Origin: Siniperca chuatsi
Taxonomy: Eukaryota; Chordata; Actinopteri; Centrarchiformes; Sinipercidae
Direction of reading: 5' to 3'
Length of the DNA stretch: 64,000 nucleotides
Assembly: GCF_020085105.1 (NCBI RefSeq)
Contig: NC_058058.1
Location: 7,465,175 to 7,529,174 of the forward strand
The position numbers and the translations under genes were made by a program. The notes under the pieces were generated by a model that had not been told where the DNA came from, did no database searches, and was given only the letters and a program-made list of their open reading frames with translations. Positions 1 through 64,000 of this stretch are shown piece after piece (position 1 is the stretch's first letter; the number at the start of each line of letters is the position of its first letter).

Positions 1-1030
1 AGTGGTAATCAGAGGGTCTCTGTGAGGGCAGCAGTCAACAAAGAAGTGCCTGTGGCTGTGACTTGACCTTTAAGTTCGGGCATCAACAGGAAACTTGTTG
101 GAAGGAACCAGATCAGACTCGCACCAGGACACCATGGGGGTTTTGGTATAAATAAAAGGGTTAGCCTTTAGACCTCTATGTAATATCATCAGAATTACAT
201 TTAATTGAGTCACAAATGCAATAAATCAACATCAGTCTGTTTAAACGTAGTGCAATTATGATTAGTCAACGATTCCATTACACAACCGACAAAAAAATTA
301 TGAACAAATCCGATAATAAATTGTTCGATCATTTATCAAGCAACAATACTACAGCCATGCTAGCAGAGGCTGGCGCTTTGAGCTAAATGCTAACATCAGC
401 ATGCTGAACATGCTGAACAAAGACTTAGTTTAGCATGTTAGTGTGTTAGCATTAACACCTCTGGCAATTTTACCTATTTCATAAACTAAATGATTAATTC
501 ATTAAATGGGAAAACAACAAAACAAACAATTTGAAGACGTCACCGTCTATTACAGTTATAGTCGTGTCTTAATAATACTGTTAGGGCTGCAGCTCGGTCG
601 TTGTATGTACACATGAAACACACAGTGCCACACAAAGCTTGCACACCAGACTATATACAGCATGTCATTCTACAGATTGAAATACAGACCATGAAAACTT
701 ATCAATGAGAGTACTGACTTGCATGTTATGTGATGGGAACGTTTACAGTAGAGAATGCTGAGTCACAGAGAGGAAGAAACATCAGCGAAAATAAAACCTA
801 ACTGGAACTTTCCTCATTATTAACAAGTTTTCAGTGTTTATATTTAGATTAGTGATCGTCCCTGCCAATATCTTATTGATTGATTTGACATGCTTATGTC
901 TATTAATACATTCAATACAGTCAATAAATGCCCAGTGACTGCTTTTTTTCTTTTATCATACAAAGCATGCTCACAAACACTCCACATAAGTAAATTTATG
1001 TTTTTTTAATTCTCTGCCACATTTTTGAGA
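1..1030. other. gene-free AT-rich stretch
   Basis: I see no coding exon, RNA gene or clear promoter here. Around 355-460 there is a run of short words of the GCTAAC / AGCATG / TGCTAA kind, a simple degenerate pattern common in teleost non-coding DNA. The rest is unique-looking AT-rich sequence. Confidence 0.5.
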
Positions 1031-2010
1031 CTGCAAAGTACTTTCTGTCATGACAAAATGGAACGAGATGAGGATGAACTTGGGGCTTTCTACAACAAAT
1101 CAAAATGAGCCTCCTCTCAGGAAGGAGAGAGAAGGCACACATGACCCCATCCACATTAACAGGATGGCTGTTGAGCGTGTCTCCATCTTCAAGTTCCTGG
1201 GGACTCATATTTTGGAAAACCTGTCCTGGACCACCAACACCTCCTGCCTGGTCAAGAAGGCTCACCAGCGCCTCTTCTTCCTGAGGACACTGAAGAAGAA
1301 CCGACTGTCCTCAGCTATCCTGGTGAACTTCTATCGCTGCACAGTAGAGAGCATCCTAACCAACTGTGTCACAGTCTGGTATGGGAACTGCTCTGCTGCA
1401 GAGCGCAAGGCACTGGAGCGGGTGGTGAAAACTGCCCAGCACATCACAGGGACTCCACTTCCAGCCATTGAGGACATCCAGAGGAAACGCTGTCTGTGTC
1501 GAGCCTGCAGCATTCTTTAGGACTCCGCCAGAGACAGGCGCCTCAGGTGCCTCCGGACAAGGACCAGCAGACTGAGAAACAGCTTTTTTCCCCAGAGCTG
1601 TCTTCCTACTGAACTCTGCCCTCCGCTGATTCCACTGTCCCCTCATATACCTTAACTTTAAATGCTGTTATATTGTTTTTGCTACATGTACCACATGTTC
1701 ATTTGCACTACTGGACTATTTATTTATACATATACTGCATCATTTGCACTCCAGTACTATGTACTGAATACTGCAATAACTCATCTACTGCACTGTTAAC
1801 TATTTCCATAAATTGCACTCCTTTATATTCATTGCACTACTGTTCTGCCTAGTCCAATTCATTATTCTACATATCCATCAGTATACTTCTGTTTATAGTA
1901 ATGCCATCTGTATATAATGTCCATAGTACCACTTGTAAATATTTTCATAATATTGCTCTATCCTGCATTTATGCACACACTTTATATCCTGCACTAACTT
2001 ATTGCACTTC
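1030..2010 (+). mobile_element. LINE fragment, L2/CR1-like: C-terminal end of reverse transcriptase ORF plus 3' tail
   Basis: The frame at 1050-1520 encodes the C-terminal part of a non-LTR retrotransposon reverse transcriptase: FKFLGTHILENLSW, then VKKAHQRLFFLRTL, then ESILTNCVTVWYGNCS and RVVKTAQHITGTPLP. These are the conserved post-catalytic blocks of fish L2/CR1-clade LINEs. The similarity continues after 1520 in another frame (RRLRCLRTRTSRLRNSFFP), so the copy is frameshifted. The endonuclease and the catalytic YADD region are absent, so it is a 5'-truncated copy. Downstream, to about 2010, is an AT-rich tail rich in TTGCAC words. Clade assignment is from memory of the family; Rex-type relatives are an alternative. 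Confidence 0.75.
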
Positions 2011-3280
2011 TGGTTAGACCTAAACTGCATTTTGTGAAAGATGACACAGTTGTGGCAGAAGGGAGCAAGGAGGTCTTAAGTAGTCGGAAACTTGGCACAA
2101 CAAATACAACTTCATTTTTCCCACTGAATGTCGATGTTTAGGGAAAATCACTGCATGTTCATCTGCCTCACAGTCTGTTTATGGTGTCAATTTGCAGAGG
2201 AGAGGATGTTAAATAAAACCTGAAAACCTGAAACCTGCATGGACATCAAGTAACACAGAAATGTTGAACCAACATAAGATCACTGAGGTGACCTTTGATA
2301 TGTGCACCAATCTGTTATTATTGAAGTTATATAACCCCTGTAGTTTATTGTAACTGAAGAACAAGTGATTGTCTGCAACATAAAAGTAAACAAACCAGAA
2401 TACTTCCTACACAGAAAGGGACCACAATGACACCGATACTGTAAGCTCAGTGTAAGCACCACACCCAATAGATCATGTAACACCTGACAGATTGTGAGAA
2501 GGTCACCTCCAGCTGGGTGTTTCAAAGATACTTTTTTCAGAAAAGTGAGATTAGTCACTTACCTCAAATTATCTGAATTTAGTATCTGAGTTTTGATTTT
2601 GAAATGTTCAAACTGAATATTGTATGCAAAATTTTAAATTGTATTTCACAGATTGAAATTGAATCTAATGGTTTGAAATTAAATTGCTTTCAACTTGTGA
2701 GTATTATTTCAATATCATTGGAGTTCGGAATTCAGTTTTCAAATTCAGTTTCTCAAAATTCAGTTTCAACTCAGAGGCACTCATCCAGGGGACTCTAGAC
2801 TAGAACAGAAAAGCTCTGATTCAGTCCAACTCCTTTCAAAGGACTTCTTCGGACCACAAGTTTTTCTGGGTATGTAGGCCATGAGGGTAGCTGTGTAGTC
2901 TCTCCCATTTTGTCATGGCTGACAAAAGACCTGCTGCACCTCACAACTCACAGGTGTATTAGCACTTTGCATCAATGTAATTAGCTTTTTTTTGTTGTTG
3001 TGCCGAAATAAAGCCTTACTTAGGTCTGGTGACATTTAAACCAAGATCACTGTAGTGTGTGGCAGTAGCATTGAAGCTAACGGTTAATGCTACATAGCTA
3101 GAAATGTTGTTGCCACCTGACCTCAAAACACAACAAGAGACAGCTTTTATGAATGCCCAACGGTTTCTTCAGATTTGGCATTTGGCATTGCTGGGGAATT
3201 TATTCAACTTATTGTTAGATAAATTCAAATTCTAGGCCAGCAAATGATTAATTATTATTATTGATTAATTGATTTTTTTT
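2011..3280. other. intergenic, no gene seen
   Basis: No exon or RNA gene is recognisable. One segment (2455-2575) has a diverged paralogous copy at 3570-3700, described separately. 2600-2790 is a run of AATTTCAA-like words. 2995-3110 is unremarkable AT-rich DNA. Confidence 0.4.
2455..2575 (-). repeat. diverged dispersed repeat, copy 1
   Basis: Read on the minus strand this segment and 3570-3700 share the same order of words: ACTTACCTCA on the plus strand, a CACC...GGAGGTG block, AATCTGTCAGGTGTT against AATCTATCAGGTGTT, then a CTATTGGGTGTGGT-like block. I estimate roughly 70% identity by eye. The shared unit has no coding similarity that I recognise. It is either an old local duplication or two copies of an unclassified interspersed repeat. 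Confidence 0.5.
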
Positions 3281-3560
3281 CCTATTCAGGTTCTTTATTT
3301 GTCATGTACACAGGAATTACAGTGAAACAGTCGTTGGCAAGGAAATTCTTTGTTCTTAGGCTCCCTCTAACAGTGTTCATACAAATTGTATAAAAAAGAA
3401 AATCATGCAAGTAAAAAAAATAGAATCTAAGACATAAAATAGTGCAGAAGTTAAAATATAGAAATAAAATATAATATATATACAATATGATATAAAATAT
3501 AATACTGTGGCAGACTGGTGTACAGTAGTGACAGGTTGTGCAGTAATTTAGAAAATGTAT
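3281..3560 (-). mobile_element. probable LINE 3' tail, antisense
   Basis: The opening words TTCTTTATTTGTCATGTACA, an ACAGTGAAACAGTC-like block, and then a long A/T-rich stretch with GTGCAG words resemble the antisense 3' untranslated tail of fish L2/Rex-type LINEs. A related phrase, GACAGGTTGTGCAGTAAT, occurs at about 3531 and again at about 4998. No protein-coding part is present. Confidence 0.4.
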
Positions 3561-3569
3561 ATGTGCAAC

Positions 3570-3700
3570 CAACCACACCCAGTAGGCAGAACACCTGATA
3601 GATTCTGCAAAAACAAGATCCTCCACCTCCAAATAGGTGTCTCAAGGAGATAAAAGCGATATTAAACAATAAGATTATCACTTACCTCAGAATTTTCATC
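3570..3700 (-). repeat. diverged dispersed repeat, copy 2
   Basis: Partner of 2455-2575 in the same orientation, with the same order of blocks ending in a TTATCACTTACCTCAGAAT-like phrase. On the minus strand that phrase reads like a splice donor (TGAGGTAAGT) in both copies, but no open frame is shared between them, so I do not call an exon. Confidence 0.5.
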
Positions 3701-3954
3701 TGCATATTGAGCATCAATTCATTCATGATGTCTTTCCTGTGAGGAAAACCTCAGCCTGCCCTTGTGATGCTGTTCAAAAAGACAAGAGAGCAAATAGATT
3801 GAGAAAGAGATTGTAAAAAGTATTAGCCTCACATTAGGCTGCAAATCAAATTGATACACCTGAATTGACCCTTTGAGCTTTATTTTACTTACTACATGGT
3901 AAGATGTATAGCAAAAAACATGAGCTGTACATCTTTTCCCTTATTTACATGTAT

Positions 3955-4960
3955 TTATTAGGGTTCAAACCACAAGGCAGTAGAACCCTATTGAGTTTGT
4001 GCTAGTTTATTATTATTTGCCTGCCACAGTGGCTCAAATTCCCATGAGCTAGAATGAGCAAGAAACATGAAACTTGGCCCAATAAATGGAAATGATGTGC
4101 TAGTGCTTTCCAAGAAATATGAGCAGTCGGCTAGATGGTGGCACTGTAATTAAGACCAATTTTGTAAAGGCCACGTCCCTCACACTGTAAGTCCGATTGA
4201 CTTAAAATTTCTCGCAGTCCAGTAATCTACAAAAAAGCCTCTTGGACCATTAAAGTCCGTCATGATGGATTTTTGCTAATTAGCATAATGTGAAAAACAG
4301 TAAAGTGAAATGTACTTTTGACTCTATCAACCCCAAATTTGGGGTACAGCATTGCAGGACTTAGATACACATTTCTATTATAAATGAGTAAGATCGGTTG
4401 AAAAACATGGCCAACATCAACCAAAATATATTCACAAGGGGCAGGGCTTTGCAGGAAAATGACCATAACTGATTAACAATTTGTCCAAATAGGGGGCACC
4501 ACAAATGCCAAAAAAGTGTACCTCAAAAACTGGCGGACAGAATTTCACCAAATTGTGCATGCTCTGGGGGCAAGTATTAACCAAAATCCAAAGTTTTATA
4601 TTGATTGGTGCACGTGGTCGTGGCCTATTACATATGTGATCATAACTCAAGATGCCTTCGAGCAATCCGGATTAAATTACTGGAGACATTCTGCGCTATC
4701 TCCTGAATATACACGCCAAGTTTCGTTCAGATTCGATGAAGTGGGGACAAACGGCAGGACTTTGAGTGTGCAATTATTTAAACGCTGCAGGCTTTGTGAT
4801 GATGAAACAAGTGTGTGATTGGTCTCCCTCCTTCTTTAAACAGAATTAAACTAGCTGAAGTGACTTTGCTCGGCTTTGTGGAGCCTGCAACACCTTTAAT
4901 TTTGGCCGACTGAGCTGCTTCGATCTGTTGAGCAAAAAATATATTCCTATTTCCTATATA
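3955..4960. repeat. unclassified interspersed repeat, about 1 kb
   Basis: The segment starts with GGGTTCAAACCACAAGGCAG and contains phrases such as AACTTGGCCCAATAAATGG, GGTGGCACTGTAATTA and GGCCACGTCCCTCAC. These phrases are shared in kind with 8125-8945 (AACTTTGCACAC, TATAGCGCCCCCTAC, GGCGTGTCCGTGGCGTGG). The style, with 'cacgaaacttggcac' and 'gcgccacctactggc' motifs, is familiar from non-coding teleost repeats, but I cannot place it in a class. No credible protein is encoded. Confidence 0.45.
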
Positions 4961-5640
4961 TTCCTATTTAAAAATGCATGAATAAAAAATGAACTATAGA
5001 CAGGTTGTGCAGTAATGTAGTAAATGTATAGGATCTGCTTCATGAAAACCGGTTATGGACAGGCTGTTAATCATCATTTAACAGATGTCAGAAAGTCACA
5101 ATAAAAATTACAACAGAGCCCAAGGTAACAGTCTTAAACTCAAAGACATCCACGCACTTTTTGCCATATTGTGTATTTTATTCAAAAAGGTATCATTCTG
5201 TATATCTCATGAGTTATACTGCTGTAAATAACTCTCATGAACACCTGTGTGTTCCTCAACTAAATTCAAGAAGGCTAATACTTCTGTTTTATTAGGTGAA
5301 AAAAAACCTGGGTGGTTGTACAACCATTAAAGTCCAAGTCCAAAACTTCACTCATACCCAGAGTGTTGCAAGTGAACCGGTGGCCACTAGAGACTCCCAT
5401 AATCTCATCACATACACACACACACACACAAAAGACAATGAGGATGATACACTGCTGTACATGCACAACATTTTTTGTAGTCATTACGGTTTGTTGTATT
5501 CTGTGTTTGTACAACAGTGAGGAGCAAGTGTATCATACAACAAAGAATATGAATGCTAAAAACACAGGTGTGTGCTTTGTCTGCTACGTAAAACAGTCAG
5601 CTTAACATTACAATGAAACATAAAAGGGGCGATAGCCAGA
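4961..5640. other. intergenic, no gene seen; short CA run
   Basis: AT-rich, with a short (CA)n tract near 5413-5431. The reading frames across it are low-complexity and do not resemble any protein I know. Confidence 0.4.
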
Positions 5641-6984
5641 CATTTGACCACTTATCTCATAACATCGATTTAGTATCACAGCTAATTTTGACTCAGAAAG
5701 TAAAAAAACAACATACTATTTCTTAATATTGATTCACTGTGCGTATTTTTAATTCTCATCATTCCTAACTTTTCACTTTCCAGGCAGAATGGGGCTTCCA
5801 TATATTTGGTTTGCAGCCCACCACTGGTGGAAGAAGAAGTCAGATCCTTTACAAGTCATGCATTCAAAATCTTAAGTGAAAGTACATAACAGCTAAATGT
5901 ACTTAAAATATTTAAGTAAAAGTACTTGTATTGCCCGTGACTTATATATTATTATATGGGACATTATTAGATTTTAGATAGTATTTTACTGTTGTAGCTG
6001 GTGGAGGCTGGGCTAATTTTAACTATTTTATACAGTTAGGTAGTTTAACCATGTGAGCAGTTTAGTGTGGAAATCTTTCTTTGGTGGAACTGCTAACAAC
6101 TCATAGACATCTGAAACATCTCCCAACTAGACGCTGTATTATTGTAAGCACACATTGTAAGGTCACAAGCAAAAAGGTTGGAGACCACTGGTTTAATCTT
6201 TAGCAATGTGTTGTATTTTATAAACTAATCGTATTTTATTTATTATTTATGTAAAATCTTAATTTGTAAAGTAACTAGTAACTAGAGTTATCAGACAAAT
6301 GTAGAGCAGTAAAAAGTACAATATTTCTCTCTGAAATGAAGTAGAGTAGAAGTATAAAGTAGCATAAAATGGAAATACTCAGGTAAAGTACAAGTACTTC
6401 AGTAAATGCATTTAGTTTGTAGTTTTCCACCACTGCAGCCTACACAGTATATAATATATAATATACGAATTAAACTACTTAATATGTCAGATACTCCAAC
6501 TTTAATCAAAGTCATCCCAGGGAATTAGATGTCTTTGATATGATCCCAACTTCCATAAGTAAGGCCTCTTTCCGATATTTTTACTATCAAAATCTGAACC
6601 TGATCCATAAAGATACCCTACTGTTTGTAAATGTGTTGAAATTTGACCAAATAGCTCAAAACATTGGCTTAGTATCTCATAATACTGATTCACCATGAGT
6701 ATTTTTATTTATATCATTCCTAACTTTTCATGTTTGGTTTGCAGCCTGCAGTACATAATATATAATATATTAATTAAAGTGGGCTAACGTTACATTACAT
6801 TTTTTTAATGAACTTGCTATGAGAAAGACTGAATATACAGTAAATTACTGTACTTAACAGGGGTAAAATGTCAGATAATCACTCCAAACGTAATCAAACT
6901 CAATAAGAGGCCTCTGTCCGATAATTTTATCTCAAAATCTGAACCTGATTTATAATAATACCCTATATTTGTGAAAGTGTTAGC
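5641..6984 (+). repeat. diverged tandem duplication (unit A 5641-6640, unit B 6641-6984)
   Basis: The two units share a long ordered series of phrases: CATTTGACC / ATTTGACC, TTTAGTATCAC / TTAGTATCTC, ATCATTCCTAACTTTTCA, TTTGGTTTGCAGCC, ATATAATATATAATATA, GTCAGATA, AGGCCTCT, and ATCTGAACCTGAT near their ends. Unit B is about 344 bp. Unit A is 1000 bp because it holds a 614 bp hAT-type element; without the element and one target copy it is about 378 bp. The array lies directly upstream of the probable lipe promoter. Confidence 0.7.
5822..6435 (+). mobile_element. non-autonomous hAT-type element (MITE), 614 bp, with 8-bp target duplication
   Basis: The left end reads CACTGGTGGAAGAAG and the right end CCACCACTG, which inverts to CAGTGGTGG. 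This matches the CAxTGGTGG-type terminal repeats of hAT elements. It is flanked by CAGCCCAC (5814-5821) and CAGCCTAC (6436-6443), an 8-bp target-site duplication with one difference. The interior is made of AGTAC / TACTTAAGT words and contains no transposase. The related sequence at 6730 in the neighbouring tandem unit (TTTGCAGCCTGCAGTACATA) lacks the insertion and serves as an empty site. The same word family recurs at 58795, 59320 and 61385. Confidence 0.8.
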
Positions 6985-6999
6985 TTACCTGTTGATTCA

Positions 7000-7108
7000 T
7001 TATGCTAACAGGCGCACGCACGCGCGGCGCCTCGCGCTCTGCTCATATGACGTTACCCAGCATTCTGTGGGACAGAAACCAACAGATCACGGAAGAGGAT
7101 GCGGGTCG
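7000..7108 (+). promoter_or_regulatory. lipe: probable lipe promoter and non-coding first exon
   Basis: This is the only CpG-rich island upstream of the lipase gene (GCGCACGCACGCGCGGCGCC). It contains a CRE-like TGACGTTA half-site near 7049. Shortly after comes a consensus splice donor, GTCG|GTAAGTGA, with the exon ending at 7108. No in-frame coding is needed: the first coding exon (12148) starts with eight untranslated bases after its acceptor, so an upstream 5' UTR exon is required. No TATA box is visible. I infer that this island supplies that exon; the transcription start is not fixed. It could belong to another unseen transcript. Confidence 0.45.
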
Positions 7109-7781
7109 GTAAGTGACGAAGCTAGTTTAAAACAGTACCAACGCACATTTATATGTACGTATCTGTCGTGTTTGGCACATGTATAATGTTTTGTCGCGGA
7201 ATATGAAACAGCGTCATTGTATTTTGGCGTTTTTACATGTCTCTAAAACAGAAAGCAACAGGGTGATCGTTAAAGTCCAACTTGGCGTTGTGGGTGAAGT
7301 TGTCAACCGGTAAAAAAAAAAAAAAAACAACAACAAAGCGGTTGCTAGATAGCTACAGTACTGCTAACGGTTATGTCGATATTTTAACGGTGGAGTTTGT
7401 GTGATGGTATGGAGACAAGCTAGCGGAAGAGCCTGGAAATGCTTCCAAACCCCGAAGAGAGGTGTTTTAACAAACGCTGATATCTTTGCTGAAAACTGAT
7501 ATCTACATTACATCAGTGTTGGACAGTGACGGGAGCCAGCCTGTTGACAGATTAACGTAATTTATCAGCTGTTTTGGTGTAAAGGGCTGCTGCAGGACAA
7601 CCCAGGCTTTTTGTTTTGGTACATGGTGAGATTCAGCTGGGAAACAAAAGGATTTAAGTACTGAGTTTTGCAAAACAGAAACTGAAAAACAAAATTTTAA
7701 CTCATGGACTGAATAAGTACAAATAACACCAGGCTCTTCTAAAGGAAACGGGAGGAATAATAATAATTCTTATTATTAATT
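7109..7781. other. start of the inferred long first lipe intron
   Basis: AT-rich and without exons. There is a poly-A tract at about 7312-7327 and nothing else I can name. Confidence 0.3.
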
Positions 7782-8123
7782 ACCTAGTGGCATGAAAATG
7801 TATCCATGTCTAATGCAGATGGTTCTACGAACATCTAGTTACAGAGCTGGCATATTGCTGATGTTATAAGCCTAAAAGGCTACCCATTGAGACTACTGAG
7901 CACAAAAAGAAAAACACAATCAAGCATGTGTCAAAACTATGTTAAGGTCCCTAGGGTTTATGAGCATTGCCTCATCTAGCGCAGTGTCCTAATTTCACTC
8001 CTTGCTGCAGGCTATATAAACTGTAAGCTGCTGTTGACACAGTAGAGATTTTCTACTTTTTATAATATTTAAAGCCACACCGCACACTTTGTAAATGCCT
8101 TCATGAACATTAACGGGATGGAT
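7782..8123 (+). repeat. 342-bp direct repeat, copy 1
   Basis: The segment from ACCTAGTGGCATGAAAATG to TTAACGGGATGGAT is repeated at 10284-10625 in the same orientation and with the same length. By direct reading I find three substitutions, all near the 3' end, so identity is about 99%. It contains a short hairpin, AGATGGTTCTACGAACATCT (about 7818-7837). No open frame or RNA family is recognised, and I see no target-site duplication around it. Confidence 0.85.
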
Positions 8124-8124
8124 G

Positions 8125-8945
8125 AGTTGTTAGCCCCCTTTTTGGGGGGCAAAAGGTGCTCGAAAAGTCACGAAACTTTGCACACTTGTCCAAAGTGGCG
8201 AAAATGTATATGTTTTGTGGATCTTGAACCAATGGGTGTGGCAGAATGGCTTCTATAGCGCCCCCTACAAAATTGCAAAAAATCAGCCCCCGCGCTAAGT
8301 TTCACCTAGATGTACGAAATTTGGGAGGCAGATGTATCATCCCAAGACTCACAAATAAGCCTCCTGGAGCCATACCCTAAACCCAACAGGAAGTCAGCTA
8401 TTTTGAATCGACTGTGTGTGCTTGTGAGTTTTCGTTAAAGGGCGTGTCCGTGGCGTGGCGTCAAATTTCGATGTTTCTCCATTAAATAGGAAGTTGCTGC
8501 AACTTGAGTGGACATGGTCAAATCTGCCTCAAACTTAACGTGTTTGATAAGAGTGCCGCACTGAAGACATCTACAGGTCAATAATCAGTAGCGCCACCTA
8601 CTGGCAACAGGAAATTACATGTTTTATACTTTGATGTACTCCTAGCAGGTTGACCAGATCCAGCTCAGATTTCTCCAGAAAAGCCTGAAGACCTCAATGA
8701 TGCTATATTGTGAGGCTTATGAGTTTTTGTTGAATGGCCCGTCCGTGGCGTAGCATCGAATTTCGATGTTTAGCCTATATACTGTTTCGCCATGACACAG
8801 TAAGTTGTTGTAACTTGTCTTGATCAAAGTCCCTGCCTGAGGACATTTACATGCCAATTTGGAGTTATAGTTATTGCGCCACCTACTGGCAACAAGAAGT
8901 CAGCCTTGCGTGACAGTCGTCATTTGATTTACATGAAATTTTCAG
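8125..8945. repeat. unclassified interspersed repeat related to 3955-4960
   Basis: Non-coding repeat with phrases such as TTTGGGGGGCAAAAGGTGC, TATAGCGCCCCCTACAAAA, AACAGGAAGTCAGC, GGCGTGTCCGTGGCGTGG (repeated in altered form at about 8738) and GCGCCACCTACTGGCAACA (twice, near 8591 and 8877). The internal recurrence at 8440-8640 and 8725-8910 shows that it is itself built of two similar halves. The class is unknown to me. Confidence 0.5.
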
Positions 8946-9524
8946 GGTGTGGTCCACACTTCATATACTGGAACATAGCATATAATTAGACATTCAGCTC
9001 CTCCGTGCAGCGTCCAAAACAAATGAAAATCCAGAGCCGCATCGACCGACCTCCGGCAACAATGCCGCGACTGCAGCATGCCCCAATGTGCGTTCAGGTG
9101 CGAGGGGAAGTTCATTGCTGCTTGCAACTTTAATTTAACTATGTATTTGTAGTTTAAGTAGATGTTGTAAATTGAAACTTGATAGTGTACCGCTATTACA
9201 CAGAAATCAAAACTTGTTTGTTTTTTTAGGCCCGATACTGCTATTAATATTTGAAAGTTAAGGAAAAAGACTGGTGATATACTATATTATTCTTATTGTT
9301 TATTGTCTCTGTATCCAAAGCCTGATATAGCTTATTCCTCTGTGCTTTAGACTTCCATTGTTGTTAGCCTTTTTTTCTTTTTTAGAAAATGAAACTATAT
9401 ATGCGTGACCCGTTTACGTCTTCATCTGCACATGACAAAGTAGGGAAGTTGGAAAGTATTGAAAGATAATACATTGTTGGTTTTAGTCTTTTCATGGGAT
9501 TTGTTTGTACAATATTTACTGTCA

Positions 9525-9790
9525 GCTGATATAATCGTCTTCAAACACAGTCACATAACAAATAATACTAAACATTTTTGACAAAGATCCCTTAAATTTA
9601 GTTATTAATGCATTGTGACCAAAATATTGTCTGACATACGACATTTTACAGCTGAAGAACCTGTCAGTCCTCTCTGGTGGGCAAACTATGTAACGGAGAC
9701 GCCATTTCTAAATTACCATAATATCTTTGACGTTTTTGTTCTCGTTAGTTACTGGCCGACATTGTGCCACATAATGCAAAGAAATGCACG
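9525..9790 (-). mobile_element. MITE-like repeat, GATAAATCGGCCAG family, copy 1 (decayed)
   Basis: Contains CTCTCTGGTGGGCAAACTAT and a following CCATTTCTAAATTACC block that match the second copy at 11098-11150, and ends in TTACTGGCCGACATTGTG. On the other strand these correspond to the GGCCAATAAGTAAC block seen in the copies at 20680 and 41788. The ends are too eroded to define. Confidence 0.45.
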
Positions 9791-10283
9791 AGAGCTATAT
9801 TAAATGAACACAATGAAGAGGGGAAAAAAATTAAAAGCACCTATTCAAAAGAGAATTAAATTAAATAGAATACAGAAAAACTGGGCTCAAGAGAGACAGA
9901 CCTCTAAAAAACAATCCAAGCAAGAAGTGAAACTACAGTCAGACATTAGAAGGCTGACTGTTTGATGACTTTTATCTCTGCAGTCACAATACAGTTACAG
10001 AGCTCTACACCAAATTATAACCACAAAGAATAATCCTTTCTACTGTGGTCAGGGCCGCAGCAGGAAGACTCTGAAGTTACGTCCTCAGTATTGTTTGTGG
10101 GGATTTAAATGACCTGAGGAGGGTTTCACATTTTTTAAGGAAAAAAGTTTGAGTGAAAATGTGACGAAGGGATTTAGTATTTCTCCAAAAGAGTTTAGGC
10201 TAAAATAACTGGACAGTTTTTTGGTGTCTTGTATCTATTCCTGTCTACAGCCCTGCCTGTGCTCAAATGCAGATCACACTGGG

Positions 10284-10625
10284 ACCTAGTGGCATGAAAA
10301 TGTATCCATGTCTAATGCAGATGGTTCTACGAACATCTAGTTACAGAGCTGGCATATTGCTGATGTTATAAGCCTAAAAGGCTACCCATTGAGACTACTG
10401 AGCACAAAAAGAAAAACACAATCAAGCATGTGTCAAAACTATGTTAAGGTCCCTAGGGTTTATGAGCATTGCCTCATCTAGCGCAGTGTCCTAATTTCAC
10501 TCCTTGCTGCAGGCTATATAAACTGTAAGCTGCTGTTGACACAGTAGAGATTTTCTACTTTTTATAATATTTAAAGCCACACCGCACAACTTGTAAACGC
10601 CTTCATGAACATTAACGGGATGGAT
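10284..10625 (+). repeat. 342-bp direct repeat, copy 2
   Basis: Partner of 7782-8123, the same length with three differences. The flanks (CACTGGG before, TAAATGTAG after) are unrelated to those of copy 1. The duplicated unit therefore has sharp ends, as expected of a mobile or captured element rather than a large segmental duplication. Confidence 0.85.
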
Positions 10626-10954
10626 TAAATGTAGCTTGGTAAAATGTATGACTGATGCACACTGTATGCTCAGTACATTTCCTGTGTATTCATTATGTAT
10701 GGTTATATATCTACATCAAGAACTATTAGTGAGCAATGTGAATTAAATCATCTCTCATGGGAAAATTGAGATTTGTGATTTTGAATCCAGCAAATTAAAT
10801 ACCTGACAAACCAATTTACTTTGTCACACTGATGAAAACAAATTCTGTAAATCCAATATTGCCATAAAGTAGTCTTGGTCATTATTTGCAATTTTGACCA
10901 TAATGACCTACTACATTCAGACATACCAAAGGGGTAGATATTATAGTGTTACTA

Positions 10955-11290
10955 CATTATTGAGGCCATTACTGGTACCAATATTTAAGAATTTAAAATA
11001 ATCTGATTGCGACAAATCGGCTGGTATTCATATTGTTTAAAAAAATTTGATATTTTTTAAAAGGGACATTTAACATTTGAAAAATAAACTTGTCGCTGCT
11101 CTCCTGGTGGAGAAACTATATAATGGTGACACTGTCTCTAAATTACCTCAAAAAACGTATTGTCGTTGATATTTCTGTGTTACTTATCGACCAGCAAATT
11201 TACCAATACCAATATATTTGCAATAAGCTAATATCAACCAATATATTGCCACAGCTGATTAATCGGACAGGCTCTAACAGATATAACAGA
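10955..11290 (-). mobile_element. MITE-like repeat, GATAAATCGGCCAG family, copy 2
   Basis: Runs from TGAGGCCATTACTGGTACC to GATTAATCGGACAGGCTCTA. The latter is the inverted form of the TAGACCGATAAATCAGCC start seen at 20684. Internal blocks CTCCTGGTGGAGAAACTATA and ACTTATCGACCAGCAAAT match the other copies. There is no transposase. Confidence 0.55.
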
Positions 11291-12155
11291 ATAACATAGG
11301 AACGTCTTTGAGGGTTTTTATGGTCTTACAGTATATATCATCATATCACCCAAGCCTAAACTAGGCTACAATATCTTAATAATAACTATATTTGTAAAGC
11401 TCGCTTTGAAAGAGAGACACTTTGTGTAACAATGTAGTCTGGTCGTATCTTAATTCTAGGAACCTGCAATGAGACCTCTGTCTCAGCTGAGCAGGCCCTC
11501 ACTTTCAGTTTACCGGTCATTAAGCAATTTTTGATTTATCCATTTCTTATATTTTGTACGCTTCACATTAGAACCCATAGCTGTTTGCTTGTTAATTTGC
11601 ATTGTGGCATGTACATGCAAATCAAAAAGTGCACATTTTCAGTCTTTGTCAGTTGTCTGGAAAGAGAGCAGACTCTTGATATACAGGTTTTCAGTATTTT
11701 CAGTCAGTGTAACAACACATATGAACGTTTAAGTAAGACATCCAGAGATTTAATCTTGTCCGTGTCTTTGTGTTTTTATTAACATAAGAGGAATAACTTG
11801 TACAGAACCTAGAGTTTCTGCTCCACCTGGACTATTGTTGTTTGTTGTAAAATAAAATCATCTCCAGTACTTGATGCCATCAAAATGGCCTAGTTTCCAC
11901 GTGCTATCCTCAGGCTATACTGGAACTTTAACCCGTGACCAAACAGATAACAAGAGTATAATGACTAAAGCAATGAGTCGTGTTGCAGGAGATGAGGTCA
12001 TTAAGATCTGTTTGTTTACCCGTTGGGTGATGGTCCCTTTTCATCAAGATATACAGTGCACATCACGTGTCTGCCATGTCGACAGCTAGAGGTGGATATA
12101 AAGGAGGTTAAAGGTTTAATAGGTGCTCTTGTCTCTTTCTCTCCCAGCCTCAGAT

Positions 12156-15100
12156 ATGGATTACCAGGTTGTGTTTGCAGCCTTGGATACAGTATGTGAA
12201 GATAACATTTCTGTTATGTGCGGGCTTTCTGATTTGCCGTACGGCGCTACTGCCAAGCGCCTGGTCACGTGTATGAGACAGATTCAGGAGCACGGCCGAG
12301 CCCTGGAGCCTGTGGTCTGCAGCTTCACCGCCGTCTTCCATCATTATGACTTTGACGCACAAACGCCTGGGAATGGTTACCGCACCCTGGTCAAGGTATG
12401 ACTAATCCCGCTGACTGGATGTATTATGCCACTCACTGTTGATATTTGAGCTTTGATTGTACTTGTGTGATTGTGATTGTTGCAGTGTTTTAAAGGTGTT
12501 GCATGTAACATTTTAAACAAGTATTATAACATTAGGGCTGCAACTAATGATTATTTTAATTTTTGATTATTTTCTTGATTAATCTATTAATCATTCAGTC
12601 TATAAAATGTCAGAAAATAGTGAAAATATACGTTACAGTTTTCCCAAACCGTAGTTGACACACCAAATTGATTGTTTTGACCAACAGTCCAAAGGCCAAA
12701 ACTATTCAGTATATTATAACAAGATTAATTTCTCACACGAGAATCTGCAACTAGTGAATTTTTGATGTTTGCTTAAAAAAAATACTTTAACGATGAATCT
12801 ATTATCAAAATTGTAGCAGATTAATTTGTTGTTGATTGCTTTATAGACTAATCATTTCAGTTCTATATAACATTATTAAATTTTGGTGAGAAGTGGTAGT
12901 TACAGTACACTAAAGAAAGTGTGGCTGAGATGATTCGTAGCTTAGATCTCATGGCACTTGGTAGTGGGAAGACTTAATTTCCCATGAATCCTGTTGCTTC
13001 TTGTCACAAGGTGTTGAAACTTGCTTCTTGTGCTGGGTGATTTACAGTAGTACTATATTTTCATTGTGTAATAATTAATAGTTAAATTTGAGTGGCTATT
13101 AATTTTTTCTGTAATACAGAAAATACCGTTTTTCATTATGACACATTTTCATGTGAAAAACAAGCATTTAAAGCGTTTTATCGTATGACATTTTACAGTT
13201 TGACAGTTTTGTAATGATATGCTCCAGTGTAGTCAGACATCTAAAACAGGAAATTTAAATATTTTCAGATAAATTACCAAAATTACTCAATTCTTCAATT
13301 CTAACAAAAGTATTTTATATTTTCGAATATGTTAGATGAGCACATAGTGTTAAATGTAGTGTGATGTAAATGCAACTGTCTGACTGGCTTTGTTTGTTTA
13401 CACTGATGTCTGTAAAATAATGTACCCAATGCTGCACATTTTAAATCTATTAAAGGATAAAACTGCTGTTATTCTGTATTTTTCTTGACAAAAATCTCAT
13501 TAAAACACCAAAACCAACAATGTGTTAGTTTGGCTCTTAGTACTTCCCTGCCCTCTCAGTGGCACACAGTGTGTCTCTTTGATGTGTTATATAATAGTTT
13601 TTGCACAACAATGGAGCTCTATGGGTCAGAGAAATAAGCTGCACAATATCAAGCTTTGACTACACTATACTTGGTAGTCATTGTTGGTTTCGGCCTTTTC
13701 ATGGGATTTGTTCATAAAAATATAGAACATCACCACCCTTATCCTTTTAAATGCAGACTCCCTACCTTCTCAGCAAGTTACATTGTTTTTCTTTCTTTCA
13801 GGTCTTGCTGTCTTGCCTTTTGCACATCATTCACAAGGGCCGTTACATTGTCTCCAATTACAACAGTGCCTTCTTCAGGGCGGACCACAATGCCTCTGAG
13901 ATGGAGGCGTACTGCAGCGCTCTGTGCCAGCTGCGTGCCCTGCTCCACCTCGCCCAGCGGCTGATCCACGACAATGAATACGGCCAGCTGTACTCCATGC
14001 AGGACGGGGACCTGAGCCGCAGGTTTGTGCAGGAGTACAGCTCCATGCACAAAGCCTGTTTCTATGGCCGCTGTCTGGGCTTTCAGGTCAGCCAGCAAAA
14101 ACTGACTTACTTTTATTTTCAACTAGTTTTTAGCACACTGGAGTTTGTTTTCTCACCAAAATGTAATTTAAATAACTTATGGGATACAAGCCTGTTGATT
14201 GTTCCAATCGCTCATTGAGCAACTCTCGTCCGGTCACAACATGTAGTCAAACATCAGATCCCAAATAACAAGTTTAGTATTATAATTTTAATATAGCCTT
14301 GGGTTCATTATGAAAAAGTATGTGTCACTCATTTTAATAATTTGAAACCAAAAGTCTTATCATTAACTGTCCATTGTTTCTTTTCACAGTTCTCGCCAAC
14401 TCTTCGTCCATTCCTCCAAACCATAGTCATAAGCATGGTTTCATATGGAGAGATGTATGGTAAACAGCAGTCTGGCATGGGTTAGTCTTTTTCTTGTCTT
14501 TGTCTGGTTTTGTCTGTGATGTCGTGGTATTGATGGAAGAAACTGTCGTGGCCTTTTCAGATATGTTAATGTTTAAAATCATCCATCCTCTTCCAGGTAT
14601 GGCAGCCCTTTCCCTCCTCACATCAGGGAAGTACGTCATTGATCCAGAGTTGCGGGGCGCTGAGTTTGAACGCATTACACAGAACCTGGACTTGCAGTTC
14701 TGGAAGTCCTTCTGGAACCTCACAGAGTCCGGCCTTATAGCAGTAGGCAGGATCAAATATTCTTCCACTCACTCTCAAATTAGATGAAGTCCTCTTTAAT
14801 GTTTTAACTGCTCAATCCCTTCCATGTCTTTATCTGTCCAGGGCTTTTGCAGAATAGCCTCTTGCCCAGTACAGGTGAACTTCACCCTGACTGTGCCTCC
14901 TGTCACTCTACGCCTCCCACTGGCCTCAGACTCCAGTCTAACAGCCACCGTGTCACCTCCAATAGCCCACTGTGGCCCCGGGCCAGTCCACATGCGTCTG
15001 ATCTCCTGTGAGCTTCGAGAAGGACAGGTGAGGCTCCACAGGTCTAACACAGGGATGTGGTGAGGAACGTGTACGGGGAAAAACACAGAAGACAATAGTG

Positions 15101-18100
15101 GCCTTTGGGAATTGGTAGAAACTGAATCTGGACCAGACATAGTCTTAGATGGAGCATATAATCATTACTTAGACATTACTTGTACATGAACTTTCTGTCC
15201 TTTTGTCCCCCATGTGATACAATCTGCTAATATTTGATCAGATTTTGACAAAGGGATCTCCCTTTAAAACTTGTTATAGAAATCCCACCACTCCCTCAAA
15301 TTTCACAGATTGGCCCATTTGGGGAATAATAATTAAAGGTCAAATGTTTAGCTAAAATGTGAAGACCTGAATCGGTTGATCGGTTGCATCAGAGATATAA
15401 CACGTAAAAGTGTACAAATTAATGTACAAGCAGACCCTAATCGGTATATTAGTATGCATTTACTGTACCATGACAGATCATGTGATGCATTTCCTCTTGA
15501 AACTGGATGGTGGGGTTGGACACAATTATGAAAGGGAATGTTGCAAAATGTAAACCAAAGAGATACAAGAAAGGGAGACAAAAAATGTTTACAAGAGGAG
15601 CAAAAGGGAAAAAGTATTGTATTTCTGATCAAAAATACAAAGAATTGATTGTCCTTTTTTTTCTCGAATTTAATATAAAGTAGCTGTACATTATGACATG
15701 TTAATCGAGATGGGGGAAAATCATTTTTTATGTGTTTTTATTGCTTTGTGTCCTTTGTTTTTAATGACCTTATGACTTACTTTATAGGACAGTGAAGAGC
15801 TGCTAGCTTTTTCTCGAAGCGATCCTCCCCCCATCTCCGCTTCCCATCTCCCCTGGGTACAGAAGCAGCCTCGCTCCCCCTGTCTGCTCATCCACTTCCA
15901 TGGAGGGGGCTTCGTGGCCCAGACTTCTAGATCCCATGAGGTACAGAACAAAATGCTGGTGTTAACTGTAGCTTAATCTTTAGTAGATGTTTGCAAAGGT
16001 TATATGGTTAATACTACTACTTATACTATTATGAATTCCATTATAATAATAGTAATAATTTAGCACCAGATCTTTCAATCCTGCAAAGTGTTTCACAGTC
16101 TGCAAAAATAACAAATTATTTATTAAATTCAATCAAAATAAGCAACTCTTAATGGTTTTCAATTCATAACAAGTATTTATTCTGTTGTCTATCCACCCCC
16201 TCATGAATCAGAATTACCTGCGGATTTGGTCGAAGGAGCTGAGCGTACCTGTCCTCTCCGTGGACTACTCTCTGTCACCCGAAGCGCCCTTTCCCAGAGC
16301 TCTGGAGGAATGTTTCTACGCTTACTGCTGGGCTCTCAAAAACTGTCATCTGCTGGGTATGTGTATGTCCAATCAACTGTCCAATATTTCAAAGGCATTC
16401 ATTGTTCACTGATAAAACACATGGAAAAGCAGGAGATCCTAAAACCAACTTATCATTTCAACACGTAATGGTAGTATAAAGAGATTTAGATAATAACATC
16501 TACCAAACAGCCTGTTATACAATCATTGTTCTTTATTAATATAGTTGAAATTATCATTATTATTTAGATACTAATAGTTCTGTCTGTGTGTCTCAGGCTC
16601 CACAGCAGAGCGGGTTTGTCTGGCAGGTGACAGCGCCGGAGGGAACCTCTGCATCACTGTGTCCATGAAGGCCATGTCCAGCGGCATCCGAGTCCCTGAC
16701 GGCATCATGGCTGCCTACCCCGCCACCTTGCTCACCACTGACGCCTCGCCCTCCCGCTTGCTCACGCTCATCGACCCGCTGTTGCCTCTAGGTGTTCTCA
16801 CAAAGTGCATCAATGCCTATGCAGGTATGTGGGTATACAGGGAGTGTGTGTGTGTGTGTGTGTGTGTGTGCTAACAGCTGTAGGTGTGTACTGTGTCACG
16901 CCTCATTTAACACAAGAAAACTTTCCGGCGCCACTGGAACAGAAAACAGAATCTCACAGGGATTTATGTATAAACCGGATAATGTGGGAGGAAAGGAAGA
17001 TGATAATAATTAACAACCTGCTGTTAGTGACGAGAATTACGGCTCTTATGGCTCCATTCCTGTCTGAGAGCTGTTCAAAAGTACGGCTCATCATTCTATT
17101 TTAATTTTTTTAGGGGGCAGGGGTTACAAGGTTTATCTGCAAAATAATCACTAGGATTATGATAGGGATCAGATTCAATTTAGACATCCCACCAATATAA
17201 TTTAATTTCACATGTGTTGACTAGTTTAGCAGCACTAAAATACTCATATTGCCAGACCTAATGTCTCCCGACTGGCGAAGAGTTTGATTTACCAACTCCG
17301 CTCTCCTACTACGTCATATGGTTCGTTGATCTGATTGGTTGAAGACGGTGACAGATGGTTCATCCATTCACCTGCCAGGTGTTTTTTGAAAGTGCCTGCC
17401 CTTTTCCAGGGCAATTTCTAAGGACGACTTCTCAGATGGTTCTGTGTAACAAACCATCTGGCGCGTCAGGTTAGTGAAATTTGGGCACAACGATAAAAGG
17501 AACGCATCTCACCAAGAGCGACTCGGTTCCCTTTGTTCATAGCAAAGAGCCGCTGAAATGAATCGGATCATTGGCAAATAACAAATAACATCACTACCTG
17601 CTGTCCTCTACACTATCAAACCAATGATCATTCCTGCACTAAATATAAAGTCTGTATCAACCCTTGGTCTGCCTTAATCCTCACCACTGTGGCACCGCCT
17701 AGTTGGCTTACTGGTTTGGCTGGTCGGCCTGATATTAGTCATTTCCACTGGAAGCCTCTGATATGAGTCTGTCACTCTTTGAATCTTCCAACAGTGTAAC
17801 TCAATAAATGAACAGTTAAATAAATTCGATTTTATTCAAGGAAAACAAGAGATCTCAGATTTCCTGGAAGAGAGAGACTAGTAGTTTCAAGAGTGACACA
17901 TTGTGGCTATGTGAACTTGAAATTGATGTAGAAAAGGAGATTTTTATCATATCAAGTTTTGATGCCTTGATAGCTTGGAGCCAGTGACGCACTTTTGCTT
18001 TTCTGAACTCATATCTCAGGTGTTGGAGATCATGTGCCAGAGAGCTGCTCTCTGTGTACTTACTGTCATTGTGTATAAGAGAAAGCTTTGTTTCCCATTG

Positions 18101-20101
18101 CCTACATTAAGGTAAACAGGATTATAGTTTTACATTTGCAGTAAAATCAATTGGTTTAAATGTACTGTATTATCTAGCATTTCCTGATAATGTAACCCTC
18201 ACATATTGACGAGATCTATGTGGTTATGAAAGTAACTTGACATGATATTCAAGGACAAAATAGAAGATCCTTGACCACAAGACCGAAAACACTCCTGTGT
18301 AAATACAGCAGTTTGAGTAATGAGCATCTTGTTGCCACGTGAACTGTGTTTATACAGGAGGAGAAATTAATAATCAGGATTTATTGCCTAGCTTCCTCAA
18401 AAGACACTGAAGTAGAAGTTGTTTTCACCTTTTTAGTTTTGTATTATCTCTTTTAATTTAGTTTTTTACTCACCAATATTTCACCATCTTCACCCATTCA
18501 AGCAGTAAATTACCCTTTGCTATTGTGACTAACAACAAAAATGAAACTGTTACAGTACATCTAAAACTATCTGTCTGACACATCTATAGTGTTCTAAGTG
18601 GTTATTGGAGAACTTCAGACATAAGCCGCATTCATGTTGCGTTAGTCCTTATTTCTCTCAGGTGTCTTTTTTTTTTTTCTGTTTCTCTGATATATTTCAT
18701 CCCTTGCATACGTCACATCATCTCCCTCCCAGGTGCAGACTGTCAGACGGTGCAGCCTGCAGTGGGAAGCAGCAGTCTGAGCACTCTGGGTAGAGACACC
18801 GCTGTGCTGCTCAGTGATCTCACCCAGGGAGCCTCCAACTGGATCCAGTCCTTTCTGGACCCCATGCGGACTTCAGGTGGAGTGCGCTCACTGTCATCAA
18901 TGCAGAGGAGGTCCCAGATCAACGATACTCGCAGGACATCCACACACACCTCGACACCAAACTGCGGAGATCACGTGGATTACCCAGAGGGCTTTGAGCC
19001 CCTGCGTGCCGAGTGCCTGGCTTTTATTCGCCCAACTTCCTGCCCCATTATCAGGAACCCGTTTGTGTCGCCCCTGCTGGCTCCGAACAACCTGCTGAGA
19101 GGTCTTCCACCTGTACACATAGTGGTAAGAGAGGAAAGAGGAACTCTAGCCAGACATAACAAAAGGACATATAGCATCAGAGACAGTCACAGACATCACT
19201 AAATATAATTAGATAAATTTATATTATATTATTTGGTCTTATGGAGATGGTGGTGGAGAGCATTGTCTTACACGGTGGTCCAATATCTTCTATAGGTGTG
19301 AAACTGGGTTGAGATCTGGTGAACGTAAAGGCCGTAGTATTTTTTTTTTTTATTTTTTTTTTTTTTTTTTTTTTTACATCACCAGACCATTCAGAGAGCC
19401 CTGGTGCATTAAAGCATCTGCATGTGATGTTTCTCCACTCTTTTTCCTATTCAGGTTTTTCCTCTAATTTGTCCCCGTCTGTATCAGGGTTGAGTTCATA
19501 GACTGATCACCATAATCAATATTAATGACTTAATGATTAATCTTTGCCAGGTGCAGGTATTTTTACACTTCAAAACCTCCGTTCCAGACTATATGCTCGT
19601 TTTGTACAAAAATTCTCCAGCCCCTTGTTACAGTTCACTAGGACAGTTAGACCCAAATGCAAGACTCAGAGTTGTGATATGACGAGGAACATAGTTTATT
19701 TCAGTTTTACAGATGAGAGAGGGGAAGAATCCAATAGTCCGGTGTGGGGCAGGCTGCCGATGAGAGGAGGTTGCAGACAATGGCGACGAACACGTGGAAT
19801 CTCTGCGTTGTCTGGCGTGGCAGAGAATGGAGCAGGCAGTCAGGCAGGAGTGAGTGGAAGAGAGGCAGGCCTGGGCACAGGAGAATCACAAAGTTGCTCA
19901 AGGTACACACAAAAACAGAGTTCACTAAACTAGAACTTGGTTTGGCCCTGTGGTTACCGCAAAGGTTAACTGACAATCTGACAAAGACTGAAGTGAAGAG
20001 CCGGGGTCCATATATATACTGCAGAGTCTTGATTGTAGATTCGCTTCAGGTGTGCAGCAGGGAGAGCGGGAGAGTCAGGTGGTTGCTGATTGCAGGGAAC
20101 A

Positions 20102-20154
<53 letters not shown>

Positions 20155-21248
20155 CAGGGGAAAACTCCAACAGGGGACTGACAACAACACAAGGAGAGGG
20201 AAACACAGGGAAAACAAGGGAGACACACAAACACTACAAAATATTTTATATCACTTTGTATAACCATACTTATGTTTTTTGTATGTTTTCCTACAACTTC
20301 CTAGAACTTAACATTTCTCCATTCTTTTAAAGCATACCTTTTAAGCTGCACTAATCAAGATTTTTATAATAACAATGGATCAAATGACTGTGTAATGTGA
20401 AAGGGTTCACCTATAGTGACAATTAGAAAATGATCACCCAACTCTGTAGTTCCCCTCAGCTCTACGATGATTGTTTTGTTTTTTTGGCCAACGCTACTCC
20501 ACTCTCATCAACCCAGTAATAGCAGACAGCAGTAGTGTGAAATATATGAATTTGTATTAAATGGGCTAAAGCATGCAAAAAAACAAACAAACAGTTTGCT
20601 CTTACTAGCTCATTGTGGTCCAGTGTCATGCACACACACACCCTAAGCCAGCTTGATTTTCATGTTTGTTGGGTCTGTTATAGAGCTAGACCGATAAATC
20701 AGCCAGGCCGATATTTGCCTATTGCAAATATATTGGTATCGTTATATATGCTGGCCAATAAGTAACAAGAAATTGCAATACAGAAATGCTAAACTAGGTG
20801 TTATGTGTTTATGTAAAAAAAAAAAAACAAATTCCTATTGAGTGATATTTTGTTATTGGATTGGATATCAGTATCGGCCTCAAAAATCCAGTATTGGTCA
20901 GCCTAAAGTATTTTATTCCCAGCTGAGTTTGCATATTTTCCAGCTAACTGTCCTTCCTGATTCCCCCATGTGTCCTCACAGGCCTCTGCTCTGGATGCCT
21001 TGCTGGATGACTCAGTGATGTTTGCCAAGAAGTTGCGAGACATGGGCCAGCCTGTGAGTCTGACCGTGGTGGAGGAACTGCCTCATGGCTTCCTCAGCCT
21101 ATCACAGCTCGCCAAGGAGACGGAGGTTGCTGCAGAAATCTGTGTGGAGAAAATACGGAAGATTTTTCAGCAAGAAACCCAGATGCCTGCTCTTCGCGAA
21201 CAGCCAAAGCTGCAAAAGACTTACCCGAGTACCAATCTGTCAGGCTGA
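12156..21248 (+). CDS. lipe: hormone-sensitive lipase (LIPE), 10 coding exons, about 710 aa
   Basis: Hydrolyses stored acylglycerols and cholesteryl and retinyl esters at lipid droplets. Coding exons: 12156-12395, 13802-14086, 14390-14480, 14597-14742, 14842-15027, 15788-15940, 16212-16356, 16597-16824, 18733-19124, 20982-21248; the phases join to 2133 nt, 710 residues, against 775 in the human short form. The N-terminal HSL domain matches throughout ([36 protein letters not shown]). The catalytic domain shows the oxyanion motif HFHGGGF (His354-Gly357), the nucleophile elbow GDSAGG (Ser428), the acid region LDALLDD (Asp627; mammals have DPMLDD) and PHGF (His657). The regulatory insert between exons 9 and 11 is shorter than in mammals. 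QRRSQ (Ser552) lines up with the mammalian PKA site, but the later RRSS pair is replaced by LRAE. The start is the first ATG after the acceptor at 12147. Poly(A) signals lie at 21323 and 21807. Confidence 0.96.
12534..12866 (+). mobile_element. hAT-type MITE, GGGCTGCAACTAA family, 333 bp, perfect 8-bp target duplication
   Basis: Lies in the first intron within the lipe coding region. It begins AGGGCTGCAACTAATGATT and ends ACTAATCATTTCAGTTCTAT, loosely inverted to the start. Both sides carry the same 8 bp, ATAACATT (12526-12533 and 12867-12874). Relatives are at 26331-26830 and 60549-60899. It is AT-rich and encodes nothing. Confidence 0.75.
16843..16870 (+). repeat. (GT)n microsatellite
   Basis: Uninterrupted GT dinucleotide run of about 28 bp starting 18 bp after the donor site of lipe coding exon 8 (16824). 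It is intronic. Confidence 0.9.
17230..17480. repeat. possible interspersed repeat in lipe intron
   Basis: The phrases ATTGCCAGACCTAATGTCTC, CTGATTGGTTGAAGA, and the two ATGGTT-type blocks near 17355 and 17433 (the latter followed by AACAAACCATCTGG) are reminiscent of dispersed teleost repeats. I cannot see clean ends, so this is tentative. Confidence 0.3.
19640..20240 (-). repeat. unclassified interspersed repeat in lipe intron, with (CA)n
   Basis: Starts with GGACAGTTAGACCCAAATGC, passes through a GTTTATTTCAG-like block, and ends in GGGAAACACAGGGAAAACAA-type purine-rich sequence. A TATATATA box-like phrase lies near 20011. The arrangement is familiar from dispersed teleost repeats, but I cannot name the family. 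It includes a (CA)n tract at about 20101-20150 whose translated frames are artefacts. Confidence 0.45.
20101..20150 (+). repeat. (CA)n microsatellite, about 50 bp
   Basis: Near-perfect CA dinucleotide run inside the repeat above, in the last lipe intron. Confidence 0.95.
20680..20915 (+). mobile_element. MITE-like repeat, GATAAATCGGCCAG family, copy 3
   Basis: Begins AGAGCTAGACCGATAAATCA and shares GGCCAATAAGTAACAAGAAA followed by TTGCAATACAGAAAT with the copy in tomm40 (41850-41890). It ends with GTATTGGTCAGCCTAAAG, an imperfect inverse of the start. It is in the last lipe intron. Confidence 0.65.
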
Positions 21249-21830
21249 TTTATCCGTCATTCGTGGGACTTTCTTGTTCCTGGATGAAAAAGAGATCTGA
21301 CATAATGTGGTTAGAGAGCTGCAATAAATTTAAGAAAAGGAAACAAGTCAGGGAGAATTATGAGGATGCAACAAAAACTGTAAAACTGGAGGAAGCTTAG
21401 GGACACTGTGATCTATTCTGCACATTTTCTGTAGGCAACAATGATTGAGAGAGCCACTAAAAACTTTCTATAACCAGCACTAATATGATCCTAAATGATG
21501 ACAAAAAATTTAATAATTAAGTATTTTTCTACCAAGATTTACATGTTCAGTATCCAGATCAAACGCACATTGAGAATATTACAGACTGACAGAAATTTCA
21601 CCGTAACCAGCTCTCGCAGCAATTTCTTAACTGATATATGTCAGTAACGGGAGCTGTTGTGCCTTGAATTTAAATGCTGCTACATTTGCGTAGAGTATGA
21701 AGAGAAGCTTTGCCTTTATTACCAAACTGACCAGGATTAAAGGTTTACTTGTACAGGAAACACATTTCAGATGCACTGTATTATTATTATCATTATTATT
21801 ATTTGGAATAAATGTATAATCTGGTTCTGC
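21249..21830 (+). terminator. lipe: lipe 3' UTR with two candidate poly(A) signals
   Basis: AATAAA occurs at 21323-21328, 75 bp after the stop, and again at 21807-21812. I cannot tell from sequence which is used. The distal signal is followed by TG-rich sequence (21831-21890). Confidence 0.5.
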
Positions 21831-22590
21831 CAGTTTATCACGTGTTGATGAGGTAGTATTTACCAGCAGGGTGTGCGTGTGAAAGTAACTTGTTATACTG
21901 TAAATTAATTCTTAGTATTTCTTACTATAAATATTTAACACTGTGTTGTTATATTTAAAGTTTGAATTAAATCACAACTACAAGGATTGCTTGTGCTTAT
22001 TTGAAGCTAAAGTGAATCGAAAAGTTACATGATGTTAACTAGAACTGTTAGCACAACCTGACACCACCTGATAAACCTCTTAACCCTGTTAATAATATTA
22101 ATATGTAAATCAGAAATTATGTAATTTAATCAGCCATTTCATAAAGCGTGGTTATTTTACCATGTATTATGTAGAAACACTGTAAAGAAAATAAATAAAT
22201 AATAATAATAATCCTTGTTGAATTGGGTTAGATGATTGCTGTTATTACTGTACACAAGACAACACATTTTAAACCCAAACATTATACTGGCAGAATAACC
22301 TCTGAGTTTGAGTTATTTAACACAGCCTGACATTTCCCATCTCTCATGATAACTCTACACCAAGTGTTTGCACTGTTTGCTCTTGTTGCAGTTGTCATAG
22401 GGTATATGATGTTTTTGACATTTTTCTGACACCAGTTCCCTCTTCTTCAGCATCTGCTATTGGTCACTCCTCATTATCAGCTGTTAGCGATGTTGACATG
22501 GGGTGCAAACACACCTCCCTGATACCTCCCTGTCTGCAGACATTTGTTGTGCTTTTCTTTCATTTCTCGCTCTGTGTTTCCACTATGGCC
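21831..22590. other. intergenic, no gene seen
   Basis: AT-rich, with an ATAATAATAATAATC run near 22200. The 22400-22590 part may be the former upstream region or lost first exons of the trypsin-like remnant that follows, but I recognise no exon there. Confidence 0.35.
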
Positions 22591-22596
22591 TCTCAG

Positions 22597-23833
22597 GGGT
22601 GAGGATGTTGAGCTGCGTCTGGGTGAGGACCACATCGGCTACAAGGACATCCCCGAGACCGTTACACCATCAACAATGACATCGTGCTGATTAAACTTGC
22701 CGAGCCAGCAAAGTTGGATGAGTACATCCAGCCCATCGCCCCTGCAGGCACCCGGTGTCTGGTCTCTGGATGGGGATCCACCAAGAGCCCCTGTAAGTCT
22801 GGGATTGTTGCTGCACTAGTAGTCAGTAGACGTTGTCACAGGTCAAAGATCACTCCATGATTACTGAATACTGTGACTGCAGATGTCAAGATGATGAGGC
22901 AGGTGTGCCTATTAAAATGTCTGTGATTGTGTTTGTGTGACCCAGTCGGTTGTGTGAAATGCCTGCACTGCCTGGATCTGCCCATCCTGTGAACGCTCCT
23001 GCCCCAACAGGATCACTTCCTCCATGTTCTGCGCCGGTCCTGCAGGTACATGAAGGCAGAAATATACAAAAAAACAATATAATTTAGGTCAATTTAATAT
23101 TTGTCAAAATTAAACTGGCCTAAATTATGTTCCTCTGATAGCATGTAACCCTTTTAATGGTGTGCCACAAATTTCAGCTTGTTAATTAAGTTTCATGTGA
23201 CAAAATACATCTTTTTAGCAATATTACAGACTTTGTGTCATGTCACGTTTTTTAACTTACTGGCCATTAGTTTATCTGCTTTTGTTTTAAATGTTTTTCT
23301 GTGCTGTTTTATCTAGGTTTTTATTATTATTAATTGTGAAGTTCATACAAAATCCTGGCGTATAAATAAATAACTACCCTTGCATCGCTCAGCTCTGTTT
23401 GCAATCAGTCCCATCTGAAGGTAATTTAGACTCCAAATATTGTATCTGAGGACACAAAAAAATGTTGTTTTGGAATTTATATGCACAGAAAATATCCAGG
23501 AATCTTACACAATATTTTTCCAAATGCCACTTTGACCTTTAATTATACCTGATTTTATTATATCCACTTTTATCAGAGTGCAACAACCTAAAGTATTCAG
23601 TGTGTCCTCTCTGTCTGCTAACACTCTTCTTGCATGTTCATTGTGTCACAATAACTTATAAACTGAACCAGCTGAATCTCCTTTTCTATTCATTTTATTC
23701 TCCACAGATGTGCCAGTTTACTGACTGGATCCACTCCACTGTGGCCTCTCACTCTCCATCTGTAGAGGAAAGATCAAATCTGTCTGCAACTGCTGTTCAT
23801 TTGATTTTAACACACTTACTCCATATTATATGA
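22597..23833 (+). pseudogene. broken trypsin-like serine protease gene
   Basis: Three pieces follow trypsin order. The first, 22597-22792, encodes [19 protein letters not shown]; then, after a small deletion that shifts frame, [20 protein letters not shown] and [12 protein letters not shown], ending at a GT donor. The second, 22946-23045, gives CLDLPIL and, after another frame change, CPNRITSSMFCAG. The third, from 23708 after a CAG acceptor, gives MCQFTDWIHSTVASHS, like the trypsin C-terminal helix. The signal peptide, the exon with catalytic His and the exon with the GDSGGP serine motif are not found between the pieces. The Asp of NNDI is present. It looks like a decayed tandem or translocated digestive trypsin. 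It is not transcribed from any visible promoter. Confidence 0.8.
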
Positions 23834-25180
23834 GGAGCATATTTATACGGCTTTACTAACCAATTCATGGCTTCTTTGACTGTTTATTGTCATGTTTTTA
23901 CAATGACAATAAAATATCAGCATGAACAACAAGCTAACACTGTTTCCGGAATTTGATTCACACACATCCTTTATGACAACAGACCTGTTGACTTTTGTGC
24001 ATTGATAGCTTTTTAGTGTTCTTGAACTTTAATTTTAAAGTCAGTATTTTTCTTGTTCTGGCTTTTGACCTTGAGGTCGCCTGGTTTGACAGGGAGGATA
24101 AATCTGGGTGGGAAAAGCGAAAAAGCAGTGCTTATTGACAGCACCTTGAGCATGGCCCTTAACCCCCAGTCCCTCCAGTGGAGCTGCCCAGTGCCCAGCC
24201 ATCAGGTCAGACTGTGGTTGTACTGGTCGGCTTCTAGGTGAGAATTGTGAAATATAACTCTGTGTGTGTGTGGAGCAGGGACCTCCTGAAGGTGAAAGCA
24301 TTGCACTACCCTGGTTAAAGTTTTAAAAAAAGTTATAATAAAATTAATAAATAATGTACTTTACATCAACCCACAACACAGCCCAGATTGAAGTGTTTTC
24401 TGTTTCTACTAAACAACCATACCTGTAGTTTTTTGCAGGTTTGGCCCATTTACAACAAATCACTTTATCACTTTACATTACTGCTAACCTTTTTCCAAAC
24501 CATGCTGGGGGTTTTTAGAAATGTAAAATCTTATTTTTTACTGGCATCTGTTGGGTTCCATTCATTTCTGTATGCTACTCATATCTATTAGCACGCTCTT
24601 GAAACTAGCTTTAGTTGTGTAATCCATCATAGTTAACATCAAGTCTGCATTATTATGTTGTCATTATAAGGAAATGTAGTGCAGACTTTTCTTTTCAACC
24701 TGCACTTTAACTGCATCACCCCACAACAATAGTGTAACTTTAACAAAGTGAATGCAGAGTTAATGATAGATTACGTAATGAAAGCAAGTTGCACGAGACT
24801 TCTTCGTCTTGATTTTCATGATGGACAGAAATGATTGGAACAATTTAAATTATACAAAAAATGACATCCAAAAATCAAAAAGCTGTATAGCATGAATTTG
24901 ACAATGCACAGCAAAAACATAAATCTTACATGATTTTTAGTTATGAGGATCTAAACCTTGTAAATACACTTGTATGGTCCTTTACAAATCACATGGGGAT
25001 CATTACATGCAAGTTCCCTTTCCTAAAACAGATTTTTTTTTTTAACATTTAGGTACTTTTTATTTTCCTTGAGTGCTGTTTTTTATGCCAGTATCCCACT
25101 TTTACTGGCTTAAAAGTAAACTATCACTGCAATGCTTTTACTAGAGTAGCATATTCTGGCACTGTTCAACCACTAATGGA
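23834..25180. other. intergenic, no gene seen
   Basis: AT-rich sequence between the trypsin remnant and ddx6. An ACAATAAAATATC phrase at about 23907 could be the old poly(A) region of the protease. Nothing else is recognisable. Confidence 0.4.
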
Positions 25181-25239
25181 GAACATTGTAATGGAAATGC
25201 AGATTTCTTTTGAAATGTACCAAGGACAGTACAAAATAA

Positions 25240-25503
25240 TCTATGACGTACATCCTCCCACAGCAGTAACCAGGTGTGACAGCAGGTGGCAGCAGCGTCG
25301 TAGAGTCTCACATGTAATAAACAGGAGAGAGACACCGAGGAAGAGAAGACGAAGAAGAAGGCGACCATGTTGATTTAAAGGAAAAAGAAACACAATAGAG
25401 GCGATTTATTTCAAGTAAAATTCAGTTATTAAAGCGAATTGTAAAGATAGTATTTGATCAACCGCAGACTGAGTAACCCTTTTAAAATAACAGAGAAACT
25501 AAG
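25240..25503 (+). promoter_or_regulatory. ddx6: probable ddx6 promoter and 5' UTR exon 1
   Basis: A GC-richer patch (GACAGCAGGTGGCAGCAGCG, then GAAGAAGAAGGCGACCATG) is followed by untranslated-looking sequence that ends at a strong donor, GAAACTAAG|GTAGGT (exon end 25503). The next good acceptor toward the ddx6 ATG is near 27217 (GATTTCAG). The ATG in GCGACCATGTTGATTTAA is followed at once by a stop, so it would be a minimal upstream ORF if included. Transcription start not determined. Confidence 0.4.
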
Positions 25504-26330
25504 GTAGGTTTGCGGTGACATGGAACCGTCCAGTTTCCGTTAAAAACATCCGAGTTGTTGTGAGCTGGCTAGCACAGAGCTAACGTTAGCGAGTGGAGTT
25601 ATTTGTGCTAAATTAGCCTTGAGGCTAACGAGCTTGCTACTTGTACCATGTAGCGTTAACAATACAATTAAAATGAACGTAATTTTAACAATATGTAACG
25701 TCCTTGTCGCTAAACCTAACGCATATATTGTTAGATTTCGCTATTAAAAGTCTGAGATGCGAGTGTTGCAACGGCTTAGCGGTTAGTTAGCGTAGAGCTA
25801 ACACTGGCTTAGCTTTAACTCAGTAGCTTAACGTTGCTAATGTTTCTCCTGAGACGCAGCATCAAGGTGACGTTGTTAAGTTATTGATTTGAAAAGGAAG
25901 ATGAGGAAAATTTAGCACAGCTTCGCCGATGGTTTGAATATTTTAAAGTTAACCTTAACTGTTTTGCAGAAAGGGTTTGGAAACCGGAAAAAGTAAGTTG
26001 CCGTTCATCTGAATGGAAAACCGAACGGTAGAGGCACAAGCCAACAATTTGTAGCTAGCTAAAGTAAATTAACGCAAAGTTAGCATGGTCTGAGCATTAG
26101 TTTTTGGCAATCGATATAAACTGTAATTATTACATTTGTTTCTGTCAGACCTCGAGTTTTTACTGTAGGTCAGTCCTGGCAGTTTGGGCTAAGATAATCT
26201 GCCTCAGAAGACTGCCACCTGGCAAGTTCACCTGTACAATCTTAAACCAAACCATTTAACGTCAGTTAACGAATTAGCTGTTAGAGCCTTTCACTGTTGT
26301 GAGGTCCAGCGTGGTTGTGTTTGTTGTCGA

Positions 26331-26830
26331 AGTTGCAACTAACTAGTATTTTCATTATTGGTTGATGTCTCAGGAACACTGAAACCGAGTGCTTGTTTAT
26401 TCTGTAAAACTTGAGCACCTATAGCAAATTACCTGAGACAAAAAGTGATGTACTGAAATTGCTTTGTCACTTGTTCCCACAAGATGAAATGAGAGTGGTT
26501 GCGATATTATTAACAACAAAGGTAAGGATTATGTACAGAGCTGAAATTATTAGGCGAAAGAGATATAATTAATTGGCTACTATTTTTATAATCGAGTAAT
26601 GCTTTAAGTTGTTTCTTAAGTAAAAATCATCATTTTGTTTGTTTGTTTGTTTGTTGTTGTTGTGATCACAAGCTGAATAGAGTTGGGTTTGGACTTATGG
26701 TCAGACAAATCAAGCATTGGGCTTTAGGAAATTCATTTCCCAATTTTCTGACATTTCATAGATCAAATGGATAAGGGACAGTAAAAGGCAGATTAATTGA
26801 TAATGAAAATAGTTAGTTGGAGCTGTAATT
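26331..26830 (+). mobile_element. MITE-like repeat, GGGCTGCAACTAA family, decayed
   Basis: Opens GTTGCAACTAACTAGTATT and closes TAATGAAAATAGTTAGTTGG followed by AGCTG. It contains the typical TTCTGACATTTCATAGA block also seen, in altered form, in the 12534 element. The middle (26440-26690) includes unrelated sequence and a GTTT run. It lies in the presumed first ddx6 intron. Confidence 0.5.
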
Positions 26831-27217
26831 ATGTAGTTTGATTTAACAACTTTAAGATCTTAGTATATAAAAACTGAGAAAACCTTAAAAAAATCTTTTT
26901 TTTTTTTTTTTTAATGTTTGGTACTTTTTATTTGATAAATTACCCAAACATGATTAGTTGATGAGTGGTTAGTTAGCTGCTCATTGTTGGATTCCTTTTT
27001 AGGTGACAAGTTTGAGTTGTTGGCTGACTTTGAGGAGGCAGCGGGTTGATCACGGCCACACTCACACACTTCACACACCGACCTGAAGACCCGTGGTGTC
27101 TGTGGAGAGAGGGTCGAACACCTGGAGGAGAAAAGAAACGCACACTGAGGAATCAAAAGGGGTGGAAAGCTTTTCGGCTTTGGACTAGTTAACCCCTTGT
27201 ATGATTTATGATTTCAG

Positions 27218-27883
27218 GATCCAGTTTTTTTTCTCCCGTGGACCGACATATATCCACACAGTGGAAATAAACGGAGAGCATTACAGACTACGTGATTTTG
27301 GGGAAAAACTTGTACAAAATTGGACATCCTTTTTTTTCAAGTCAGGGATATTGAGCAACTTTTATGGACTAAAAAGTGGAAACAGGAAATATTGTTCAAT
27401 TTAGAAACAGAAGTTTAAGTCTTGAACAAAGATTATATTGAAGAAGCTGTTCCCCAAGTTCAGATTGCCTTAGTTGTTCTATTTCAGGACTTGAACTGCT
27501 TTGATACTTGTTCACATATAATTTTTCTATATTGTGGGCAAGTATATTTGTGCATATGAATGCAAATTTCTCTTCATTTTGAAGAGCTCTTGTATAAAAA
27601 CGTGTTTTTTGTGTTTTTTTTTTTTTTTTTTTTTGTTCTTGTACGTCAGTCACTCTGTTGCTGAAGGGGACCGAACTGCACGTACATGTGGATATGTAAA
27701 TACTACGAATTGACTTCTGTTGTGAAAGCTTTGGACTTGAAAAGAATAGAGAATATTGTTTGTTAATGCTTTATTAAACTTTTTTACTTTTGAAGAGAAT
27801 TTTTAAAAAGAAAAACCTAAGAGGCAAAAATCTAATACCTTGAAGAAGAAAAAAACAAAACAAAAGCAAGGAACACCGTGAAA
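27218..27883 (+). other. ddx6: ddx6 5' UTR adjoining the start codon
   Basis: The stretch follows an acceptor-like TTATGATTTCAG (ending 27217) and runs without interruption to the ATG at 27884. It is AT-rich, has a poly-T run at about 27617-27634, and is inferred to be leader because no splice junction is needed between it and the ATG. An alternative acceptor is TTCCTTTTTAG near 27002, which would make the leader about 215 bp longer. Confidence 0.4.
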
Positions 27884-32432
<4,549 letters not shown>

Positions 32433-35400
32433 AACAGGTGAGATGCCTTTTAAGATAATTTTTAGACTTTATTGCATGAAAAATGTAGAACCCGTCTTCC
32501 TAATCTGAGTTCTATCTTCCCTCCAGGGCAGCAGGGCACCCCGGGCTTTTGCACAGACATCAGCGCTTGCACACAGGCTTCAGGCAACTCTACAGTTTCA
32601 CATTTCTCAGATGTTTTCAGAGCCTGTCGAATGGATGTAAAGGCGGGTTGGTTTTTGTTTGTTTTTTTTAAGCCTTTTCTTTTCCTCAAAGAGAGCTGTC
32701 TCATTGTTGTTTTTTATTTTATTAATTGAGAAAGTTAAACACTATTGTTTTGCACCAAACTCAGAATGGACAATGCATCCTGTGTATGAGCTTATTGAGC
32801 GTATTTTTCCTAAAATGTGTCTTGGTTAGACAGCACTTGCTGTTGAAACGGAGACAGCCGTGCAAATGAGTATCAAAGCTGTTTTGAACCCGTCATCCTA
32901 GGAGACTGTTTTCATTGCCAGCAGCAAGGTTGGTCTCTTTTTAATGTTACAATGGTGCACTTACACCAGCCATCGGTCTGTCCACTTACACTGTTGTTGT
33001 CACTTAAGTGCCTTACTTACCCCCATGTGCACTCATCCATTCATAGCCTGCTGTCTTCTGTCATGCAGCAGAGCACGAGCACAAATAATATGAATTTAAT
33101 AGTAACCCAAGTTTATTTAAACATCCGTTATGCAAGGGAAAAAGACAACACACACTGTCCTGCTGAGGTGTGTTGAAACACGGCTCAAACTCCTTAAAAA
33201 AAACAAAACAAACATCTTGAATGTGAACGTTTATTTTTAATGTGAACGTTGCAATAAAAAAGGGCAGCTTTACTTAAATACTGCGTGACTGTTTTTCCCT
33301 TTGGCTATGAATAATACATGAGCAGAGTTAATACAAGAAGACGGCTAAAGACGCAAGCCCGCATACTGATTCATGGATGTTGGCCTACAACCACACAAAC
33401 AGCATGGAAAATGAATGGCAGCCTCATGCTGTTACATTATGGCTGTTGCTGGGGAGTTTTCCCGCAGACAGCTGTTGTCTGGAGGTTGTTTTACATAAAA
33501 ATATCACATTGGGCTGGTGAATACTGTAAACCCATCGGCCACTGTGGCTGGTAAATGAAAAACTGCTTTCCTATCCTGCACACAGCTACGGCACAGGACT
33601 AATGCATCAGAGACTGGTTCCAAACAGTTTTGATAGCAACATTTTCTATTACTAAGCTGATACACAATTGAGTATCAATAGGTCCAGTGAGTGAGTGTTT
33701 TTTGTGGAAGTTGGTGCAAAACAATAGTTTAATTTTTTATTTTTTTTTCTCTGTCATTTTCTTTTTCCCCACATCTTCAGATTCAGTTGAATTACAAGGT
33801 GGAATTAATTACAGGAGCATTTTTGCAAATCCTAAGAAAATTTTTTTTTAAAGCCCCATCATGGCAAAATTGAAGTTGGTGAATGTATTAGTTGCCAATG
33901 TGTACTCTCTGTAGCCCAATGGTTAAATGCCAAGCTCTTGAGCATATTTGACAGTTGTTAATTGTATTGCTGCTGTTGCGTTAGAAACTCCTCTTCAGGC
34001 TGTGCTTTTATGAAATTGTATACTGGATATGAAATGGTTTCATGGACCAGAGTGATGAAACCTGCTCAGTCTAAAAAAGGACCACGTTGACCTTTAATTG
34101 AACTACAGCTGAAATTAGAAAAACAAATGTCAGTTTTGTTTCTGCAGCAGCGATACCTTTTTTTTTTTTTTTTTTTTTTTTTTTCCCAGCACATCTGTTT
34201 ATAAAAATGTGAGGATTCTCATTTGTGAGGGGTGGGGCTCTGTGTTTGAAAGCAAAACTGTAGCATCTTTGAACAGGCAGCTGTGACTTCTTTGTTTTTG
34301 TTCCTCCCCTTACAGAGCGTCAGTAATGATAAAAAGAAAAGACATAAAAAGAAAGTATTTTTTGCTTTTAAAATTTATTTTTGATGTTGCTTAAAGCAGT
34401 TTGAAGGGGGAGGGACTGTGAGGCTTTAGCACTGGGTAACTTCTGGGGGATTTTTGGGTGGGTTTGCAGAAGCCAAGTGTTTTTAGATGCTCTCTGGACA
34501 TCTTGAATCCTTCTCTCTGGTACTTAAAGCAAAGATAAAACCTTTTTGGGATTTTTTAAAGTCTTCACCCCCCCCCAGTTTGCTTCATGTTTTAAATGCC
34601 AGAGAGAGCGTTAAGTTATATAGGAGAGAGTTTCTGGAAAGTGTTGAAGCACTGTGATCTTCTTGAACCTGTTCCATGTTTGTGTGACGGATGATCAAAG
34701 TGCTATGATTTGTTTTCAGCAACTCAATCCATTTTCCACTTGGGCAATCTTTATACGAGGTGTTATGAATCATTTTGAGGAAACAAAATTGTAAATGATT
34801 CATTGTTTACACTAGTCGTTTACAATTATACAAAAAAAGAAAATGCTTTGCTTCATGGGTGGAGGAGTTAGAAATTTGTTTCCCTTTTTTTAACTTTTTT
34901 TTTCTTGAAATAGATTTTCAGGATTTACATTGAAGCAAAACCAAAAAAGGAGAATGTCGTATGAGTGGCACACCTAAATGAGAGGCATTTAGGTGTGTGT
35001 TTGAGTGAGGAGAGGCGTGTGTGTGTGGGACTGTTTGAACAAGGTGTGTGTGTGCTTGTGTGTGTGAGAGAATTTATGAGACGTATGTTTGAAGCTGTGA
35101 CAGGCTGAGTTTTGTTAAGAATCATTACGTTTACATGCAGCGTCAACTAAACCCTACTGTGGATGTCTGGATTAAGAGGTCGTCCTTGGGGAAAATCAGT
35201 AACCAGAGCCAATTTGGTTACTCGTGTGGATGACGGGTAATTTGGAAAAATAATAAAACTGTCCTTTTGAGGCTGCATGTAAGCGTAATTCTTGAATGTC
35301 TTTCTTTTTTTCTGGGTATTTTCATGTGCAGACTCGTCTTGTGTTTTTGTTGGCGGTGTACGGTGTCTTAAATATCAGTATGGATGTTTACAGGGATGTG

Positions 35401-37185
35401 ATTTTTTTTGGGGGGGGGTTCTCCTTTCCATCTCCCGCTTCCTCCAGGAGTTCAAGTTTGTGGACATAAATCTAATTTCTAATGACAAATTTCAACTTTT
35501 CTGTTTTTTTATGTTTTATGTCCCTGATCACATCCCTGACAGTCATTCCATGATCTCCTTTGTGATCCCAAAAACAGCAGAGATTACACATTTATAGCTG
35601 AACCTATCAAGACCTATTGGTGGGGATAGTTTAGGAATTTTTCATATATACATTTTTTGAAGGGGGAAACATAAAAAATATCTCCTGTCTATTGTCGTTA
35701 ACTAAATATTAAACGTCATCCCAGACCTTTTGCCTGTAATCAGCGCACAAAACGTTCAACCCCTTAAAGAAAAACTGCCCTTTATTACAACTTCATTCAA
35801 CTTTACTTTTGTAGCTCCACCCATATGTTATATCACTTATAACATTTTGCTCACCAAAGTAATTGCCGAGATCTCAGAACAAGGCCACATCACTGCAATG
35901 GGGCGTTTGAGAGCTCAACACTTAACTTTGGTAAGAACCATAACCGATGACTGGAGATACGAAACTAAGATCTAAGTTGTAATAAACCTTTTTTTGTTTG
36001 TTTGTTTGTTTTTTAAGCTATGTTCGACATGAGTTTGTACATTTTATGTTGGATTAAACTCGTGCATCAGTGGTCACAAAGGAGGTTATGATAAATGCAG
36101 TTATGAATGTTGAGTGATTTTTGTCATCTTGTGTTGTCAAGACGTCTTTGTCTGTGTGAGCACTCTGGACTGTGGAGTCAGGAGTGCTGACGGGGGTGGG
36201 AGGGATATTTGTCAAAAACTTGTTTGAAAAGGACAACTTAATAAAAATATTTGAAAAGGGTGAGGATTTGGGTACAAGATAGCAGTTTTGAGATTACTGT
36301 TTGGGATTCTGCAAATTCTAAATTGGTGGAAATAAGAAAAACAAGTCAACACCTTGACTTAAAACTAGTATTACTGGCTGAACTGCCCCTAATTCTACTG
36401 TGCATAGCTAAATTGAATTGAATCCCTTCATTTGTTGCACTAATGCAGACTCACCCACGCTTCAGGCAATTTCAGCCAAACTTAATGATGAACTCAGCAG
36501 AATTGTAGTAAGCTGAGGGTAAAGTTACAACAGTATTTCCCATGCAGTGGATAGAAAACAGTGGTGTTAAGACTCTAAATTGGCTCTCAAATTGTTTTTT
36601 TGTTTTTTAATGTAGCTGGGGATAAAGTTGCAACAGTATTTTCTCTACAACATGGATGGGAAGGAGTGGTAATACAGTGTTTATAAATTGGCTCGCAAAA
36701 AATGTTTGCTCATTTGATCCCTCATACTTAAAAATTCAGTTTTCTTTTCATAAAACCCTCCTGTTGTCACATTGTTATTTGAGTTGTTCAGTCTTCCCTG
36801 TACTTATTGGTACCTTGGTGGCCCAAACAATTTTCAGCCCCACGTTCAAGTGAGTTGCATCACTTTGGACTTCAACTATAATTAAAACTTAAAACCGGAC
36901 TCCATGTTTAGGATGTCTATTTATTTTCCTCCCTCACTGTCCCATGATTTCCTTTTTGTGCCATTAGAACTCAGTAATGATTGGGTGGTACTGCAAAAAA
37001 AAAAATGCCATTCTTGCATTGTCCATCTTTAAATGCTTTTGTTTGTTTTCTTTCCTTACGAAATGCATTGAGAGGCACAAGGGTTTTCACCAACTTGTGT
37101 TAATCGCTCTGTCCTCTACTGGTGTAACGTGGAAATACATGCAGAGGTTATAAAATTCAATAAATTGAACTTACACTGTCTGGTG
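32433..37185 (+). other. ddx6: ddx6 3' UTR (long), with a small intron just after the stop
   Basis: ACAG|GTGAGATG five bases after the stop and CCCTCCAG at 32519-32526 delimit an 89-bp candidate intron (32438-32526), close enough to the stop not to be expected to trigger nonsense-mediated decay. Beyond it no ORF of interest appears for 4.6 kb. Candidate poly(A) signals are AATAAA at 33253, 35252 and 37159; the last is followed by a GT-rich element (CTGTCTGGTGTTCTC). A long 3' UTR is usual for vertebrate DDX6. Exact extent is inferred. Confidence 0.5.
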
Positions 37186-38439
37186 TTCTCTTTTTAGGCT
37201 ATTCCTCTGTTTTTATTACATTAGTGTGGTCGCTTATCTGTGGCAGCAGCCATGTTACATCTGTAGTTACCTGAACAGAGAAGGATGCAGACAATTTTGT
37301 GTTGTACTGTGTAAGCCAGTTTTAAAGGACTATTACCAATGTTTTTGTTATAGCATATTTGACCATACATAGGTCGTCATGTGCAGGTTTTCTGTCCAGT
37401 CAAATGCACAAGGCTGAATTACCAATTGGGCAAAGTGGGCCCCTGCCCCAGGACCCCAAAAGCCCCAGGTTTACTGTGTGTCAGTTGGTTTTTGGTAATT
37501 CGATTAATTATTAACTAAACTCACTCTTTCTTAGCTGTTTGTTTTGAAGGAATGAACTTACAATTTTTGTTGACATCTTGCTCTTGTGCTATGGAGGTTG
37601 AATGCATTTAATGTAAGTCCCTTTTGGGGGAAAAAAAGCTTCTGCCAAATACCTGTAATGTAAAGGACATTATCAATATCAACTGGATCCTGCATTATGT
37701 ATTCTTGTGACCCTATGTTGTAAAGGGAACCTGTGTCAAAATCAAATGTAAAAACCTGATATTTTACTTAATGTAGTGCATAAATGATAGATATATTCCT
37801 CAATAATATTGTGTTTATTCAGATTACTAATTGATAAATGGAAAACCTTGATTAAACCTGGGGCCAAGTAGTATTCCAGCATAGGACCTTTGGTGGTTTC
37901 CGGGTCTCGTGGCATACGAGGAAGCTGTCATCTAAAGTCTACTCTGTTCACTGTACTTGATGGAAACTTGGAGGCAATAGAGTACATAGAAAATACCCAG
38001 AGGGTGAGTTATCTGTACAGTACAATAGCCCTGCAATTAATTATTATTTTTGAGTTATTGTTGACAGGGAGGTTATGATTCAGCTTTGGTACCTTTTCAA
38101 AATGCAATGAAATTAAATCACAAAAAATAGGGTTTAATCTACTACACTTTATCAATCTTCTTATGACACAGTGCCAACAAAACCTCAGTTGTCAACCATT
38201 AACTGCGTATAGTGGTTTACAACTTCAGGGCCATTATTGGCCTTATACTCCTCCAAATACTTTGAACTTGTACCACAGGTGTGCACACTAGTCCCTCATT
38301 AGACACATCGTCTGTAGGAAGTGAGAGGCGCTGTTGTGTGTCAGCTACAAATTCAATAAGCTGTATTTTCATGGCTTTGTGTGGCGAGCGTCGGGCTGCC
38401 ATTTGACCTTGAAGGTGTTTCTTCATGACATTTTCCTAC
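37186..38439. other. intergenic between ddx6 and tomm40
   Basis: No exon or RNA gene is recognised. The frame on the minus strand at 38217-38426 is short and without familiar motifs. The GC content rises toward the tomm40 promoter. Confidence 0.4.
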
Positions 38440-38721
38440 AGCTGCTCTGCTCGCCACAGCCGACGTCAACCTTCTCCGCCAATCCGTAACCTCAGACTAT
38501 CCCACATCCCGCCCCTTTGCAACTGACAGCACATCGATTAGCAAATAGCGTTTGAGTATGAGCGTGACCTATGTTTCTGCCAATCATTTCTGAGGTTCAC
38601 GGTCCGTCATCCAATCATAACGTGTCTTGAAAAAGTAGGGGGGCTTTAGCGTTACTCACTTCTTCTTCTTTGGTGCTACCGGATTCAACTTCCGGCTGCA
38701 TCGTCCTCTGGAAATCACAAC
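38440..38721 (+). promoter_or_regulatory. tomm40: tomm40 promoter and non-coding exon 1
   Basis: TATA-less promoter patch with CCAAT-type boxes (CGCCAATCCG near 38478, CTGCCAATCATT near 38577, ATCCAATCAT near 38610) and a pyrimidine-rich start area (ACTTCTTCTTCTTTGG). A consensus donor, ATCACAAC|GTGAGTAG, ends the exon at 38721. The coding exon begins with an acceptor one base before the ATG at 40415, so a separate leader exon is required, and this is the only suitable candidate seen. Confidence 0.6.
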
Positions 38722-39343
38722 GTGAGTAGCTAGCGTTACCTATGATGTGTTTTACATAACAAGAGGTTTCACTGGAAACATATCAACACATTAGCTGTAT
38801 TTTCGGCAGTTGCCATCCAACAAAATGGTTTTTGATTTCCTTCACTAGCAGCAACTGTTTGTTTTAAAGCTGTCAGCTGCCGGCTATAAAGCTAGCAAGC
38901 ATCACTGCATTAAACGGCGCTAAGAAGCTAGCTTAGCTAACTTCATACTGGCTTGTAGGTGAAGCAGGTTTCATTCAAAACAGTAGCTACATCTAATAAA
39001 GACAGTAGTTAGTGATCAACTATTTTCTTACCTATTTCCATTACATAACGTTATTGTTGCTTATTCGTCTTTCTTACCTGCGCCCGCTCTAACTTCATAT
39101 GAATGAGCATGATCTGTGTGAAAGGTTAAAGGGGCATTCCACCAATTGTACACATGGAGATCAGTTTACTCAATATGGGAAGTATTACTCAGCCTGTGAC
39201 ACAGTTGTTCAGTGTTTTCTTTTGCTCTGGAGGAGGCTTTCTAAATACTGAGAGAATAACCCTGATGATGTCATCAGGGTATGCTGTGCTCTTGTTATAC
39301 GGTTTATACCAGTTTCTGATTTGCAAATAGCGTTCACGTCAAC

Positions 39344-39701
39344 TAGGGCTGAACGATATGCAAAAATCAAATCATATTGTGATTATTTTGACAGATATTG
39401 GCTATATGAGCCACGATTTTTGTTGGAATGGTAATTTTTGCATTTCATTTTCACTGAAAAAAATATAAAATTGATGATGATGTGATTTTTGCTCGGGTCT
39501 GTACCAAACAAGCATGTTCCCTCACGTCTGGAGAATATGATTTGTAGGCCGGGGCATCTCTGTAGCACCAGAGTGCTTCATGTATAATGGTATGTTGTGA
39601 CACATTTTACATTTATCAAAAAATTGCACCTCCTGCGATTTGGATATTGCACGTGGCCATATTGCGATTTTGATAATATTTCAATTAATTGTTCAGCCCT
39701 A
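39344..39701 (+). mobile_element. hAT-type MITE, TAGGGCTGAAC ends, 358 bp, 8-bp target duplication
   Basis: Perfect 11-bp inverted ends TAGGGCTGAAC / GTTCAGCCCTA. Flanks ACGTCAAC (39336-39343) and ACATCAAC (39702-39709) form an 8-bp target duplication with one change. It sits in the 5' UTR intron of tomm40, is AT-rich, and holds no transposase. Confidence 0.8.
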
Positions 39702-40414
39702 ACATCAACATCAGATTTTTCTGAAAGCTCGGATATATCTGACTTGGCTTTTAATGATATAAAAGTGCCCGGAAAAAGTAGGTGTTATCTCCTTAATCAG
39801 TCGTACAAGGTAATTAAACCAAAAATGAATGACTATATTGTCAGTGCATTGTATTTTTAACCCCTGAAAAGATCAACCCCGCAGTCATACAACTGTCTTG
39901 AGTTGTCAGGTGATTCTCTCCCATCCGTCAGGGCATGAACGCTGCATTGTAGACTAAAACATTTTAACTGAAGGTCTGCATTACAAATTGGACATGTGAA
40001 GTTTGAAATATATAGGAATTACCCAGGCATGGAAGATCTAATGAAAGACTCTATTGAGTTGTATTATGTGAAATGGACCCATACTGGGGAATAAAAGTCT
40101 CTGCGTCTGCCATTCTTTTCTTTTAAATCTGTCTCTTGCGAGTCCCCCAACTTTACGTGTTAAATTGCTTTATACTTTTGGATTATCTAGCCTGCCTGCC
40201 TGCCTGCATCAATTGCACGTTACTGATTGGTATAGTGTGTCAGCTACCATTACCTACATCTTAAATCGTAATAGCTCTAAGTACATTGCTTTAATCTCCT
40301 GTATTGATATACCTGTAAATAATCAATGATACCAACAACCAAATATTCTCTCTTGGTTTTAACCCAGTCACTCACCCTCTCTCTTGCTTTATCCCTTAAT
40401 TTCTCTCTGCCAGA

Positions 40415-43400
40415 ATGGGCAGTGTTTTGGCTGCCAGCTCCCCCAACCCTCCACCACCAGCTTCTGGTGGTGCTGCCGTCCCCGGGTTGACGGTGCCGCC
40501 AGGCTTTGGGATGCCTCCAGTTTCCTCAGTTATACCCCCCACTGAGGCAGCCTCAGGACAGCAGCAAGAGGCAGAAAACTCTTTGCCTAACCCAGGTGCA
40601 TTTGATGAGTGTCATCGCAAGTGCAAAGGTAAATGGAGATATTTGAGTCAGGGCTCAAGAAATCACAGTCTTGCTTCTGATAAATTATACACTGAAATGG
40701 AAAATCTATAAAAAAATAGAAGACTGGGTAGAGATGGCAAGATGCACATTGTTATACCTCACACATAAAAAGATACAGTGTGGTCTGTGAGTACACTATG
40801 GAGCTCTGAACATAGCAAGTGAACATATATTTGTGAGAAACAGCAAAAGTGTTGCACTACCTGGTGTTGCTTTCCAATGTGTCTTATCTACATCTAAATC
40901 CATCTGCATGTGTTTTTCCCCTCAGAGGTTTTCCCTATGCAGATGGAAGGTGTCAGGCTAGTTGTCAACAAGGGCCTTAGCAACCACTTCCAGGTCAGTA
41001 AAGTTACTTTTTACTTTAGAAACTTCTACCAACACAAATCAGAACTGGGTTTTTTTGCCCGGTATAAATTGCCCTTTGACTAAATGATACACAAAATATA
41101 GCCTGACTACGTCTCAAAAGCTCTTTTCTATAAGATTTTAGTCTGGAAAAAATCCACTGACTGATAATTGAGCTACATGTGAGTTTATGCGCCTTTTTTA
41201 AACCCAGGTTCTCCAGTCATTGGGTCGTGTGAGACTAAATGAATCAAGTGGAAATGTGTATCTCAGCAATTCTACTATGATCAGACCAAAGGAAGTGAAC
41301 TGCAAATGTGTTAAAGGTACATTTTTAATTGTGTCCTTTTTAAACTCTCTAAGGTGAATCACACTGTGCTGCTGAGCACCATGGGAGAGTCCACCTACAG
41401 GTTTGGTGCTACATACGTTGGATCAAAGCTGACAGGTCCAGCAGAGGTATGCTGCAGTAAAGTCATGATGAATCCCATCTGTAAGACATTTATATTTTCT
41501 TTATATATGAAGTGTGATGTAAATGCTCTGCTCTTTTTGTTAAGTTTTTTCCAGTCATGGTGGGAGACATGGACAACAGTGGCAGCCTTAACGCCCAGAT
41601 CATCCACCAGATCAGCAACAGAGTACGATCCAAATTGGCCTTCCAGGTAAAGCTTCAACATTTTGTCTCCCTTCTGGATCTTTTTACACAACTTTAATAC
41701 CGCCATAACCTGACCATAGTGGTCAGTTTATTTGCAAGTTTATTTCTTTTTAATTTTTCCTGATTTCTCTCATGATGTTAACTGAAGCTAGACTGATAAA
41801 TCGGCCAGGCTATATTAGCTTATCGCAGATATATTGTATCAGCGTATATTTTGGCCAATAAGTAACAAGAAATTGCAGTACAGAAATACCAAAGATATGT
41901 TAAAATAAATTTAGAGACAGTTGCCTCGATACAAAGTTTGTCCACCAGAGAGTGCTGGAAAGTTTATTTTTACAATGTAAAATGTATTTTGGTCACGATT
42001 CCTAAATAATCAAATTCAACTGATCTTTACCAAAAATGTTTGCATATGTTATGTGTTAATGTAAAAAAAAATGTATTATCAGCTGATATATCATTATCAG
42101 ATTTTAAAAAAATCTCATATATCGATATCAGTCTTAAATGCTGTATCAGTCGGCTATAATAACTTCTGTCATGTCCTCAGACACAACAACAGAAGTTTGT
42201 GAACTGGCAAGGCGATGCTGAGGTCAGGGGAGAAGATTTTACTGCAACGATCACACTTGGGAACCCAGATGTCCTTGTCGGCTCTGGTAGGTCTTCAGTC
42301 AGTAATGCTGTGTAGAGGATCCAGTCTGTGGATATGTTTCCATTTTATCACCCGAAGACTAAAATTACTTTCTATCCGTAAATGTTTTAGGATTGTTTTT
42401 AATTTTCTGAAAGTAGATATTTAATTTGACCGAAACAAAGATTTGTTCTGAACCCGAACACCTCTTGTTGTCTTGCTGTTGTCCACTTGTCAGGTATTGT
42501 TGTAACACACTACCTCCAGTCCATAACGGCGGCTCTGGCTCTGGGAGGGGAGCTGGTTTACCACCGCAGGCCGGGAGAGGAAGGCACAGTGATGTCGTTA
42601 GTTGGCAGATACACAGGTGAGACACAGGTTATTGTGAGCATGTTGTCTGGATTGAAAGATCCACTTGGATCCAATTTACTTAGACTGAATGAGTCCATCT
42701 TTTTTTTTTTATATATATATATTTTTTTTCTTTTGGTTAAACTAGTATTGACTTGACCTCCTTCCGTACAGGCAGTAATTACATCGCCACATTGACACTC
42801 GGCTCAGCGGGGGCTCATGCTTCATACTATCACAAAGCCAACGAGCAGGTAACTTTGTTGCTTTTTACTTGTCCTGTTTGTCAGACTCGGGTCAAATAAA
42901 GGACTTATAATTCACCTAACACTGGTGTCCGTGTTTATGATCCATATTTAATAATGTTAAAGTTGACCTAGCTTGGTGTGATGTCACGTCCAATTTGTCT
43001 TTTTTGAGGTGGACATATAACTCCGTCACAAAAACGACTCCAGGTGTTACTGTAGTGTATATAGATGTATTTTTCTACGTCATTTTCCTACACATTAACT
43101 CACTGTGGTCGGCAACCTGCAAAACTGTCTTTCAAGTACTTGCTGGCTTATTGTCCTGAGCAGTAAAGCCAGCCTCCTTTATCTTTAGGTAATGTAAATG
43201 CTCCCTGACCCAGGTTTGTTTTACGTGTGTGTGAAATCTTATGGCATTTTTTCACATATCTGCATATATCGGAGTCTAACTGTCTGCTGCTCTTCAACAG
43301 TTGCAGGTCGGTGTGGAGTTTGAAGCGAGCACCCGCACACAAGACACCAGTGTGTCATTCGGCTACCAGCTAGATGTGCCTAAAGCCAATTTACTGTTTA

Positions 43401-44071
43401 AAGGTATGATGTGTATAAACTCTATTTCAGGGGAAACACTTGCATATACTACATTCATTACCACAGTGATACTCTTGCACAAGTACAAAGACTTTTTTTT
43501 TTTTACCAGCCAAATATGTTTGTTGTAGATTACAGAGGAAAATCAAAACGGTTGTCACTTGTTAAATCGTAGAGTTGATAGATTTACAAGCCGTTGTTAA
43601 AATTCAACAGCAGGTGGCTGGAAAAGTTTGGGTCCTGATTGTATTTATACATCCAGACAAGTCAGTTGTGACAAAATATAACGAATAAGCAACTTTCCCA
43701 AAATGTTGAGCTATTCCGTAAAGAATTGTTTCTGTGCTGTGGCATTGCCTGTGAAATGTCATGCAAATTATATATATTTGAATTAAAATGGACAGTTTTC
43801 CAAGAGGCAAAATGGAAAAATTCTAAGAAGAAGTTTCATATTACCACAGAAAAATGGCCTATATTCATAGATGTTTTTACCTGGTATATTAAACCCATCT
43901 AATATTCTGCCTCCTACTTCTCTCCTTTCAGGTTCACTAGACAGTAACTGGGTCGTTGGTGCAACGTTAGAAAAGAAGTTGCTCCCGCTGCCACTGTCTC
44001 TGGTCCTCTGCACCTTCCTCAACCACCGCAAGAACAAGTTCCAGTGCGGTTTTGGCGTCACTATCGGTTAG
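40415..44071 (+). CDS. tomm40: TOM40, mitochondrial outer-membrane import channel, 9 coding exons, 341 aa
   Basis: The beta-barrel pore of the TOM complex, through which nearly all nuclear-encoded mitochondrial preproteins pass. Exons: 40415-40628, 40926-40993, 41354-41446, 41545-41646, 42181-42286, 42494-42616, 42772-42848, 43301-43403, 43932-44071; 1026 nt, 341 residues (human 361). The proline-rich cytosolic N-terminus starts [15 protein letters not shown]. The conserved block [18 protein letters not shown] leads into the barrel, with [68 protein letters not shown], and the C-terminal strand [14 protein letters not shown] ending TIG. All junction phases agree. An AATAAA lies at 45225-45230, about 1.15 kb past the stop. 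The gene lies tail to tail with the minus-strand apoA-IV-like gene, whose stop is 1.8 kb away. Confidence 0.97.
41788..42165 (+). mobile_element. MITE-like repeat, GATAAATCGGCCAG family, copy 4
   Basis: Starts GAAGCTAGACTGATAAATCG, shares TTGGCCAATAAGTAACAAGA with the 20680 copy, contains TCCACCAGAGAGTGCT like the 9.6 and 11.1 kb copies, and ends GTATCAGTCGGCTATAA. It is in a tomm40 intron, immediately upstream of the acceptor for exon 42181-42286. Confidence 0.6.
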
Positions 44072-45235
44072 ACTCACTGAGCAGCGGGTTATCGACCCGC
44101 AGACTGACGTCACAGAACGGACAGACTCACTATGGACGAGCAGACTATATACCATGTACACAACTGTGTGTCCCATCACCTCAATCTGTCACTTGATTCG
44201 GCCAATATCATGTTACTGGTTTCCCAGATTGTGTTCCATCAAATGTGGTGAATAGAAGGTAATAATGTAAATCTAATGCATTTAATCCTATAAGATGAAT
44301 CGCCTGATTGATCCGAAGTGTAAGAAATAATGTGACTGGTCAGGAATTTGTTGACTGTGGACTCTCGACACAAACCCATAGACGGTAGAAAGACGTAACA
44401 CATTAAGAGACATTACAGAATTACAGAGCTCTTTGTTTTTGTCACTGAGTTCAGTGCCTGTCGCTCCAGTTTTGAATTTTATTCGTGTTTTTTTACTGTA
44501 AAGTCTGTTTTGGCGTGCAGTGAATATTACTGTCATTTGCTTGTTTAAAGGTGATTTATTGATTACAGACAAGTTTACCAGCTATCAGGAAGGAGTGTAC
44601 TGTACTGCATGTCACGTTCACAATCCGTCACTTGTTTTGTTGCCTTTTTTATGTTACCTACATATGAAACCGTATATATGACCTGTATATACCTCTTGGA
44701 AACTGATAAATACCATTTCTTACAAAAACTGCATGTCTTGGTCGTCTCCTTCAGTCGATCTCGTCTCTGCTGGAGTGTGAGCTCATATCATGAGGAGTGC
44801 TCTTTTCTTTTTTCTGAAGTCAGTTTAAATTTTATAACCACTGATCCCGTCTGAAATGGCCTCAGAACATGGACAGTATAGAACAAAACAACAGACCCCA
44901 AAACTGACAAATGAGAAAAAACTCAATTTACACAAAAGTGGGGAAAAGTCGAGACATGAGAAACTTCTCCAGTGACATCTACATGCCATTCATCATTCCC
45001 AGAATCCTGACTAAAAGGCTTGTGTCACCCCCACCAGCTATAATCCAGTAGAAATGAGATTCAAATATGTAAACCAGGAAAAGATGATGTACAGCTGCAG
45101 TTTCGTGAGTGGTTACAAATCAGTTACTCCTTCGCTTTGAAGACTTGTTTTTGAAAGAGTTTGATCATTGTAGGAGAGGATGATGGATCGTTGCACCTGG
45201 AAATGGAGATGATCTGAACTTTTGAATAAATATTA
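44072..45235 (+). other. tomm40: tomm40 3' UTR and flank
   Basis: No further exon follows the TAG stop. The first canonical AATAAA I see is at 45225-45230. 45235-45860, between the two converging genes, is AT-rich without features. Confidence 0.45.
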
Positions 45236-45879
45236 GTTTTGAAATAATGTGAATCAAATTACAGAATATATATATATATATTATGTATATGAATACCATT
45301 AGATCCTATATGATATTAGGATTGTGTTTTTTTTTTTTCATTATTGTTTTGTTTTTAGTTTCCATACAGGAAAGACACTTGTTTTAAGGTGAATACTGGA
45401 TCTAACTAGCATTTTAGTTATTGCTAAAAGTTGATAAAAAAAAAACATAGGTGGCAGTAGACTTTCAAACAGAACTTTTTTTTGTGGAGTGTAAGAAAAG
45501 AATGAGCACAGAAAAGCATTTAAAAGATCACACGCCCTTGTAATCCTTTAGCATGATGCCCAAAGACACTTGAGTAGTGCGCTTGTTAACACAGGATGAA
45601 GCTGTGACAGACAGACTTCTTCCCCATTAGGTTGTCCACTGAGTGAATTCTGTCATTCGGTCAAATGGTTTTCTTGTTGCGGAACATTTAAAGTAACAGT
45701 AGTGTTGCTCAGCAAGTCAACAAGTCTTTGGGTGTGAATCACTCTTCTGTGAAAAACTGGCACTACCATGTTAATTAAGACACCAACAGACTGAACTTGT
45801 TCATTAAATATTTATTTAATAAAATATACATTGGGTATATTTAAATATTTGGTGTGTGGAGGCTGATAGTGGATCCTAT

Positions 45880-46848
45880 TTACTGGGTCTTCTTAGTGAA
45901 GGACTCCCACAGAGCAGCCAGCTGAGCTTGCAGGTCCTGAGCGCTGGCATCCAGCTTGGCCCTCAGCTCCTCTCCGTATGGAGCCAGGTTCTGCTGGATC
46001 TCCTGGGTTTTCTGGGTCAGCTGGGTCTCAAAGCTCTGGGCCAGGGGGATCATGCTCCTCTGAAACTCCTCCAGGCTCTGCTCCATCTTCTCCTTCATCT
46101 CCTCGGTGTAGGGGACCATCTGGGCCTGCAGCTGGTTCACACTCTTTTCCAGCTGCCCCTTCAGCTCCTGGCTCTTCTGCAGCAGGATGGCCTTCAGGGC
46201 CTCGGGATCCATGGACTCAGCGTAGGGGGCCGCCTCCTTCTTCAGCTCCTCCACCTGCCTCTGGAGGTGCGCCACCATCTCCTCAGCGTAGGGCTGCAGG
46301 TTAGTGCTCACGGCGGTCAGATCCTTCTCCAGACGAGCCTTCAGCTGCTCGGCCTGCTGGGAAAACTTAGTCATGAAGTCCTGAGTCAGAGGAGCCACCT
46401 GGGTTTGCAGAGCAACCACGTAGTGATTCACTGTGTCAGCGCTCTGAGAGATCCTGGCACTGACAGACACAGAAAGAAACAGTTATTAAATTGAAACATA
46501 CAGTATATTTCCAATGTCAATAAGCTTCTTCACGTTGACTCTTACTTCACTTCCTGTCCCAGCTCGGACTGTCTGATCTGCTGCAGGGAGTCCTCAGCAG
46601 TGAGTGTCGCTTTAGCAACGTAGTCCCAAAAAGCATCTTTCACCATGTCCAGATTGCTCTTGGGAGGCGCCTGCCACAGGATGTTGGCATTGCAAACTGT
46701 GCAGAAAACAGCAGATTTAGCACAGAGGTTCAGTAGAACCCAAACATTTCTTCACCAGTTGTGGTTTACATGGATCCGGCTTTAATTTCAAAGGAAAAAC
46801 TCACTCACCAGAGAAAACGGCCAGTGCGAGAACCACAAGTACCTTCAT
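45880..46848 (-). CDS. apoa4b: apolipoprotein A-IV-like, copy 1 (minus strand), 256 aa
   Basis: Secreted exchangeable apolipoprotein of chylomicron/HDL-type particles. Coding exons on the minus strand: 46848-46809, 46696-46546, 46459-45880 (40+151+580 nt, 257 codons with stop). The start MKVLVVLALAVFSVCNA is a signal peptide with a hydrophobic core; the mature protein begins near NILWQAPPK. The last exon is a series of amphipathic 11/22-residue repeats punctuated by proline (APLTQD, QPYAEE, APYAES, VPYTEE, IPLAQS, APYGEE). A 5' UTR intron precedes the signal exon (acceptor at 46863-46865; exon 1 ends 46983). Teleost apoA-IV genes of this length and exon plan lie beside apoE; A-I is less likely given that context and the size. 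The last 510 bp are almost the same as copy 2. Poly(A) signals of the AATAAA type lie just past the stop on the minus strand. Confidence 0.92.
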
Positions 46849-46982
46849 GATTGAATTTTACTCTGTTGGATGAAGACAATGAATGTACAATTTAAATAAA
46901 CATGTAAAAATGTATAATCTGACAATTACTTTATTCATGAATTTATGAGAAGTGTTGTAATAATAATATTAAAATGTGTTAC

Positions 46983-47061
46983 CTTGCAGAGGCAGCTTGT
47001 CTCTTCTTCACTCTGTGTCTGATGACTTGTGCTGTGCAGACGGCCGTTCAGAGTTTTTATA
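46983..47061 (-). promoter_or_regulatory. apoa4b: TATA promoter and 5' UTR exon 1 of apoA-IV-like copy 1
   Basis: On the minus strand TATAAAA (47061-47055) is followed about 30 bp later by the presumed start and a 5' UTR exon of about 45 bp ending CTCTGCAAG|GTAACA at 46983. This TATA-driven layout, with a leader intron, is the same in the other two apolipoprotein genes in the window. Confidence 0.7.
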
Positions 47062-47064
47062 GCC

Positions 47065-49425
47065 ATACTGAAGGGTAAAGTCCCTCTCTGGTTGCCCCGC
47101 TGGATACATTCTTGTCACTACTGTCACTCCACGTCATAATTTAAGTGTCATTGCCTTTTTCATCCTGTGATACATATTCCCTGGCATCTGAATGGGTTAA
47201 GTAATGGTTTATACCCCTAAAACAGCATCAGCAGTTACACAGAAGGCAGTGACGACTGGCCAGAAGGGTTCAAATCCTTTAAAGTAGCAATGCAGTAACT
47301 TTCATTTAAAAATAGCAAATAAATGTACAGAAAAGGCCCCAAAATGTCACTTAAAGCTGCATTCATTGATTTGTGCTATAAACATGACGCTGACAATGAC
47401 ATGTTTATTCCCTTATAAAGTTGGTATGGTAAACGTGTTAGCATCCAGCAGATACGGAGCAACATTAGCGTCTGGAGTCATTGTGTCTGGTCACCTGATG
47501 AATTTGAGTCCAATATTCACTCTCCTTTTAGCTCTTTTTTGGTCGTCACCAACTCCAGAAGGAAATATCTGGTTCTTTAGCTGCTAAATGCTCCGCTACA
47601 TTCACCAGCTAGTCACTAACTGTGTCTGTCTGTTGTTTGGTGCCGGGCAGGTAGCGCTCAGTGGGCTTTTAGAGTTTAAATGAGGTTGATGAGAGTGCTG
47701 AGACTGAACAGTAAAGTTGAGGGCTGTAAAACCAAAACAATGAGCTGAAAGGTGCTAAAAAAAAGCAAAAAAAAAAAGCTGAGAGGAACTGCAGAGTCCG
47801 ATGATAGTGACACCTTTCACGTTACACATAGTCAGTCATTTAACCTTTTGTTTGTTTAAAATATTGATCAGTGCAGCTTTATGTAAAACTACAGAAGTAT
47901 TAGCAGTTAGAGAGGCAATACAGAAATGTTACTGATGTCATGACTCAACATATTAGCTCACCTATGTCATCTGTGTACAGTGCAGCATGGATTAGTGACT
48001 ACTTTATTAGTTTATTAATCTATTTTAAAGGTTGTTAGGTCTATGTTAGTGCGCATTGGACTGATGGATTAAAATTAAAACTGTAACAAGAGAGCTACAT
48101 AAGTTCTGTAAGCTCAGTAGCCTCCAGAAGCCTAAAGTTCACAGGGCACACTGTAGAAATAGCACAGATCTGTCTAAATAAGTCTTCTGTTATGTATTTT
48201 TGGCAACAAGGGCTATTCAGTGGCGGAGGCCACCACCACCTGTGGAGCTATTATTTAAAGTATTCCCACTTCACAATGATAGATACATGCAATTTGTGAA
48301 GAAAAAAGTATTGACTTGTGGGACATCTTTAGCTTCGTCCAAGTCTCCTTATAATTAGTTTTTGTGTGAGTCATATGAAAACAACTGGCTGTTTCTCAGT
48401 AGTTTCTCCTGGGAGAAAGACTTTAGCCCTTATGTCTTATCAGTTTGTCAGGAGGGAATCATTGTATAAGGAAACATTACATTCCTCATAAAGGTAATCT
48501 GCAGGTCAGAACTGGATCAAAGTCCTGCTCACATTTCACTGACCTATAAACCTCTGACAACAGTTTGTCTACAAGTTGAGAACATTCAGGTGAATCAATG
48601 TGTAAGTTTACTCTGTGCTTCTTAAGTTGTAGTAGCGTAATCAGCAGAAACAATGCAGTATTTGTACTGTATATCATAACAGAGTGAAACAGTAACAACC
48701 TCACTATGTTATCTGCTGACTTTTCTGAGTCTGTTAACACAGTGATGAGAACTGTGTTTACACATGTTATATAAGAGTGACCCAAATTCATGTCTCCTGA
48801 GTGTTTTTCACTAATTTGAATTAAATATGCACCCCAGTTAATGTGCAGTCTTTCCGATAGCTTTACACACATTCTGTGATATTGGACTGAAGTATATGTT
48901 TTGTGTGATTGTCCTTCATAAGTTTGTTTTTTAGCTTGTGAGTAAAGATTTTCAAAACACGGTAGTTTATATGTGAGCAGCAATAAATTATATTATCAAC
49001 CAGTTTAGTTCAGTATTAGTTTATATCTGAACGGCAGCGATGAACTGCAGTACACTTGTGAGGCACACGGCTGTTACAGTTAACCAAAGTGGGAAATATG
49101 ATTATAATCTTATATTGTATATATAATATTCTATACTATATAAGGGTCTGTTGGTCGCTTCCACCAATTTGGTCGAGACTGAAATATCTCAACAACTATT
49201 GGATAGATTGCCATTAAATTTGGTACAGACATTCATGTCCCCATCAAGATGAATTGTAATAACTTTGGTGATCCTCTCACCTTTCCTGTAGCGCCATCAT
49301 CAGGTAAAAATTTTATTTGTCCAGTTACTTTGGATTATGACCAAACACCTGCAAAACTAATGACATTCATCAGTCTCAGCTGTACTTAGTGTTTAGTGCT
49401 AATTAGCAAACGTTGACTTGCGAAA
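47065..49425. other. intergenic upstream of apoA-IV-like copy 1, no gene seen
   Basis: AT-rich. A long minus-strand frame at 48486-48983 opens from TTG and has no recognisable motif; I do not call it a gene. 49180-49290 contains phrases like ATTGGATAGATTGCCATTAA and GATCCTCTCACCTTTCC, which resemble an unclassified dispersed repeat. Confidence 0.4.
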
Positions 49426-49429
49426 CTAA

Positions 49430-50095
49430 AAGTGATGAATATGGTAAACATTATACCTGCTAAACATACAAAGATTACGACAGACAAAATTATAATATCC
49501 AAGAACAAGTTCATCAAGTTACCAGACAGCTCCAGAGCGCTCTTCTCAAAGCTTCTAAATAAAGAAGACTTTGAAGACAGGTACGATGCACTGAAAGAGG
49601 AGAATGAAGCCTTGAGACAACACAATGATGAACTCCATCAAGAAATCCATGAGCTCAGCAAGGAGATCCAAAACGAAACTTCTTCAAAAGGTCAATTATA
49701 AATCAATGAAAGCAGAGAAAAAGGCTCTAACTCACCGAAATAACACTGAAAAAAATAAATTCAGGAGATGAAGAAAAAGCTCGTAAAGGAACAAGCTTTG
49801 GAAGACAGGAATAATGTCATAAAAGAAGAAAATGAAGCCTTGAGCCAACAAAACTGCACATTGCAACTCGAGGTTCAGGAGCTCTATGACTGTATCAATC
49901 ACTGACAACGGAAAGAGATGCCATGAGCCGGGAAAAGGACACACTTTGACGAGAGGTCCAGGAGCTCAATAAAATGTTGAAAAGTGAAAAAGTGCAATGC
50001 GATGAAGGCTGAGGAAGAGAACATCAGCCGAGAGCATGACGCTCTACAACAAGAAATTCAACACCTGAACAGCTCCTACAGAGCTATGGAAAGCT
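49430..50095 (+). pseudogene. decayed coiled-coil coding stretch, origin unknown
   Basis: The frame at 49432-49701 encodes a basic N-terminal part (TKITTDKIIISKNKF) followed by heptad-like sequence: DRYDALKEENEALRQHNDEL, HQEIHELSKEIQNE. After a frame change the same kind of module recurs: DRNNVIKEENEALSQQN, LEVQELYD; then ERDAMSREKDT, EVQELNKML; then REHDALQQEIQHLNSS near 50030-50080. So three to four copies of an approximately 30-residue repeat are visible across at least three frame changes. I do not recognise the protein family. The lack of introns and the several breaks suggest a retrocopy or a fragment of a larger coiled-coil gene. Confidence 0.55.
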
Positions 50096-50109
50096 GAAAT
50101 ATGATACTG

Positions 50110-50330
50110 TGGTGTCATGTTTTTGCTCTCCGTAAGGGTCAAAGGGTATGGATGAAACTCCGGCCACAAAAAGGTGCTGGTTCAATTCCTGGGCCTGACC
50201 CTTTCTGTGTGGAGTCTGATTTTCTCCCCTCTTTGACATGGGTTTACTCCAGATGCTCTGGTTTCCTCCCACACCCTAAAACATGAGCCTCATATGTAGA
50301 TTCTACATTGCCCACAAAAAAAAGTTATTG
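50110..50330 (+). mobile_element. V-SINE-like / tRNA-derived SINE
   Basis: Contains CTGGTTCAATTCCTGGGCCT (B-box like), then the highly characteristic CCTTTCTGTGTGGAGTCTGA, TTTCTCC and GGTTTCCTCCCACACCC of fish SINEs with the V-type central domain. It ends in an A-rich tail near 50317. It is diverged. Confidence 0.65.
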
Positions 50331-51080
50331 ATTAATAAATAGTTGAGGTAAAAGTAAGGGTTCTGATTTTATATATATTTTCTTGTAATTTGCTGTCAGA
50401 GAAAGATGGAGTTGTAAATATTTCACTCAGATCACTTTTTGACATGTCTTGGTTGGAAAAACAGGTGTAAAAAACAAAATGAATGATGGCTGAATTCCAT
50501 TTAGATGCTTCGGTTTTATAGTTAATTTTGTTAGTATCAACTGTACGAAGTCACTCCCTGCTATACAGTCCACTATGTTTACTGCTATGTTTGAAATTTA
50601 AAATACCCTAAAAACTTCAGAAATGGAACAAAAAAAAGTTTCCATGATACGGTATGTACACTATTTTCTACTATCAGTCCCATGATGCAATGGGCCATAT
50701 TTTATAGATGCGAAAAATACCGTTGTGTGACTCTACAGAACGGTCAGAAATGATCAGTAAGGGTCCAAAATCTCAATTTACTACTGACAAATTACTGAGC
50801 TACCGTCTAATATATAATGAGTAGTGAAAGAGTAAACAATGGAGTGATTTCGGACACAGCCTATGACAAGCTAAAAAGTCTGCTAAAGCCTATTGCAGTA
50901 CTGCTGGATGCATTTTACTCAAGTCCTCGTTACTACCTGTGTACAAAATAGTGCACATGAAGCCGTTTTGTGTGTGTGTGTGTGTGTTTAGGTTCCTTGG
51001 GTTATCAACTCTTCCAACCTGGCTGCCTAGTATGCACACATACTAACACACACAAATATTAAAATAGATTGAAAGGATAA
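50331..51080. other. intergenic, no gene seen
   Basis: AT-rich with a (GT)n tract at about 50970-50987. No exon or named repeat is recognised. Confidence 0.4.
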
Positions 51081-51084
51081 AGGT

Positions 51085-51560
51085 CTGGTCACACCAGTAT
51101 TTAAAACGGCAGAATTCGCAGAGGATTCAGTTTATTCCGATGGAATCGCCACGATTAGTGAATTTCCTGGTGGAGGCAAAGTAAATCCTTTGACCCGCAA
51201 ATTCACGCTGTTGCCCAATAGCAAGCCGTCTTGACAGTGCTGATCTCTGAGGGAATAGCGAGCTGGAGAGTCCAAAATGGAGGAAGTTATCATAGCCCAT
51301 TAGCTATGCTGCATCCTTCACTTTTATTTAATCTCCTTAAGAGACATGGTTTACACACAGTAATGAGACAGGAGTCAAGGAGTCAGCTACAAATACATCT
51401 TTTGAATAAACTGTGTGAACTCATTGAGCGCAGCAGAAGGGGCTCGGCTTTTCAATTAAGTTTTAATTTAATTAAGTTCATATTCCTCAAATCACGTCGT
51501 CACTGAGTACTGCTGTGAACTCATGTCACATTGCCATACCTGGGCGTTTGCTGAAACAAC
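51085..51560 (+). mobile_element. possible PIF/Harbinger-derived fragment
   Basis: Starts with GGTCTGGTCACACCAG and contains CCAATAGCAAGCCGTCTTGA, then GAGGGAATAGCGAGCTGGA and AAAATGGAGGAAGTTAT, phrases I associate with the region before the MADF-type ORF of fish Harbinger elements. No long frame follows and the ends are unclear, so this is a weak call. Confidence 0.3.
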
Positions 51561-51799
51561 GCCCCTGATTTAGGGCATTTAAGCTTTAACGTATTTTAGT
51601 AGTAAATTCTGCCTTTAGGTCTTTTTGAAGACAGACACAGATAATGACATTTTTATAGTGTCATCATTCTCATTCCATACCTGTGGACCAAACCACACTA
51701 ATATCGTACATTTAAGTTTATGTTCTTTACCCTTTATAAGATGCCTTTTCCTAGTCTTATATGTATGCAAGGGAAGGTCGTTGAGCATATATATAACAT

Positions 51800-52245
51800 T
51801 TTACATTGTACAAGCATTGTGAAAGATATTACATTCAGTAAGCTTCAAAAGAGTGTAGCTGTGGAAAAGAGCGTCAGTGGGAGCTTTTACTTTTTGGACC
51901 ATGATATGGCATGTATAACTTTCTTCTGTAAAGTCTGTAGTTTCACAAGATGACTTAGGAAAAGTGTTACACCACATATTACAGTAATTTATATGAGGCT
52001 CAAATAAAGACTGATATAAGGTTAAAAGTGATTTAAGTGGAAGAAAAAGCCTCAACTTGAAATATAAGCTAACATATTTGGGCTACTTTTTCGTCAGTTC
52101 ATCAATATGGCGCTTAAAGTTAAAAAATTCATCAATACGTATCCCCAGGAATTTGGTGGACTTCACTCTCTCAATAACCCAGTGTCAACAACTGGAGCCA
52201 AAAACAATTAAGTTTGTCTCGCTCAGAGCTAGGGTATAACACCTA
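51800..52245 (-). mobile_element. LINE reverse transcriptase C-terminal fragment, antisense
   Basis: On the minus strand the frames read RVKSTKFLGIRIDEFFNFK, HIDELTKK, then RLFLPLKSLLTLYQSLFEPH, INYCNMWCNTFP and TDALFHSYTLLKLTE. These are the FLG / LYxSLxxPHxxYCN blocks after the catalytic core of CR1/L2/Rex-type LINEs. One in-frame stop and at least one frame change are present. No endonuclease or 5' part is present. Confidence 0.7.
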
Positions 52246-52640
52246 TACATTATATATATAGTTTTATCTATATACACACATTTTTATCAGACATATACAA
52301 TTTGGAATTTTAAACTTTCATTTCTATTTGAAATATATTAGTTTGTTCTGATTATACATCTAGAAAGTGTCACATAAACGCAGACATTACAACAATTACT
52401 AAATAAAAACCAAATATTTCTATAAAATAACATTTGAGTTAAAAAATCGTGCTCTGAAAGATGTCTGAAAGACGTATGATGACATAATGTAATAATGTAT
52501 AATGTACATGAGGTTTCATCAGACAGTGATGATGCCGTCCCTGATATACCACTGTTAGCACTCTTGTGATGTGGAAGCAGCAGTGACAGCACGGCACTCA
52601 GCGTTGGACTTTACTCCTGTGTTTCCTCTGTACGACTCAG
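52246..52640. other. upstream flank of apoA-IV-like copy 2
   Basis: AT-rich up to about 52600; no exon is recognised. Cis-elements for liver or gut expression may lie here, but I cannot name one with confidence. Confidence 0.3.
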
Positions 52641-52645
52641 CAGCC

Positions 52646-52725
52646 TATATATACTCAGCCATGGGCTGTGCAGAACACACACTCCGTATTCAACAGCTCA
52701 CTGAACAGCCAGCTCATCCACACAG
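52646..52725 (+). promoter_or_regulatory. apoa4b: TATA promoter and 5' UTR exon 1 of apoA-IV-like copy 2
   Basis: TATATATA at 52646-52653 precedes by about 30 bp a 5' UTR exon that ends CATCCACACAG|GTAAGA at 52725. The next acceptor (TTCTTTTCAG, ending 52814) starts the signal-peptide exon 14 bp before its ATG. Confidence 0.7.
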
Positions 52726-52828
52726 GTAAGACACCAGGAAGTCACTTTCCAGGTTGTGAGATACATGGTGGTGGTGAAAACTAACCACAAAGAGCTAATT
52801 TTGTTTCTTTTCAGCTGCCGTGTCAATC

Positions 52829-54147
52829 ATGAAGGTCCTCGTGGTGCTCGCCCTCGCTGTTTTCACTGGTAAGACAGTTTTCTTATTTCGGTGAAAATCA
52901 ACATGTAAATCATTTCAGTTGGAACAAGACGTATTCAGTGCTCAACATGTGACAATAAATGCGTTTGCCTGCTTTCAGCAGGTTGCAATGCCAACATTGT
53001 GTGGCAAAGCCAGCCCAAGCAGCAGGTCGACATGGTGAAAGATGCTTTCTGGGACTACGTTGCCAAGGCAACCATGACCGCCGAGGACTCCCTGAAGCAG
53101 ATCAGACAGTCCCAGCTGGGCAAGGAAGTGAAGTAAGGGTCTGATAAATGATAACATGAAACATTCATGACCAAATAAGCAACAGTTTAACTCAGTTAAT
53201 CTGCTTCATCAGGACTTTGTTTGATCAGATTTGGTTTGCAGTGACCAACCCACTAACTTACTAATTCTGATTGATGCATGCAAGTCATCACCTTTTTCTA
53301 CCTGAGCCTCAGGTTAAACAAGTTAGAAGAGAAAAACGTGAAATAACCAAAGCTGTTTAAAATTGTGTGTTCATGCAGGACCCCATGTAGTAAGAAGCTA
53401 TTTGAGAACGTTTTCAGGGCCTTTAAAAATAAACATTTCAACTGAATTACTGACTTTTTGTTTTTGTAATTTTGTAAGTTTCAACTCAATGAGGATGATG
53501 AATACATAAAGAAAGAGAGTTTTTCGTGACTTATTCAAAGTTTGTGTTTCTGTTTGTGTCTCTGCAGCACCCTCATCTCTGAGAGCACCGACGCCGTCAA
53601 CAAGCTCACCAATGCTTTCCGTGCTCAGGTGGCTCCTCTGACTCAGGACTTCATGACTAAGTTTTCCCAGCAGGCCGAGCAGCTGAAGGCTCGTCTGGAG
53701 AAGGATCTGACCACCGTGAGAACTAACCTGCAGCCCTACGCCGAGGCAATGGTAGCTGACCTCCAGAGGCAGGTGGAGGAGCTGAAGAAGGAGGCGGCCC
53801 CCTACGCTGAGTCCATGGATCCCGAGGCCCTGAAGGCCCTCCTGCTGCAGAAGAGCCAGGAGCTGAAGGGGCAGCTGGATAAGAGTGTGAACCAGCTGCA
53901 GGCCCAGATGGTCCCCTACACCGAGGAGATGAAGGAGAAGATGGAGCAGAGCCTGGAGGAGTTTCAGAGGAGCATGATCCCCCTGGCCCAGAGCTTTGAG
54001 ACCCAGCTGACCCAGAAAACCCAGGAGATCCAGCAGAACCTGGCTCCATACGGAGAGGAGCTGAGGGCCAAGCTGGACGCCAGCGCTCAGGACCTGCAAG
54101 CTCAGCTGGCTGCTCTGTGGGAGTCCTTCACTAAGTTGACTCAATAA
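52829..54147 (+). CDS. apoa4b: apolipoprotein A-IV-like, copy 2 (plus strand), 256 aa
   Basis: Paralogue of the minus-strand gene at 45880-46848, with the same exon plan and identical exon lengths (52829-52868, 52982-53132, 53568-54147; 40+151+580 nt). The signal peptide is MKVLVVLALAVFTGCNA and the mature start near NIVWQSQPK. The repeats are proline-punctuated amphipathic helices as in copy 1; I count 11 base differences over 510 bp from GTTGAG-free position 53626 to 54135. The signal exon differs at 7 of 40 bases, and the 151-bp exon is clearly more diverged as well. At the third exon the CAGCAG acceptor is ambiguous; using the second CAG keeps the 151-nt length and frame. A poly(A) signal AATAAA is at 54341-54346. 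Lipid transport; probable liver and intestine expression by family. Confidence 0.93.
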
Positions 54148-54549
54148 ACGGACTCGGTTTTGAATTTTTCTCTACTGCTTGATCACCAGTTGTTCATGAG
54201 ACAGATAAAAAGTGCAATACATCATTTTCTGTGTTTTTATGTTGATGAAAGATGCTGTCAGATGCAACCTTCTGAGTAATGTCAGTATTTCTTCTATTGT
54301 GTTACTGTTTACAACTATAAGCTTTAATCTGTAAAACAACAATAAATAGTTTAAATGTATTTTGTGTTGTCACTTTATTCGTATGTGAGGTGGAAAATTC
54401 ACATCAGGTTTTGGCACAACCTGATGTGAATTCTCCCTCATGTGTCTTGTAGTTTTACTTCCTGCTTTTGATTGTTTGCCCATGCCCAGTTCAACACAGG
54501 ATGGATTTTGACTTGGTGTTTGGCATAAACTTGTTTGTTTGTGCAACAG

Positions 54550-55430
54550 AGGTAGAAAATGATGAAGACGATATGGATTTTGAGGAAGAGGGATAAAGAA
54601 AAGAAAATCGTACCATGGTGGACAAAGGAATGTGAAAATGTAATAAAATCTCGAAATAAAGCTTTTAAAATGTTAAAAAGAACTCACAATTTCCAGAATC
54701 CTATTGAATATAAAAGGTTGCAAGCTTTGGTAAGGAAAACTATTAAAAATGCAAAGAAGGATTCTGATGCTCAGATTCCAGCTCGTCAATAATCAGCTTG
54801 AAGCACAGCCATTCAGACAGCAGGCCAGATGTCTTAATAGAGATACAGCAAACTCTATATAGAATTCAAATGGTGGGGCTAAATATGACATTTGTACGGA
54901 TACCAGCACACATAGGAATCAAAGGAAATGAAAACGAATCACAGTGACATCACAGTACCCCTTAGTAAAACAGAAATGAAAACCACAGAAAAGGAGAAGT
55001 CGAAAGGAAGGTGGCAAAAGCAGTGGGAAGAAGAGAGAACAGGAAGGTGCTTATACAACATTCAAAGAAAAGTAGGTGTGATGAGGAAAACGGGGAGAAC
55101 CGGGAAAGAGGAAACAGTCCAGGCTACGTTTCGGTCACTCTGGATTAAACAGCACATTATGTAAAATAGGAAAACATAATACGGGAAGATGTACATTCTG
55201 TGATCAAGAAGAAACTGTAGAACATGTTATGATTCACTGTCCAAAAAATGATGCTGAGAGAAGAGAACTGACACTGAACCTTAAAGAAATAAAGATGAGG
55301 TTTGATTTACGAGATATTTTACAAAGAAGTTCTAGAGAGAAGTGTTATCTGTTGTTTCATTATCTTAGGAGAACAAACTTGATAGAGAGAATAAAACTAT
55401 GGTGTGTTTTTTGATTGATTTTTCTTATTT
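54550..55430 (+). mobile_element. LINE debris, I/Nimb-like, internally deleted
   Basis: The first part (54559-54792) encodes KIVPWWTKECENVIKSRNKA and LQALVRKTIKNAKK, the linker between endonuclease and reverse transcriptase in I-clade LINEs. Then, with the reverse transcriptase missing, comes the end of a ribonuclease H-like domain (RIPAHIGIKGNEN-like in mixed frames near 54895), WQKQWEEERTGRCLYNIQRK (55012-55071), then a TCTFCDQEETVEHVMIHC-type zinc-knuckle region (55185-55245). The whole is spread over several frames with stops. RNase H and the CxxC...H...C tail favour the I/Nimb group. It is 0.4 kb downstream of apoA-IV copy 2. Confidence 0.65.
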
Positions 55431-55469
55431 TATTTTCTTTTATTTAATAATTAGTGAATGTGTAGTTAG

Positions 55470-55860
55470 AGTCCAGAGCCACACTCCATTCCCCCTCACC
55501 TGAGTGTATTTAAGGCTGCATGTTTCCTTTGTTCAGTGTCAGATCGCCTTCGTCCCTCGTGTCAAGCGTTCTGGCCCTTTTTCCCAGTGTTGTCTTGTGT
55601 CTTTTGGATTTTCTACCTGGTTTATTTTGGACCTTGCATGGATTTTGGATTGTGGACTTTTCCTACCCCTGTCGGAATTGTTTGCCCTTGTTGGACTGCT
55701 TTTCCTGGTTTGATCTCTGCCTGCCTGACTATGTAAGCCATGTAAGCCCTTGTGTTTTCTTTTTGTCATTAAATTACTGAAATGCACCTGCTCTGCCTCC
55801 TTGTCTGAGTTTGGTCTTATTCCCAGCTTCTCTTGTTACCCGGCTTGACACTAACTGTGA
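55470..55860 (+). repeat. unclassified interspersed repeat, possibly a lone LTR-type sequence
   Basis: A compact block with a TATTTAAGG box-like phrase, a pyrimidine-rich middle, a CATTAAATTACTG poly(A)-like phrase and a terminal GGCTTGACACTA. This promoter-to-poly(A) arrangement suggests a lone long terminal repeat, or the 3' part of the LINE just upstream. No coding part is attached and no second copy is seen in the window. Treated as a fossil; the family is not determined. Confidence 0.35.
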
Positions 55861-56925
55861 CACTTGATTTCATAAGCAGTAAAACACACACTTGCTCGGG
55901 TTTTGCTGCTACAGCCTTATTGGTATGACCAGTTGCTAATGGTAGCAAACTTGAAATAGATTTTGCTGTGTAACTGACATTACTGAGTCAGATTGTTGAC
56001 TTTACAACTACTACTTGTGCTATTGTTAAGCTACATCTTTGTGTTTGCCATCTTGTCATTGCCACTTCCGGCCACAGTGGCTGCAAAAGTTACATCATCT
56101 CTTGCAGTCAAACACTGCAAAAGTGCCCTCATAGATGTCTCTATGGTAGATAAAACATGAGTGCTCCCTTCCAGTGGAGAAAACGCGATGCAGTACCATA
56201 TAGGCTGCCCTACATGCTAGAAAAGGTTTGTAACTGTTTCATCATAAATGCATCAGGACTTTCTGCATGCGGCTGGCCTTTTTATTTGCCCATTTTATTT
56301 ATTTATTGCCTCATGTCTGTTTATATTTGTATCAACGCTAAGGCCAAAAGTACATATCCACATTTACAGACAAAAAAGTTACTTATTACCCAGATCTGTA
56401 TGGAGAGTAGTTTATTAGAAGGTTTCCCATCTTATAAAAGTTGTAAAAATGCAGACAGTGGTTGTTACAGCAGCTATGAACCAGATCAGCTGGACAATGA
56501 TATGATACAAGAATGAACTTTGGCCATTTTGCTGTCAATAGCACTGTGGTTGTGACAGAGAAGGACAGTGTAAAATTCAGTTATTTTCTGATTTTCTGAT
56601 GGTGCAGTCACATTTTTTTGCACTTAAACTGCAGTTGATTGGGAAGAGGACAGAATCACATTGGAACTGTACTTAACAGTTAGTACGCAAATCAGATTAT
56701 TCCACTTGTGATTCAGAGGATTCAACCCCATGTAAACTATGATCAGATATTTTGGGTGTTCCTAATTTCTCACCAGTGCTTGTATGTGTACTTTCAGTGT
56801 GCGACGTGGAGCCAAAATAACACACACACACACACAGCAATAAAAGATGACAACACAGTTCATGCTGAGAACTTCGGACGCAGGTCAAGAATCCTGACAT
56901 TTATTGGATCGCATCAGTGCCACCT
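55861..56925. other. intergenic upstream of apoE, no gene seen
   Basis: AT-rich. The 119-codon frame at 56157-56516 shows no family motif and no splice context. A short (CA)n run lies at about 56820-56836. Confidence 0.4.
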
Positions 56926-56931
56926 AAACTG

Positions 56932-56992
56932 TATAAATACTGAGTGACAAGCTCAGTCAGTCTCACAGACGTCACAGCTCAGGATCACTGAG
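56932..56992 (+). promoter_or_regulatory. apoeb: TATA promoter and 5' UTR exon 1 of apoE
   Basis: TATAAAT at 56932-56938, then a short leader exon ending TCACTGAG|GTAAGACG at 56992. The layout matches that of the two apoA-IV-like genes. A CRE-like ACGTCA occurs in the leader (about 56969). Confidence 0.7.
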
Positions 56993-57371
56993 GTAAGACG
57001 CAGACCATTTCTGTAAATCTTTAACAGCTGGTTGGTCTCGGGGTAGCTGAATTAAGTTTTATGTGTTTTAACTGTGTCAAATAATTTGCAAAGCTTATGT
57101 TTATTTAAACTAGATATATAAAGAGTTTAATTAAAAAACAGTGGATAAGTTCTGAAAAATTCACATTTATCACTCAAGAACACAAACATGATGATTCAGA
57201 TGACTAAAATGTTATATCTGAGTTTAAAAAGGTCTTGAAATGAATGTTCAACTTGTGAAAATCTTAGCTTTTTAGTAAACTACTCATTTTACTAAAACCT
57301 GTATGACAGTGTTGAGATCATTTTAACGCATTTATTATATGATATTCCAGGTGCCATTATTTCTGATCATC

Positions 57372-60300
57372 ATGAAGATCTTTGCAGTAATCCTTGTGCT
57401 GGCTGTCCTCTCAGGTGAGTTCAAAATGTCTCCTTAAGGACATAAAAACACGAAAACCAACTTTTGGCATTACAGAGGTATGGAAAGAAGAAAAGTATAC
57501 ACTTGGAAAAATGAAAAAACAGTAACTAGAGAAAGAATTTTCTGGAGAAAAAAATGCGCGCGAGTTGGCAAGGTGCTTAGAAGTTGCTGACTGCTGAAAA
57601 GTTAGTGCATGAAAAGCTGTAAAAGGAAAGGAGGAAAGGAGGAAAGACAGAAGGTGATAAAGAAAGATGGCAAAAAGAAGCAAAGAAAGCATGAAGGAAG
57701 AGAATTAAATAAAGGAAGAAACTCTTTGAGATTTCGATTTTGAAATTCTTCAGCACTCCAGAAGCCTGCCGTAAGCTCCTGTTACCTTTGGGGCTTTTAT
57801 TTTGAAAATACAGCCTACTCCAGGGCCTCCCAAAGTTCTCACACTAACAATAATAACATAAAGGAAGCAAAGGGTGCTTATTGTCCACCATATATTGAAT
57901 AACACAAGTTGTCTCTAAACATGTGAGCAGTATATATGGGTCCTACAGTTTCTTTAGTGGTTTCTGAAGATCTGAGTCCTTTTTCCAGCCCAGATATCAG
58001 TCTTTGGGCCTCCGCAGTGCCCATTTATCCAAATACAGGTCCCAGATTTTATAAAGTGGAAGAGAAATCCTTAGATGAAATAATATGTGTTACAGTTTGC
58101 AGCCATTGAGTCAAAGAAGGTATTTTACCTTTCGTCCAATGCAAAACTTCTTCATCTTGTTTTATTTCCCATCTAAAAGATTTAGAAGTGAATATTTGAG
58201 CTGTTTGTCTCTGTCCAAACTAGGCTGCCATGCAAGAAGTGTGTCTCAGGATGAGGAGAAGAGCTCCTGGGAGGTCACAGTCGACAAATTTAAGGATTAT
58301 TTCACAGATCTGAACTTGAAGGCCGATGAAGTGGTGAACGACATCAAGAGCTCTCAGATCAGCAGAGAATTGGAGTGAGTTCATTTGTGTCTTGGTGATG
58401 AATTTAGCAATAGTTATCAAAGTAATAAATCATTAATAACTTTCTGTACATGTGTTTGACCTCTATGTGAATAGTTTATACACTTTAAGTGCTATAAATT
58501 CACACACCTGCTTTAACAGACTCTTACAATTGTACATTTTCTATAGATCATCATCATTTCTGACATATTTGTAATATTATTGCTGTTTTTATCTGCACCA
58601 CCTGCTCAAGGAAACATTTTAAATTCAGTCCAATATAGTAAAGGATCACTGCACACACCGTTGTCTACCTGGTAGAGGTAAACAGGTTCCCAATCTTTAT
58701 TCTTTTTATTACGCAGAAGAGTAACAAGCACACATGTCTCAGCTAATACCTTCCCCAGTGTGCAGCCGCCAACATTAATTTCAACATATATTTTATTTTA
58801 CTTAATATTTTGAATTCAGGACTTTCACTTGTAATGGAGTATTTTTATATTGTGGTATTGCTACTTTTACTTAAGTGCAAAGATCTGCATACTTCTCCCA
58901 GTCCTGACAACTGGAAACTCCATAATAATGACAAAATATACTTAGTTGCCATTTTATTAGGTACACCTATGTAAAACTAATGCAGTCTAATACAGCAGTC
59001 CTGCAATAACTCCTACCTTCATGAATGTAAAGACGTTTTTGGTGAAAATGTTTTAGAGTGATTGATTAATTCAACTTTGTGATCATTTTGGAGGCTGTAG
59101 TTTGTGGTGTGTTATACTGACATGTGTTTCTATCATTTTGTCCACCCCATTTATATCAACTCTCTGTATAATGCAATACAGTCCAACACAACCACAAACT
59201 ACATCCTCCAAAATTATCATACAGTTCAATCAACACCTCTCTAAATAAAGTTATACAACATTATAACTACAAGATATATATAGATATATAATTATAATAT
59301 GTATTACAGGACTGTATTAGTTTTAATAAACTGGCAACTAACACTGACAGTAAGTACTTTGACTTCTGATACTTTTAGTACATTTTGCTGATAATACTCG
59401 TAAGTACATTTTTGAATGCAGGATAGAGTATTTTTAGATTGTGGTATTGCTACTTTCACTTAAGTAAATGATCTGAATACTTCTTCCAGCGCTGGTAAAA
59501 CACTGTAACTAGGACAAACTAGTTTTTATCTGGGTCTTTGTGTTCTTGTCAGACTGATTCAAGTGTGTTGGACTGAGGAAAAAGCATCAACACAATGTTA
59601 GGCCTCTGCTTGCTTACACAACGCACATTCTGCCCTCGGCGGAGTGTGAGGAGGTTAATCAGCATGTGTCAGTGAGGTGAGACATGTAAAGAGCTGCTGA
59701 CTGAGGCCTGCAGTGCACTTCAGTCTCAAGTCCACTTTTCTGACGTCTTGAATCTTTACTTAAGTTTTCAGTTCAAATCCTTTTGATTTTTGCTTTGATT
59801 TCCTGGACATGGAAGGGCTCAGTGCAAACAGAGCTCCTGTAGATACATCTACAGCTCTGCTGAGACTTAGCAAAGCCTTATTTTTACATTTTACAAAGAA
59901 AAAAGCTTTTTATTTCCTGTTTTTCATCTTGAATAAGGCCTTTATTTGCTCTGATCTCAGTCCTCCTTTGGATCCCAAATGCTTCACAAGAACACCAACA
60001 AAATCCTTAAACTCATCTATCTTGCCCCCCCAGCACCCTGATCCAGGACAGCATGTCTGAGCTGGCCATGTACAAGGACGACCTACAGACCAAGCTGGCC
60101 CCCTACACTCAGGAGGCTGCAGAGCGTCTGGGCAAAGACCTGCAAAAGCTGGTTAACAAACTCCGCGAACACATGACCGAAGCCCGGGTGCAGATGGAGA
60201 AGTACAGCCAGGAGCTGCAGACCATGATGGAGCTGAATGCCGACGACGTCAGGGTCAGGGTCTCCGCCTACACCCGCAAGCTGAAGAAACGCCTCAGCAA

Positions 60301-61952
60301 GGACACACAGCAGATCAAACGGTGAGTGAAATCCACTCTGAGAGGCTGATGGGGAACTCTGTCCAGTAAGTTAACTTTTACCAACTAAACGTTCATTGTT
60401 TTTATTGAGTTTTATTGGGTTCTTCTGAGAGGATTTATCAGAAAATTTAAGAAGTTTAATTTTTCAGCTGCTTCCTCAAATACTTTGTACTAATCAGTTT
60501 TATTGTACGTAATGGATTATCCCTGTGAAGTAAACTGAATTGAGTTCTAGAGCTGCAACGATTAGTTAGTTGATTGATTGTTAATTGATTAGTTGATTGA
60601 CAGAAAATTAATTACTATTTTGATAATCGATTAATCGTTTTTCAAGCACAAATGCCAAACTTTCTCTGATTCCAGCTTCATAAATATTAACTTATGCTGC
60701 TTGTCTTTGGTTTATATCATTGTAAATTGAATATTTGGGTTTTGGACTGTTGGTCCGGAAAAACAAGCAATTCGAAGACGTCATTTTGTGCTCTGGAAAA
60801 TTATAATGGGCATTTTTACTATTTTGTAACATTTTAGAAACAAAACAATTAATTGATAAATCGGCCAAAATAACTGGAATAAATGTTAGTTGCAGCCCTA
60901 AAATAAACACACATTCAAGAGTTTTTAACCAAATGGGTTTTTTTTTGTTTGGGTGTTACCTCTAATGAGACAAATATTCTTTGTATTCATGTCTATGATA
61001 CCTTTTACCGCATTTGCTTCTTGAAAAAGAAATATTCAATTGTTCATATGATTTTATGATTTAATTTTCCCCTTTTTTTAGTCCCTTTTTCTAATATTTC
61101 TAAATGTCATTCAATAATCGCATGTCGCCATCTTGATAAAGGTCACATAACATAACATACAAATACAAAATAACGCTGTAAAACAATTAGACAGGAATAC
61201 TTTTTATAGCCACTGTACCAGACTTTGTCAGGGACAGGATGATAAAGTCCTGGACTTACCTCCATCGTTGTCCCAGGTGTTTTCACAGTCCGGTGAAACT
61301 TTATCAAGACTGAGACATTCAGTATTCAATGTTTTTTTTTAGGCCCTCTGTGTTGTATTTTCTAGAAATATATGTATAGATAACACATTTTTGATACAGT
61401 AAATAAGTGTATTTTGCTGGTATTACTTCCATACTGTTACTTAAGTATGATGTTTGAATGTAGGACTTGTAATTTACACAGTGGCAGTGGTACATTTTGT
61501 GAAGTAAAGGATCTGAATACTTACTTTTATACAATATATAATAACACTTTCTTTACAACATACTAAGTGCTGAAGCAATGTGATGAATCAGATATTTTTG
61601 AGTCTTACTCTTCACTCAGTTAAAACTGTTCTGTCCTTTTCTCAGACAAGTTGCCGACTACTTTGAGGAGCTTCAGTCCCGCACCTCAGACAACATGGTG
61701 GACATGAAGACGCGTTTCGACCCTTATTTTGCTCTTGTGCGTGACAACGCCCAGGCAAAGATCACCACCCTGAATGACCTGCTGAGGTCGCAGGTGGAGA
61801 ACATGAAGGAGAAGATTCAGACCACGGCTGAGAACATCAAGGAGCGCTTCGAGAAAACCGCTGAAGACGTGCGATCAACCCTGGGGGAGAAGATGGAGGA
61901 GCTGAACACCTGGTTTCAGCCTTTTGTCTCCAAGATCAGTGGTAACATGTAA
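57372..61952 (+). CDS. apoeb: apolipoprotein E, four coding exons, 262 aa
   Basis: Secreted lipoprotein ligand for LDL-receptor-family proteins and heparan sulphate. Exons: 57372-57414, 58224-58374, 60034-60321, 61646-61952 (43+151+288+307 nt, 263 codons with stop), preceded by a 5' UTR intron (acceptor at 57350). The signal peptide is MKIFAVILVLAVLSGCHA, and the mature start is near RSVSQDEEK. Amphipathic repeats carry prolines (APYTQE). The basic cluster TRKLKKRLSKDTQQIKR (residues 145-161) matches the LRKLRKRLL receptor/heparin-binding segment of mammalian APOE and is the main reason for calling E rather than A-I or A-IV. An intron follows at once (Arg161|Gln162), where mammals have none. 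The C-terminal part is EKIQTTAENIKERFEKTAED and ends SKISGNM. Poly(A) signal at 62033-62038. The symbol apoeb is chosen because of linkage to tomm40 and apoA-IV-like genes. Confidence 0.94.
58795..58912 (+). mobile_element. hAT-type repeat fragment (TACTTTTACTTAAGT family)
   Basis: Carries GGACTTTCACTTGTAATGGA, TATTGTGGTATTGCTACTTT and TTACTTAAGTGCAAAGATCT, the end region of the same word family as the element at 5822. It is a fragment, in apoE intron. Confidence 0.55.
59320..59495 (+). mobile_element. hAT-type repeat fragment (TACTTTTACTTAAGT family)
   Basis: Has AAGTACTTTGACTTCTGATA, GGTATTGCTACTTTCACTTA and ATGATCTGAATACTTCTTCC, parallel to the 58795 copy and about 550 bp from it. The pair could be one insertion broken by other sequence (59060-59300). 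Confidence 0.5.
60549..60899 (+). mobile_element. MITE, GGGCTGCAACTAA family, in last apoE intron
   Basis: Ends AGAGCTGCAACGATTAGTTA and TTAGTTGCAGCCCT are inverted to each other with few changes. The inside has TAATCGATTAATCG-like palindromic sequence and TTTGGACTGTTGGTC as in other copies. No clear target duplication. Confidence 0.65.
61385..61520 (+). mobile_element. hAT-type repeat fragment (TACTTTTACTTAAGT family)
   Basis: Contains GCTGGTATTACTTCCATACT, GTTACTTAAGTATGATG, TGAATGTAGGACTTGTAATT and GTAAAGGATCTGAATACTTA. It is another end fragment of the same family, about 125 bp upstream of the last apoE exon. Confidence 0.5.
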
Positions 61953-62124
61953 AATCAAACAGTCTGGACTATCTGTTATCCATCTCTTTCTGTATCAAAA
62001 CCACCTGTGTTAAATGTTTTAAAGGATTCATAAATAAAGATACTCAGCTATAAAAAGGGAAGTCCTCTTGTCTAAATTGCCTCCATTGTTTTCACATATT
62101 AAATGATTAAAACCAGTAGGTTTT

Positions 62125-63163
62125 CATTTCAAAGACGCTATAATAACAATTACATATATTTTTGTTAAGGCACATAAGGCGAAAACCAACATGTTCACAT
62201 GTGTGTTGAAAATCTCTGGAAATCAATAATGTGTTTTTAAAATGTACATTTACACCCTTGTTTGAAGGTAATCTTCTCTTACTGAAATTAACTTATTTTA
62301 AGCCACTATGTGTAGGTTTTGAACATTTTGATTTTATTTTGGGGTGAATCAGCTGAAAGCATTACATGGGCTGTAGCGGGACTATTTCACTTTTCTATAA
62401 ACCAAAATTGATGTCATTTCAAAGACGCTGTAACATTTTTTTTGTTGTTGTTTGTTATTTAGGCATTTAAGGCACTGTCACTTAAAGGTACTGTATGTGA
62501 CATTCACTGCCACTAAACTAAATCTCGCACTAGAGCACCAGCATCTCAGACCAAAACCAGACTCCATTGAGGAAAAACAGTAATTTTACCTCGCAGATCA
62601 TCTTAAACACACTTCATTCAAATTGGACAGAAACTAGATAAAATTCATCAAAACCGTCTTCGTTTTTCGACTGTTCCAACAATCACCAGCTCTGGTTTGG
62701 TCGAAATAAACCCGTTATATCGCTCTCCTCAAAGCCAACAGTTTGACAGAGGGACTCACTCGCACTCACATGCAGGCGCGGCCGGCGCGGATGTATAAAC
62801 ACAGCATATTGAGGCTCCGATAACAACACAGGCAGAGGGAGTGTGACGTCATTCTCTGCTCAGGATGCCATTACTCCACTATATCTTTACATAGCAAATA
62901 GTTGTTTGCTGCTATATTAATGTTCAGAATCTCATATACAGGACCTTTAAGGCAAAAACCAACATATTCACATGCTCAGACAGTGTACATTTATACCCTT
63001 GTTTGAAAGTTATTGTGTCTTAATTTCCTCCATTTTTTTTTTTTTTTTTACATATGGTAACTTATTTTAAGCCACTATGTGTAGGTTTATAACTTTTTTT
63101 TAAACTTTGGTCTGAAAGCAACACACAGACTGTTTAATTTTTCTACAAACAAAAACTTATGTC
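62125..63163 (+). repeat. tandem duplication, two units of about 285 bp, the second interrupted
   Basis: Unit 1 (62125-62412) and unit 2 (62413-63163) share CATTTCAAAGACGCT, AAGGC.AAAACCAACAT, ATTTA.ACCCTTGTTTGAA, AACTTATTTTAAGCC and ACTATGTGTAGGTTT in the same order. Without the 469 bp insertion unit 2 is 282 bp, nearly equal to unit 1 (288 bp). A short fragment of a third unit may begin at 63160. It starts about 85 bp after the apoE poly(A) signal. Confidence 0.75.
62482..62950 (+). mobile_element. MITE with TTAA target duplication, 469 bp
   Basis: TTAA at both ends; then inverted ends AGGTACTGTATGTGACATT and, from the other side, AGGTCCTGTATATGAGATT (16 of 19 match). The corresponding place in unit 1 of the tandem duplication reads CACATAAGGCGAAAACC with no insertion. 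The interior includes a GC-rich GCGGCCGGCGCGG patch and AATCTCG / AACCAGACTCC phrases but no ORF. TTAA targets are used by piggyBac and Kolobok elements; I cannot decide between them. Confidence 0.65.
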
Positions 63164-63170
63164 ATTAGGA

Positions 63171-64000
63171 GAATTTGAAAGATAACACAGTATAATAATG
63201 AGAAACACTTGAGAACACCTGAGAAAAATCATAATGGTGTCCATTTTTTACTGAAAAACTATTATATGACAAAAGATTTTCACGGATGAATATAGATTCA
63301 CAGGAATATGTTTTACATGTATGGTTTCTGTTTCTTGAGTCCAACAACTCTAAACACGTTAACTGTTTGCCTCGTAGACAAGATACAAAGTATAAAACAA
63401 AATGCACAACACTGGTCATCACTGACGTTCACAAGATCACAGCTGTTCACATTGATGGAAATTAAAAAGACCCATATATTTCAAATCTCAACTGAAATGT
63501 ACAAATCAAATACTGGTGAGTTTTCATAATCACAATAAGATATAACCATACTGTATATCAAAAATACTATACTAAAGAGAAAAGAAAAAGTAGGTAAAAA
63601 CAAAACAGCTGTGTACAAACAGTAGCAGAATATCAGAGAGCTGCAATAGTTGCAATAAAAGTTTTCCTTTTACAATAACATACTGTAATGTCTCTGTCCG
63701 GTAAAAACAAACAAACATGTATTTCCATATTTGGCTTATTTGAATTTTTCAGATAAACTGAATAATTAAGGTTGAGAAAAGTCACCTACTTCTTAAACAA
63801 TTTAAATTTAAAAACCACCTTGGATGCAACACAAATGTTCAAATTTTACCTCAAACACATCAATAAAGTGCTAATTTTAGACCAAATAAAAGCTTACATT
63901 CACGATTTCCCTTTTTTAAAAGTCTGTAAAACCATTAGAGTTATTCATGACTCAGCAGCCAGGCCCAATACTGTAAATTCAGCCTACAGTTTCTGCTTCT
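63171..64000. other. window end, no gene seen
   Basis: AT-rich sequence with several poly(A)-signal-like words. It could include the 3' end of a gene lying beyond the window, but no exon, motif or named repeat is visible. Confidence 0.35.

Follow-up and report, generated by a model that had tools for sequence, protein, structure and literature searches.

How can two neighbouring apoA-IV-like genes be nearly identical over most of their last exon and strongly diverged in their remaining parts? This question is raised by two genes, here termed A and B, in a 64,000-nucleotide stretch of Siniperca chuatsi DNA (C17:7465175-7529174; the window, to which all positions given without a contig refer). 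The whole analysis was carried out within one genome assembly comprising 719 Mb in 65 contigs. An initial annotation had named gene conversion between inverted copies as the simplest account of the similarity, and this account is supported by the drop in synonymous divergence, by a codon-bias null model, by the diverged introns and flanks and by a second gene pair providing a cross-cluster control. We regard it as very probable that A and B represent an old pair of head-to-head apoA-IV paralogues next to apoE and have recently undergone ectopic gene conversion in codons 84-253 of the last exon.

Two head-to-head apoA-IV-like genes and their surroundings

Gene A is encoded on the minus strand and gene B on the plus strand, both being arranged head-to-head with their 3' ends pointing outward and 5,981 bp lying between the start codons. 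Each coding sequence (CDS) has 771 bp encoding 256 residues, and exon lengths and phases are identical without any indel. Gene A comprises coding exon 1 with the start codon and the signal peptide (46809..46848, 40 bp), coding exon 2 (46546..46696, 151 bp) and the last exon, the coding part of which including the stop codon spans 580 bp (45880..46459); the corresponding parts of gene B are 52829..52868 (40 bp), 52982..53132 (151 bp) and 53568..54147 (580 bp, including the stop codon). Both last exons contain the Apolipoprotein A1/A4/E domain (Pfam Apolipoprotein, PF01442), scoring 167 bits in A (E 5.2e-49) and 156.2 bits in B (E 1e-45) at a cut-off of 90. With the last exon of gene A as the sole query against solved chains, the top two matches are apoA-IV (7.6e-30 and 2.7e-28), while among the other apolipoproteins the best is apoA-I with 9.7e-14 and apoE reaches 5.8e-5. 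A tblastn search with A and B revealed no further copy within the next 30 kb downstream. Viral contigs yielded 50 pattern matches and contigs of prokaryote genomes 145, none of them coding for a relative, which agrees with A and B being genes of a fish.

The window furthermore contains exons, all on the same strand, for the N-terminus of a hormone-sensitive lipase (13751-14218), a DEAD-box helicase (29227-31780), a Porin_3 protein (40400-43528), which we take to be TOMM40-like with both Porin_3 hits being slightly below Pfam's cut-off, and an apoE-like protein (58079-61952). The human counterparts of these genes are presumably located on two different chromosomes. Antisense to both last exons we observed long open frames (45823-46494, plus strand, 223 aa; 53398-54171, minus strand, 257 aa), which we interpret as a by-product of codon usage because the sense strands are devoid of TTA, CTA or TCA codons. 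The spacer between both apoA-IV promoters carries a degraded coiled-coil frame with weak leucine-zipper-type Pfam hits (49417-50100), and between gene B and apoE there are remains of a non-LTR retroelement (54550-55414; weak zf-RVT match, E 1.2e-4, below Pfam's cut-off). An open frame at 1029-1520 strongly matches the Pfam family ALKBH8_N (E 6.6e-16); in our view this is not an ALKBH8 gene but resembles the terminal part of a reverse-transcriptase protein from a retroelement.

A homogenised tract with a diverged island

Gene A and gene B differ at 78 of the 771 coding positions, and these differences are distributed very unevenly, with 63 in the first 249 bases, 11 in the next 510 and four in the last 12. 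Our recount of the 510-bp tract (A, 46401-45892; B, 53626-54135) thereby returned exactly the 11 differences initially claimed, as well as the three within the 360 bp from 53761 to 54120 of gene B, which are located at 53839, 53880 and 54078. The divergence described for the surroundings was likewise recovered: the signal exon differs at 7/40 bases as reported, the 151-bp exon, said to differ at many positions, does so at 29, and the 58 bp of the last exon immediately 5' of the tract (A, 46402..46459; B, 53568..53625) differ at 27. The described loss of homology at the last codons before the stop corresponds to the four differences in 12 bases (P ~9e-5 at the tract's rate), and the inverted arms, estimated to be about 7 kb apart, are separated by 7,198 bp. 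On the protein level, 164 of the 170 residues are alike in the amphipathic-repeat region and 59 of the 83 preceding it.

While this homogenisation is real, the initial view of a single 510-bp tract has to be modified, as it is not even but consists of two near-identical pieces around a diverged island. Segment I (CDS 250-336; A, 46315..46401; B, 53626..53712) has no difference in 87 bp and segment II (CDS 383-759; A, 45892..46268; B, 53759..54135) has three in 377 bp; the remaining 8 of the 11 differences are packed into the 46 bp in between (CDS 337-382; A, 46269..46314; B, 53713..53758), a clustering that was equally tight in 8 of 200,000 shuffles. By BIC, a segmentation including an island is preferred, with the island placed at CDS 366-382 with 6/17 bases differing, by a modest margin (428.5 with and 430.8 without it). 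Synonymous changes amount to about four in 11.2 sites within the island, similar to the background, compared to one in 99.2 sites in the rest of the tract. This synonymous rate being near the background and not near that of the tract argues for the island being an unconverted remnant rather than the result of selection after conversion. The mosaic, as read from the alignment, suggests that conversion spared the island and produced two or more tracts flanking it, or one tract with patchy repair.

The clustering of identity is not to be expected from chance. Permuting all 771 columns, the observed maximal segment was reached in 0/20,000 permutations at each of four penalties, and permuting synonymous codons in 0/50,000 at each of three. 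Nei-Gojobori dS before the tract is 1.0 in the signal exon, 0.61 in the second coding exon and 1.4 in the 58 bp (0.82 combined over codons 1-83), whereas it is 0.047 within the tract and 0.010 if the island is left out. For comparable codons, i.e. those encoding the same amino acid in both genes and having more than one codon, 19/55 differ 5' of the tract versus 4/156 inside (Fisher p 2e-9), the latter falling to 1/145 without the island. The tract shows a strong codon bias with a third-position G+C content of 0.83-0.84. Drawing codons independently from the tract's own usage resulted in an expectation of 114.6 identical codons out of 156, compared to 152 observed, a value reached in 0 of 200,000 simulations. 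Purifying selection and codon bias do not account for the drop in divergence between A and B.

A similarity of introns and flanks as high as in the tract, which would be expected for a recent duplication, was not observed, as these regions are strongly diverged. Similarity exceeding that of shuffled sequences is left in intron 2 and at the ends of intron 3 (73-78% identity in gapped alignments versus 69-71% for shuffles), and intron 3 of A measures 86 bp while that of B measures 435 bp. For the 400 bp upstream, the score is barely higher than in any of 100 shuffles. The 177 bp 3' of the stop codons and the final 100 bp upstream align no better than shuffles. Judged from these comparisons, introns and flanks appear as the old and diverged state and the tract as the exception.

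A second head-to-head pair in the C9 cluster

Searching the own genome for the family, we obtained 16 matches, seven of which are above the curated cut-off, i.e. four apoA-IV last exons (two each on C9 and C17), one apoE-type exon on each of C9 and C17 and one match on C7. Among 14 control genomes, six contained matches, none above the cut-off. The C9 exons belong to a second apoA-IV pair (C9:10250596-10256872) consisting of gene N (minus strand, adjoining apoE) and gene F (plus strand), each with a CDS of 768 bp and with the exon structure of A and B. Read in reverse, C9 has the order TOMM40-like, F, N and apoE, which matches the window's TOMM40-like, A, B and apoE in order and orientations; tblastn with the window exons yielded the C9 matches to TOMM40-like and apoE.

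N and F differ at 78 of 768 positions, with 37 in the first 227, four in the following 361 (CDS 228-588) and 37 in the last 180, and none of 20,000 shuffles reached the maximal segment at any of three penalties. This homogenised tract covers codons 77-196, starting earlier and ending well earlier than that of A and B, and the differing ends indicate separate events. We conclude from the alignments that the same exon was evidently converted independently in the window cluster and in the C9 cluster. N and F possibly share a further short tract at CDS 41-104 (1/64 bases differing), the adjoining last 48 bp of intron 2 being identical at 40 positions and the local score of intron 2 exceeding 100/100 shuffles; as a separate tract it is not favoured by segmentation (BIC 455.2 with and 453.3 without it). 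Intron 3 has 136 bp in N and 636 bp in F.

The C9 pair allows a direct comparison of the same sequence between clusters. Over the 339 bp common to both tracts, the divergence is 2.9% between A and B and 1.2% between N and F, whereas the four cross-cluster comparisons yield 30.7-32.2% and a dS of 0.60-0.67. A stretch diverged by about 31-32% between the clusters is thus not conserved in itself. A Sawyer-type permutation on the 322 variable columns, corresponding to the GENECONV-type check proposed initially, gave 0/5,000 at three settings for A/B as well as for N/F, compared to 566 to 3,503 of 5,000 for the four cross-cluster pairs. Restricted to silent sites, a test of low power with 45 sites, the three mismatch settings resulted in 841, 42 and 591 of 5,000 for A/B and in 46, 65 and 44 for N/F. 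All 96 informative sites in the shared 339 bp group A with B and N with F, the other groupings having none. Outside the tracts (161 sites) 17 sites support this grouping, six AN|BF and one AF|BN. AB|NF being ahead inside as well as outside the tracts, the four-gene topology is unchanged and only the branch lengths differ.

The donor sequences left an uninformative signature. For the window tract, the sites within CDS 589-759 at which N differs from F and A equals B agree with N in 16 cases, with F in 14 and with neither in six; for the C9 tracts, the agreement is with A in 11 cases, with B in eight and with neither in 10. The G+C content carries no signal of conversion direction.

Origin of the homogenised exon and age of the pairs

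These data support a model according to which a break in one copy would have been repaired by copying from the other, inverted copy, i.e. by non-allelic gene conversion, inverted neighbours being able to pair as templates for double-strand-break repair. Within the last exon, the part encoding the amphipathic repeats would thereby have been overwritten in at least two tracts sparing the island at about codons 113-128, presumably recently and with copying for which no direction is implied. The limits of the tract would reflect failure of homology, at the 5' side by the 58 bp with 27 differences and the diverged introns and at the 3' side at the stop codon. The tract ends would fall there because the last exon is the longest homology remaining, being framed 5' by the fast-diverging 58 bp and the introns and 3' by unrelated flanks. 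Each conversion may restore the homology needed for the next one, resulting in a near-identical lipid-binding region while the N-terminal parts are kept distinct.

Other explanations have to be weighed against this model. Near-identical inverted repeats are a known cause of assembly error, and one last exon could have been mis-joined or filled in from the other copy. We consider this highly unlikely, as the 11 differences persist between the copies with eight in one island, the window contains 0 non-ACGT bases and lies inside a 28.8-Mb contig of the assembly, and the pattern recurs in the independent C9 pair, where the tract has different ends; polishing, moreover, would be expected to homogenise only copies that are near-identical already. 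A recent inverted duplication of the whole gene with subsequent acceleration of the diverged parts would agree with the equal coding length and exon structure of A and B. The probability of this scenario is negligible in view of the dS of 1.0 in the signal exon and 0.6 in the second coding exon, the strongly diverged introns and flanks and the different lengths of intron 3 (86 bp versus 435 bp).

Preservation of the lipid-binding exon by purifying selection or codon bias alone could draw on the strong bias at third positions, yet it has next to no chance of being correct with 152/156 identical codons observed versus 114.6 expected under the codon-bias null and with the same stretch being 31-32% diverged from the C9 pair at a synonymous divergence of 0.60-0.67. 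A template consisting of reverse-transcribed mRNA instead of the DNA of the other copy would fit the confinement of the A/B tract to the last exon and its ending at the coding end. However, the N/F similarity crosses the intron-exon border (40/48 identical bases at the end of intron 2, followed by one difference in 64 exon bases), a point weakened by segmentation not favouring this border-crossing short tract as separate (BIC 455.2 vs 453.3), and a DNA template accounts for the exon limits as well, through loss of homology in introns and flanks. An mRNA template is therefore improbable in our view, and we favour conversion templated by the DNA of the inverted copy.

A question apart is the age of the pairs, which alters their dating and leaves the conclusion on conversion untouched. 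The shared layout suggests that the pair was present before the block containing TOMM40, apoA-IV and apoE was doubled, presumably in the teleost genome duplication; all indications taken together, we put the odds for this at about even. As a tentative extension, the head-to-head pair might predate the block duplication, and its inverted geometry might since have kept the lipid-binding exon in concerted evolution within each block while signal peptide, N-terminal part and promoters diverged. If true, a self-sustaining island of homology would let the lipid-binding domain evolve separately from the remainder of the gene, independently in two clusters.

Alternatively, the C9 and window pairs could have originated from two separate inverted duplications after the doubling of the block instead of one before it, which is a serious possibility though we would not bet on it. 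The informative sites outside the tracts point in this direction, with 17 grouping AB/NF versus 6 and 1 for the other arrangements, although older conversions would have the same effect. Against it stand the same gene order and orientation in both clusters (TOMM40-like, apoA-IV facing away, apoA-IV, apoE) and a 31-bp upstream element that B and N carry equally far from their start codons. This element, possibly a nuclear-receptor site in our estimation, lies 216-246 bp upstream of the B and N start codons (B: window ~52583-52612), and in a control pool of 632 pieces, which includes the C7 apolipoprotein-family match, its B/N scores were attained by 4 and 0 pieces. N and F share a weaker match at that distance (39 and 38 of 632), A has none, and the motif GGACTTT is present upstream of all four genes.

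A crossover within the inverted tract could also have flipped the spacer in one cluster, thereby exchanging the 5' halves of the genes. This is weakly suggested by intron 3 being short in A (86 bp) and N (136 bp) and long in B (435 bp) and F (636 bp), opposite to the positional pairing, by AN|BF leading 6 to 1 among the 161 unconverted sites, or 6 to 2 over AF|BN at the 8 sites up to CDS 249, and by a run of five silent B/F sites at CDS 105-126 (20, 24 and 18 of 5,000, uncorrected for six pairs). The upstream element common to B and N speaks against such a flip.

For the Senegalese sole, Roman-Padilla 2016 reportedly described four apoA-IV genes in two apoE-linked clusters with two genes per cluster. 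The four sole paralogues apoa4Aa1, apoa4Aa2, apoa4Ba3 and apoa4Ba4 agree in number and layout with the genes analysed here, conversion not being mentioned for sole in the parts of the source available to us (PMC7569605). In zebrafish, apoA-IVb.1, b.2 and b.3 are likewise closely related local copies, reported to have very short branches between them, gene conversion again going without mention in the accessible portion of that report (PMC4348566). Tandem inverted duplicates of LWS opsins with partial conversion, found by GENECONV, are described in the livebearing fishes Jenynsia, Anableps and Poecilia (PMC2732921, as far as consulted). They are a close parallel, sharing with A and B the inverted neighbouring arrangement of fish paralogues, the conversion inside the coding sequence and one gene end left unconverted; they differ in being opsins with the direction revealed by several species, whereas the apolipoprotein tract is a mosaic interrupted by an island and is accompanied by another converted pair in the same genome. 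In newt Nav sodium channels, ectopic conversion moved functional segments between paralogues or duplicated exons; according to the excerpted text it concerns adaptive resistance sites there, which sets it apart from the apoA-IV case (PMC8476164). Searching titles and the beginnings of abstracts in the open-licence literature, we found no report on conversion in fish apoA-IV. The process as such, conversion between inverted paralogues, is known, and A and B represent a new, clean and replicated case of it, the repetition in a second cluster being the notable feature of this case.

Fish apoA-IV genes serve as markers of fat absorption and feeding. Gene trees built on whole coding sequences would label A and B, and likewise the C9 pair, as very recent duplicates, and probes or primers located in the last exon would hardly tell A from B. 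Orthology assignment, dating and expression assays are all affected because the exon constitutes three quarters of the coding sequence with a history unlike that of the rest. The two clusters within one genome form a compact natural system in which to study whether an inverted arrangement together with a repetitive, G+C-rich exon favours conversion, and the same system could be used to ask whether selection prefers a common lipid-binding domain.
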